Assembly: GCA_036244855.1 (NCBI GenBank)
Contig: BQKZ01001333.1
Span: forward strand, 13,749 to 77,748
From: Temnopleurus reevesii
Lineage: Eukaryota > Echinodermata > Echinoidea > Temnopleuroida > Temnopleuridae
Reading direction: 5' to 3'
DNA: 64,000 nucleotides
Positions 1 to 64,000 of the stretch are shown here, piece by piece. How positions within the stretch are numbered: the first letter of the stretch is position 1; each line of letters starts with the position of its first letter. Position numbers and translations under genes: made by a program. Below the pieces are notes generated by a model. That model made no database searches. It was not told the origin of the DNA and saw only the letters and a list, made by a program, of their open reading frames with translations.

Positions 1-1730
1 GTGCTACTCTTGTTCAACTTTTGGGAATGTATTGTTTGCAGACACCTGCCTCAGTCAATGGCATGCAACAAAACAAACAAAATTGCTTTTATGGAACAAT
101 TTTTTATTCAGCTGTTTCAAATATTTCTGTCTTTAGAATTCTTTCCTAAACATGGGAAAAATTGGGATGGAAGACGGGCATGTACAGTATATACTCTACA
201 ATAGACACTTTCATATATGTATAAATGTATTATGTAGTCAAAGTTTATGATATGTCTTACCTAATACACGCTGTACATACATTGTGTATTTATAAGAGGT
301 GTCCAAATCTAGTCTATAGATGTATATGTAGAAAGGGCAAAATCTTTTTTTTGTTGTTGATGCCCAAGATTTACTTTCAGAGTAATTGCATTGGCCCCAA
401 TCCCCAAGTCAAAAGAAAATGTTTTTTCTTCAAGTTTTATTTCACATATTGAATTATAGATCTACAGAAAATGACTCTTCATGTTAAATATTTCTTGTGT
501 TTTCCTATAATTTTTATGTGATTATTTCATATTTGAGTAAAAAGAAAAACAAAAGTAAAAGGTTCAATTCAGGCCATTTACATAGGATTGGTTCATTTAG
601 GACATCCAAGCAATAAGTTATTTAGGCCCAATGGATCAGGATTAAAAAAAAAAAATCACATTTTGCATCCACTTGTATACCAAACCATTCATTATTGCAA
701 TAGGAAACAACTCAAATAAGCCATAAAATATGTCACAGAGCCTGTACCAAAAGCAAATTTCTTGTAAATGATGATTGAGGCCAATGGAAAGAAGTATTAA
801 ATCAGGGGCTAATTAATTCTTATTTGAGAAGTTAGGTGCAAAGAGGTAAGATATGATGATGTACATGTACATGTATACATGAAGTGAATGAAGTTTGAAA
901 AGTAAGATTGGTCTGATGTTCTGCACCTGTACTGTACCTTGTATGAGGTCTGTATATGGGATAAACTGCATATTTACATGTAAGATTACAAGGCAAAATT
1001 AGGTTATTATTTTTTTTTTAATAACCTAAAAAAATTAGGTTATTATTGTTAGGGTGATATACTGTACATACCTTTGGCTTGATGATTTGCAAAGGTAAAG
1101 TCTTTTCCTGATTACGTGTAGACTTGTATCATTGTTGGCTTCTTGTCTTTGTATTGGAAATGAATATTATAAATTTATGAGACATTTCTGTAAACATACA
1201 GTACAAACACATATTTAACTTCATGGAATCACTTTATTTAGAGGCACTCATTGGTTCACTGGTCAACAAAAGAGAGATCAACCTCCCTATTGTAAAGACT
1301 GAGATTTCAGTTTTCTAAAGAAAAGTATAGATTTATGCCCCTCTGCACCAGATACAGAAAGGTGACGGACAAAGGGTATGTATACAGGAGATCAGCTGAG
1401 GCCATGTAAAGTGGGAATGATCAATATTGTGTACAATATGCAATGATGGGGATCCATAGCGTAGAGTGCTTTATATTGTCAATACAACATGTACATGTAG
1501 GCTACATTATTATATGTGGAGAATATAATACTCTAGTGGTATTTTGGTTCTTTACTTATTAAAATGACAGGTTATTTCTAGAGTATCAAACAATGTGTTC
1601 ACTACAGTGTAGGATAATACACAGTGTTAAGGTACATTTGAAGCAAATCGTGAAATCGTGAAGACAAATATTTTACGTAGCTTGTCTGACCTAAAACAAG
1701 CAATTCATAGTGCTTCTAGCTTACAGTGTA

Positions 1731-2464
1731 TGCACCTATCAATTGTAAGACGCACCCCTCGACCCACGGGAATGGTGCGTCACTTGTCAGATGTGAGTCG
1801 GATTTTCCTATACCATGACACACCTGTGTGTCTCGACTATGACGGACCTTTTCTTACAATGACTGTGCCTGGACAAAAAAATATGACGCACCAGTTAAAG
1901 ATTTTGAATGACCATTGTGACGCACCCCGTCATGGTAAAGCTCCGCGCGCACGTGGCACGCTATGCATCGGCGCGGCGCTAGTATAGTATTGCATGCATT
2001 GTTGACATCGACATGCATGAAAGCTAGCTGAAGACACAAACACACGCTATCATCCTGCACGCTATTGAGGCCGAGCTCCAGATTATTATTATTTGGGGGT
2101 TTCCATTTCATTTGATGTCATCAAACACGATTTTGGGCGCCCGGTGCGAAAGTATAAATTCCATGTCAATATTTTTTTTTATATTCAAGGAGTTTGCATG
2201 TTTAAAAACCCGGTACGCGGTGGTACCGTGGTACGCGTACGCGGTGACGTGAGTATTGCGCGGACAGACCCGTTTGTAAACATGGCGAGGCATTATGACG
2301 CACCCATGTAAAATGACCGACTATGACGCACCCCATTGTCCATGCTGTGACTGACCAAATGCTTCCATGACCATACCCTGCGTCATTCATTTGTTGGTAA
2401 ATTACCCAACCATGACGCACCTTTCCCGGGGGTCGAGGGGTGCGTCTTACAATTGATAGGTGCA
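1731..2464. mobile_element. MITE with near-perfect 40-bp terminal inverted repeats
   Basis: The first 40 bases (1731-1770, starting TGCACCTATCAATTG) are the reverse complement of 2425-2464 with one mismatch, and weaker similarity continues inward to about 60 bp. The 734-bp element has GC- and CpG-rich internal patches unlike the AT-rich flanks, plus repeated GACGCACC words pointing both ways. It has no coding capacity. I see no clear target-site duplication. The very low TIR divergence suggests a young insertion of a non-autonomous DNA transposon. Confidence 0.85.
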
Positions 2465-3248
2465 TTATTCCACCTTATAGGATTGCGATTGTTTGTTATT
2501 TAACAGTTCAACATTTTACAAAGGTATGTTTGTCATACATGTATTTAAATACCGGCCAGCAACTGCATAGTAAACCTTTTATTGTTCATTGGTATTGTCT
2601 ATTAATGACCTTCATTGACCAGAAAAAAATGTCCTTCGTTTGTGGTTACACACCTGTCAAATTCTGTATTTACCTTGTCTTATTGAAAATAATTATATAA
2701 TAAAAGTTTTCAGGTTGACAGGTGGGTGCATTAAATACTTTAATGTTCTTAGCAATTACTGACATCTGTTGAATTTGTTATAGTCCTCAGGCCAAATACA
2801 TTTTTGTTTGTCATGCATGTGCATACATGTATGTGTGCATATCATGTACAGCGTAAGGCCTGCACTTTCGTACAATATTACGATGTATGCATGTGCATAT
2901 ATATACAACATGTAGTAAAAATTAAAAAAAAGTTAAGTGTACATGTGAATGGGACATTGTATGTTTGAATATATACAATGCACGCTGTACAATGTATGTG
3001 AATATAATTTACAGCTTTGTCGAAAGGGATGCAGGAATCACCACTGATCGAAGAGGCCGTGTGTTTTGGCTGATTGCACGTGTGTGTGGGTGTGTAGGTG
3101 CATGCGTGTGGACCTCCAATGCGTATGGTGATATTTCATTAATGACAAGGGCAGAGTCTATGATTAATGGAAGCTTTGTTTTGAATAATTCATGAAAATG
3201 TAAGGACAGAATTATCTCATCTGCTCCGTGACTGTAATAAAAGGAAAT

Positions 3249-3265
3249 GGGGGGGGGGGGGGGGC
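3249..3265 (+). repeat. Homopolymer G run
   Basis: An uninterrupted run of G within AT-rich intron. A second G run follows a short TG repeat at about 4598-4619. Both are likely length-polymorphic. Confidence 0.8.
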
Positions 3266-3421
3266 CTGTATTATGTGCATCTTGGGAAAAAGTAACTTCT
3301 GTCAATATAAAAATTCATACATGTAGGCCTACATATACCGTTGAGAGTTATCGGGTGTCATGTATTAGTAAGAGTATAAAATTCACATTAGATCCACATC
3401 TACATGTACATGAAAACTTCA

Positions 3422-3451
3422 ATTTCTAATCACATACATGTGATTAGAAAT
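3422..3451. repeat. Short near-perfect palindrome
   Basis: ATTTCTAATCACA and its reverse complement TGTGATTAGAAAT flank a 4-base centre, giving about 13 bp of perfect stem. It lies in an intron and no function is apparent. Confidence 0.7.
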
Positions 3452-3607
3452 ACATGTGCATGTAGGTTTATGTATAACATCTATCCACTTATTTTCAATA
3501 GAAGATAAATAAATGTAGATGTAAATAGGCAATTTAAATGAACAATTTGGAAGATATTTGTGAGGTTTTTCACAGTGTCCAAGAAGAAAAATTAGGGCAA
3601 TTATATA

Positions 3608-3644
3608 ATGGCAGTGAAAATGTTTAAATTTTTCACTGCCATTT
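3608..3644. repeat. 14-bp stem hairpin
   Basis: AATGGCAGTGAAAA and TTTTCACTGCCATT are perfect reverse complements separated by 9 bases. The element is intronic. Confidence 0.7.
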
Positions 3645-4772
3645 ATTATTGTTTTTTTTAAGGTCTGAAAAACATCTGGTTTTTCACCATATATATGTAA
3701 GCATGAATGAGGTCAGTCTACATTTCAGAATGAGCTACATGTCCAGTATACTATTCGTCACCTTTAACATTTTACTTTTCTTTTTATTTGAATTATTTGG
3801 ACATTATTTTATTGTATCAATGACATGATTTATAGATGGAATACTGTTACCAGTACATTTTCCAAGAAGTATATACATGTATGTTTGTAAATGTAATATC
3901 CACTTACATGTAATTGCTACCACCCATCATCATTTTGGTAAAGCTATGACACAAATACTGGTACCCAGGTAGAAGTGATAAGAGGAGGCTTAAAGGCAAT
4001 TACATTAGTTGTGAGATAAAACTTAAAAAGCTGTTTCAGACAGCACTTGTTCGTAATTCTAAGCATTTGGCCAGAACAAGAATCGCTTTTATATTATGGA
4101 CTGAGCTTTTATATTATTGACTGAGATTTGTCCTGTTTATTTGTGATTCAATAACATCAAGTGTGTGGCCATATGCATCGGCAAAAAAAAAATGTGTTTA
4201 GATCCTTTTTTTTTAAAGAGTGACTTTAAAAAAAATTGCTTTGCTTGGTCGGAAAAAGTTTACAGATTTCATGGAGGAAAAAAACCCTTAAAATTGAGTA
4301 AATGGCCTTTAAACATCTGGAAATTATTTTCAGGTTGTATTTCTCATGTTTTCCTATAATTTTTCAATGATTTTTTAAATTTTGAGTGAAATGCAGAAAA
4401 TTAAGAATTCAGACAGGCCAATTTTTAGAGGGTGGGTTGTTTTTTTCTTCATCAAAACAACCTATTTTGCCTTGTACACATACCTTTCTGCAGCAATGCA
4501 CTATGTAGTTACAAACTCCTGCACATGGGTAGCTTTTGCGAGTACAGCTAGCCCAAATGCATGTGCTTTATGAGCACCAATCAATTTCAATTTTTTTGTG
4601 TGTGTGTGGGGGGGGGGGGATAATGTGATCCTTTCATGATTTGAGAGTTTTTGTAGTTGCATGTATGTACATGTATATTTAATGTTTAAATGTGTTATGA
4701 GATGATGCATATTGTCAGGGATTGCCTTTAGATGATAATATCACATTGTTTATGTCGTTTTTCCCCTTACAG

Positions 4773-4883
4773 AAATATGAGAAAAAGAATTTATCTGTGG
4801 AATTCATAAATGGCACAGCTCTGATTGAGGATGTGGCCCAGAAATGGCAGGGGATTCTCCAAAAGAAGATGACTGCAGTCAGG
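4773..4883 (+). CDS. CACNA2D: Alpha2delta exon 1 of window (VWA_N segment)
   Basis: 37 codons, phase 0 at both ends, between acceptor ttccccttacag and donor gtatgt. The peptide begins KYEKKNLSVEF and ends QKKMTAVR. I align it to the alpha2delta-1 stretch that begins K-Y-Q-D and ends K-A-L-V-R, roughly residues 60-100, in the helical VWA_N region before the first Cache domain. It contains one N-glycosylation sequon (N-G-T). Upstream exons are outside the window. Confidence 0.88.
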
Positions 4884-6913
4884 GTATGTTTATACAATAA
4901 ATCTCTATCACATTCTTAATCCCGTATCCCTGATTTTCAGTATTTATTTAAAAATATGATTTTTTCAAAATTTGTTCCATGTAAGTATACCACAATGTAT
5001 TTTTAAAGCCTTATATAATTTCTACACCTCTTTGAAGGAGGTTACTCATCCTATATTGATTTTTCTGAAACTATGCATGATGTCAAATATACATGTAGCC
5101 TTCAAATCTGCAATTCAACAATTGGTGTACATGTAATAAAATAAATGCACAGCATATGTTTTTTATTTTGTGTTGTTATCACAATTGCTTCATTGTAGGC
5201 CCTCAATGTGCAATTGATGGTCTTTCATGAACATCATAATCCTTTTTATAATATGATTTCATCAAACATGTTTTGTACTGCATTGCTGGTCTTCCATAAA
5301 TAAAGCATTGTAATATGCACCTGTACAGTCTGTATGCTGAAGGCCCAGCATATAGACTGTACAAAGCGATAAGAGCATGGTTTGAATAGAGTGCTTCTCT
5401 CTCAAACCGTGTACATGTACATGTATGTAATGGACTTGTGAAGAATGATATGCCTTGATAATATGGAAGAGTAATGCATGCTGCATGATACTCTTCTGCA
5501 ATAAAGAGGGTAATATCATATTCACTCTGGCATACAAAATCTAGGCACCTATCCATGAGTGTAATGCACACAAGTATGTGGGTGTACATGTAGGGAATGT
5601 GAAATTACAATATTGTATTACATAAATAATTAGGCATACATTATCTGATGTTTCATGGTTCTCAGTTTCAAGGACATGTTTGAGATTAATCCCATCACAT
5701 GTAGGGCTTTGCAACAGTCCTTATATGAATACCTGATATGAATCGATTGGGGTTTAGTGTGTGGGTAATGGCTTATGAAGCTGTAGTACATATTAAACAG
5801 GATCCCCTTTAATATGAAATTTGGCAGAATTCTTTTTTAAACGACCAACTTTTCAGGATCAACTTTTCAGGATCATTCTAAATCTAAAAAAATATGACTA
5901 AAAACAATGAGGTGATTGAGCGGATGAAATATTCCTGACATGCATGTTAATGTTTACTCTATGTACATTATATAATACATACTATCTCCACATGTAGTAG
6001 GCCTAACATGCATCTAGGTGTGTAGCAGTGATAAGTGTTAGCATGTCCATATCTTATCAAGATAGCATATTGGCCTTCTGGTATTACGGTGTGAATTCAT
6101 GTAGTTCGTGGTGCAGAGCAATATTATGATAAAGTAAAGGAAACAATGAAATCATATTCTTTGCTAAACCTGTAAGTACTACATTGTATGTCCTTACAAA
6201 TTCTGCATTTTATTTCATTTATACAATTTTTTTGTATAAAGCATTATAGGTATTCGATCTAATTGATCTTTATTACACCATCTCTAGGTATTTATGTGTA
6301 CAACAAAATGCATGTTGTAGAATTAAATGTACACTCAGTATAGTAATTGTAAATGTACTTTATGCACTTAATATTTCTCCCCAGAATGTGACCTTCATAT
6401 GAATCATATAGAATTAATTAATAATAGCACTAGAGTAGGAGCGATTTCACATCTCCCTTCTTTTGTATGGAAGGATCATGTACCTCGAGGGCCCCTTGCA
6501 CTAAAATAACATGCAGTACACAGTACATGTACTTGTACATGTACCTGTAGATAGTACTTGTAAAAGGTATAGATATAAAAAGTATGCATTTTTAATGTCC
6601 TGAAAGATATACTAGCTTGGGCTATGCATTGATTTAGTCAGAATATTTGCTTATCTGGTATCACTCTAAAACAGGTCTACATGTTGGAAAATGAGATCAC
6701 CGGACCATATGTATTATTCTGCTCTTTTTAAGTGATAGCAGATAGTAAAATATTTTGATTTGATACTGTATTGATGTGTTGAATGTGTTTTGGCAAAATT
6801 CGTCCAAACAATTAGAATACATAACCACTAAATCTAGCTAGCAATTACATCCTCCACTTTTTAAACTAAATGTGTTTTCAGTAAAAACAATTATATTTTT
6901 TTTATTCATGCAG
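4884..6913 (+). other. Intron 1-2
   Basis: 2.0 kb of AT-rich intron. It contains repeated ACATGTAC words but no transposon or exon that I can support. Confidence 0.6.
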
Positions 6914-6973
6914 AAAATTGTGGATAAACTGGAGGCAGAATTTGCCAATTATACTGCCAATCATAATATTGAA
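6914..6973 (+). CDS. CACNA2D: Alpha2delta exon 2 (VWA_N segment)
   Basis: 20 codons, phase 0/0, acceptor ttcatgcag and donor gtaagt. The peptide KIVDKLEAEFANYTANHNIE continues the amphipathic helix that runs A-L-E-A-E-K-V-Q-A in alpha2delta-1. It carries the sequon N-Y-T. Confidence 0.85.
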
Positions 6974-7403
6974 GTAAGTATGAGTATTCTGCCTCATTAT
7001 TATAATAATTCTACGATGAATGTACTTTTGATATACTTGTATTTCATGGTTGATTTAATCAGAATTAATGTGAGATATTAATCATATGCTGGTAGCATTT
7101 CACTTTCAATACAGGCTATTTGTGGGAAATTTATTTTGTTTGACATACACATTCCTTTGCATCATCAAGCTACTGATGAGGATTATTTATAAAAAAAAAT
7201 TGTGAATGCCACAGGCGACAGGATTACTGACAGCTTTTCATATTGTTACAATTTTCTTTCCAGACTGTTCTATGTGTTTGTGAATACTCAATTACCTCCC
7301 TGCATTGAGAGCTAACTTGAAATATCCTACATGTACAGTTTTATGTTCTTCATCTTCACATACCTGTATTTTTAATATTATGTTTTGTTGGTATCTGTCA
7401 TAG

Positions 7404-7533
7404 ATTGAGGATGTTGATTACAAGAACTCCAAGAATCTAACGGATCTTCCCCTGACATACGATGAACGCTTAAAGTCTGATGTCAATCTCAACTGTAGCT
7501 CAGTTCAGATCCCTACAGACATCTATGAAGGAG
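7404..7533 (+). CDS. CACNA2D: Alpha2delta exon 3 (start of first Cache domain)
   Basis: 43 codons plus one base, donor gttagt. It encodes IEDVDYKNSKNL at the start and SSVQIPTDIYEG at the end. The latter matches the family motif A-V-H-I-P-T-D-I-Y-E-G, one of the strongest anchors of the N-terminal part. It ends in phase 1, which the next exon accepts. Confidence 0.92.
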
Positions 7534-7689
7534 GTTAGTATCAGTCCTACTCATTGGCGATAATGTATGTTTGTATACCGTTCTTCAGTGGGTTGTGAAG
7601 GTTAAAGGTACTAAACAGAGTGATTTATCCAGGTTTGTGTTTAGAAATCACTCTCCATTCTGGGCCCCATGATATGAAGGTTTGGGATC

Positions 7690-7929
7690 AGGGTGCTACA
7701 ATAATTTTTTTCACCAGTTGCCCAGTTGGGCAAACAAAGTTTTCAAATCACTTGCCCGAAAAAAAAATTTCTTTTGCCCCAAATTGAGGGCCTATGCCAA
7801 TTTGTACACGTAGATGAAAACTAGAAAACGTTACTACTTGCCCTTATGGGCAAGTGACAATTCTATTTACTGGCCCGACACCTTCATTTTGTTGTCTGGG
7901 CATGCGGGCAAGTGGGTTTGTAGCGCCCT
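7690..7929. repeat. MITE-like element with imperfect inverted ends
   Basis: The left end AGGGTGCTACAA is mirrored by TTGTAGCGCCCT at the right end. Both arms carry several inward G-C-C-C / G-G-G-C-A-A words around CACTTGCCCG. There is no coding capacity. The imperfect ends suggest an old copy. Confidence 0.5.
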
Positions 7930-8151
7930 GGGGATTAATTGGTGATCAGTGTGGCCATTCCAGATCTTGGTTGCTTTCATATTTGTTTGCTAGACTGATC
8001 AGTAACCAATCAAAATTGTTCTTTAAAATTAGTGATTTATTGCAAACTATTAGGAAGGCCAAAAAAGAAAACTTAAAAAAAAATTGTGAATGAAAACACA
8101 GGGTTACATGAAAGACTCAAATATTATGCGCTGTCTTTACCCAAAGATGAC

Positions 8152-8213
8152 ACCCCGAAAGCTTGCTAGAGGCTTGCGTAAGATAGCAGCAAGTCATTCA
8201 TGCAAACTGGATT
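8152..8213 (+). repeat. Fragment of the ATAGGCGGG MITE family
   Basis: This stretch (CCCCGAAAGCTTGCTAGAGG and on to TGCAAACTGGATT) is a diverged piece of the interior of the element found at 8700-8928. Confidence 0.6.
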
Positions 8214-8373
8214 ACATGTACATGTAATGCAACAATTAATAAAACTTAAGTTCAATTGTTAATAACTTGTGTTAAAAAATACCAAGGAACAATGTCCTTT
8301 GGCACAAAAAGTGCTTGAATATGAACCTATTGGTATATTTAAATCTCACAAACAAGAAGAAAAGGTGATTTTG

Positions 8374-8621
8374 AATAGGCGGGTTTACCTATATATTCAA
8401 ATTTATGTGCGTTTAACGTAGTTACGCGGTATTCCATAGACCGATTGATAACAATAAGACTACAATACTTGGAATCGAGTTTGCATACATTACTTGTTGC
8501 CATGTCGGGCAAGCCTCGGGCAAGCTTTCGGGTTGTCAAGAACAACCTTTCGGGTTGTCAAGAACAACCTTTGTGTTAGGGGTATGAATAAAATTTGCAT
8601 CTATTAGTAAACCCGTCTATT
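8374..8621 (-). mobile_element. MITE copy 1 (family with AATAGGCGGGTTTAC ends)
   Basis: It begins AATAGGCGGGTTTAC and ends with the inverted form GTAAACCCGTCTATT. It is the reverse complement of the copy at 8700-8928, so the pair forms a large inverted repeat. It carries a private tandem duplication of a 22-bp unit (TTTCGGGTTGTCAAGAACAACC), which explains why it is longer. Confidence 0.85.
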
Positions 8622-8699
8622 GTCTGACAATTGACAAGGCAACATAATTCTGACATTGGCATCATCTTTGTGTATATGTACATACTGTACGTAAGTGGT

Positions 8700-8928
8700 A
8701 ATAGGCGGGTTTACTAATAGATGCAAATTTTATGCCTACCTCTATAAACACAAAGGTTGTTCTTAACAACCCGAAAGCTTGCCCGAGGCTTGCCCGACAT
8801 AGCAACAAGTAATGTATGCAAACTGGATTCCAATTATTATAGTCTTATTGTCATCAACCGGCCTATGGAATACCGCGTAACTACGTTAAATGCACATAAA
8901 TTTGAATATATAAGTAAACCCGCCTATT
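8700..8928 (+). mobile_element. MITE copy 2, inverted partner of copy 1
   Basis: A 229-bp element with ends AATAGGCGGGTTTAC and GTAAACCCGCCTATT. It is separated from copy 1 by 78 bp. The open frame it appears to contain is mirrored in copy 1 and does not resemble a gene. Confidence 0.85.
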
Positions 8929-9881
8929 GCTACAGGGGTGAATCTATGGAACCTCTCCTTAGAAATAGAATTATTGAATGATAATCTCTTGTCAAAGACA
9001 TGTTCTATAGATTAGGGTAGGATAGAACAGCTGGGCTCGTTGACCTCACTGAAGAACAAATGTTTGAGAGACAGATATGCTGATGACAGATGTACAGGTG
9101 TAGGCTCGTAGTGAAGAATTTAGGGGCATTGAAGAGAATGAGCTTGCATTTGAATAATATGTCAATTTACACACTTGTCACTGTGGCAAGTTTTCTTTTG
9201 TGTCCATGTATAGATTGCTTGTGTTTGCTAAACCAATTATCTAAATGACAAAGCTGGTCTGGTACACTGTATAGGAGCCACAATGTACATGCATGTAGCT
9301 GAATGCAACATCATAATGCACATTTCCACCATATTGACATTGTTCCTTGTATTATGTATTTTGTATTGTGGCATATTACATGTATATATTTATACTAGAT
9401 TTAGCTTTTAATGATTTCATAAATACTGGTAAGTCTGGAATGTGAATTTAGCAGCTGCACATTTACATGCATATGTGAGGAGGAGAGGAATTCCCAGTTT
9501 CTGAGCTGCATAATACCATGGGCGTACAATTTCTTAACCTGATTCTGTAGTATACCACAGGGGCTAAATGATTCTTTCATCAATTGCATTTATTAGATTA
9601 ATTATTCATCTACCTTGCTTATTACACGTCAGAAAGAGGTACAGGAGCAGATTTAGCCTCCACAGATGCAAAAGATTCAGGGGGTTGGAATTATGTTTTG
9701 TACTCTGTGATAATAGATCCGCGTGTAGAAGTATATTCATTGCACTGTATCCTAGGCATCTTGGATTGGTCTGGCAATGAAAATAAACACCATTGTTTTT
9801 AACCACTTGTAACGTGTATAAAGCGCTAATTTTTTCTTAAATACCACACATATCTGATCCCTCACTGATTCTCCTACACAG

Positions 9882-10013
9882 ATAAGGTTATCTTGAATGG
9901 TATCCAAGCCACTGAAGGTGTTGATAGTGTTTTTCTTAGTAACTTTGAAGAGGATCCTCAACTTCTCTGGCAGTATTTTGGAAGTGCTGATGGGTTCTAT
10001 CGATCGTACCCTG
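9882..10013 (+). CDS. CACNA2D: Alpha2delta exon 4 (first Cache domain, upstream of the cassette array)
   Basis: Acceptor ctcctacacag, donor gtaagt, phase 1 in and phase 1 out. It encodes 44 residues ending DPQLLWQYFGSADGFYRSYP, a near match to the family motif D-P-x-L-x-W-Q-x-F-G-S-A-x-G. All five cassettes 5a-5e have the correct phase to splice to this exon. Confidence 0.95.
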
Positions 10014-10021
10014 GTAAGTAA

Positions 10022-10460
10022 CCTCCTCTCCCCATGTAGTACATGACCTCAGTGTCCTCTATCGCTTCCATCTCATCCTTGTCTATCTGTACTTCCTCGT
10101 TTTCTTTTCATTTTCCTAATCTCCTTTTCCTACGTCTTCCCGTCATTATCTTTTTTTCTCATCTCCTTCCTCTTCAACCTGTACCTAAACTTTATCCTCT
10201 GTTTCATCCACCTCATCCTCTTCATCTTCCTTTTCCTCTTCCTCTTCCTGTCCCTCTCCCTCCGTCTCCCTCTCCCTCTCCATCTCACTTCTGCCTATTA
10301 CTCTCCCTTTTCCTCTTCATCTTCCACTCACTCTCCCTCTTCCTCTTCCTCCTCCTCCTCCTCCTCCATCCCCTCAGGTTCCTCTTCCCATCCCTTCTGT
10401 TCCTGTACTCATCTTCCTCATTCTCCTTCATCAAAACCACCACATCGCCCTCCTCCCATC
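10022..10460 (+). repeat. Polypyrimidine (CCTCTT-like) tract
   Basis: More than 400 bases of almost uninterrupted C/T made of CTC, CTT and CCTCTT units. It starts within about 10 bases of the exon 4 donor, at the mouth of the alternative-exon array. The open frames across it are low-complexity artefacts rich in Pro, Leu, Ser and Phe, or Arg and Glu on the other strand. Confidence 0.85.
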
Positions 10461-12873
10461 CTCTTATTCCTCTCTGTACTCTTGATTCTTCTGATAACAA
10501 TAAATATGTATAAGATTTGTGCCTAGTAAACATTCCCCAGATTACAGAAATTGTTATTAGATTTGTGTGATAAATTGGATTATGAATTGCAATGAAACTT
10601 TAAAAAATATAATGAATCTTCAAAACATTTTCAATAAAGACTGTAAATGACTTCTAGTAAGTTTTATTGTATTACTTTTTATCCATATGGGTCCAAGCTA
10701 CATATTTTGTGTACTAGTTATTTTATTTGTGAAACCAATTTGATATCCAACACACCAATTTTAAAGTAGCCTTATATCATCGCCATTCAAATGTCGCAGT
10801 TTCTTCCTTCAAAGTTTAAGCATGTATATGTGTACTTAGTGTAATGTTAAGTTCATGTACTATTTATCGATTTACATGTACTCAGAACATAGGAATACAT
10901 GTCTTCTTTGTTTTTCATCTCTTCTTGCAGTGGGTATGGGTAGGTATCTAGAAGGATTTTTGTAATAAAAGAAAAGGGTAAATTATTTGAACAGGATAAT
11001 GCCTGGGGCAAAAAATGCATGAAAATGTATTCAATTAAGGGAGCTGTTTCTCTCCAACTTTGAATTCTTAAGATACACTTGCTAGCTTTATGGAATACTG
11101 TTTGTCTTTGTCTAGTCTACAGACATTTTAAAGAAGTATAAAACTAGGTAAGTAATGTTTTATACAGCTAACAGCATCAGGTTTCTGATTCACTGATATC
11201 ACAGCGAAGTGATCTGATTTTGACACCACATTTTTGAAACGCTATTTTTATTTTGTTTTTGCATTTTGATTGCATTTCAATTGCATTTCAAAAGCCATCA
11301 GTTTCAGACTGCAAACAAACGACATTTGTACAATTAATGCATTTTAACATTCACTAGTGTGTTACTAAACATATCGCACATTTCCTGGCAAATTGATAAC
11401 ATAAAAGGATAGAAATTTGCTTTCAATCATATGATCTGTTCAGAGATGATTTATGTATTTTCCCAATTTTTTTAATACTCAATATATGCTTGTTGGGAGA
11501 AATAGATTTAGACATACTAAAGTATATTGATTGACAACATGTAGTAATATGCAAGGATGAAATAATGAGTTAAAGCTTAAAAATATGGAGCATAATGTCA
11601 GATTTAATAGTCAATTGTCTTTCTTCATCAATTGGGCTGTAGTTTTAGATTATCAAAGGAGAGTAATATGTGCATGATAAGTACTGCTCAAAGTATACTT
11701 GACTTTACAATTAAAACGTTACAAAAGTTAGCTGTGCATTAGTGATTAAGTATCAAGGCGGTGAAAAACAAATGCCCTGTGCTTGAAAAAGGCTGGGTAT
11801 ATTTTATATCTTGAAAATGGATCTAAGGGGCCTTGTCTGTCTGTAATCATTGGTGTACTTTATGTGCACAATACAAAAGAACAAAATTGTTTGGTTGTCC
11901 TCACAGCATTAAAAAGATCTTGGAGTAATTCTATGAAATGATTATATTGTGGTATATATGCAGTAAAAATGAATTTAGAATGCAAAGCAATGCCCAAGAA
12001 ACATTGTAACATGACTTTCAGTGTACATGTAAATTGTACCTTACCAATCTGTATGACTGATCTTTTTATCTTGGTGTGAATGAAAAGAAAAAAGAAGCTC
12101 GGGGGAGTGTTTCATCAAGATTTGTTGCAGCGACAAGGAGTCATTTTCCGACAGCTCCCATAGCAACTGTCAGCGAAAGTGCTTTTCATACAATCACAAT
12201 CAAGGAATTTGTCAGCGCTGACTAATTGTCTCTGCGACAAATCTTGATGAAACACCCCCCAGGTTTCATTATTTTTATGGAATATGTCGATGGAAGTCAA
12301 CCAAAGAAATGTTGGTTTTTGTTTAAAGTAATCAGACAAGCAAATTATTTAACACTTCTATTGAATCTATTTCCCACTCCAATTCCCCAATAATGTGTTT
12401 ATATATATATATACATATGCATACTGTACTCCTTGGTAAAATACGAATTTAATTTAGAAAATTCAGGTTTTTGATTGGACAGAAATGGTTTGTGCATTGC
12501 ATGAGCATTATGGTAAAATGGCTGGATTTATTCAGAAAATCAATTTATAATAAGCATTGTACATAGACTAGTAGAAATTGATCAAGGATTCTTTTTTATT
12601 CTATAACCTTCGCATTGTTTTGATTGATATTTTTATTTACTGTACTTTTTGTGTGTCAAGTACATTACTTCAGCTTTTGTTTCAATCATCGATGATTCCT
12701 TTACTATATCGATGGACTAGCATACAAAGTGTACATACGTGTGTATGCGTGTGTTTACGTATATGTATGTGTGATGTATTTTAGACAGAGAAGCTAAATT
12801 CATAATTTTGATTCATAAAGTAAGATATTTCAAGAGTTCTAAAAAGATGAGCATCATTTAATTATACCTGCAG
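10461..12873 (+). other. Intron between exon 4 and cassette 5a, distal part
   Basis: AT-rich intron holding one MITE (12101-12260) and a short AT repeat near 12400. I looked for further cassettes ending in R-x-R-K-W with a donor and found none. Confidence 0.6.
12101..12260. mobile_element. MITE with GGGGGAGTGTTTCATCAAG ends
   Basis: The left end 12101-12125 and right end 12237-12260 are inverted repeats of about 24 bp (GTGTTTCATCAAGATTTGT against ACAAATCTTGATGAAACAC). The 160-bp interior is also partly self-complementary. It is a non-coding foldback-type element. Confidence 0.75.
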
Positions 12874-12919
12874 CTGGCCCAGATATTGGTGGACGTTTTG
12901 ATACTCGGTTGAGAAAATG
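12874..12919 (+). CDS. CACNA2D: Alternative cassette exon 5a
   Basis: 46 nt between acceptor attatacctgcag and donor gtaaaa; phase 1 in, phase 2 out. With flanking bases it reads AGPDIGGRFDTRLRKW, followed in exon 6 by YIQAT. It replaces the alpha2delta-1 segment ending Y-D-V-R-R-R-P-W. Arg and Trp of the Cache ligand motif are kept, and the motif Tyr is Phe. It is the shortest of the five, lacking three to six residues before the motif. No transcript evidence is available here; support is from splice sites, phase and homology to its sisters. Confidence 0.85.
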
Positions 12920-15005
12920 GTAAAATTATTTTTTGACCATCTCCATCATAGCTTTCATGGTTTGTTGCATGTATTTCTATCTCCCATTTGGTGATCCATT
13001 TAAATCATGTGCTAACACTTTATAATACATGTACATGTCTATGGTCTACTGTCTATCCAGATTTGTTTCTTTTATAGAGACAGACCATAAGTTCATCCAT
13101 AAATCTGTGAGATTCATTAATGTAATAGGTCATAAGATGTCATTGCATTTGCTTTACCTTTTTATTCAACTTTAAGATTGAAGACATGCTTTGCATCGCC
13201 GATTTTAGAAGAAGACATGAAACTATTGGAATCAGATGCAAAGACAATTGTTCAGGATGAAAACAAATGTAATATACTGTAAAAGTTTTTTTTTCAATTG
13301 ATGAGATAATCTTTATATTTAACTTTAATAGATCTTTCCATCAATTTTTTTTAGTATCAAAAGAACCATTCAAATTTGAGTTGTTATCTAACCATGGCAT
13401 TTATTTCTGGCAAAATGTTTTGTTTCAACCCTTTTACCAGTGCATACATTATTTCATCTTTGTTCTTAATCAGACTTTGGGTTTTGAGCATTGATTCCTA
13501 TTTTGGGAATTTTAAACTATAGCAGTGTAATCCGTCAAACCTAAAGTGTTTTTTAAACTATGGATTTAAACATACATACCTCATTCAAAAAGAACAATTT
13601 CCTTTGTTCTATTACACTATCACCTTGGTTAGACATTGTAGTTTTTGTACAAGCCCCAAAATATTTTTGAAGGTTTACGAGGTATATTTCTGTTTACTAA
13701 ATATTCAAATATGTTGTTTTTACCTGCAAATCAACCTCCAAATTGTATTACACATACATGTACATATCTATTTTTATAGTTTCCAACCACAATGAAATAG
13801 TTGAATCACCGTTTGTCATTGCAAGAAATTTTTAAAATGGGCTTTTGGCCATATCGCACATTGTTAGAAGACAGGAGCAATGGACCTGCTTTTCATATTT
13901 TCAGGTTGAAAGTGCTTTCATGATATGGGCTTTCATATTCAATCTCTAGTAATGCACCTGTATTAGCTTATGTCATTTTGATATCAATCAGGTTAATTTG
14001 TATTGGAGTGTTACACTGTATTGTATGTAGAAAGTAAAGGAATTTTACATCCACAGTGTACATCGGCATTGGATAGATATTGACATTTCCAAGCCAGTTC
14101 CTTGTAGTGTTTGATATTAATACTGTAGATAAAATATTATAATCTGTTTACTATTAATTTACAATAAAAAATCAGTGGAAGAAATATGTAAGTACAATGA
14201 TCCATTTGGCTATGCAAGCATGATTGATATGGTACTCAAGCCTAAGGGATCCCATACTTTAACACTTCTTCCACTGAAGTGTTGAATGAGAAGTGTCTAA
14301 TACGTGTAGTATTAACTCATGTGTGAAATTGATAATCAGTTTGGGTTTGTTATGCACTGAGAGTGTTATGTCATGCTAACACACATAAAGATAGGTTACT
14401 GCAAGGAAGCTCCTTGGTTACTGTAATGATGAATTCAATTGTGTAGTGCATTTAGGCATAACTTTCTGATTTTTGTATGTACATTCTGCAAATTTTTATT
14501 TCACTCCAATTCTTAGTACAATCCATGTTTAATACAAAGTAAATGTGTACCACATGACCTATATGTACTCTGTTCATTTGTCCCTTTCCAATTCTTTGTG
14601 TAACCTTTGTGTATATTGTATTGTACATGGACTGTACATGTAAATGTACTGTATTTTGTACATTTGTATCAGTTACAATTCCTTACATGGGTTAGCCAAA
14701 TACGCCTTGGTGATTGAATACATTATGGTTTGAAAATTTTGTTATGTTACCTGATTGGAAAAAACATTTGCATGTAAACAAATGGCAAATCGCATTTACG
14801 TGTAGCCAATACATGCCCTTATTGGTGTATGCGTTTTATAACTTTGGTACGCACTGCAATTCAATGACGCTATTGTAACGTATGCAAGAACTTTCCATAA
14901 TGCCTCGAGACCAATGGCATGAACCAAACCAGATAAACCCACGAAAGATCATGGTATTTCATTCAAATGGCCCATATTACATGTACATAACAGAACTGAT
15001 GATGA

Positions 15006-15137
15006 CATACCAAACTTTCCACCTTCAGAATTTGGAATGCTATTTTGGAGGAGGTAGTAGATCCCTCAACTTCGTTTTGAAATATGATCTCCCTCAATAG
15101 CATTACAAAGTTTTTAGGTGGGACATTTGGTAATGTT
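15006..15137. repeat. Foldback hairpin element
   Basis: The left arm starting CATACCAAACTTTCCACC pairs imperfectly with the right arm ending GGTGGGACATTTGGTAATG. Both share AATGCTATT and a GA-rich end around a loop of about 28 bp. Two overlapping open frames here are by-products of the inverted repeat. Confidence 0.6.
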
Positions 15138-15597
15138 CTCTCCATTGCCAGTCATCATCTATCTACTATGAATTGTTACTGTATTCTGAGTACCTCCTAA
15201 ATCCATACTTTGTGATTACTGTATTTTCGTCCTTACTTTGCATTTTTGCACCTTCCAATTTCTTTCTACTGTTGTGTAATGCATCTGTTCCACTTCCAAT
15301 GTATCGCATACAGTGTATCGTGTTCATTTGTACCTTTCCAATTCCACTGCACTCTTTGTGTTTGATACTGAATATTTCAATACATTATGCACATTCCAAT
15401 TCAATATTCTGCTGTTGTACCCTCTCAGTCCTCTATCCTCAATGTAGACTTTCTTGAAAAAATATCAGAATTGAAATATTCCTATATTCCAATGCCATTT
15501 TATCAATTACCAGTATTGTTTACAAACATACAAAATTCATTTATATGGGGAAATCGCAGCCCTTTTATTTCTCAAATTTTCATGTTATTATATTATA

Positions 15598-15912
15598 AAG
15601 CTGTAATAGTGCGGGAAATTTTTTTTTCAAGCTTGAATGTTATAGACAATTCTAAAAGGGTAAAATGGGGTAGATTCTATCAAATGTACATTTGTTTTAA
15701 GTGCAAAAGAGAATTTATGAAAAAATTATGAAATAAAAAAGTTGTAAATTTTATGACTGTCAAATACATGTAGTGCTGTAAAATGATTTTTCAACCTTGA
15801 ATATTACAGAGAAAATGGAAAATTTTGGTTATTTAGGTTGTTTGTATCAAATGTGCATTCATTTTAAGTGCAAAAATAAGTATGAAAAAAAAGTATTAAA
15901 TAAAGAAAAAGA
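15598..15912 (+). repeat. Diverged direct repeat, two units of about 140 bp
   Basis: Units near 15598-15738 and 15774-15912 share the order TTTTTCAA, CTTGAATGTTA or CTTGAATATTA, ATCAAATGT, CATTTTAAGTGCAAAA or near variants, and an A-rich end. It looks like an old local duplication. Confidence 0.55.
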
Positions 15913-16657
15913 TAATCAAGCTTTCTCCATATTGTGGCAAACTAGATTTTCCATTTTGGCGTTGGTCCTTGAATGATTACATTCTGAAATATATGTCTGT
16001 TTTTTTGTTAATTCTCTTGGTAGGAGTGAAAGTAAAAGAGAAGTTTTTATTTGATGTGTACCCTAAATTCTCCCTCACCCTTCATGTATGTCCAGTCTCA
16101 AACCATGTTTGTCCTCTGATAGTTCTCTAAAATGTATAATCAGTTTTTAATGATGTTCATAATGTGAGAGTGATTTGCAAGTGCATTGTTTTATAAGCAT
16201 CTTAAAAGGGAGTCTTTTTATTGCATAGTTTTTCAGTACAGATGTCTTTTGCCCTTTAAACCAAGCATACTGCATCTAAGATTCTATAATAGTGCATGGT
16301 AACTTCAATTAGATTGTTGATTGATTTTAACAACAGACCATCACTTAAAGATATGAAATGACATCCAGGAAAAATAAGTATTAATCTTCAGAGTATGAGT
16401 TTCAGTAAGATTGATAATTGATAAGGGAGATGTTATTTTTTTAATTATATGTTGATATTTCTTTCTTAAAGTTGTGTAAATTCCAGATATGCTCAGATAT
16501 ACAAGCCTCATGAAGAACGGATTAATTTTTATTTGTAAAGCACTTCAAATGGGGAAAAGAAATGTAAATTTCAAATTGTTGATCTTTGTAACAGTGAGTG
16601 TTTTTAGTTGTCAGCATGTATCATGATGAAATACAATGTATTTTGAACTCCCTTCAG

Positions 16658-16712
16658 CCATAGAACTGGAATTGGGACCTGCAGATTTCTATGATATTCG
16701 CACTAGAAAATG
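16658..16712 (+). CDS. CACNA2D: Alternative cassette exon 5b
   Basis: 55 nt, acceptor actcccttcag, donor gtaatg; phase 1 in, phase 2 out. It reads AIELELGPADFYDIRTRKW. The Cache ligand signature Y-D-x-R-x-R-x-W is intact, with Thr in place of the middle Arg of the alpha2delta-1 R-R-R motif. Apart from 5e it is the cassette most like vertebrate sequence. Confidence 0.88.
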
Positions 16713-18712
16713 GTAATGGTTGGCATTTCATGTTCTGATTCTACATCAGAAGAACCTACAGAATTAACCCTAATACTTCTTAACATTTTCTTTAGAACTC
16801 TCCTGAGTGATGATTATTTAGGGGGAATCTACTAGATTTAGTGATAACAAGGGCTTTGGAAAGCATGAATACTCATAGTTTATTAAAGCCTCAGTTAAAA
16901 TAATTAATGGTTTTCCCATCTGTAAATATTAGTAAAGGTAAATGACGTCTACACTTGTAGAACCATGTCATGTATGAGGTGAGCTCATTAATTTTACATA
17001 GTTTTGATATGAAATATGGTGTAACAATATTACCCATTAGTTCAATCAAATGAGGACCAGTGTCACTCGGAAATAATATTTTCACTATGATATTAGAATA
17101 TAATGAGAATCAATTCTTCATAAAATTATTTGTCTGGTCGCAAGAATTACAGATATTTTATACAGATTACCATGTCACTTTCAAATGTGAAATGCGAAGA
17201 GACTACGAATTTGGGTTGTAATATGTGTGTATTAATCTCCTCAACCTGACACCCTCTGTTTCCCTACCCTTTAACAATGTTTGATATTGCATGTAACACT
17301 GCATGAGTATAACACTGAATCTCAATCTAAATACCCATGCTAGCATGAGAAAGCCCACCATTTCTAATGCGTGTCACATCAAATACATATAAATCTGTCA
17401 ACACCTCAAAACAATTTATAGATTATTAATAATTTGAAGGCAAGAATCAATGTTCCATCTGGTCATGAAGGTCTCAGAAAAAAAGAAATATACTTGGTGA
17501 ATGATCAATTTTAAAATATGACGAAATTTTGTCATTCTTATATAGACGTTTTCCATTCATAGGGTACCTAAGGCCCTTAAAACAATTCCATAGATGCTAT
17601 ACATAAGATCAGCTCTCCGAAAAGATCCACAACATTCCATTGTTGTAAACTTTAGAATATTGAATTCATGCAACATACTTTTTTTTATTTTAAAAGACAA
17701 CTAACTGGTAAAAAGTTAAGCTCTCCGGGTGAAGCAATGCACGCAATAGAATGCACACATGTTTAAAAAGAAGATTCACATGGAACAGAACTTTGACTTC
17801 AATTCTGCACATCAATCTTGAACAAAATATTTTACATATATCTGCATGCTCTAAGTCCTAATATTGGGAATTTTTACCAAACCTGTGGAGAGAAGTAATT
17901 TGGAGAAAATTTTATTAATTTTGCAGAACACAAATTATATTCTTTCATCTCAAGTACCGGAGGTATCAGTCATTTCCATTGTATCAAAACATGTATGCTG
18001 GACAGAGAAAGTGGTCACAAATGATGAATTCCCGATTTAAGCCTTACCAATGGCTTTGTTAGACAAAGACATTTTCCCTTTTTTTCTTCAAGCAGATTAA
18101 TATGCACATGAATAACAGGAAGGATAAGTATGTAATCTGCTAGGCTTGTTATAAACGATTGAATGGGCATTGTCAATTTTGTGTCCTCTAGCTACCATAT
18201 AGTTATACTATACACGTTGCTGGTCACACTTGATGGTTTCAACTTCCCAAAATGAAATTGTTATCTGCAGTTATTTTCCAATCAACTTGTTCACACAGAT
18301 GGATGATCAAGTAATTCATACTAGTTAACTCCATGGGATATTGGTTTTCTACTGTATGCAAGTCATGTAGTTGTTGAACCTGAGCCTGATAATAGGGAAT
18401 TAAGAAATACTTGGGTCAAAATATTTATCTAAGATAATGTAAAATGTAAATAAATTCATGTTACCTATGAAATAACCAGAAATATTGATGTTGATAGTGA
18501 ATGGGGTGATAGGTTTGACTTTGATAATCTTAAAACTTGTTTTCATTATTCAAAGGATCAATTGTAGTTTCAATGAAATACAAAAGTCTGATGTTGTGAG
18601 GATTTTCTCAGCTTTGTATTGTCTAGTTTGCTCCTTGTAATATTTGTGCACAAACCATTATTCTTGTTGTGCACAGACCATTTTTATATCAATTATATTG
18701 AATTTATTCTAG
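16713..18712 (+). other. Intron between cassettes 5b and 5c
   Basis: 2.0 kb of AT-rich sequence in which I see no recognisable repeat family or exon. Confidence 0.6.
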
Positions 18713-18767
18713 TTGTTCCTGTTGTTGAACCAGATGATTATACAGAAGATCCTCGATTTAGGAAGTG
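18713..18767 (+). CDS. CACNA2D: Alternative cassette exon 5c
   Basis: 55 nt, acceptor tttattctag, donor gtaaaa; phase 1 in, phase 2 out. It reads VVPVVEPDDYTEDPRFRKW. This is the most divergent version: the residue aligned with the motif Tyr is Glu, giving E-D-P-R-F-R-K-W, while the last Arg and Trp remain. It is acidic overall. Confidence 0.87.
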
Positions 18768-20329
18768 GTAAAAAATGAACAATCCTTCTTTTTACTCTGC
18801 ATATGAGAGCCAATTATTTCCTTGCGTAAAATATTCTTGCCCTTCCTGTTTTGGGATTAAAAAGAAAGACCAAGTATATACATTTTCTTTTTGTCTAGTA
18901 CGTACTTCAGGAATATCTTTGCTTTATCAGTGCTTCATACCATAAACATTGCATTCGGAGAGGCACCGGCAAATTTTCAATGCAGCTATTACATGTATAA
19001 CATCAGTATTTGCATCAGATTAAATACCGTATGTACAAATATACATAATTCATTTTCATTCTTAAAATCTTCTTTTAGGCCCTATTACAGGTGCATAGCC
19101 AGGATTGCGCTTGAATGGGGGACAAACTCGTTTTTACTGAGGTGCCCTTTTCCGTCCCTCTGTTTCTCTATGCCTATTTTTTCAACTTTTTATGTTTTTG
19201 CACATTTTCTCTACAATGGGCACCTGCCTCCTCCGCCATCCCCTGGCTATGCGCCTGTATTTACTTATATTTTTTGCAGCAGCAATCTGATGACTTTGCC
19301 ATTAACCAATAGTTTTCTGCATTTAACATTTTCTCCATCTCCTTAATATATGTCAATAAATACATGTATCATTCAAAGGCATCATGGCAATGTATTAGCT
19401 TAAATAATCGTTTGGATTGTGTTTTCCCATTGTATATGACAATAGGTGCTAATGTGTAAAATTGGTAATCTTTTTTTTTCTTTAAAGGATCAGTTAATTT
19501 ATAGATTGACGGACAAACCTTCCAAGTTTTAATTCTACTATGTTCGTGAAGAATATCTACAACACTGAATGAAAATCCTGAATTTCATTTAAAGCTGATA
19601 TAAGAAATATGGAAATGGTTACATTTTTATAGCATCTCCATTTACATCACCAAGATTGGCATTTAGTATTTTATGATGATTTTTTTATGAATGTCTCAAC
19701 ATTCTAGAATGAATTAAGTGTTGAAATTAGATCTCAGATCGCTTTATGCCCAAAAACCTTTCCTATGTTTTGTAAAATAAGTTTTTCTTCATAAAAGATG
19801 GTAATGAATATAAATATGAAGTGCCTTCAAAATAGCAGCCATTAGTGATACAAAAATTATTTTTAAGCAAGGAACAGGAGAGAGATAATCAGATGGTTTA
19901 CAAAAGTAGAGATGCCAGGCACTCCGTAACATGCAGTAGGTTAAAATTGAAAAAATGCAACAGCTGATCAAAAGTCAGAGAAAATAATTACCATACTCAT
20001 AGCTATTCACTTGCACCGAAAACCTCAAATTGTTATGGAATGTTCTAGATTGTTGTTCCAGAACAGTTGACATCTCTGTAAAAGGGGTTCTGTATGAATG
20101 GTTACAGCTTTCATCTGGGATATTTGAAAATGATTTTTGAGATATTAACAGACTTTTATATTTTTCCTATACTTCTAGAGCAAATTCCAAATATCTATGA
20201 TAATTTTCTTTCTATGGGTGTTTACAGAAAAAAAATTCCTACCAGTAATGCAATGAAATTATGCTCGTAGAAATAATGATAGTTTAGTGCCTTTTAACTG
20301 CATGATAATAACACATTTTCTTCTCCTAG
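18768..20329 (+). other. Intron between cassettes 5c and 5d
   Basis: 1.6 kb. One C/T-rich open frame near 18891-19346 has no splice support or protein-like composition. Confidence 0.6.
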
Positions 20330-20384
20330 CCCGGACTTATGTTGAAGATGTAACAGCACCTTTTGCTGCTCGAACTAGAAAATG
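20330..20384 (+). CDS. CACNA2D: Alternative cassette exon 5d
   Basis: 55 nt, acceptor cattttcttctcctag, donor gtatga; phase 1 in, phase 2 out. It reads ARTYVEDVTAPFAARTRKW. The motif Tyr-Asp is replaced by Phe-Ala; Arg and Trp are kept. The strong pyrimidine tract suggests a functional acceptor. Confidence 0.88.
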
Positions 20385-22166
20385 GTATGACAAAGCAGAC
20401 AAATTGCTTTGTAACTTTCTTTTCTTCCTTGAGACGAGCCGGGGCTTGAACTTACACCACCCAGTAGCACAATATTGGTGATTTTTTAAATTGACAATTG
20501 AGCTGAACCTGCAACTTACCTGAATATCCGCTTAATTCAGCACAAAAACTAATTTGCCTCACTCCCTAATATTTAAAATTGAATGGATTTAATCTGACTG
20601 TTATGCTGATGTGATTGGTGTGAATAGGTTTTTATCGTTTGTTTCCTAATATTTGACACTCTTTTTTTCTCCTCCACATTGGGTAATTTCAAGGTCATAA
20701 GTAAAAAGGATGGCTTGCACATTTAAATCACACATGAATCATCTCTTTTGACATGTGACCTGAAATTTTCTATTGTGGGTGATAACAAAAAGTTTTGAAT
20801 GAGAGACATCAAAACACATTTTTGTAAATATTAAATATTTAGGTTTGAGAATTATGGCATTTTAAAGCAAATATTTTTTCCAGTTGCTTTAGTCACACAT
20901 GATACAAAGAAACAGAAACTGGAACAATCTTAACAAACTTTATGCATGTATGATTTCGTTTTGAACGGATATAGGCAATGTGTCGTGTGACTATTCTCCA
21001 GACAACCGGTACTGTAGGTTAGAGAGGGAAAAATTGTATTTGTTAACAGATATTACTTGTAAATAAATCTAAGTGAACAAAGTAAAAGATTATCCGAAGT
21101 ATGGAACTTACAGCAAATCTATGAACAAATTCTGGTATCTAATGGTGTTGTGGTTAAAGTGTGTATGCTCATGTAAACAATTTAACAAACCTGGGAGTAA
21201 TTTGTACATGGAATATAAATTGAAAGTCGTTTCTTTTGAATGTAGACAATATGTCATGACATATCGGTAAGCTATGTGTACATACATACATGCGTATAGA
21301 CGTACATGCAACAATAGTGTACACTAATTTGCAGCAAAAAGGAACTAATATACATGTAATTATGTTTTGCAAATGAAGGGTACTAAATTCTGCAGGTTGA
21401 TAACTCGTTAGTTACATGAAGACTTCACGTCTCTTCATTTTGTTGTGATATAACACATTTGTTAATGCAGGAGCTGACATTCTCATATCTAATATGAAAA
21501 AATAATGTTGCTGATTGTAATATAACATTGCTTGTAAAATAACATTTCATCCTCCCATTATTAAATTAATATGTACTAACCAAAAGCATATAGATTTTCA
21601 GCATCCGTATAGCATAAAATGGTATATTTCATTTGCGAGCATTTTGCTAACCTTCCAAATATACCCTGCATTGCTTAATGAATGATGAAACCTTCACAAT
21701 GTTTTAATTCATTTAATTTTCTATCCAATTGAAATCAAAATTGTCACTAAATCTGAGTAACTATCCACACAGTCAATAAATAGATAATAAGAATTACATT
21801 TATGTCAAATATTCCTTTTGATTGATAGATTATTGTTCACAGTTTCTGATCCATTATTTTGACAATAATATTGAAAATTTGTATTAATGGAATTTTACTC
21901 CAAGCATCAAAGTCACATAAATCTACAGATTTGAATGGGAAAGATAATTTATCATTTTCACTGTTCATTAATGATGAACCTGTTGTCTTTGAACTGAAAA
22001 TCATTTGCTGTAAACAATAACGTAAACTAGCGACCCATAGATATAACTTACTTCTGCTTGTCGTCTAATACATGTTCCTAGCTACTAGCTTCCTTTCTCA
22101 TTAACTTTTTATGTACCCCTGTGGTTGACTAACATCCCTAGTCTCCTTCACCATTCCATCTTTCAG
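20385..22166 (+). other. Intron between cassettes 5d and 5e
   Basis: 1.8 kb of AT-rich sequence with no supported exon or repeat family. Confidence 0.6.
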
Positions 22167-22230
22167 CTAAAGAATGGGTTTCTGCAGGGGATCCTGATAA
22201 AGACCAATATGATGTTCGGCGTAGGGGCTG
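22167..22230 (+). CDS. CACNA2D: Alternative cassette exon 5e (canonical-like)
   Basis: 64 nt, acceptor ttccatctttcag, donor gtaagt; phase 1 in, phase 2 out. The peptide starts AKEWVSAGDPD and ends DQYDVRRRGW. It carries the full R-R-R motif preceded by Y-D-V, identical to alpha2delta-1 at those positions, and an early W that matches the vertebrate S-P-W. It is probably the version closest to the ancestral exon. Confidence 0.93.
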
Positions 22231-24114
22231 GTAAGTGAGGCTATTAACATAAAGTGATGCTGCTTCATGACTGCAATACATCAATATGATTTTTATATAG
22301 ATTTTATCATATACATCTATCAACTGAAGATATGTGTAAAACACATGTTTCGAGATTTTCTTTTCATTTGATGAGCTGAATGTGAAGCCTTCCATTTGTC
22401 CCACACTTTTTTTTTTCATTCCTGCAGTAAATTTATGAAAGAATCACGCACAAAAAAATTAACTCAAGTCTGTCTTGTTCATAAATATGCATGGGTCGAG
22501 TCTTGGCAGGATAATAACCGTTTTTGTAAGGGGAGGGGGTGGGGGTGGTTCAACATTTAATTTGCTGATATCACAACCACCACTCCAAAAGTTGAACTCT
22601 GCATTTTGGATGCTATTTGGCAATTCTTTGAGTCAGGGACCGGGGTTTCTTTTAACCAAGCGGATCTTGTGCTGGAACCAACCCCCTGATACACATGCCA
22701 ACAGGGGATCAAAGACCATTTGTCATTCCTTGAATTAAAATGGATTATCTATGTGAATAGGTGGGTTTACACATAGATGCAAATTATATGAATACCTCTA
22801 ACACATCGATTGTTCTCGACAACTCTAAAACTTGCCAGACATAGCAACAAGTAACGTATGCGAACTTCATTCTAAGTATTGTAGTCTTCTTGTTATCAAC
22901 AAGTTTAAGGAATACCATGTGACAATATTCATTGGCAAGAAACGCACATAAATTTGAATATATTGGTAAACCCGCCTATTGAAAAAAATTACAGCAAATT
23001 GAAAGGGCACAAGAGCAGAAGCAAAAACATATTTGAGACAAAATCCAGGTTCTGTTTGTGTCTTACTGTCAAGCAATTTTTGGGACAAATTTCACTTCCA
23101 TAGTCTCAAGTGATTACGGTACAATCATTCGCTTTTATTTCATTTAATATCTTTTTCCAATTTTATAATGATTTTCTGTAAAACATGCAATATAGAATTA
23201 GTGCAATAATGCTGACTGATTATTCTCTATTACCTGCTCATTATCACAAATACTATGTTCATTAATATGTTCATCAGTCTGCTTTCTAAAACATTGATGA
23301 TATGGGGTAATCAATTAATCTTGATGGTTCAGGTACATGTATGATAATTTGATTACTCCAATCAATGCCAAGCTTATTGTTTTTGTCCTGGATTTTTTTT
23401 TTACATTTCATTTCATTTTGTTTTCAGTTTTCTTTGCAAATATTTGTTTTATTACCATTGCTTTACATTTTTGTCAGTTTTTTGTTGAATGATCATCATA
23501 TTCATACATTTTAAGCACAGTGCATGCATGCAATTGTCTATTAACCTTCAAGATCTTTCTTAATACTAATTTTGTTTTATATATACTTAACTATTCTAAC
23601 CAACTTCATCTGAATTAACTAAAGATTATATGTTCCTTAGAAACCACACACTACGTAATGTATTATTGCCTTGATTATGTGTATATAAGGTGTAAGGATA
23701 TTTCATGGGCACTTTATAACAATATGAATATTTATATAGCGCCGGTATCCGCAGAAAACACAGACAACTTTATATGTTATAAAAAGATCTATATTTATCA
23801 CATCATATTTTATACTCAATTAAGGATTTCCAATTACTTTCAGTTAAATATGTTGTGATGGAATTATTGCTGCACACTATACTGTACCCTTTTTTTTCAA
23901 ATGAAAGTATTTAAGTACATACTGTAGCAATATTTTTTCTGATATGTTTTTAATTAAAATTAATTAAAATGAAAAAGTTGATGAAACTGTAAAGAAGAAA
24001 AAGATGCATGACCAAATTGTGATTCCAAACATGATTGAAAATATAAATGGTTAAGCAATATAGCTATGTCTTTGTTGCAAATTGATAATCATGAACTTTA
24101 TCCTTTATTTCTAG
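22231..24114 (+). other. Intron between cassette 5e and exon 6
   Basis: 1.9 kb containing MITE copy 3 (22756-22980), a G-rich patch near 22530 and AT-rich sequence. No sixth cassette was found. Confidence 0.6.
22756..22980 (+). mobile_element. MITE copy 3 (AATAGGCGGG family)
   Basis: It begins AATAGGTGGGTTTAC and ends GGTAAACCCGCCTATT, with the same interior order as the copy at 8700-8928 (ATAGCAACAAGTAA, ATTGTAGTCTT, GCACATAAATTTGAATAT). It is more diverged than copies 1 and 2 are from each other, so the family has been active more than once. Confidence 0.8.
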
Positions 24115-24165
24115 GTATATCCAGGCTACCAGCTCTCCAAAAGATGTTATGATTCTCATTGATGC
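24115..24165 (+). CDS. CACNA2D: Alpha2delta exon 6 (start of VWA domain)
   Basis: Acceptor tttatttctag, donor gtgagt; phase 2 in. It completes the cassette Trp codon and reads YIQATSSPKDVMILID, matching Y-I-Q-G-A-A-S-P-K-D-M-L-I-L-V-D. The final Asp is the first MIDAS aspartate. All five cassettes join here in frame. Confidence 0.96.
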
Positions 24166-24563
24166 GTGAGTTTTCAATTCAAAGTATTAAAACTTATTAA
24201 GGTCTTCTTTTGCCTTGAGAAACAGTGCCATTATTGTATTATTATTAAAAAAAAAATCACCTTTGTTATCATTGACCAGAAATGTTCTTTTAATTTTTCA
24301 ATATTTTGTCGAATGGACTGTTTTGTTTGACAGCAAGAGGTCAAGAGAGAGAAATATAGAGCTTGTGGATGGGAGCATAAGAGAGAAAGCGATATCCAGT
24401 ACCCTATGGTATTGATTTTCAGTGCTTTATATAAATTAAATGAGATGATTTTTTTTTGTATGATTGATTGAAATATGCTCAAGACAAACTCGAGGTAGTT
24501 ACCATTTTCATGATTTCTAGTCCTATATGTAATTCTTTTTTTTTCATGACATATGGTTTGCAG

Positions 24564-24663
24564 GAGCGGCAGTACGTTTGGAATGACGCTGAAAATAATC
24601 AAGGTCTCTGTCTCAAAGGCTCTGGACACACTGGGAAATGATGACTTTGTGAATGTTGCATCG
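24564..24663 (+). CDS. CACNA2D: Alpha2delta exon 7 (VWA, MIDAS)
   Basis: Acceptor atatggtttgcag, donor gtgagt; ends phase 0. With exon 6 it forms D-A-S-G-S, the DxSxS part of the MIDAS metal site that binds Cav alpha1. It continues TFGMTLKIIKVSVSKALDTL and ends NDDFVNVAS, all typical of the alpha2delta VWA domain. Confidence 0.97.
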
Positions 24664-24839
24664 GTGAGTGATTCTTGTCCTTTAATCAGGAATGCATGTT
24701 TAATCATAAAGAAACATGCAATGTGAATAGTTGAATTGACAAAATCTAGTATACAATTTTACTCAAATATTCTTTTAATGAATGAATATTTAACATTTCA
24801 TGTTATTTATGTTATTTTGTTTTGATTTTCTCTTCTCAG

Positions 24840-24908
24840 TTCAGCAAAGACGTCCAAAATGTCAGCTGCTTCAATACATTTGTACAAGCTAACCTTAGGA
24901 ATAAGAAG
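24840..24908 (+). CDS. CACNA2D: Alpha2delta exon 8 (VWA)
   Basis: 23 codons, phase 0/0, acceptor gattttctcttctcag, donor gtaaaa. The peptide FSKDVQNVSCFNTFVQANLR matches alpha2delta-1 closely (V-S-C-F then L-V-Q-A-N-V-R-N-K-K), including the conserved Cys. Confidence 0.97.
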
Positions 24909-24979
24909 GTAAAATTCTATATTTTCTCTCTCGTCCATTCTAATATGCCATTGAGTGAAGTATCCATACTCCAAGTGGA

Positions 24980-25050
24980 GGCCACGTGGTGTAGTGGTTC
25001 TGATTCTGGCCTTTCAACCAGAGGGTTGTAGGTTTGAATCCCACCCATTG
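24980..25050 (+). mobile_element. tRNA-derived SINE head
   Basis: It contains an A-box-like GTGGTGTAGTGG and a B-box-like GGTTTGAATCCC about 35 bases apart, with CTGG and CCAG able to pair between them. The acceptor stem is absent, so this is a SINE head and not a tRNA gene. A relative lies at 62375-62465 on the other strand. Confidence 0.7.
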
Positions 25051-25607
25051 GCGTTACAGTGATATCAGTCCTCTTGCTTTTCCAATTGAATTATGGGGTC
25101 AATTGTAAGGACCATCTTGTGTAAGAGCACAGTGAGTAACTTGTTTTTATTTTCTGGTGCAAATAAAATTGTTTTAGAAATGTCCTATGAATGGGTGTTT
25201 TATTACACAGAAATATTTGATGTACATGCATCATCCTTTAGCTGCATCAATTGGCCTAGATTTGAAAGCTGTATATATTGTTGCAATATTTGGAAACATG
25301 CAAACTTATCAAAAGGTATTGTATTTGGAGTAAAAATAGTTTGACATTCAATCTCATGTATTATTTTGCATTCCTTGGTTTCTCGCTGTTGTAAAATGTT
25401 TGATTCTAGCTTTTGTAATTAATGCATTTATAATCCAATTATAAATTCTTCCATATGTTTGTATTGTCTGCTATTTTTCAAATTTGCATAACCAAGCATC
25501 TTAAATTAGAATTATGTGAAAGCAAAATTCTTTGAAGCAGTTGAGCTAAATGTCTACTGACCAAAATATGATTGACAAAGATTGATAATGATTGATTGAT
25601 TGACAAT

Positions 25608-25736
25608 CTATTGGGTATGAACAGGGAATTTGTTCAAAGAAATTGATTTCTTCATATCTGGGTCAGCTAAATGTGTAGTGACCCAGATATTAAGTAATTA
25701 ATTTCCTTGAACGAATTCTCTGTTCACACCCAATAG
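25608..25736 (+). repeat. Long intronic hairpin, 58-bp stem
   Basis: The arms 25608-25665 and 25679-25736 begin and end with CTATTGGGT / ACCCAATAG and flank a 13-base loop. I count 7 differences over 58 positions, three of which would be G-U pairs in the + strand RNA. It lies 153 bases upstream of exon 9. It could be a foldback MITE or a structured RNA. Confidence 0.8.
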
Positions 25737-25888
25737 GTTGCTTTCTCTTTTGAGTAAGACATTTGGTTCAACTCATTCAATCCGAATTGTTATTCACATT
25801 GTTTTTGGTTCCAGTTTGAAATAATGCTGTTATTCAGGAAGGTCGCCATGTCTATAATTACAAATTACATGTTGATATGTTTTTACAG

Positions 25889-25981
25889 GAACTGAATGAT
25901 GCTGTACAGAATGGTATCAGTGCTGGAGGGATTGCTGATTATGCAAAAGCTCTTGAGTATGCTTTTGATCAATTTGAGGAA
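25889..25981 (+). CDS. CACNA2D: Alpha2delta exon 9 (VWA)
   Basis: 31 codons, phase 0/0, acceptor gttttTACAG, donor gtaagt. It begins ELNDAVQNGISAGGIADYAK and ends YAFDQFEE. In alpha2delta-1 the equivalent G-I-T-D-Y supplies the MIDAS threonine; here that codon is GCT, Ala, so the site lacks one of its five consensus residues. Confidence 0.96.
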
Positions 25982-27042
25982 GTAAGTATTTGGATCATCT
26001 ACAGTATTTGGTAATATCGAATAGAAATAAAAAAAAAAGTATACTTATTTCTTTCTTTCTCTTTAACTCATAACCTGGGACGGTATTGTGAAAACATTCT
26101 AATCTTTTTCCCTAATTTTCTATAACTCTGTACTTAGGAATGGGCTAAAATTCCTCCCTAAAATGTATTCTGAATTTTTGTCATGTGATATTTTCTCTTG
26201 TAAGTCTGCCTTCTTCCTATCTTCCATTATGCCCAATTTGACTTCTTGACCAATTCTTTGAACTCATATCAACCAATAGCAATGTCTCTTGGATCACGAC
26301 CAAGGATCAGAATTTTTGTTTATGCGTAATTGATATATGCATGCTACTGATCTTTGGAGTAAACACAGCAAAATGATTCACTTTCCCATGCTGATCAGAT
26401 GAAAGACAAAGGCTATTAATTGGAGAATAAAAATAAAAAAATCATGAAGAACTTTCTTAAAAATGTCTCCTCTTTGACATTTTAATTAAAGTACGGTCCC
26501 GTACTTGCTTGTCGAGCATATTTTACTCAGCAGTCAGTGAGCAAATTCAAAATACATGTACCTTGAGTTGTAAGAGTTTCAACCTATTGTAAATATTTTC
26601 TCAATTATGTAGAAATAGATTCGATCAAAGTCAGGATTAGAATATTCTCAGAATGCTTCCTAAATCATTGGACACATTATACATTATAAACTGTCTAACA
26701 GTGCTTGGCAGAAGTTAGGAAGAAAGAGGAAGAATATTTTCAGAATACAGATAAAGGAATGTAGTGTAAATAATTTTAGAATGTTTTCAGAATACCACCC
26801 ATGATGTGCAATTTCATGTTATATTTATGCCATTTCAGAATGCAGATCGCATCTATAGGTAGCATGAAAATAAATGACAAAGAATTTTGACAAAATGAAA
26901 CAAACTAGCAAACATTCTCAAAGGCTCTAGCAGAAAAATCATATTTCTTTCCTGGCTGTGCAGTGAAGAAATGAAGGACAGTAATGGTTATTGATTTCAT
27001 GTATTATATTTATAATCTACGACATTTTCACTCGCGTTTCAG
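25982..27042 (+). other. Intron 9-10
   Basis: 1.06 kb. It holds no transposon or exon that I recognise. Confidence 0.55.
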
Positions 27043-27180
27043 TTCAACAGGACAGAAGTAAAGGGAGCTGAAGCAAATAACCAAGGGGCTGACTGTATCC
27101 GAGTCATCATGATCTTCACTGATGGAGGTACTTCAGCTGAGGAAGCAATCTTAGAAGCTCGTAACCGAAATCCTTTTGTG
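27043..27180 (+). CDS. CACNA2D: Alpha2delta exon 10 (VWA)
   Basis: 46 codons, phase 0/0, acceptor ctcgcgtttcag, donor gtatgt. It contains CIRVIMIFTDGG, the family I-M-L-F-T-D-G-G with the last MIDAS Asp, followed by EEAILEARNRNPFV. The segment before it (FNRTEVKGAEANNQGADC) is longer than in alpha2delta-1 and carries a sequon N-R-T. Confidence 0.96.
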
Positions 27181-27614
27181 GTATGTACAGACCAAAAAAC
27201 ATGTAATCCTGATAGGTTTGGCTCATATCCCACTGCTGCCACCTAAATAGGCATGATTAATCTTCAACCTCAATATTTTAAAGTATGCCTGTTCTTTATA
27301 GAATGAATGTTAGGATTTGATTGAAAAAAATCTGTATTCCTGAAGAGGATATCTAAAAATCATAGGAATATATGTATTGTATTATTGTATTTCAGTTGAC
27401 TGTATCTTGTCAATCATCAACTGGACACACTGTGGATGTTATTGTTTTATACTTATAAAGCCAATCTTTGGGTCATACTAGCCATCATTGCATGCCAGTT
27501 GCCATATATATTTGGTGTGGTTAATGTAAATGTCTCAATGTCAATAGTCTTGAAATTTCCTATCATTGCCTTCTACTCTGGTGTTCGATTTTTATTTCTT
27601 TATTGTTTATCTAG

Positions 27615-27696
27615 GCTCGTGTGTTTGTGTACAAAGTTGGAGCAGATTCCATGGTTTCTTCAGATGGTATCAAGAACATGGCATGCACCAACAAAG
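27615..27696 (+). CDS. CACNA2D: Alpha2delta exon 11 (VWA)
   Basis: Acceptor ttgtttatctag, donor gtaaat; ends phase 1. The peptide ARVFVYKVGADSM, then DGIKNMACTNK, matches V-R-V-F-T-F-S-V-G and W-M-A-C-E-N-K of vertebrates. Confidence 0.95.
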
Positions 27697-28204
27697 GTAA
27701 ATAGTATATGGATGTTACCAATTTGTCATAACGTTAAGTTGTTAATGTATAGTAACATTGAATTTACAGAATAAATAGTTTAAACAAATTCCATGTTGTC
27801 TTTGGTCAGTCAAACTATTGCAAGACTGGTATGATACCTATCTATTTTAATCGTCTCTCTATTAAGTGAGAGGCATGAAAAATTAATATGCTAATATCGT
27901 TTTCCGCAATATCATATTATACATTTCTAATCAGGAGTGTTTGACAGATATTAATATGTACTTTTATTATTCAGAGCATGTTTTATACAAATTTGGAAAC
28001 AGCCATTTTATAATTACTACAAGAACAAGATTTTAAACAAAATTCATCATGTACAATAAAAAAAAATTAAGTGAAAATATATTTCATCAATTTATGTAGT
28101 ATGGTTTTGTTGTCACAGCTTTAGTAGTACTGTACCATGTTCGCAATTTTCAGGGAAGCAACAAAGTCGATAAATAACAAAAATGTATCATATTCTCCTT
28201 TTAG

Positions 28205-28254
28205 GATACTTCAGTACGATCCAGTCCTTAGGAGCTGTTAGACTTACAACTTTG
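28205..28254 (+). CDS. CACNA2D: Alpha2delta exon 12 (end of VWA)
   Basis: 50 nt, phase 1 in, phase 0 out, donor gtatgt. It reads GYFSTIQSLGAVRLTTL, matching G-Y-Y-Y-E-I-P-S-I-G-A-I-R in alpha2delta-1. Confidence 0.94.
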
Positions 28255-28530
28255 GTATGTACAGATAATTTTAGAGAAACATTCAATTTTTGTTCATATT
28301 TTTGTACATTACTGAATAAAATGTTATTTTGCTTTATATAAATTCTACTGTTTTTCATTCCAATTGTGGTGTTAAAATAGGTAAACTTTCCATACATAAA
28401 TGGAAATGCTTGAGCATTGGTAGTTTATGATTTGTAAATCAAGCCTACGATTATTCGCAGTCTGCTATAGAAACATAGTAAAGTCACTATTTGTAATAAA
28501 TCTATGATCATGTTTTATTCATCATCCTAG

Positions 28531-28614
28531 GATTATGTTCCAGTTGTTAGCAGACCGATGGTCCTGAGTGGTCAAAAGAACTTTCAGTGGTCAGACATCT
28601 ACTTGGATGCATTG
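28531..28614 (+). CDS. CACNA2D: Alpha2delta exon 13 (first Cache domain resumes)
   Basis: 28 codons, phase 0/0, acceptor ttcatcatcctag, donor gtgagt. The peptide DYVPVVSRPMVL, then QWSDIYLDAL, matches E-Y-L-D-V-L-G-R-P-M-V-L and Q-W-T-N-V-Y-L-D-A-L. Confidence 0.97.
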
Positions 28615-28644
28615 GTGAGTGAACAAGCGTTGTATATTATCTTT

Positions 28645-28745
28645 AATGGAAAGGAGGAGATAGGGGCAAGAGCTTGAAAAGGAAGAAGGAAAAGGGAGGA
28701 GGGGAGGGGAGGAGGATAAGGGGGAGGGGGAGGAGAGGGGAAGGT
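28645..28745 (+). repeat. Purine-rich (GGGAGGA) tract
   Basis: About 100 bases of nearly pure A/G, starting 30 bases after the exon 13 donor. It is low complexity; the open frame on the other strand is a Pro/Ser artefact. Confidence 0.8.
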
Positions 28746-28812
28746 ATTATGACAAGGATGGAGAGAGATACAAATAAATTTTTGATTCATTTCAATATAT
28801 GTTTGTTCCTGT

Positions 28813-29010
28813 AAATTTATAATTTATATTTTCATAATGATAACAATATGTACAACTTTTATGGTGCCAAATCCATTCATTCATAAAATGCCCAATGTTG
28901 GTTTTTGTTTAGAACATTTATAATTCATATCTTCATAATGATAACAATATATACAATTTTTATGGTGCCAAATCCATTTATTCATAAAATGCCCAAATGT
29001 TGTCTTTTAT
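28813..29010 (+). repeat. Tandem duplication, two units of about 100 bp
   Basis: Two units share TTCATAATGATAACAATAT and ATGGTGCCAAATCCAT with only scattered differences. It is a recent local duplication within the exon 13-14 intron. Confidence 0.85.
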
Positions 29011-29150
29011 TTCGAACATATCTATAGGCTCTCAGGCAAACCTGCACATATCTGCTCCCTTGAAGTAAAAGATTTCTTTTTATTAATCTGCACATTTAGT
29101 TGATACATTATAATTTTAACACTTGACTGTGTCTTGCTTTACATCCACAG

Positions 29151-29207
29151 GGTCTTGGAATGATGACAACATTGACTTTGCCTGTTTATAATACAACCAA
29201 CTATATC
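29151..29207 (+). CDS. CACNA2D: Alpha2delta exon 14 (first Cache domain)
   Basis: 19 codons, phase 0/0, acceptor ttacatccacag, donor gtaaga. GLGMMTTLTLPVYNTTNYI matches L-G-L-V-I-T-G-T-L-P-V-F-N-I-T. It keeps the glycosylation sequon N-T-T. Confidence 0.95.
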
Positions 29208-30010
29208 GTAAGAATCTTTTAATGTGTCAGATATCTAAGCAATTTCAAAACCACGGTAACAATTTTGTTTGTTTAATCTTGAAAAATCTTGTTTATCTTA
29301 TGAACCGAACTCAAATAATTGATATTGGAACTCAAAATTATTGTATTTCCCTCATCATTTATTAGGGAAGATGTAGATAATTTTAGTAGTAAAAGTAGAT
29401 TAATATATTAACCAAATGAAAATTACCAGCAGAAAGAAATAATGTTCTAGTGGTAACAATTTCTTAGAGGAGATATTCATACTGGTCTTTCATTTTTGTC
29501 TTTTTTTTTCTAACATTGACAAAATATTTAAATATACATATTCTTATATGAACACATACCTCATGAAAAATTGAGGTTTCGGTATATTTTTTTTGGAACA
29601 TTTTCAGTTCTAATTCATCAATATTGTCAAATTTTTGTATGCTATTCACGATATGATTCTTCTTCTTCCGATTTGAGGACTGCATTTTTTTTGTTTTGTA
29701 GAGTATATGCATTTCCTTTCTTCATATTTACAAAATTATTGTCAATTGATGATATTATGTTTGGGACTTTGAATGATCACCATATCTGAAAGGCTTTTAA
29801 AAATAATCTGAAAACAAATAGAGAATCATATTTTTTAACATAGATAAAATGTTGACAGTTTGCAATCTCTTATTTCTGTGAAGATAATGAACCGGGAATT
29901 GAAAATACGTCATCAGTCACATTTAGATGTAAATCTGGAATGTTCAATAGATTAATTGCCAATTACAATTTTAACCTGAATCACCCTTTATTCAATTCCT
30001 TGCTGAAAAG

Positions 30011-30040
30011 GTGCCAGGATCTGATAATGAAACTGTTCAG
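30011..30040 (+). CDS. CACNA2D: Candidate 30-nt microexon 15
   Basis: It reads VPGSDNETVQ, phase 0/0, donor gtagta. The acceptor is weak (ttgctgaaaag). Including it gives a spacing before the next exon close to that of alpha2delta-1 (N-I-T-G-Q-F-E-N-K-T-N-L-K-N-Q-L), which also has a sequon there; here the sequon is N-E-T. It may be a cassette. Confidence 0.55.
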
Positions 30041-30389
30041 GTAGTATTACTATTCCATGATCCCCCATCCCTGGAAATCACCCCTATTTTGCCTCCCTTT
30101 TACCCCCCTTATAATACCCCTCACAAATGGTGCATGTTCACACTCATTGGATGGAAAAAATGTCTTGGTTTCATTAATTTGCCATGTGCACCCAATTTAA
30201 CCATCTTTGTTTTCAATTATGCTTGTTTTTAAGATTTCGTTGCCAGCAAATCCAACAAAGCAGAGAACAATGACAAATGTTTTTAATTTAACAGTGCATG
30301 TAACCTTTAACATTAACAGTAGGAATATAAAGTGGAGAGAACTCATACTATGTTCTATGTTTATATACTATTTTATCGGTGATATTATA

Positions 30390-30500
30390 AACCAGTCTAA
30401 ATCTTGATTGATTATAGAGACACTTTTGATAAAATTGCTTGTAGATTACAAGCAATATTCTTGAATGGGTCTATATATTCAATCGTGGTTTAGACTGGTT
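30390..30500. repeat. Small inverted-repeat element
   Basis: AACCAGTCTAAA at the left and TTTAGACTGGTT at the right are perfect 12-bp inverted repeats 111 bp apart, end to end. Inside lies a second palindrome, TTGCTTGTAGATTACAAGCAA-like. Confidence 0.65.
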
Positions 30501-30563
30501 CGTAAAGTCAGCAACACTTTGTTGTAATAAGTTGCAGCTACGTTATGAAAATAAGGGAACTGG

Positions 30564-30660
30564 ACAACTCGGCCTAACATTGCACTATCCCTATGAGAGC
30601 GCATTGCTATGGGAAATGCACGTTATTCGATATCCCTGTTCTTCTTGTAGGCCGAGTTGT
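30564..30660. repeat. Small inverted-repeat element
   Basis: ACAACTCGGCCTA and TAGGCCGAGTTGT are perfect 13-bp inverted ends of a 97-bp element. It is MITE-like and non-coding. Confidence 0.65.
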
Positions 30661-31730
30661 TCTGTAACCTGAAAAGGATTTCCCAAATAAGTTTATACAA
30701 TTTCCCTTGAGCTTTACGTGGATCTTAATTGTTTATTTTTATGCCATTAGATGAAAAGGAATGATGATGATGATGATGAATTTATATTTAAAGGCGTTTT
30801 AATATAGAGATACTGAACACTTATATCGTTTCATTTATCATGTGGTTTCCAGGTTTCTTTTATTATCACTTTCCCTACTTAAAAGATGGTAATGTAAAAA
30901 GGATATCTATTTTTATAATTGTTTAGTGTAGAGCACTTTGTATTATTCATATCAAAATTATAAGTTTAACAAATTACTTGGTGTTTAATCCAAACCTGGG
31001 TAATATCTGTTTTCCGCGTAACATTAATTAGAGAAGGAAATATATACCGTAGTACTTATGAGGGATGATAATCCTATTTTTATCAATATTTTTAATATTC
31101 TAGTTGCCATTTTGCTACTAGAATAATAGGTAACTTTGTGATTTGATTTATTGTAATAATGTGATGCAAGCATTGGTTTTTGTTCCAAGAGTAAGCATCA
31201 TATTATCACAGGAAACAGAGCAAAACAAAATGTCTATTTTTTTTTTACTAGACTGGCCTCGTTCCTACTCTTATTTTCTATTTAAACAAAACGACAAGAG
31301 TGTCATTGAATATCATATCATGTATAACATACTGGTGATTGGCGTATTGGATTTTTTAAGCAGGAAAAGTAGCATAGCATTACTTATTTACCCCTTCCCC
31401 CTAACTTGTTCCATTTTACTTTCAAATAATTAATTGTATGATCCTGAATGCCTCTTAATTCATTATTCTGTTAAACCCTTTACTTTGGTCTATTATAATA
31501 ATTTGAACTCATTATCTTCCTACTTTTACATACTTTGGAAATTAGATTAATTTTGCTTCAGATTAGATATTTCCCATTAGTTCAAGATCTCTTTTTTGCG
31601 TTGTATGTGTATTATTCTCCGGCTTAGATTGCCAATACCATTTAGAAACTGCTAATCCATGCTATCCCATAATTAAAAAGAATACAATTATCATCATCAG
31701 GTTGTGTATTAAATTAGTTTTAGCCATATT

Positions 31731-31770
31731 TTATGCCTCCGCCACCATTAGAATAGTGCCAGAGGCATAA
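31731..31770. repeat. TATGCCTC palindrome, copy 1
   Basis: TTATGCCTCCGCCAC and an imperfect inverted copy ending AGAGGCATAA. The same palindrome recurs at 60109-60149, so it belongs to a dispersed family. Confidence 0.65.
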
Positions 31771-32514
31771 TTATTACCCTTTCTTATGCTTGAAAAAAGA
31801 AGTCAAATGATTATCATACAATATGAGTGACAGCTGACAGAGATGCCAATCTTTTCGGAACATGCATGAGGATTCAAATTGAAACGTGAACCACCAAACA
31901 ATTGAAGCAAACTTATTTCTAATGAGAGAAATCATGATAACAATATCCATGTGCTTTATCTCCCTGAGAAAAAATTGACTTGGTGATTCACACTTCAATT
32001 TATATCATGCATATTTCTTAACAAGTGTGTGAACAGTATTGACAATGAAACCTTCCTGAATGCATATACAGTAGAGAGTCCCCAAGACAGCTCATCAAAA
32101 ATCAATGCATGGATTTCTCATGACATACAAATGGAAGTTTGTTCAGCTTGCTTTTGCTTACAGGCATGCAATGTTGTATTTTATTGGAAACACTACATTG
32201 ATTTTAACAAGATGAAATATGATCCTTTTTGTGGTGATTGACATTCAATTTTTTTCTTATACTTATTTTCCCTTTTTGGTCATGAGTGTAGATACATGTA
32301 GTTCTATTAGCATTTCATTATCAACTTCAGTGCAAAAAAATGTCAGTCATCATCCAAACGATGTTTTTGTTTTATCTTATTCAGCTTTGAAAACAAATGT
32401 GATACAATTTTATTTCATTTGATATTGTTGAATTCTAACAGCAGAATTAAGCTTTAGAATTTATGAGAACTTTCTAATTTCCCAAAAATTTCTTTTTTTT
32501 TCTTTTTTCATCAG

Positions 32515-32589
32515 AGTCAACAGCTGCTTGGCGTTGTAGGCACAGACATCACAACCAAGAACATGGCTGACACTGTTCCAATGAACAAG
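32515..32589 (+). CDS. CACNA2D: Alpha2delta exon 16 (end of first Cache domain)
   Basis: 25 codons, phase 0/0, acceptor ttcttttttcatcag, donor gtattg. It begins SQQLLGVVGTDITTKNMADT, matching L-I-L-G-V-M-G-V-D-V-S-L. As I align it, the Asp in G-T-D-I is the aspartate of the Cache amino-acid-binding signature that cooperates with the Arg and Trp encoded by cassettes 5a-5e. Confidence 0.96.
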
Positions 32590-32645
32590 GTATTGTAGTC
32601 TTGGGTTTGTTTTTCTTTCCAGTTGTTCAAATACCATGAATTGGA

Positions 32646-33260
32646 TCCTTCTGTTAGACTAGAAATCTATATTGATTATAGGTACTTTCCAAGTTGTCAT
32701 TTTTAGTGTCGTTTTCTGCATAATTTTTCACTTTGTATAGCACTTTATGATCAATCTTGGCCCCCAGCATCCAGTCCTAAAACAGACAACCATTCAATGT
32801 TTGGAACAAGAATTTGAATAGATTAATCTATATTTGCCTATTGAAGCCCTTGTGATTGAGTGGAATACTGCATTAGTTTACACAAGAATAGAATGTAGTA
32901 ACTGAGACCCCGGTTAGACAGAACGGGCTAGCCCATGCTGGGCCAGGTATGGGCCGGCCCATGGGCGGGCCCGTTTGCCCCCGGTTACACAGCTAGACCA
33001 GGGTCAGCTCTNCTTCTGTTAGACTAGAAATCTTTATTGATTATAGGTACTTTCCAAGTTGTCATTTTATAAGTGTTGTTTTCTGCATAATTTTTCACTT
33101 TGTTGAGCACTTTATGATCTTGTTTTCCAGCATCTAGTATTGAAAAAGACAACCATTCACCAGTGGGTGTAAGAAATAGAATAAATGAATCCTTAATCGC
33201 TCACTGAGGTCCTTGTGATTGAGTGGATTACTGTGTTTGTATCACAAGAATAGTATGTAG
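32646..33260 (+). repeat. Direct repeat of about 250 bp flanking a GC-rich insert with an N
   Basis: Units 32646-32901 and 33013-33260 share long blocks such as CTTCTGTTAGACTAGAAATC and TTTCTGCATAATTTTTCACT. They are separated by a 107-bp GC-rich piece rich in GGGCCCG-like words, which ends at the only ambiguous base of the window (33012). It may be a real duplication with an inserted element, or two haplotypes joined in assembly. Confidence 0.85.
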
Positions 33261-34706
33261 GCTCTGGGTGAATATGTTCTATCGATGGGCCTGCCTTATA
33301 TGAATTTTCTAATGTCAACTGTTCATCACCTCATGTTACTCTCATGGTCACAGTGCACAATACTATTAAATGTGAAACTTACAGTATTTTTAAAAAGAAA
33401 TCGCTAGTCATACATGTGCCCTGAGTTTGCTCTTTTTTAATTCTAGAATATCTTTAGAGATAAAAACAACATTATTCTAAGCCATTTACCCAGTGATTTG
33501 ACTCTTAATTTATATAAAAACGTGTCTCCCCAACAAGTGCCGGTACAGTATCTCTTTGCAAATTGAAACAGTTGTTTGGCAGAATAAAGCAACAATTTTA
33601 TACCGGTAGGATAAAGTTTTTTTTTCATGTGTAGAAAGTCATAATTTTTGTCTCATGTGTCATTAGACAAACCAATTGGAGGATGACATGTTATCACTGT
33701 AAGTAGAAGGAACAAAAGAATGGATGAAGTTAAAACAGCTTCATTCAAGCCTTCACAATAGCTTCAGTATCACAAAAGAACAATAGGTTCCCTGTTTATT
33801 CATATAACAGGTGCAATACCTGTTCAACCTTTTCTAGGGAATAAGAGGGAAGGAAATTTATTTTGTATACTAGTACCAATTGTGAATGCTTAAATGGAAT
33901 TCAGCTATTTACTTTGTCCAAATCCTTTGTCTCTTCTGCTCTCAGTGAATAGCTACAAAGTTGTTTTTTAAGGAGAGTGTTGCATGTGGCTGCTTCAAAA
34001 CTAACCGCATGTTGCCTTTGTCAACAGACATGCATATGAATTGTTATGTGACCAACCAAAGTATGAAGACATTTTTTATCATTGTTCAATTAAAAAGAAG
34101 TCAAAAAAGAGCTTGAGCTTTCGATCCTAGCAGAATCTTAATCATAAGCAAAATAATTAAAAAGATATGATCATTTCATGGGAGTTGTATGTTCATTTTG
34201 ATTGGGATACCACAGTGGAATATGGCCTGGATATGATCACAAGCATGATTCCATTAAAACGTTGTCATTCTGCATGCAAAAGGGTAATCATACTGGTATG
34301 TACCATTCACTGATGTCTTCAAGTAGACAATGCCATTAGTTTTAATCGTTTGGAGAGTAGGTATTTTTAAAATTTGATGTGAATCTGTTTAAAAGGGAGG
34401 ATGAATCTGAATCATTCAAAGGGTCTTGAATGATGCTATTCATTGTAATTTTGAAATGATGCTTCAAAATCAATCATGCACTTTTTGTAAGTCTAGTGTA
34501 GTATGTAGATACATTACAAGGTAATGACGAGTTACTTGTATGTTTATTGTAATTTAGTGTTCAGTTATAATAGCAGTATTCACTCACTCTTTATCTCCCT
34601 GTTTTTAATGTATGCACTTTTTCAAGAGAAACATCTTTTTCAGAAGAAACACTCTGGATATGAAAAACAGAAACATCATAATTTTGTTTAATTCTCTCTC
34701 TTCCAG

Positions 34707-34736
34707 CCTGAGTTTAATGCTTCATTCAGTCAATCT
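34707..34736 (+). CDS. CACNA2D: 30-nt microexon 17, probable cassette
   Basis: It reads PEFNASFSQS, phase 0/0. Splice sites are excellent (acceptor attctctctcttccag, donor gtaagt). Vertebrate alpha2delta-1 aligns from exon 16 to exon 18 without clear need for it, so it is best read as an optional insert. It adds a sequon N-A-S. Confidence 0.72.
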
Positions 34737-35299
34737 GTAAGTGTGTGTCACCTTGGATGACCTTCCATAAAAGCGGCATGTTAGACTTTCCTCTATATAC
34801 CTACTAACTGCCTGTTCCTTGCCCTTACTTTACTCTTGTATTGTAATAATAGCCAGTTTATATGCATTTATATTTACAGCAATGTCAGTAGCGCTCTACT
34901 CTCCCATAAAATTGCACCTATTTCTGTGTTGTTGTATTTGTGGCTTTGTCATTATAAACTCATATGCTTCTATTAATGTTGAATCATCAAATTCTTTGGA
35001 CTTCTGGTTCGAAGCAATATCTCATCAAACAAACTGCAACATCTTGATAACTATACTAGAAAGGTCATCCTTGCTAAGTTTGTTGCTTATGTTATTTGAT
35101 GCTTACCCAATGCAAAGGCTGTTTTTTTTTCTTCAAACCTTTAAAAGATCCTGTTCAGATCTATGATAAACTGCGATGTTAAAATGAAAGTAGTTTTACA
35201 GAAATTGATAAACGGTTCTGTCACCTTTCTGATGAACTGATGTTAATTTATAACTTTGAGATCGCCTCGAGTTACCGATCAAGCAATTACCGATGCATA

Positions 35300-35654
35300 G
35301 ATGTCAGACCACTGGTATGCTCCCTATCCAGACTCATGTTGTTGGGAGTATTCTCAATCCAGATCACCTCTTGATCTAGCCTTTCTATCAAAGAAAACAA
35401 AAAGACAATGAAAGAACTGTCTCTGCAAGAGTTCAGCAATTCCTAAAAGACGAAATGTCAATCCATAAACCATAAACATTAAATTGACAACAACAGGCAG
35501 GCATAACCATATCATTGACTGGGAAGGCATGCATTTAAAAGTGAGATAGGGCCACAACCAAGCAAGGAAGGTTTGATAGGTGATCCTGATCAAGAAGACC
35601 GTTCTCCCCCACGATCTAGATCGAGATGAGGGAGCATACCAGCTGTTGGACATC
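35300..35654. mobile_element. Foldback element, 355 bp
   Basis: The left end 35300-35325 (GATGTCAGACCACTGGTATG and on) is an imperfect inverted copy of 35629-35654. Weaker complementarity continues inward through GATCACCTCTTGATCTAG-like words. It has no coding capacity. Confidence 0.65.
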
Positions 35655-36336
35655 TACACATCAGCAATCCATAAATCAGCAACCCAAGACACAAAATCAG
35701 GAACTAACATCAGTTGGTGAGAGTTCGGAAGAAGGTGTCAGAACCAAGATAACAAAACTGTCACATGTAAATTTTTTAGATCAATGATATAAAAGAACCA
35801 TAAATTATAGTATTCAGTGTAATCAGTTGGAGCTTATAATCACTGTTTGTAATGATGATGTGGAAATCTAATATGCTGATGGATTAAGAGCAGTATAGAT
35901 GTAACTCTATGTGCAAGATCATGTTTTGTGTTAAATATTGAGTATTGATTCATCATCATGGTTTCTGTTTGGTCAGTTTATCCATCCTATGTTAATGAAT
36001 CCATTTATTTTGCATGGTTTGTACAGGTATTCATCATAATCATCATCATCATCATCATTTTATTGTTTTACTCATCATTTTGTATTCATTTCATCATAAT
36101 TAAATTTTCATTATTGGCATCAAGTCATCCTTATGATTTTTCATTTTTTATTATATGTATATGTAATTAGCTTGATGGATTTTTATTCATCCTAATTTAT
36201 TTCAATCAGGGTTAAAGGCACATCTGGTTGCATTATCGAGGATTGAAAAAAAGTAAATGCTTATTAGCAATTGTTGAAATTCAAAACATAGGTCATCACC
36301 TAGGTCATAGTGCATAAAACATTATGCTGTGGTAAC

Positions 36337-36418
36337 TTTGCCATTAATGGTAAGTCTTGTAAAATCATTGAGGCTGATTTGCTAGGTACGGTAGATGGCA
36401 GTTACCATTAATGGCAAA
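36337..36418. repeat. Inverted repeat with 17-bp perfect arms
   Basis: TTTGCCATTAATGGTAA and its exact reverse complement TTACCATTAATGGCAAA lie 82 bp apart, end to end. Each arm is itself a near-palindrome around ATTAAT. Confidence 0.75.
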
Positions 36419-38019
36419 TTTGTCAAAAATTTGAGTTTAATGCAACGGGAGCGTGAATTTCAAATTTGGGTCAATCATTTTTCTAAAAATAGTAGTTTTC
36501 AAATCCACAAGCATACATGCTTTCCTACTTTACAATGAGACATGGTGCAGTAAGCCAACCTTCACCCAGAGCTTTGGAAAGAAAGCTGTGCTCGAACTGC
36601 CAGTACAGTACTAAGTAGATTTTGACTGATCTATATTTAAGTAATTTGAGATGCTATGAAAATATTAATTGATGCCTTTGATCCATTATTGGAATGACTA
36701 TTTTTAATAAGTATGATTTCATTGAGTTACTGTTCTATTGGGCATAACATTCTCAATCTTTTCATCCTTTTGCCTGCTTAGAACATTATTTTTATTTATC
36801 ATTATGACATCTGTTCATGTTTATCCATCTTATTTTGTATTAAATGATATCCGAAGACCCCAGTAACTTTCCTTGCCCTATTGTCATACAAACATTTTGC
36901 ACTTTTTTATGGAAGACATACTTCTGTTTTTTTCCATCATCCGTGGTCTCTTTAATTCTGATACTCGTCTCAATCTGTCATCAAACACAGGAAGCAGCGC
37001 GTGGGACTGGTATAAAATCTGTCGGCCCGACATGGCCCAATTTTGACCCTTTATTTGCACATTTCTCTGCCATTATACATTTTCTTGCAAAACACTTTGG
37101 CATATATTATTTATTCATAGTTATGAACATTCTTCTCACATTTTGTGCGATTCTGTGAACATTTATTTTATTTTTTTAACAAATACCAGAATATATCTTT
37201 AAATTGTGGGCTATCTTTATGTTTTATTGGTCAATATATAATTCATTCATTGCCCTTTTCATATTTTCTTCCTCCTCTAATCTATAAGAAAATATAATTT
37301 CCCATCAGCTCTTAACACCATGGAAGTTAACATACATGTATAACTTGTATATTATATACTTTGTCCATTTTATTTCATAAAACTGATATAATATTTGTAG
37401 TCTAGTAATACAGTTAAAATCCCAAGAGAAGTTTTAAAGATTATAATGTGATTTTGTTCTTATCATTTTATAATTTTTCATTTAAAGCTTTGATGAACAT
37501 AGATTGCATCCTGATTTGATTTTTTTTTCAATTTGTATATATCTGAAAATATCCAGTGCATTACTCATATGAAAGGTTTGAATTCATTCTTCAATGATTT
37601 GTGCTTGTTGCCCCATGTTTTAGTGACATTGTACAAACACAAACGGGTCTGACATTTAGAGAACATTTAAATGAAAAGTATTAACATCTAAATGTATGCT
37701 CCTATTCACAGTAGTTTTTGATGAAGATGCATAAGTTCTCATAGCGTACTGGTGTTATATGATATCCAATTTGTACTTGGATTAAGAAAATATAGAGGTA
37801 ACGTAATTCGTATTTAGAAATGAAACTCCATTCATACCTTTGGTGATTTTCTGAATGTGTATTCCCTATCGTTTGTCCAATCAATCACCTTTTGTCATAG
37901 TAGTTCTGTCAAATGCATGGTGAGTATTCTTGAGCAGTAAAGTCTTATACTGCTGTATAAGACAAAACATAATTAATAAATTGAAACTTTGATAATTTGT
38001 TTATGAATTTGATTTTTAG

Positions 38020-38094
38020 ATTGGTCCTCAAGCCTATGTCTTTGGGATCAACAGTAATGGATACATCTTGTTACATCCAAGACTCAAAGCTGAG
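38020..38094 (+). CDS. CACNA2D: Alpha2delta exon 18 (second Cache domain)
   Basis: 25 codons, phase 0/0, donor gtaagg. The peptide starts IGPQAYVFGINSNGYILLHP and matches C-P-N-G-Y-Y-F-A-I-D-P-N-G-Y-V-L-L-H-P, a hallmark Cache strand pair. Confidence 0.97.
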
Positions 38095-41000
38095 GTAAGG
38101 TATATGCCATGCATTAGTCAATGAAAAAGACTAGAGTATGCTTCACCCTTTCAAATGTAATTAAAAAATGACCAGTAAAAAAAGATTTTTTTTTTACACT
38201 AGTCCTGATTTACACTTTAGTGTATTTAACTTTCCTAATATATGTAAAACCCAAGAAATAAATTAAAAGTAGCTCTTCCCAAATACATATTTGTTGTAGT
38301 CTTCATGAAACCTGCACCAAATTAGATGGCTACAAAAACACACCAAAATTATATGTGCAGAATAAGAAATAACTGTGAAAATTCATATACACGAATGAGG
38401 GTTCATTCCCCAGTCTGGTATATGGCATGACCAATTCTTGAATTTACCCCCAAAAAGAGTAACTTGCCAGTAATAAGAAGCAAACTAAACAGAGAATGAG
38501 AGTGCTTGTTTATACTATTGATACTCTGTAGATAGAAACTGCTATATTTACTAACACTTGTCGCTATTCGTTAACAATATTGTCCTACAGTATCTGTACT
38601 TTTTTCATTGAAGTGTTTGTGTGCATGTCTCTATGATACTATTTCCAACAGATTAGGAACAATAACAGCATTGTCTTTTAATGATCAATGAGTATTCTAT
38701 TAAGATCTTAAAGAATTTAGATGATTAACTTGTCATGGATATTTTAGGAAGGTTGTAGATTTATACTGTGTTGTAATGTAGAATAAGATTTGATATTTGT
38801 GTTTTCATTGTAGGAAAGATGTAATATAAATGGAAAATGAATGTGAACCTTTCAGCTCAAAAGTGATTCTAAATTGTAAATCATTCTCTTCTGTTCAGAG
38901 TGACCCATTTCTTTAATGGGATGTAAATTGACAAATAAAGAAATAACATTAGGAAGGGGCAATGGAAAACAATGAGAAAATATCTAAAAAAAAACCAGCA
39001 GATCTGTTTACATTTCATCGTACAAAACTCATGCCACAGTTGATTCAAATTGAAAAGCTCTACACAAGTGTGTCATTATTTGAATGTTCTTGAAAGGCTC
39101 TTTCTGAGATACATGAATCAATAGGCTGGTTTTCTACAAGATTCAAATGTCTGGATTTCTTTTTCAAAGAAACATGGTATTCCTTTAACCTCCTAGGCAA
39201 ATGCAATGCAATACTTGGAATGCTGTTTACGTACATTGCTTTAATATATTTGTCACAATTTGGGCAAGCGTTCAGATTGATAAAACAGACCCTCTGTCCA
39301 AGTCTACATAAAATTTGCAACCTCTAAGAAAGCCAGCCTAATGTCTGATCATGAAATCTGGAGAAACTTCGATTTTCCCATTCAGTCATCGTCTCCCCTG
39401 TTTGAATGGTATGACCGATACTGATATTTGAACATCGCAATGATCAACCAGGCATGACTTTACATCTCTTTTCTCTTCATGCATTTTTGAGATTTATCAC
39501 TATATTTTTGCATGAACTATGTAGTATTTTTTTTTTCAATCAACAATACACACTTCCAATTTATTACCAAAACCAAGGAGCACTTGATAGTAGATCACAG
39601 TAGAATTGTTGCAACCCTATCTAGATAGAGGACAGTTTTTTCCTGAAATTTCTAAGAGCTTCCAAAATCTTGGGATGTGTTATTTATCTATTACTCTCCA
39701 TCTATATAGATATAAATCTCTATTGCAAAAGATGGAGACGTTTTAGTTGATGCATATGTATTTATTATAAAAAAATCCAAGTGCAGTATTGAGAATTCTA
39801 AATATTATGAAAAGTGTAGATCTGTTTTATTCCATTATAGAAAAATAATGTCTGAGCTCAAGGTGTGTATACAAATGTAAAAACATGAAATTATAAAAAA
39901 AAAACACTACAAATTCACCAGTTTTGATTCTATAAGTGAGGAAAGAAGAGGACTGAAATGCAAAGGACGTTAGAAAAAGGAAACAATAACATGTGGTATA
40001 TATTAATATTTTCACTTGTGGTTTATGTACTCATTACTAACACCTTTCAACCAGAAAAGGTGTTAAATGGTAATACAAATCACAATTTAGAAATGATCTA
40101 AATGATTCTAACCTGGTTTAAGTAAAGATAGCATGTATACTTAAAACGTATTTATCATGCATGGAATTAATCATGGAATATTTTCATTGGTAAGCCATTC
40201 CCAGCAAATCAAGAATCTTGTCATTTTCAAACATTTTTAACAAAGTTATAACATTGCATTAATTCCCCATCCTCCATATAACCATTTCACATTATACCTG
40301 TATTCATGAAGCATTTGCAAAGAGATACCCAAAAGTGCATCAGTAATACATTTATGATACAAATTGTGCAATAGACAAATATTTTGAATATTAGGTATAT
40401 TGCTATTTTATCATCTGTTGGTCATTTTTTCTATGACTGCCAAACTTATATTCTCTGTCTGCATGGAAGGTAATTGTAAATTCTGCAAAATGCAATCCTT
40501 TTAGTGACGGTACCAATTTTGATGTGTATGAATATAAATCGGATTACAGACTACCCTCCGCTCCAAAAAAGTGATATTGATTGGAATAGATTGCATGAAT
40601 TTTAAAAGTTCAATCATTTTCTCCCCAAATCTGTCTTTCTTTTGTTTTATATCTGTTATTTTCTGAGATTTAATGCAATTATTGACAAAAATCATATCTT
40701 TTAATGCAAACATACAGATATGATAATTGGAACCACAAATTATTCACCAAAATTTAAATAATTCAGAACTTTAGCAACTATTTTATTTGGGTTTTCAAAC
40801 CATCTTTGTTTCTGCAGATGCATCAACAGTCAGAGCCTTCAAAACAACCATGCTCTACATACCCATATTCATGGATTAACTAATACATCCATTTTGTAAA
40901 AAGATGCATTTGGTTCTCATATACCACCTTGACATGTTTAACTCATCATTTTTGTTGATTTTATTTTAACATCTTACAAATTCAACGTATTACTCTCTCT

Positions 41001-43399
41001 CTCTCTCATCCTTCTCTTTCCATCTCAAATTTCTTCCTTTTAGTGTTGGTGATAACTTAACAGGAAGTGATCGAATCCATTCTTGAGGTAGCACAAACCA
41101 AACCCTCCTCTCTCAAGTTCCCATTTGCAGGGATACTATATCCTTGCGTGAGAGGGAGAGTTGAGGTTTTATATCATTACACTCAGAGCTGTATTCATAT
41201 GAATTTGCTACCTGTGTCATATCTATCTCCTATACTCTCATCATCATGTCTGTGTTTGTTTTTTTGCATCTTATTTACTCTCTGTCGTTGTGTTCCAGGG
41301 TTGACTGGTATGGAATGTATGGATTGTTTTCACACTAAGACCAATTTTGCCTGACACTCCACTAGATGATTATCCATTTCCCATCTCCACTTTTATACAT
41401 TTTACTTTTATAACCATAGTTGCTGGAATGATGCCATAAGATTATGAGCAGACATTTTCAATTCCTCAATGCATGTGCAAGATATAATTTGAAAATTCTC
41501 TTATAGTAAAATATGAGCGCAACATTGCACACAAGTACAGTTGTAAAAGCTTTTGAAGAGTTACTTTGCCAGTATTATTTATACTTAGTATGGAATCCAT
41601 GCATTTGCATGAGTTAATTTTGCCTGATTTTTTTTGCAATTATGCTCTTGTCTGGATTGACTTGACATTCCATCTATTGAGCTGATATCAAATGATATGT
41701 AAATTCACCCGAAAGGATTTTAACATGCATAGATTTTTATCCTGAAGTTAGATCAGTAAAGTAAAGGAAATGCAAGAAAATATGATTGAAATTTACATTT
41801 TTATAGATATATTTGATTTAGGAATAAGATTGAACAATATCCTATTAATTTTGTATCTATTGGGACTTACCTATTCACAACTCATCTAAAATGAGATTTT
41901 CCAATAGAATAGTCTTGTAGGGAGCTTGTTTTCTAAAATAATTAAATTCTTCAAATACCCATAATTTCACAATCCATATTGCATCCGAAAAGTAAAACAG
42001 AACATGGTTATCTTCATCTAGTGAAATACAGGAAATAGTTTTTTTTTCTTCTAATATTGTGTAAAAATCACTCCGCTATTAACATCGTTTTAGCGTTGTT
42101 TGATGGTATGCAGCCATTTCCTTGAGACTATGTGATAAATATGAATATGTATATATATATATTATTTTGATAACTAACATTAATCACTGCAATAACCCTT
42201 CAATATTTTGACATTCTCTTTGACTTGTGGTCTAGTCCTTTTTATCCTTATAAACTATTTGTTTATATATGATCCTTATCAGTTCCATCTCTTAGCACTT
42301 CTGGCAAATTCACAGGAAAACCAAGCAATTTTAAATAAAATTTGATTGAAATACAACCAATATATTACAGGTAAACTCTGAGGTATACATACTGTATGTT
42401 AAATCAAGCGTTTTTGTAAAAGATTCAGTAATTTATTGATCATATCAGTTTTAAACTTTCATATGAGCATATGACCTATCAATTTACTTCAACTTACAAA
42501 ATTAAGTGCAATATGGCTATACTTGATTGAAATTATAATTAAAAGCATCATAAGCATTAATTATGTGGAAGATGACCGAATTGTGCATAGTTCTTTTTAT
42601 TAGTAAAGAGAGAGCGAGAGATAGGAAAATGGGGAAGGAGGGAAAAAGAAAGAGATAGAGAAGGAGGATGGGAGAGAGAGAGTGATAAGGCAAGCGATAT
42701 GGATGGGAGGGGGGGGGGGTTATGCGACAGTTCTTTTCTTCCGTACATTGCACAAGTCAACCCTGCTAAAGGGCTACCCAAGTTTGATATCAAAGAAAAC
42801 TTCTTGAAGAAAGTAAAATAATGTGAATTAAAATTTCAGGTGAATTAAATTTTCAGGAATATTGTTCAGATACAGACACAATAAGATTAAAAAATCAATC
42901 AACTATTGAGGCCAAGGAGAGCCATTTAAATATTATAACTTACTTTTAAGCTCTGCACAAGTTCCCTCAAAGGAAAACTATTTGTGCTCTACTTTATTGC
43001 TTTCTTTTGATACTGTCTGCTAAAAATAACTTGGTATCGAATTGTGGGTTCCCCTTTCAGAAATCTTGGAAGGCTTTTCCGTTTTCTATTTCATTTATCA
43101 ATTTTTGCTCTTCAAAAGAATTTCAATCTATAATTTCTCCACAAGGAGTGGAGACATAAATCTGATTTCTAAATTCACATTGCTGCAGGTAGATTAGTTT
43201 GATTTCATCCTGCGATAATCCACAATTATATTTTTGTTTTAATCTATCATTTTATCATCAAAACATGGCTGTTGTGATTTCATTTAAGAATGAAAAGTTT
43301 TGTTTCACAGAGTTGTTTCATGATGATCCACCCTGCATTTTTGATTAATTTTAACCATCTTTTTGTTTCATTGGATTCCCCCTGTGTAACCCCTTACCT

Positions 43400-43515
43400 T
43401 GTCATCATCATCATCCTCATCATCCTTATCATCATCCTTGTCATCATCATCATCCTCATCATCCTTATCATCATCCTTATCATCATCCTTGTCATCATCA
43501 TCATCATCATCATTG
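43400..43515 (+). repeat. TCATCA/TCATCC microsatellite
   Basis: About 115 bases of interrupted trinucleotide repeat. It creates a long Ile/Val-rich open frame that is an artefact. Confidence 0.9.
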
Positions 43516-44605
43516 TGTCTGCCCAGATTGTCGCCCCTACCTTAACCCTTCATAACCACGTAATGTTTTTTCATCATTGTGAATGAGTTATATTTGTGAT
43601 CAGAGTCATCATTTCATACCCACCCATCTCACCTATCATTCAATCACCAGTCTCACAGCTGCCAGTGCAATTAAACTATTTTAATGTTGATTAATCAAAT
43701 AAAAACAATGGTTTGTAAATCACTTGTAGTCTGTTGCCTCTGAATTATAAATCGTTCATTGATAAACATTAGAATGATATAAAGAAGGTCTGTGTGTATG
43801 GTTCAATCTTTACAATGTTCAATATATCATATATACTTCATCAATTAGTACAATATGGACTCTTTATATGTTGTTTAACATATATATTACATGAAGCTGT
43901 AATAGGTATTTCACTTAGATTCTTAAATTCACCTCAATCAATTTATACAATAGTCTGAATCCCACTGTGTATATCACCATGCAATGTCATGTATATTTGT
44001 GACTCCTTTTTTGGATAAGTTAAAAAACCGAAGCACATTATCGTTCTAGCTGTAACTACCAGCCAGGGTTGTTCTATTTGTAGTGTATGTGCAATTAATT
44101 TCAGCTTCTATATTACCTATTACCAAGCAGAAGAATAATTATTTCACCAATATTCAGCACTACCAATTTACCCTCAAAGTCACCCCTCATTCATACTTCC
44201 TTTTTCATATATATCACTTTGCCTTATTATATTTTCTTATTTATCAATGTTAATCAATAGCTTAGATGTCCCCTCCTACATTTTTTTGTGTGGCCCTACA
44301 TTTCCTTGTCTCTTATCCCTCAGCCTAGCCAAACTCTCATTTAGTTATGGTCAATTACCAGAACTGATTCACTTGAGGCTTTGAGTGTAAATTATAGTCC
44401 TGGTATTTATTTCCTTTGGCAAGAACAAAATGCACACTTTCTTCTCTCTACCCAGAAGTAAAATATGCTGGAGTGATTTATATTAAGCAACAACCTATCA
44501 TGACTAGGCCAATAATGTTAAAGGCACCATAAGAATCAGATCATGGTGGACATGAGCACTATATAAGGAACCAGCGTTAATCACTTTTCCTATTGGAAAT
44601 ATCTA

Positions 44606-44998
44606 AGCCCCTCAAAAAAAGTTTCAACTTGGAAATTTGAATACTTAATAAATGTATAGTATGGTAAATATCAATATAGTGTCACATAATGTGTACATTG
44701 AATCAAATCAAATAAATACAAATCAAATCAAGTGTTTGTTTTTTCTAAAACAGGACACTTCACTTGTTATGCACAGCATATTACTTGGCTGAGTAACTCC
44801 CCTCGAAAGACAAAGACGTCTGGATGAAAAATGTTAGATGTATTAAAATGGAGTCCTAATGAATTTTCATCATTTGTTATTTCAATCACCCTTTGACACC
44901 CTTTTCTAGGATTTGATACAATCTTTAATTAAATCTCCTATACATGAATTTGTGCTTCAACCAGTAAACTCAAGATTCCAAAGTCTTTTTGAGGGGCT
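44606..44998. mobile_element. MITE flanked by TA, 393 bp
   Basis: The ends AGCCCCTCAAAAAAAGT and ACTTTTTGAGGGGCT-like (AAGTCTTTTTGAGGGGCT) are inverted and each is flanked by TA. This is the target signature of the Tc1/mariner superfamily. No transposase is present. Confidence 0.65.
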
Positions 44999-46579
44999 TA
45001 TTTGTTCAGATTCAACATAAGTCTTGTAAAAATTAGTATGAGTTAATTAGATAGAATAGATGATATTTTACCACACTCACCTATTCTATCCTTTCTCACA
45101 AGGAACTTTTACCCTCTGTAATTTTGTCGATCATTGAAATATTACACTATACCGTAGCTATATATTTCATACCTAGACAGAGTTTTTTTCAATGGAAAGA
45201 GTTTGTGAGGTGAAGGTGATCAAGATATGATGTACAGTACCTGTTAGAATGTATTACTCTTTTTTATCATAATATAGAGGGACTATTTTGTAAATAGAAT
45301 TTATAACTATTATCAGAAATCTGTCCATACACACTGTACGGTATCTGTGTTAACTAACCGCATGGCTTTTGCTGATCATGCATGTATATATGTATATATT
45401 TATGTATATTTGACAGAGATTCTGCATGCTCTCTCATTATGATCAATTATGATATCTGCAGTGCATGGATATTTGTTTAATGATGCATCAATATATTCTC
45501 CCTTTTATCTTTTCAATGTTTACTCCATGTGGAATGAAACTTTACACCCTCTCCAAAAAAGTATTGCTCACTTCCAGCAAGTCACCGCCAAAATTTATTG
45601 ATGTTTTTGTCTTATCTGTTTCCCTAATCACTCCAAATGTCTGTTATATATCATCATTCAAAAATAAATATAACGCATTCACCATGATCAATTATACCAC
45701 CTGGAACTGTCATGAAACCGTTCAATCTGAAATGTTAAACACCGAATGTAACTTTTACAGTCTAATAAAATTTGGATGTACCGGTATTTGTCTGGTTCCG
45801 CTTTAGGCTGTAGCTTATACAGCAGTGTGTTGTTTCAGAAGATTTCAGATGACATTATGTGAATCAGTGATAATTTGTATTGCTTTCTTCAATCAGAGAA
45901 TCACCCCTTTACATAACTTCTAGTTGCCAAATGTGTAATGGAAAATACACTTCAGTACGATATATAGCAAAAATATAACAGATTGGTTACTACTCTAATA
46001 TTCCCAGAGGAAATGGAACAAGTGAAGTTGATATACATTAAGTCTTTCTTTCGGTTGTAAACAAGCTGTGATGGATGAAATCATAGCTGCAAATTGAAAA
46101 TGTTGAAATTAATTTTTGCCCCATTTAGCAATATTTATTACAAACTATATGTACTTTTACTGTCACTTAGCACATCAGTGTGATGCATATGACATTCAAC
46201 TACAATATGCATCTGAAATTGAATATTAAAAAATGGTTTGAAGATGGTTTGCAAGGTTCAGTGGCCATGCAATTAAATCAATGTTATTGATGAGGCATAT
46301 TATAAAATTGTAAACCTAGAAATATCTTTGCACTCACAACTGTCAGAGAACTTCAGTATATATGGAGTATATTATTTAGATTTTCTGGTTTTGTACTGTT
46401 GATATGTTACATATTTCCCCAGGGCATAAAGCATGATTGTGTGTCTTTGAAATAGTTAGAATACAGCACAATTATCGTAATCTTTGCACTTTTGTGTTTT
46501 TATCGAAACCCTTCTAACACAGACCAGATTACAAAGATTGTGTCTTCTATGTAGTTCTCAATTGTCTATTAGTATATCA

Positions 46580-46808
46580 GAGATGCCAACCTGAGGGAAT
46601 TACTAAAAATATAGAAAAAGAGTAACCCAATATTATTGAAAATTGGAGAATCAAATTTCTTGATCAGGGGATAAAATATTTGATTCATTTTAATGCATCC
46701 TTATTTTTGTAAATTAGGTCAATGAATTGCCTTGACTCAAAACCGAGATGCCATTTTCAGTTGTCTTGTTCATTCTTATAAAATCAGATTTTAATTGGGT
46801 TGGCATCT
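46580..46808. repeat. Inverted-repeat element with AGATGCCAACC ends
   Basis: GAGATGCCAACC at the left and GGTTGGCATCT at the right bound about 229 bp. The shared end is about 11 bp, so this is a tentative MITE. Confidence 0.5.
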
Positions 46809-47551
46809 TTTTTATATGATTACACCTTACCTGTACTGATATTTGTGTTTTGCATCCCATTGCATGAAATGGACACAATTGATTAACAATATATTAGTTA
46901 AAATCTGTGATGTAGTGCATGATAGTGTAAGAAATTGAAAGATAATTATTCAAGCGTATAAATGTTAGTTCCAGAATATAACCATGATGCTATTTCGAAA
47001 GTGAGAACAATACAAAGTAATAGATGAATATCAAACTCGCCCCTTTTTTATATAGCTATATCTTCAAATATATGCTTGCCATTGAAAAATTCAAATTATG
47101 AATTTAATTATTTAAGCTTTTTAGTTGGTCATTTTCCATGTAAGGTATTTTGGTAGAAATTATTAAAAAATTACAACACATGTTTTATCATAATTTTATG
47201 CATACCCAAGATTAACAAATAATCATAGATAATCATGTTAGATGTTTTTATTGAAGAACAATAAGAAATGATAAAAAAAAGATTAAAAGACAATAATAAT
47301 TCCCCATATACAAACTGTATAGATTATCCTCTAACCATCAATAAGTCATTTCCATGGAGTTCTTAAAATTATTGATTAATATCTTAACTGTAACTACCAA
47401 TGAAAAAGCTTTCAAGCCATTAGATAGTTTGCTATATTTATCAAATGTAGCCCATCTGTACAATTTATTAACTTTTCAAATTGATGAACAAGTTCTCCAT
47501 GTATATTTGCCAATTCTTACATTTTTTGCATTATTTTCACAATTTGTTCAG

Positions 47552-47623
47552 TTGAACTATTTGTCTGACCCACCCAACGTTGATTTCTTGGAAGTAGAGT
47601 ATGAAACTGAAGAGAAGAAAGTG
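47552..47623 (+). CDS. CACNA2D: Alpha2delta exon 19
   Basis: 24 codons, phase 0/0, acceptor acaatttgttcag, donor gtaagt. LNYLSDPPNVDFLEVEYETE aligns with the alpha2delta-1 segment V-T-L-D-F-L-D-A-E-L-E, though it is shorter on the N-terminal side than vertebrate loops. Confidence 0.92.
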
Positions 47624-48171
47624 GTAAGTTATTTTATTCCAAAATTAATGTATGAAGAATTATTCCCATTGTTATAGGATTTTATTTGGTACAGAACATC
47701 AAATTTGAGCTGTATTGATAGTGGTTTTACAGACCAGCATACAAACAAGAGACTTACTTAAAAAAATGATATAGCAACAAGTCCTCTGACATTTCATCAA
47801 AATGCATCTCTAGCATTTATTTAGTTTTATAAGATTACATTTATAATGAGAGTATGCTAGTTTGTGCAAAAGATACAGATGACCAGTGACATGCTTCCTC
47901 AAAACCATTACTTTTGCAGATACAGGGGCATATAATCATTGCCTATGTGTACCAATATTATTACTAAGATCACTTGCTTCAAGCACAAAATTCAAATTAG
48001 GAATTAAGAAATAGTAATAATATATAATATATAATTTACACAGGTCAAGGCATTACCTTAGTTGATTTGGTTGCTTGTTTTTTAAAAGTGTTTTGATGCT
48101 CACAAAATCAGCAAACAAATTTTCGATGTATTTTTTAAAAACTATGATTGATTTTTCTTCATGTATTTTAG

Positions 48172-48243
48172 TTGCGAAGGGATATGATTGACAGGAAATC
48201 AGGCACAGTGGAACTTGAGACTCCAATAATGTCCAGGGATGAG
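48172..48243 (+). CDS. CACNA2D: Alpha2delta exon 20
   Basis: 24 codons, phase 0/0, donor gtaagt. It begins LRRDMIDRKSGTVELETPIM and ends SRDE, matching I-R-N-K-M-I-D-G-E-S-G and K-S-Q-D-E-R-Y. Confidence 0.95.
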
Positions 48244-48543
48244 GTAAGTCCTGCTTGAGGTGGTTATATTTTGGTTCATGTTATTCTTTATATCGCAATA
48301 ATTTGATTCTATCAACATCTTTTGGTGGTTCCAAATGCACAACGATGGTCATTTATTTATTCATTTGCCTTACTGAATGTAAGAGTGATGATGAATAAAC
48401 AGAATATAGTATTTCTATAACTTATGTTTTTTAACTCTGTTTTTTTTTTAATGTTGAATGTAGATATTTTAAACTTTTACTGTTTAATAATCATATAATG
48501 TTTATACTTTGTTTCAATTGATTCTTTTTGCTTTATTTTTCAG

Positions 48544-48605
48544 AGATACCTTGAGTTTGTAAACATGACGTATTCATACACGTTCATAAGCAACACAACA
48601 TTCAG
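48544..48605 (+). CDS. CACNA2D: Alpha2delta exon 21
   Basis: Phase 0 in, phase 2 out, donor gtgagt. RYLEFVNMTYSYTFISNTTF continues the R-Y-I-x-x-x-N-R-T-Y-x-W-x-P-V-N-G-T-D-Y strand region. It has two sequons (N-M-T, N-T-T). Confidence 0.93.
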
Positions 48606-49504
48606 GTGAGTTGGTTTTAGCAGTCATAGATACTTCTGTTTACAAATACATTCTCATCTAGACTTAGGATGAGCAAGAACCTTCGACAATGGACATTTAT
48701 TTGTTACGTAATGGGATCGCTAGCGTGTGGATTCCATTGTCATCTGAATAACATTCTTTTAATATTTTTCTACTTTGATGTCATGATGGTCACCGCCGAT
48801 CAGGCTGTAGGGGGAATCAAGAAGTCTGTTCTCATATATTGAAATTTAACATATTGTGTGCGCAGAAGGCAATAAATCAATTACATCCTGAAAAACCAAT
48901 GTGCAGTTCTTATTTACGACGAACTCCTTTAGTTCCATGTGTTTTACTTTGGAAAGGGTGTATATATTTCAATAATAAGGCTGGATAGTGAGTGGATGAC
49001 TATCGCTTATGATCCAATTTTTTCAGAATTCCTCATACTTTTCCAGAGATGCAAGATACATAGCATATATTGGTCATAAGTCTCTCAGCGTTACTGGGGT
49101 CATCATGTGTGTCCGGGATTTTCCGGTTCTGATAAAAGCATATTTTTTATCATAAAAGCGTCTGCTTTGCAATTTTGCTGCTCCATATCTGAAGGATGTT
49201 GATTGAAAGTTTTATTCTAAAACAGGACATCTGCAAACTAAAACCAAGATAGGGAAAGATGTTCCTTTGTCAATGAACAAATGTACATAAGTGCTTTAAT
49301 TGTCAAATCAGGAATTAGCAAATAATTTTTGCAATGAATATCTTTTTCTTTTAAAACTAAAATATTGTGTTAATGGTCATTGCCCAATCTTTTTTGCATA
49401 ATATTGAATTTAAATATGTTTACTGGGGCAATGAATCTGTAGATGAAAAGTGGTGATTTTCTGAAAGAAAGCTGATTTCTATTTCCCCCAATATTTGTTC
49501 ACAG

Positions 49505-49575
49505 CGTTGCAATTGCACAGCCAAGCTTTGACCTGTATCAATATAAAGCTCCCGATGGAATGACTTTAGGAATGG
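49505..49575 (+). CDS. CACNA2D: Alpha2delta exon 22
   Basis: Acceptor tatttgttcacag, donor gtaagt; phase 2 in, phase 1 out. It begins SVAIAQPSFDLYQYKAP and corresponds to S-L-A-L-V-L-P-T-Y-S-F-Y-Y-I-K-A. Confidence 0.93.
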
Positions 49576-50301
49576 GTAAGTGTATCACTCTGTCTTTTTT
49601 AACACGAAATGTGAAATCTGGTACAAAGGTGATGGTGGGTTTTATTGACTCTTTTTCATATATGTGTTTATAAATTGAGAGTTGATTTGGAAATATAAAA
49701 AAATATAAAAAAATAAATATTTTTTTTTCAAATTCTTTAATTCATATGTCTGTATCACCCTAAGAATACTTTGTGTGTGATACCTTGCTTTTCTTCTGCT
49801 TCACTATATGGAATATTCCAGAACAAATCATTAAGAAAATGTTATATATTTACAGGACCAATAATGAGCATGTACCAGATTAATCGTGCTCCATTGGCAT
49901 GTACATGGTTATCATGCCAATTAGAGGCTTTGATTGTTTAATGTGCGCAAATTGAATTTCCATTGAATTTGTGTGTGTGGTTGCAAAATTAATAGCAACA
50001 GAGTCATAGATTAGCCATCTCTTGGTAGATTTTTCTCAAGAAAATTGCACCTACTTAAAATTAAATTCATTATTGAAACCCGTACTGTATTAAGCAAATA
50101 ATTTCACTGCAGACCACAAAGTAATTGAAATATCTTCAGCACAACCTCCAAAACTTACCCAGATATTTTGGATAAAGCTAGCAGTTTTAAGTATCCTTTT
50201 TTCAAAATCATATTCCTGACTAACATTCAATGAAAAACTAAAATTATGTTCAAATATTCACATGATTTCTGTTAAAGAATAATTTCCATTTCCTTTTCTA
50301 G

Positions 50302-50347
50302 ATCTAATGAATCTCATACTTCGGGATAACATTCTTGTTGCTCCATG
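50302..50347 (+). CDS. CACNA2D: Alpha2delta exon 23
   Basis: 46 nt, acceptor ttccttttctag, donor gtaagt; phase 1 in, phase 2 out. It reads DLMNLILRDNILVAPW. It corresponds to the Y-T-F-I-A-P-R-D-Y-C region. The splice phases of both neighbours require it. Confidence 0.88.
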
Positions 50348-50559
50348 GTAAGTTTATTCTTGAGATATAAATGCTATTTTGTATATTCTTCAAAAGGAAT
50401 ATTGCAAATTGAAATAAGAGTTTACTAACCTATGTGTAAATGGGTTTATTCCAGAGAATTTAATGCTTGATGAACTGGCAGGTCCCACTTAAAATTTGAG
50501 ATACAGTGTAGTTGGCTGATGGTGCTTCATGCGGAATTATATTTTTCAATGTAAAATCT

Positions 50560-50820
50560 TAATACACCATCAAAACAACTATTTTGTTGCGGAAGAAATG
50601 AAATGTCACCTGGGCTGAAAGTATTGCAAAATGTGGATGAATTTCTTGCTGAAAGAAATTTGTATTTTAATACTCCAGATTTGGGTGGGCAAGACACATG
50701 TTGGGAATTTTGGACAGATCAGCATCATGAAATAAAACCATTGTGTAAATTTATACAAGTGTGATAGTTTAAGCCAATGGGAAGATATCACATGGTTTAG
50801 AGCACAATGCTTCCACCTAA
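50560..50820 (-). mobile_element. Degenerate SINE
   Basis: On the - strand it contains TTTCAGCAAGAAATTCATCC, then ACATTTTGCAATACT and CCAGGTGAC. These match the body of the SINE at 62190-62465. Its head (GTGGAAGCATTGTGC) is eroded. Confidence 0.6.
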
Positions 50821-50862
50821 ATTAACATCTATTAATTGTATTACTTATCCATCTGTATACAG

Positions 50863-51044
50863 GGAGTTCTGTGAAGATTTTGTTGGCCGTGAATTCTTTG
50901 TAAAGCATGAAGCCGAAGAGGGGACAATGGATGCATCGGATACATTTGAAATAATAGATACAGATGATATTATACGAGCCATCCAGCTGGCTGTTAATAA
51001 AAGTGTTGGACTCTCGAGTGATAACAGCATTACACTTCAGACAT
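50863..51044 (+). CDS. CACNA2D: Alpha2delta exon 24
   Basis: 182 nt, the longest coding exon found, donor gtaagt; phase 2 in, phase 1 out. It starts EFCEDFVGREFF and ends DNSITLQT, with an acidic middle. It corresponds to D-Y-C-N-D-L to F-I-D-R-K-T-P-N-N-P-S in alpha2delta-1. The following Cys codon is split with the next exon. Confidence 0.94.
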
Positions 51045-51435
51045 GTAAGTTTAATAAATAAATTTTTAGATGTGTAATAACACAGGCCTAGTTTGTTCTT
51101 GGCCTATACGGCAAAGCATATTTAAAATCGAGTAATATTTCAACATGTTAAACTGTGAAAATCTAACAATATCTAATGTATATCTCAGTAGTGAGTATTG
51201 GTTAAGATTTTGACTCTGGATGATTTTATTTTTATTTTTGTCTAGCAGCCATTTTAATTATTCTTACATCACCAACTCTCATACATACGCCTTTTATATT
51301 CCATTAAATATTTGTCTGTTAAATGATTACATCAAAAGTAATATATAAGATCTGTATATCATTGTTGTTATTATTTGTTATTATATATTCTTGAATTATG
51401 TTATTTAATATGGTGTTAAATCTTATTTGAACCAG

Positions 51436-51529
51436 GTAATGATGAGATGGTGAGGAAACTTCTTGTTGATGCTGAGATAACAAATGGCCTAGCCTCTTAT
51501 TGGGCAACAAAAACTGATCGTATAAATGA
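51436..51529 (+). CDS. CACNA2D: Alpha2delta exon 25
   Basis: Phase 1 in, phase 2 out, acceptor gaaccag, donor gtaagt. It begins CNDEMVRKLLVDAEITNGLA and continues SYWATKTDRIN, matching C-N-A-D-L-I-N-R-V-L-L-D-A-G-F-T-N and Y-W-S-K-Q. Confidence 0.96.
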
Positions 51530-51904
51530 GTAAGTAGTACCTTTTATTTTGTTTTTCATGTCAAAATTCAATTAATGATAATTATATTGTTGGTAATACT
51601 GATAGATATACTGATAATAATGATAATAATGTTAATAAAGATTATAATGATAATAGAAATAGAAATAGAAGTATATAAAGAGATATTAGATTGGGCTTAC
51701 ATAACCACCAGGTGGGTGCTCAAGGTGCTTAAAGTTTAATTTACTGAATACAATTTAGTAATTAAATAAAATATTGATACTTAATGACAAGGATTAGTTA
51801 CATATTTTGTATATGATGATTGTATGTGTTTTAAAATGATATGAATTCAATCAACCAAACAAATAAGAAATTGAAATGCATATTACATTTTGTTTTTATT
51901 GCAG

Positions 51905-51967
51905 TAATGGCATCAATCTTGTATTGGTTGCAACTCAAGGTGGTCTTACAACAGTCTATCCTTCTGA
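51905..51967 (+). CDS. CACNA2D: Alpha2delta exon 26
   Basis: Phase 2 in and out, acceptor gtttttattgcag, donor gtaagt. GINLVLVATQGGLTTVYPSE matches V-K-A-R-F-V-V-T-D-G-G-I-T-R-V-Y-P-K-E. Confidence 0.97.
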
Positions 51968-52465
51968 GTAAGTACTGTATTTTAACTCATTTGATCAGAA
52001 AGGGAGGGAGTATTTTTCAATTTCTCATAGTAAAAATTGGAATATTATATCATGTCTGCAAATCTGACATCCACACTACTATAAAGAGTATCCACATGTG
52101 AAATTATCACATTAGGATATTTTTCAAACTGCTCCTACCAATAGATAAAAAGTTTGAAATCAGAAATGTGTGTCAACAATATTGAGGTATTTACATAATT
52201 TACGGTTGATTTAACGTTATTTTCTCTTACTGAAAAGATCTTATTTGGAAAAATATGTCATTATTCAAATGGAACGAAAGTAGTAATTGATATTTTTTTA
52301 ATTTATGAAATTGAGGAAATAAAAGAATCATCCTTTATTGATTCTCAATCATTAGATAACATCTGCTTTGAGCATAGAAATTAAGACAGATTTATGTTTA
52401 TAGAGATCTGTTAGCAGATTTGAACATACTACACCATTGTACATTATATGTTTGTTTTCTTGTAG

Positions 52466-52584
52466 AATCATATCAACTTGGACAGAAGAAGAGAAGTTCA
52501 ATATGAGAGACCCCTGGGAACAAAGCTATTACCAACGCAGTCTTTATACTGATAGATATGTTTTCTCTGTACCATACAACAATG
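52466..52584 (+). CDS. CACNA2D: Alpha2delta exon 27
   Basis: Phase 2 in, phase 1 out, acceptor gttttcttgtag, donor gtaaga. It contains QSYYQRSLYTDRYVFSVPYN, matching [21 protein letters not shown], one of the best conserved family blocks. Confidence 0.97.
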
Positions 52585-53234
52585 GTAAGATCTACCTCAA
52601 TCTAAGTTTGTTTGAAAGATTCTGTAGTTGACAGAAATTGAAGAAACAAGTTTGATGATCCACTTTCTATATATGAAGATGGTGATATTCACCAAATTGT
52701 TATTACCCGCAAGCGATTGGTTGAGCTGAATCGCAATTCTTTCAGGATCTTTCAGCTTTCTTTCTCAGGGGCTCATAGCACAGTCATGCGACTATGACAG
52801 GGTTTAGGAAACTCAAGTCAATGGGATGCTGTTGATGTTTTAGAGAAGCAGAACACAGAACATAAGGAATTGAGCATGATTTGAGTTTTTACCACTGAGA
52901 GCTTCAACCAAAGCCATTTTGTGGCTTGCTCATAATTATATTATAGTCTGTCTGACTGAAATGTGACTGGTTACACCCGACTGGTCACACCTTGACCAAT
53001 GTGACTGGTCACATCCATGTGACACCAGTCACACTTCATTTGTGCAATGATCCCCTGCCACCCCAAAAATAATAATAAGAGGGGAAAAAAAACAAATGAA
53101 TAAAAATAAATCACTATGTTAAAAAGAAGTAAATAAATAATTTAACAAAAATAGACCATGGTTTCACAAATCAAATTATAGCATACACTTCTTCCAATTC
53201 ATTTACTGGTGTGATTTTTTTTCTTTCACCCAAG

Positions 53235-53324
53235 GAGAAGGACAAATTGGAAGCATGACAGAGTTCCGTTCAAACATCACCATCAGTAAAGCAGTGACTG
53301 TTAATAGCCCGGCTGTACCTGCTG
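53235..53324 (+). CDS. CACNA2D: Alpha2delta exon 28 (end of alpha2)
   Basis: Acceptor tttctttcacccaag, donor gtaaga; phase 1 in and out. It contains GSMTEFRSNITISKAVTV, matching E-S-G-I-M-V-S-K-A-V-E-I. The alpha2/delta proteolytic boundary of the family lies just around this point; I cannot place the cut. Confidence 0.94.
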
Positions 53325-54062
53325 GTAAGACAAAACAAGCCTTGCAAAATGTTTTCCTTCTTTCATCATGTGTTGTGACCCAGGTCAGGATAAATTATTC
53401 AATATAAATGTACATGTAGTATGGAGACTGTCTGATTAAATTCCAATAGAATTCATAATATAATATATTTATTTATTCTCATTGAATGAGGGAAAGATTG
53501 CCAGGACAATAGATACAATTTGTGTCAGTATGATGGACTATTGATTTGAGATGTAAAATCTTTGAATATCTGTGAATATGCTTCAGTACAAGCAAATTTC
53601 AAAAAAAAAAAATCCTGTCTTATTTGAGTTGCTATTCATAAAGCTAAAAAATGAACCGTGAAAGTTTTGAAGCTATTTCAAATTATCTTAAAGCAGGTTC
53701 CTTCGATAACCGGACTTGATTTGGTACATATTGCTCAAACAATATGATAGAATTTTAGATTGACAAATGGGGGACACACATTGACTGAAATTACAATTGT
53801 AAGGAGCTATAATGTTTTGACTTATTAAAAATTTGATAGTAAATGCAGTTTACTCACTGATAACCTATTCAATCAATCAAAATGATATCCATTCAACCCT
53901 CACATACAATTGCAGTGACATGCATTTCATATACAGTACACTCAAGTCATTATGTTCATTATACAATAGTGTGATTGTATCCCACTGCTGCCACCATTGT
54001 TTACACATGTATGTATCGTTTCATAATTTCGTAATTTATATATTTTTCAATACACTATTCAG

Positions 54063-54121
54063 TTGTGATGGCCATGGTGGATCCAGCTTACTTCAATGAT
54101 ACATGGTTACTCACTACAGAG
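54063..54121 (+). CDS. CACNA2D: Alpha2delta exon 29 (around alpha2/delta boundary)
   Basis: Phase 1 in, phase 0 out, acceptor acactattcag, donor gtaagg. VVMAMVDPAYFNDTWLLTTE corresponds to V-V-G-I-K-I-D-V-N-S-W-I-E-N-F. It has a sequon N-D-T. Confidence 0.93.
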
Positions 54122-55679
54122 GTAAGGAAACATTTATTCAAAGTACAATTCATTCAGGTGTATTGTCAATAGATTAGAATTAATTGTAATAATAAGCATT
54201 TATTCAATTTTATCATACATCAAATTATAATTTGTTATTATGAATAACATAACACATCTATTTTCCTCAAAGCAACTAAAAATCAAAGGACATCATACAA
54301 CATAAATGAATCAGAAATTCATGAGATTAAAAAAAGATGTGTCTCTCATTCCTTCATGAAATTGAAGATTATTTTTGTATTACAAATGAAAATTAATTCC
54401 GGTACTTAGAGGCTGGTACAGCAAATGTCCTTTCCTCAGCCAGTGAGTGAGTAATCGATAAGTGAGAAAAGTAGGATCATGGGTAGATCATTTGATAGAA
54501 TTTATCAAACAGTCATTTGAAAACTATTCTTTGTTATAGTGGAAGCCAATGTAGTGATTGTGATTTAAAGACTGACTGGAAGCAATGTTCCAGATAAACC
54601 TGAAATCAATCAGGCTGCCACTTTTGTAGTCAGTGCATGGGAATCAATTGATTCAAGGGAATATTTGATAAAAGACCATTTCCAAAATTGATGTGAGATG
54701 CAAGAACCAAAGAGCACACAGCAATAGGACATGTGGACTGATTGATATATCGTCAAATTCTAATGGAGAGACAGCAATGCAGAATTTTATCTTTCAATCA
54801 TTTAGGTATAACTAGGAATACACTTAAGCATGAATTGTCTGCTGTAAAGAATGCATTCAGAATAATTTAATGATGATATCTCAGATAGATGACAATGGTT
54901 CCTTGGATAATGTTCTGAAGGTGATCCAGGTTGGGTTGACATCGCCAGATTCCAGTAGCTGGAGTTAGAATGTTGCAGATGAATTACTGTAGTTGCGCTG
55001 GCGAAGATTGAAGTATTTGCAGTGAGATAAAGTCATGAAAGCATTAGTTAAGCTGTATGTTTAATTTCCGATTTATCCATCTGTGGTAACGGAGGGAAAT
55101 AATGCAAAAAGGATTGTTTTACCTTGGTCTTGGGCGCCCATCTAGGTGATCTAATCCAGCACAAGATATCTGCAAAGGTTACAAGCATGCGGTGATAACG
55201 TAATGTAGGCGTGTCCGGTAGGGTGTGCGGTAAGTGGTGAAGTGCGATGTGGAGTCTGTAGAAGTGTGCGAGCTCTCTTGGATGCGTCCCTCCCTCTTGT
55301 TCCTATTGGTTGATACTAGTCACATGGTATGGTCTTACTTTTGAGTGGTTGGCAGTTGTGTCTTTCTGCGGTCTTTTGGATCTGGTTGATTTGTTTTGCT
55401 TTGGGGATTTGACCGCTATTAATTTTGCTGGTGGTGACTGATCACCATACATCAATAAATTGTCGTGCCAAACATTGTGTAAAGAATGTCTGACTCTGGC
55501 CAAATCATTGGGTACATATTTCTTTGTTGATGATGCAAACCAAACATTGTCTGACTTGGAGCAACATGCTTAGTCTGAACTGCTGTAGATTGATCCCCTC
55601 ATACTGTGCTTCCTGTCTATGACCTGCCTGTCTTGGGATCTCTGGAGAAGCAGACATCCTTTTAACCTTGGCTTTGAAT

Positions 55680-56130
55680 GAGGAATGGAAGTTTTCTCAA
55701 ATAAAATTCAGTTAAAGAGCTTCCACACAATATTGTTAATTCCCTCTAGAGGTCTGGCATTGCTGAAAATAAAAAGTACTTTATCTTCTTCAAAGATCTC
55801 TATGCATCGCTGTGCTGTGTTCGCCAGGAATCCTTTATAGCACCCTGTTTTCATTGCCTATAGTGCCATAGTATGATGCACCAGACGAACATCAGGGGTA
55901 ATGGCTAAGGTAACTTTCAAATTTCTGCCACGTTTCCTGCATACTACTCAACGAACTGGCTGACCTCGAGTAGCATGTGTGACAAGTTCAAAAGTTAAGC
56001 CCATACTCATCAGTGACAACAAGCTTCCCAAGTACCCCTTCCTCCATAAGCCCGTGTATGTAGGTTGTGTGGTTGTCCAATAATCGTTCTCTTCTGTCTG
56101 TATACACGTATAACCATCAAAGGTTATTTT
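55680..56130 (-). pseudogene. IS630-like (Tc1/mariner superfamily) transposase relic, unit 1
   Basis: On the - strand it reads, with stops and frame changes, a Y-x-x-x-x-M-E-E-G block, then VVTDEYGLNF and QTRHT-like residues, then KVLFIFSNARPLEG. This order resembles the DDE domain of IS630-related transposases: the first catalytic Asp in T-D-E, and the D-N-A-R-P-H block with the second Asp now Ser. It is dead: stops interrupt the frame. It is the most complete of three related units. Confidence 0.6.
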
Positions 56131-56384
56131 AAGCTGTTTGTGCTTACATACAGTTTATTCAATTACAATTAGCCATAAAATTTATATAGCTATCATTACA
56201 GTTTAGTTACTTCGTGCTTTAAATAATGCACAAAAGATTGAACAAGCAAACAGAAATCATGAAGTATAAGACGTGCTAAGAAAATATAAGATTATCATCA
56301 TCATCATCATCATTATAAGATTATACATACCGCCAATGGCATAGGAAATGACTAGAAATATGAAAGTGCAAAAACGATGCTTCC

Positions 56385-56660
56385 AAAATGGCTTTCAGTT
56401 GTTGAATTTGGCCAGGGGTTGGTTGTATATGATAAGCCAATTGACTTCCCTGAGAGCCTGAATATATGTGTGATGAGTCTGAAAATTGAAACCATCTGTT
56501 TCAATAGAGATGGGCATCCCAACTACATGTATGCCTTCCTCCATGAACCACTGTGTGTAGTTTGCCTGGTTGTCCAACCCTTGCTGTCTTCTGCAAGTTT
56601 GCTCATCTTGAACATTTCATCTAAGGTCTATGAAATGATGTTTGTGCTTGCACAATTTTA
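56385..56660 (-). pseudogene. Transposase relic, unit 2
   Basis: The - strand frame keeps NYTQWFMEEGIHVVGMPIS, ETDGFNFQTHHTYIQ and LAKFNN before a stop. It covers only the region around the first catalytic Asp, with Glu replaced by Gly (T-D-G). It is a diverged duplicate of unit 1, about 497 bp away. Confidence 0.6.
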
Positions 56661-56929
56661 CACAGCATTTATATACCACTAACTCCAGTTAAAGTTCTTA
56701 GCAATTTACATAATAAATGTACATAGGGGAGATATCAGACATTATCCACTAAAACATACATACCGTTTACAGAAGCTTTGCAAACTCAAACAAACAGAAA
56801 TCATGAGTCAAAGACATAATATGTACCTGTGAGAATAAATGTAATGGCATAATTGCATGGAAAATATGTTTCAGAATATAAACAGAACAAAATGGACAAA
56901 ACCATTTTCGGTTGTTGAATTTTGGTCAC

Positions 56930-57190
56930 GTGTTTGGCAGCCATGATGAGCTCTGGAGTTCAAACTTTGAAGACACATTCATCTGTGAAGGCAGCGTACC
57001 CAACTATCCCTTCCTCTAGCAATCACTGTGTATTGTTCTTCTGGTTGTCCGGACACTCGCTATCTTCTTCCAGCTTGCCAGTGTAAGACATTCCATATGT
57101 GGTCTGTGATATTGTGCGTGTGCTTACATTCGGTTTGTGCAGAAATGATGCTTCCAAATCCATCTTCAGTTTATTTTATAATGGCTAAGG
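56930..57190 (-). pseudogene. Transposase relic, unit 3
   Basis: The - strand reads KLEEDSECPDNQKN, a stop, LLEEGIVGYAAFTDECVFKV, another stop, then TPELIMAAKHVTK. T-D-E is intact. It lies about 475 bp from unit 2 and shares the same flanking order. Confidence 0.58.
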
Positions 57191-58195
57191 GTGTGGCATC
57201 CTGGATGCTATGAAAATGATCTTTCATGTCCTAGTCCACATTTTCTTCTACATTGGTGCCCCAAATGAGTTCACTTTGGCATGTCCTTGAGTAGAGAGCA
57301 GAATACAAACCCCAGCCTGTAAAGATCCTTAGGTCCTTCCTATTTGGATTCTGTGCAAGAAGTGATTCCGTCCTCTATGAGAATGCAATTGGTGCCAAAA
57401 CCCATGTCAAGTGCGCACAAGCTTGGAATAAGTTATTCATTCTTACAAGCTTGATGGCATAACAAAATGGGCAATTGAAATTGCAAGAGGTCTAACCTGC
57501 ATGGGTTAATGAAATGTTTTGAATTGAAGGTTGAACCTTGAGAGATTGATTGTACTGTTTGGATCGCATTAAATTTATGCATAGACCATTGTTCAGGAAG
57601 ACCATTTTTCCAACATAAGAGTGTATATGTTTTCATATAAAATGAATTTATGCTCATTTGGGGCACCTGGTTTGAGGAATATCTGGCGCTTATTTTGAAG
57701 AGGACATGGAATACTTCTGAGAACTTGTAATCAGCTTCTTTTGGATCAATTAATCCATTGCACAGATAAATACATGTACTGTTTCTCATAAGGAAAATTG
57801 ATCCTTATCAAGATCAGACCAATAGGTATATCATATGTACCAATTTTAGAAGTGCAGAATAGTGAAAGTATCAACATTCATCACAGTGACTGGAATGTTT
57901 TCAAATGGTAATCATATCAATTCTGAAATTATAAGTGATATTCAAAAAGTGATGTATTTCTGTCAAATTCATGGAGGAGGAAAGCAATATGTTTGCTGAG
58001 TTTGTGGTTATTAGTCACCAAAGACGAATTATAATTGTGATTTTTATTCCTGATCACAATATGTATGAAATTTAATCTGCCGTAGATGGTTTGAAGTTGA
58101 CCTTGCAGTCCGTTATCCTGTCAGATAAATCCTTCAAAGGATTCTGGTGATTTGATAATCTTCAAGATTTGATTTATGTTTTTTTTTATGTCCAG

Positions 58196-58237
58196 GGATT
58201 CAACAACCGTACTTGGGAGTTCTCATGTGCTAATTTG
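58196..58237 (+). CDS. CACNA2D: Alpha2delta exon 30 (delta)
   Basis: 14 codons, phase 0/0, acceptor tttttttatgtccag, donor gtgagt. GFNNRTWEFSCANL lies before the delta Cys-rich block, with a sequon N-R-T and one Cys, as in the vertebrate segment before C-D-C-K-R. Confidence 0.88.
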
Positions 58238-58740
58238 GTGAGTACAAAATTATTCAATTATTAACTTTTATTACTATCCTAAATTTAGAAACAAATTTGT
58301 TCAAAGAAAAATCTGCCATGAAGTATGTTGTGTGAAACGGTCATATTGCTTGAAATAGATGGACTAAGTTATCTGGCTACTCCTTGATCATCAGTTGTTT
58401 TGCTTAAAACGTTGTCCTAAATAGACTTTAGTTGTGGTGCCATTCACCAGACTTTTATGTTTTGGAATCCTTGTTGGTTGTTATACAGAATATGCCATTA
58501 GAATATTGGGTTTCTCGCAGTAAGTTGAAACATCTTCCATAGCATCTATAATCGACTTACACTAAAAGAAGCATAATGCGTACATAACAACTGAGAAATT
58601 AAGAATAGTCAGGCAGACATCTTTCAGTATTTGCTTTCTAACTTGACCACAAAATGACCACTCAAGTCCCACATGCACTATGTCAGAAAATATATATTTT
58701 TTCACCTTCTTCACCAAAAAATAATTTTTCTTTACATCAG

Positions 58741-58812
58741 GAGCTAAGATGTTACTTCCTCGATGATGGTGGTTTCATTATCGCTACAAACCAGATTTAT
58801 GAACAGGATGAG
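58741..58812 (+). CDS. CACNA2D: Alpha2delta exon 31 (delta)
   Basis: 24 codons, phase 0/0, acceptor tttctttacatcag, donor gtaagg. It begins ELRCYFLDDGGFIIATNQIY, matching D-C-V-I-L-D-D-G-G-F-L-L-M-A-N, a strong family block. Confidence 0.97.
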
Positions 58813-59409
58813 GTAAGGAATAACACCGCAAATTTTTGTTAAGATAATGGTATGGTATGGTATGGTATTTATTTTCTGATTCAATAAAAACAAAAATACA
58901 AACAAAACGGATGATACAAATACATATATATATATACATTCTAAAAAAATATGAAACGGCTGGATATTCCATTCAGCAGTGCCAGGCACGACATTGCTTG
59001 TCTTCCATAGGATCCAGATGAATATTGAAAAGAAGAAGTAGGAGAAGAAGATGAAGAAAGAGAAGAAGTAGAAGAAGAACTAGGTAATAATACATTGACA
59101 AACATACAAGATAACAATAAAAGAAACAATATAATCAAAATTACAGAAATTATTGTAATCCTAACATTTATGTGACAATTCGCAATATATACATTTGTTA
59201 TTAGCTATTTTATAATGTTATTTAGGGGCTGTGATTTGTTAAATTTCTATGGTACAGACAAACTTTCAAGTGCAGAATGTTGTTGAGTAAAAGAGGAATC
59301 TATGAACAGATTGGGCAAGGAGTGTTACATGTATTTTTAACATGTGTGTGTTAAATCAAACTGATTCAAATTTCAATTTAAAAAATCTCCTTTCTTTGTT
59401 CTTCCATAG

Positions 59410-59480
59410 GTTGGACGTTTCTTTGGTGAAACTGATGGTGATATAATGACTGAACTTCAAGATAAAGGAGTTTATGAACT
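59410..59480 (+). CDS. CACNA2D: Alpha2delta exon 32 (delta)
   Basis: Phase 0 in, phase 2 out, acceptor ttgttcttccatag, donor gtaagt. VGRFFGETDGDIMTELQDKG matches I-G-R-F-F-G-E-I-D-P-S-L-M. Confidence 0.97.
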
Positions 59481-59719
59481 GTAAGTATCTTTTCTTTATT
59501 AGTCTATCAGTGTACACACTACCTTAAGTATTGGTTAAATTTTTTTTGAAGATCTATTATTTACCTAGGGTAGCCACTTTCAGCTGTAAACTGTTCTTCC
59601 AGCAGACCCAGCATATAAATATAAAGTTATATTGGTAATAATTCTACGTCAAGGTAAAAATTTATAAATATATTGTGATAATCAACACCTTTGGATCCAA
59701 AATTTTCTCTGAATTTCAG

Positions 59720-59798
59720 GAAGTGGATGTATGACTACCAAGCAGCTTGTGAAAGAATGCCTCCTAGTGAAAGTGCTGGTGTCAGATCATGGTTTGTT
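59720..59798 (+). CDS. CACNA2D: Alpha2delta exon 33 (delta)
   Basis: Phase 2 in, phase 0 out, acceptor ctgaatttcag, donor gtaagt. It begins LKWMYDYQAACERMPPSES, matching S-Y-D-Y-Q-S-V-C-E-P. Confidence 0.96.
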
Positions 59799-60108
59799 GT
59801 AAGTACCCCGCAGCATTACTACTTAGCTAATACAGTATTTTATTTTGTGGAAATTGGATCGCATTAATCCCTAGATTTGTTTGTATCTCTAATTCTGTAT
59901 CAATCAGTACCCATTGATTTTTGATTATTTTTTTCAAGATTTATTTATCAATCAAATTATTACCATTGCTTGATTAGAGGGGGAGCAATTGTTTCATGAC
60001 ATAAAAATGGCTGCTCATAAGCCTCACTGAATGTAACATTTTGCACATGCATGTCAACCTCAAAACAGATCCATAATGTGATTTTGTGTGCAAAGTCAAT
60101 TCAATTTT

Positions 60109-60149
60109 TATGCCTCCGCCACCGTAAGTAAGGTGGTGACGAGGCATTA
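60109..60149. repeat. TATGCCTC palindrome, copy 2
   Basis: TATGCCTCCGCCACCGTAAG pairs with AAGGTGGTGACGAGGCATTA. It is better preserved than the copy at 31731-31770. Confidence 0.7.
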
Positions 60150-60452
60150 TTTTTCAATATTATTAATACTTAAAAATTCGGAAACAATTCATTTTAGCGC
60201 AATTATGCATGAAAATACTTCCAAAAAAGGCAAAAGCTTGAAAAAATCTGAAATACATAAGAAATTTTAAAAAGACCATTAAAGAACTGAAGAAATTGAA
60301 TGTTTAAGTACAATTCTTTTACATAGGATTGTTAGAAATGTTACAAGGAATATTTATGCCAAAAATTAGCATAATTAATAAGTTGAAAATAAACAATGCA
60401 TTTTTTATATGATAATGACATTTTGTATTTCATTATTTTCTTTTTCTTACAG

Positions 60453-60505
60453 CCAACACTCACAGATGTCTTCAATTTCAATGTTTGGTTTACAAGTGCA
60501 ATATG
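60453..60505 (+). CDS. CACNA2D: Alpha2delta exon 34 (delta)
   Basis: Phase 0 in, phase 2 out, acceptor ttctttttcttacag, donor gtgaga. PTLTDVFNFNVWFTSAIW matches P-S-V-A-D-I-L-Q-I-G-W-W-A-T-A-A-A-W. Confidence 0.96.
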
Positions 60506-60879
60506 GTGAGAACTTGCAAACATATATTGTGACAGTGCATTATAGAATTGAACCTTGATATAACAAAACCATCTTTATAACATGGTGATTTCCATGGCCC
60601 CAAGGACGGGATAAAACGGTCCTATGTATTTGTATCAGTTTTTACACACCAGCCAATCAGATAGTTGATAGACATTACATTTGATTCAACTTCACATTCC
60701 CCTGTTAAAGAGTTACGGTAATTTCAATTAGGGGAAAACCTTTATTTTTGCTAAGTATATTTTCCAATAAATGTAAAACTCTATTCTAGAATACTTAAAA
60801 ACAAAATACGAATCAAGAGCAAATGCAAAAATTGTCACTAACCTGTATAATAATTTTCATCTTCTCTCTGTTTGTACAG

Positions 60880-60938
60880 GTCATTTATCCGTCATGCATT
60901 GATGGATTTTTTTCTCTTTGGATGGACAGATGTATCAG
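60880..60938 (+). CDS. CACNA2D: Alpha2delta exon 35 (delta)
   Basis: Phase 2 in, phase 1 out, acceptor ctctgtttgtacag, donor gtaggt. SFIRHALMDFFLFGWTDVS is the hydrophobic segment equivalent to S-I-L-Q-Q-F-L-L-S-L-T-F-P. Confidence 0.94.
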
Positions 60939-61250
60939 GTAGGTTGAGTGTTCTCTTCATTCATTCACATCTTAGATCCCTTTACTCTTTCAAGATTCTG
61001 TTTTTTAAGGTTGAACGGTTCTTAACATACCATATGATTTTAATCCCAACTGTGTTTCTTATTCATATATGCCATCCTGTGGAAGGAACTAAATAAAGTG
61101 CCCACAGAAAAAGATTATTCAAATCATATCAATCTGTTATAACTCTATCTATGCTATCATACACACTATCATTGATAATTGGTTCTCGAATGAGTAAGTT
61201 ATTTGAATAATGTTCATTAATATTTATTGCTATTCTTTGAATGATTTCAG

Positions 61251-61371
61251 TATTGGGCACTACAGAGACGGAATCTCTTGGCAATGTGAGCTGTATTAAA
61301 CTGGTGAAGAATTTCTACTTTGGCCAGAATCTTAGCATGGAAGGAGTCCATGATTGCGGCAACTGTACCAG
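61251..61371 (+). CDS. CACNA2D: Alpha2delta exon 36 (delta)
   Basis: Phase 1 in, phase 2 out, acceptor gaatgatttcag, donor gttaga. It ends GVHDCGNCTR, matching G-V-L-D-C-G-N-C-S-R. It includes two sequons that vertebrates also approximate. Confidence 0.97.
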
Positions 61372-62589
61372 GTTAGACCATCGTGTCTTCTTTTCTATTT
61401 TTTTCAGCAGTAAAGTTATTATGGTGCTTAAAAGAGTTGAGGATTTTCTCTAAGTAGAGAGAGAAAATAGCAACTTACTTAGATGTGTATTAACTTTTAA
61501 AAAGAAGTTCACAGTAGAGGTTTGATACACATTTTTTCTTCCTACGTTGCACAGGATATTTGATTATCAATTTGACCACAAAATTGATGTATTTTGTTAA
61601 AGAAATAGATCATGGTTGAAGGAGAGAATTTGAAGAAAAGTTGAATAACGAAAACAGTTCTGTTTTAAAAGGGAAGGAACCAATAAGTAAAGAAAGTAGA
61701 CAAAAACATTTTAACTACCTATTCAGAATGAAAAGTTAATTATCTCTGTTTTATTCACCACACATGAGAACATGCATGTAATTCTTTCCTTTACATAATT
61801 CTCTTGAAATTTGGATTTGTTTATTTTTCACCATTATTTTGTCTTTCATCCTGTTAGTGTTGAGGGGTGGCAGTGAGACATAATCTGTACTTATACGATT
61901 GTAGAACAAAATAATTTTCTTTCCCTTTACACCTGATAAGGTGTACCAACCTCTATGGACGTCAGTCACTATTCAGAGCAGAAAGATACCATTGTGTAGT
62001 GGTGTACACATCTGTCCATATCTGTCCATCTGAAAAACAAGTCATTTAATTTGGCATTTCCAACAGGCAACATTCCCTTGTAAAGCAATGTAGATCAATG
62101 CCAGATGTATTCAATATTTAGGAATAAAAGGGTTATATGAGATAACAAGTGTGATTCATTTTGGCATTGTTAGATTCTGAGCTCAAAATAATGATAAAAA
62201 TGATAATAATATCATCTATATGATACAAAGTGTTTCTAAGCACACATTATTACCCAACTATAAACAGCCACCTTATTTGGCATATCTCTGCATTTAAGGA
62301 ATTTCTTCCTGCTGATACCCATATACATGCACATCACCTGGATTGAGTGCAACACAATGTGGATACATTTCTTGCTGAAGAAAATTAATACCATAGGTGG
62401 GAATTGAGCCTTGACCCTCAGGTTGAAAGGCATGAGTCGCGTCCACTACACCACAACGCTTCCATAATGTTTATCTATATTGATGTGTATAAATATGAAA
62501 GAGGATAGAGAAAGGAAGGAATATATATTTTGTTAGCACATTTGTTATTCTTTATATAAAGTTGCATCTCTCTCATTTGTTCCTTTCAG
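61372..62589 (+). other. Intron 36-37
   Basis: 1.2 kb, largely AT-rich; the distal 300 bases are the SINE described separately. Confidence 0.6.
62190..62465 (-). mobile_element. tRNA-derived SINE
   Basis: On the - strand the head carries GTTGTGGTGTAGTGGACGCG (A box) and GGCTCAATTCCCACC (B box). It is followed by a body with CTTCAGCAAGAAATG, TATCCACATTGTGTTGCACT and CCAGGTGATG, and ends near ATAATAATATCATC. I associate that body with sea urchin SINE2 elements, from memory and unchecked. Confidence 0.75.
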
Positions 62590-62705
62590 ACATTGGGTAG
62601 CTAATCACATAAATGGGACCAATCTTGTCATAGTGATTACAGAGATGGAATGCGATAGCTGTCAAAACACTCCCGTCAGTCAAGAACCGGAGGAACCTGA
62701 TGCAG
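62590..62705 (+). CDS. CACNA2D: Alpha2delta exon 37 (delta), U12 donor
   Basis: Phase 2 in, phase 1 out, acceptor tgttcctttcag. It reads HWVANHINGTNLVIVITEME, then CDSC and an acidic P-V-S-Q-E-P-E-E-P-D-A stretch. This matches L-M-N-T-N-L-I-F-I-M-V-E and C-P-C-D of alpha2delta-1. No GT donor of normal strength follows; instead the exon abuts ATATCCTTTT, the U12 AT-AC donor consensus. Confidence 0.92.
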
Positions 62706-63272
62706 ATATCCTTTTCATATAACTCTTGCCGTGTCATTATCAGATATGGTGTGAGCCCCAATTTTATTATCAATATCCTGACTACAAACTCCAGGGATTT
62801 GTAAATTTTGCACTAAATCTTTTAACAAGTTTTAAGTTCATTTGTTGTGCTAGACTTTTGTACACTACTAGAACAATGGTTTCTGGATAAACTTGTTTGA
62901 TTGTAAGAATGATACCTTTGCTTTTGTAAGAATTTGTGCGAAAAATAAAAATTTAGAATGAATGACACAAAATAATGTTAAGATAATCAACACTTGATTC
63001 TCCCTACCACACAATTGCTTTACAGCTTTTACGTTCATATGTGAAACAGTATTGTGACAATTGTCATTTTTCAGAATTTTGGATTGTTGGATTGTTGGAT
63101 TCCTATTGTCTGCCCAAGCAATTGAGCATTTGTCTACCATGGGCTGTCATGAATTTCTTTGTATCAATTTGTTGTTTATGTTGAAATATACATAGGTAGA
63201 TGTCACTAATAATGATTCATTTATATTTTTTTTGCTTCTGTCATTATTTTCCTTAATAATGTTGAAATTCAC
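62706..63272 (+). other. U12-type AT-AC intron
   Basis: It starts ATATCCTTTTC, contains a branch-site match TTTTCCTTAAT ending 16-17 bases before its end, and finishes TTCAC. All three are the textbook signals of the minor spliceosome. Only this AC end, not the AG two bases later, keeps the frame with the upstream ATATCC donor. Confidence 0.85.
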
Positions 63273-63352
63273 AGGATGCACCTAATCCATGCCAGGAAAC
63301 CCCTAGGTACAGGAGAAGACCAAGTGAAAAATGCTATGCTTTCAGTGAATTT
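63273..63352 (+). CDS. CACNA2D: Alpha2delta exon 38 (delta)
   Basis: Phase 1 in, phase 0 out, donor gtaagt. It reads EDAPNPCQETPRYRRRPSE, then KCYAFSEF, matching S-D-G-P-N-P-C then Q-P-R-Y-R-K-G-P-D-V-C. The remaining vertebrate C-terminus (D-Y-T-D-C-G-G and the hydrophobic GPI signal) is not visible and should lie downstream of the window. Confidence 0.95.
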
Positions 63353-63685
63353 GTAAGTCTACATTTTTAGAATTTAAAAAAAATCTGCAATTAAATGTCT
63401 AGGGTTATTACATTTTAGTTCATTTTTATTCTTTCTTAATTTTTATATCATTAAAAAGATCATTCATTCCCCTTAATACTTGTACCCCATTTGTAATGGT
63501 AATTTCACCGTTGAATACCAGTACCCCAGAATAGAGAGCAAAGTCATTAGTGAACAGTTGCAAATTGAATCTTTGCTATTGATGACTAGTGCTTTTGATG
63601 CAATATCAGTTATGCTGAATGTGTATGTGAGAAGCATACAAATGCAGTCTGCATCTTTTCATTTTTGATTTTACCACATATTTAG

Positions 63686-63739
63686 GAGCACTACATATTC
63701 CATGATTACATGATCAAACCATTTCGTAACATCATAACG
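63686..63739 (+). CDS. CACNA2D: Possible further exon, uncertain
   Basis: 18 codons EHYIFHDYMIKPFRNIIT, phase 0/0, acceptor ccacatatttag, donor gtaaat. The phase fits exon 38, but the sequence does not match the expected D-Y-T-D-C-G-G. It may be an alternative C-terminal cassette or a chance open stretch. Confidence 0.35.
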
Positions 63740-64000
63740 GTAAATAAACAAGCTTGATGGTGATTGTGCGGTTATATGATAGAGATAGATCTTTAAATTT
63801 CAGAACTTTTGTTGAGTTTATTTTATCATTTAGATTTTATAAGTGGTGTATAGGAAAAAAACTTACCAACACTTTTGGAAAGCATTACATATCTTCCTCA
63901 ATGTGGAACATGCATGCCGCACTGAAAAAAAAGTGTTTAAAAAGTTAAGCTTTGTTGATTATGGGGTCCATTTGGGGGGATGTGAAGACACTTTTTTGAA

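Follow-up and report, generated by a model that had tools for sequence, protein, structure and literature searches.

Taken as a whole, the data are likely explained by an array of five tandemly duplicated exons, used in a mutually exclusive manner, in a CACNA2D (alpha2delta) gene of the sea urchin Temnopleurus reevesii, where the choice of exon would tune the ligand pocket of the encoded subunit. The window analysed here is a stretch of 64,000 nt from assembly GCA_036244855.1 (contig BQKZ01001333.1, positions 13,749 to 77,748 of the forward strand). Judged by its sequence matches, the gene is an echinoid CACNA2D and most of it lies inside the window. The original prediction of an alpha2delta gene was thereby borne out: the joined window peptides matched human CACNA2D1 in the PDB over 403 residues (E 2e-106), and the window exons matched residues 83-1087 of Lytechinus CACNA2D with some gaps. 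A domain scan of the homologues found VWA_N, VWA and VGCC_alpha2 domains in P0001, P0002 and P0017, and both P0001 and P0002 were matched by window exons.

All exons described here lie on the + strand. Upstream exons of the same CACNA2D gene were placed by comparison with Lytechinus at 4773..4883 and, in the VWA_N region, at 7404..7533; another at 6914..6973 runs from phase 0 to phase 0, its end having been set by hand. Exon 4 (9882..10013), the upstream constitutive exon, leaves in phase 1 and encodes a peptide that ends in DKVILNGIQATEGVDSVFLSNFEEDPQLLWQYFGSADGFYRSYP and is identical to Lytechinus P0002 at 44 of 44 residues. The downstream constitutive exon (24115..24165) enters in phase 2, starts with the nucleotide that completes the codon of the motif Trp and then encodes YIQATSSPKDVMILID, the start of the VWA domain. 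The remaining downstream exons span 24564..63346 and cover the VWA domain, the rest of the dCache domains and the VGCC_alpha2 region. Most of them match Lytechinus CACNA2D, the modelled chain being incomplete with three phase breaks.

Within the intron 10014-24114 lie cassette 1 (12874..12919, 46 nt, AGPDIGGRFDTRLRKW, donor ATG|GTAAAA), cassette 2 (16658..16712, 55 nt, AIELELGPADFYDIRTRKW, donor ATG|GTAATG), cassette 3 (18713..18767, 55 nt, VVPVVEPDDYTEDPRFRKW, donor GTG|GTAAAA), cassette 4 (20330..20384, 55 nt, ARTYVEDVTAPFAARTRKW, donor ATG|GTATGA) and the canonical cassette 5 (22167..22230, 64 nt, AKEWVSAGDPDKDQYDVRRRGW, donor CTG|GTAAGT). Cassette 3 has two further possible acceptors, at 18677 and 18734. 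All five are entered in phase 1, left in phase 2 and end their peptide with R-x-R-[KG]-W; the coordinates, lengths, splice dinucleotides, phases and peptides previously proposed for them were re-derived unchanged. The donors of cassettes 1-4 match U1 at 5 of 9 positions and that of cassette 5 at 8 of 9, compared with 5-8 of 9 for the 20 other modelled donors of the gene, three of which also score 5. Pairwise identity among the cassettes is 20-28 of 46 nt, with little in common outside the motif and weak homology outside the last 15 nt. Nevertheless, an unguided repeat search grouped four of the five as one direct-repeat family (D4). Comparison of the 500-nt cassette flanks by blastn gave short matches only, the best flank match being 20 nt long (E 0.003). 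Frame, phase and splice sites were kept in all five despite this divergence, whereas old neutral copies would lose them. The cassettes adjoin one another, are of similar length, share phases and homology, and break the frame on joint inclusion or skipping, as is characteristic of mutually exclusive clusters.

Given the phase-1 end of exon 4, the phase-2 entry of the next common exon and a length of 1 mod 3 in every cassette, a full protein requires exactly one cassette. When all 32 cassette subsets were tested, five were open, all of them singletons, and the other 27 met a stop. Thus, a choice of one and only one cassette is built into the reading frame. This lends support to the earlier proposal of one cassette per transcript, although exclusive use itself we still infer from sequence. 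The 27 stops correspond, by our reasoning, to about five independent events and are therefore weak evidence of selection. An array with single inclusion is very likely. In the proposed mechanism, a transcript with exactly one cassette would yield the full protein, whereas any other combination would run into a stop codon and presumably undergo nonsense-mediated decay. Cassette 5, with the only near-consensus donor and an animal-wide sequence, would be the default; cassettes 1-4, with their weak donors, would probably need cell-type activators.

Short exons are easily imitated, and AG..GT pairs in an AT-rich intron could mimic them. A scan of the intron asked for AG..GT exons with a length of 1 mod 3, an open frame and a final W; its thresholds were chosen after the cassette scores were known, so that all five pass, and were applied identically in the controls. 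Seven acceptor/donor pairs were obtained, all ending in R-x-W and all on exactly the five cassette donors; a laxer scan gave nine pairs, still on the same five donors, so that no sixth cassette was found in this intron at either setting. With the stricter thresholds, control sequence yielded four exons ending in W on the + strand (24200-63900, 39.7 kb) and three on the - strand (63.8 kb), but no R-x-W exon in these 103 kb. When the intron was resampled 200 times with a first-order Markov model, the mean number of exons ending in W was 0.575, that of R-x-W exons 0.005 (maximum 1), and R-x-R-x-W did not occur. Chance origin of the cassette set as a whole, to which we assign a negligible probability, is refuted by the empty R-x-W controls together with the likely ortholog of cassette 1 in another species.

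This ortholog is segment AGPDISGLYDARLRKW of the Lytechinus database isoform X5 (P0002), which has the same residue as cassette 1 at 12 of 16 positions and, by sequence, is likely its counterpart. The comparison scored 70, a value reached by none of 500 body shuffles, and the other cassettes scored 33 or less. Low shuffle values were obtained for the segment with cassettes 2, 4 and 5 as well (0.022, 0.040 and 0.022), so the orthology to cassette 1 rests on its much higher score. Cassette 5 is ordinary animal sequence (YDVRRRGW), identical to a Strongylocentrotus purpuratus isoform at 20 of 22 residues and to a Diadema isoform at 21 of 22. For cassettes 2-4, the protein collection, which is clustered at 90% and so hides isoforms, offered no counterpart from another species, and a dedicated homologue search yielded no short echinoid fragments carrying them.

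That several alternative cassettes are really used in the animal is probable. It is conceivable, if unlikely, that the array is only partly live, with cassettes 1 and 5 used and at least one of cassettes 2-4 a decaying or unused duplicate. The clear relatives, among the proteins retrieved, of cassettes 1 and 5 only and the weak donors of cassettes 1-4 would fit this. However, despite their divergence, cassettes 2-4 have retained R-x-R-K-W, an open frame, the phase and a splice site at either end, the equally weak donor of cassette 1 goes with a likely ortholog in a Lytechinus protein, and the clustering of the collection makes the absence of cassettes 2-4 little informative. It is far less probable that cassettes 1-4 serve unproductive splicing, being mostly included in frame-breaking combinations that lower CACNA2D levels. 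Every one of the non-single subsets does meet a stop, but each singleton is open, stop-free coding and a conserved motif are unexpected of poison exons, and the segment of cassette-1 type stands inside a full-length Lytechinus database protein.

The segment swapped by the cassettes is, by alignment, the first half of the amino-acid/gabapentinoid-binding motif in the first dCache domain, a point missed by the original prediction. W223, Y236, R241 and W243 are four of the 12 residues named as important for mirogabalin (PMC11308618), and the third Arg of the motif is described as the ligand-binding residue (PMC9901441). The Arg that corresponds to human R241 and the Trp after it, which corresponds to W243, are retained in all five cassettes. 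The upstream pocket Trp (W223 equivalent) is present in cassette 5 only and missing from cassettes 1-4, in which the loop is 3-6 residues shorter. At the Y236 position cassettes 1 to 5 carry F, Y, E, F and Y, respectively; the ligand motif is complete with cassettes 5 and 2, and in cassettes 1, 3 and 4 its first Tyr is replaced, the rest being conserved. In an alignment with CACNA2D1, inspected by eye, W205, Y450, D452, L454, T461 and D491 were conserved in the urchin, and the positions of human V207 and Y217 are occupied by Tyr and Ser. The position of rabbit Ala217 is likewise a Tyr; a Phe there is the reason stated for the failure of alpha2delta-3 and -4 to bind gabapentinoids (PMC9901441). 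These pocket positions are not mammal-like, and because of the Ala217 position gabapentin binding may be absent from every form of the urchin protein. AlphaFold models of P0002 (cassette-1 type) and P0001 (canonical) were folded overall, with a mean pLDDT of 79.7 and 78.6, respectively; the P0002 model, the one used for the structure search, resembled eleven experimentally solved chains of alpha2delta-1 (TM by target 0.83-0.87). The swapped segment is of low confidence in both models (pLDDT blocks 56 and 72 in P0002; 70, 48 and 56 in P0001).

As far as the sequences tell, a single urchin protein can thus probably be made with one or another of several pockets. Tuning of the ligand pocket is on balance our favoured main role for the choice: as a best guess, the cassette would determine whether the pocket takes up a small ligand and, if so, which one, and this would in turn alter maturation, trafficking or channel boosting of the subunit. 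A real array whose segment mainly alters a trait other than ligand binding has a lower but appreciable probability, shared jointly by an effect on the fold near the VWA/channel interface, on the rate of folding or maturation, or on another extracellular partner. Such a role would suit a segment that directly precedes the VWA domain, which contacts the channel (PMC12303104), and that keeps the motif Arg and Trp in every cassette; the Tyr at the rabbit Ala217 position may also leave the choice of ligand already narrow. On the other hand, the cassettes differ at W223 and Y236, both of which are on the mirogabalin list (PMC11308618), and mammalian alpha2delta function is reported to be impaired when only the motif Arg is mutated (PMC12303104).

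Among the listed matches in titles and beginnings of abstracts of the open-licence literature, no prior report of mutually exclusive exons in an alpha2delta gene was found, and the string CACNA2D is absent from the main text of a survey (PMC9741552) and of a human survey (PMC5740500). In vertebrate CACNA2D1/2, which belong to the same family, tissue-specific splicing of regions A, B and C varies the dCache domains, and the form without region C has a lower gabapentin affinity (PMC9901441). There, however, A and C are presented as optional cassettes and B as an alternative acceptor, with no mutually exclusive array described for them, and the places stated for these regions (PMC9901441) are outside the R241-W243 motif, unlike those of the urchin cassettes. 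Exons 15a/15b of NALCN are likewise mutually exclusive duplicates that swap a functional core, the selectivity filter, and occur in echinoderms and hemichordates (PMC3557258); they are two alternatives in a pore-forming subunit, whereas the urchin CACNA2D has five in a ligand-binding extracellular subunit. CACNA1A-E and Drosophila cacophony also have mutually exclusive tandem duplicated exons, but these are CaV alpha1 genes (PMC9741552). Large clusters from which each transcript takes one of three or more tandem alternatives are found, for example, in Dscam (PMC5740500) and muscle myosin heavy chain (PMC3912159).

Docking/selector pairing is known for some large mutually exclusive clusters (PMC6071210); compared with such Dscam-type clusters, the urchin array has its exclusivity encoded in the frame itself. 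The search for a site able to pair with a selector at every cassette considered selectors lying no farther than 350 nt from the cassettes. In one test, the site at 12484 reached -16.0 with its weakest partner versus -15.6 for the best of six shuffles, and in a second test the value of -16.1 fell inside its own shuffle range (-15.4 to -19.2). By plain comparison of observed with expected counts, no splicing-factor motif was clearly enriched within 200 nt of the cassettes. TGCATG was present twice, against an expectation of about 1.9; one copy lies 47 nt downstream of cassette 1 and the other 31 nt upstream of cassette 4. CELF-like motifs numbered 3 (1.3 expected; two overlapping), PTB-like 2 (1.4), MBNL-like 6 (2.8; four at cassette 5) and QKI-like 2 (0.7).

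Gabapentin and pregabalin act on the amino-acid pocket of alpha2delta. The array would amount to a natural mutagenesis series, with five pocket walls in an otherwise identical protein, in which the key Arg stays and the residues around it change. Divergent segments at the cassette position, on which the original prediction was silent, were seen in other ambulacrarians, namely Apostichopus (sea cucumber), Antedon (crinoid) and Ptychodera (hemichordate). If these variants belong to the same system, it would be as old as Ambulacraria and seemingly overlooked. More speculatively, and with a rather low probability, Ambulacraria might possess a splice-coded set of amino-acid/amine receptors inside one CACNA2D gene, with pockets of different specificity; neighbouring cells would then adjust the delivery of calcium channels to different small molecules in their surroundings.

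Across 203 proteins compared, Trp was the fourth residue in 154 of the 167 matched segments, and the five segments without Trp throughout were all ambulacrarian. In shuffle tests, neither the sea-cucumber nor the crinoid variant could be assigned significantly to any one cassette. The Ptychodera variant is likewise unassigned: its scores with cassettes 2 and 5 were equal, and its sole low shuffle value (0.004) was that against the canonical cassette 5. In the crinoid variant, a Gln replaces the ligand-binding Arg. In PacA, a bacterial amine receptor, the nearest structural counterpart is a Gln (PMC10104139), and by this analogy the replacement would fit a switch from amino acids to amines.

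The window (64 kb, GC 33%) contains most of one gene. A splice-bounded exon chain could be modelled between 4773 and 62674, interrupted by three phase breaks at missing exons, and was lengthened to 63346 by tblastn with the Lytechinus protein. The gene encodes a voltage-gated calcium channel alpha2delta subunit: the closest proteins were the homologs of S. purpuratus (P0001, 90%, 407 residues), Lytechinus (P0002, 85%) and Diadema (P0003, 80%), and CACNA2D1 was the top solved relative of the joined window peptide (E 2e-106, 403 residues). No Rfam family at gathering score and no tRNA were found in the window.

The original prediction had described five mutually exclusive exons between exon 4 (9882-10013) and the common exon 24115-24165, and on recheck this description of the five exons matched exactly. 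Cassettes 1 to 5 are located at 12874-12919, 16658-16712, 18713-18767, 20330-20384 and 22167-22230. With the thresholds used, open phase-1-to-2 exons ending in W in the 14.1-kb intron (10014-24114) used just the five cassette donors. As these thresholds were set post hoc, when the cassettes had already been seen, the weight rests on the controls: 39.7 kb of downstream plus strand gave four exons ending in W and 63.8 kb of minus strand gave three, none of them in R-x-W, and Markov resamplings of the intron gave means of 0.575 ending in W and 0.005 in R-x-W. A general repeat finder, which used no gene model, placed four of the cassettes in one direct-repeat family.

The length of each cassette is 1 mod 3, so that inclusion of none, two, three or five breaks the frame and inclusion of four restores it. 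When all 32 subsets were spliced in silico, the five singletons were open, all 26 subsets of at least two cassettes, including the five four-cassette subsets, reached a stop inside the array, and skipping of all cassettes led to a stop in exon 24115-24165. Since only singletons are open, the frame gives a mutually exclusive protein output regardless of the behaviour of the spliceosome. Neighbouring cassettes are 1.6-3.7 kb apart, a spacing at which steric interference between them is unlikely.

The U1 donor match was 8/9 for cassette 5 compared with 5/9 for cassettes 1-4; a score as low as 5 was found for 3 of 20 other modelled donors, which gives a chance of ∼0.003 for all four cassettes. This difference suggests that cassette 5 would be used by default and that cassettes 1-4 would be included through activators. 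Mis-spliced forms would presumably decay. A docking-like site at 12484 was the best in the intron after exon 4, and the weakest of its four predicted pairings scored -16.0 versus -15.6 for the best of six shuffles; in a second docking/selector pairing test the score did not beat its shuffles. Splicing-factor motifs near the cassettes were not clearly enriched. Shortly downstream of the exon 4 donor, ∼400 nt (10047-10480) are strongly pyrimidine-rich and could be a binding place for PTB-like regulators. Upstream of cassette 1, a 42-nt inverted repeat (12102-12260, 88% complementary, arms 75 nt apart) looks like a small MITE-type element.

In mammals, amino acids and gabapentinoids are described as bound by the first dCache_1 domain through a motif that the VWA domain interrupts; the third Arg of RRR touches the ligand and the first two face away (PMC9901441). 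The motif is printed there as YxxxRxWY, yet the distance from Y236 to R241 is five. Residues reported as important for mirogabalin are, in human numbering, Y236, R241, W243, Y450, D452, T461, D491, W205, V207, Y217, W223 and L454 (PMC11308618). The site is reported to contain leucine, and mutation of the Arg to impair both trafficking and the enhancement of channel function (PMC12303104). Human pocket residues were placed on the urchin protein by eye from alignments and chain numbers. In this mapping the cassette encodes W223, Y236, R241 and two bases of W243. The Y236 position is F, Y, E, F and Y in cassettes 1 to 5, all five carry the Arg and the final Trp, and the internal Trp occurs in cassette 5 only. 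A cassette swap may change ligand choice. The common exons keep W205, Y450, D452, L454, T461 and D491, with V207 replaced by Tyr and Y217 by Ser; the position of rabbit Ala217 is Tyr, which speaks against the binding of bulky ligands such as gabapentin by any isoform. The mean pLDDT of the AlphaFold model was 79.7 for P0002 and 78.6 for P0001. Near the swapped segment, block values drop as low as 56 and 72 (P0002) and 70, 48 and 56 (P0001), a confidence too low for a comparison of the pockets. The P0002 model matched eleven alpha2delta-1 chains, among them complexes with gabapentin and mirogabalin, at TM scores by target of 0.83-0.87, and a twelfth, 3jbr, at 0.52.

For vertebrate alpha2delta, PMC9901441 describes splicing at regions A, B and C and not at the cassette site. 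Mutually exclusive exons are known for CaV alpha1 (PMC9741552) and NALCN (PMC3557258); in humans, clusters of three to ten have been described (PMC5740500). The array is a mutually exclusive exon cluster aimed at the ligand-binding motif; among the open-licence literature matches listed, no exon array in an alpha2delta gene was reported.

Overall, 20-28 of 46 nt are identical between cassettes, which are highly divergent outside the last 15 nt, and the duplications therefore look old. Lytechinus isoform X5 (P0002) carries AGPDISGLYDARLRKW at the cassette position, identical to cassette 1 at 12 of 16 residues, a score met by none of 500 shuffles; against cassettes 2, 4 and 5 it beats most shuffles, yet stays far below the cassette-1 score. 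The cassette 5 segment, the canonical type in animals, is present in S. purpuratus X4 and Diadema X2. Divergent segments were found in sea cucumber P0008/P0009 (ATEEGGTTLLPYNRQW), the crinoid Antedon (P0012, GSRHEKRNKYGVDVLDRRKQSW) and the hemichordate P0017 (AYVNSDTRVDTFDHRTRTW). When compared with the five cassettes by score and shuffles, these did not match a particular cassette, and each is possibly a diverged single exon rather than a splice alternative. P0017 is 64% identical to a Glandiceps and 60% to a Saccoglossus protein, both with the canonical segment.

The homolog searches, one of which contributed the best 120 of 822 matches with 7994 candidates scored, gave 203 listed homologs in total; the segment pattern matched 167, and the 36 non-matching were excluded. 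Trp was the fourth segment residue in 154 of the 167. Eight of the other 13 (P0165-P0172, short ORFs) have a Trp further along the segment, and the remaining five, P0002, P0008, P0009, P0012 and P0017, are all ambulacrarian. A second pattern matched 61 of the 79 homologs of the third search, 59 of them with R-x-R-x-W; the two exceptions, P0196 and P0199 (116 aa), read DFRTSSW. These and Haliotis P0088 (YDVRRQSW) lack the motif Arg and have the upstream Trp. Departures from the Arg thus occur also outside Ambulacraria or in proteins of unassigned origin, there with the upstream Trp. Antedon P0012 has Gln at the position of the ligand-binding Arg; for PacA, a bacterial amine receptor, a Gln is described as the closest structural equivalent (PMC10104139).

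Elsewhere in the gene, a 24-nt optional microexon (41064-41087, EVIESILE) is flanked by AG and GT; Lytechinus P0002 has the homologous ELIESILE, which S. purpuratus P0001 (isoform X4) lacks. In its position the microexon resembles the vertebrate A/B splice region. The segments 32648-32898 and 33013-33260 form a local duplication with 81% identity, for which either a tandem duplication or an assembly join could account; the second copy begins right behind the only N of the window, at 33012.
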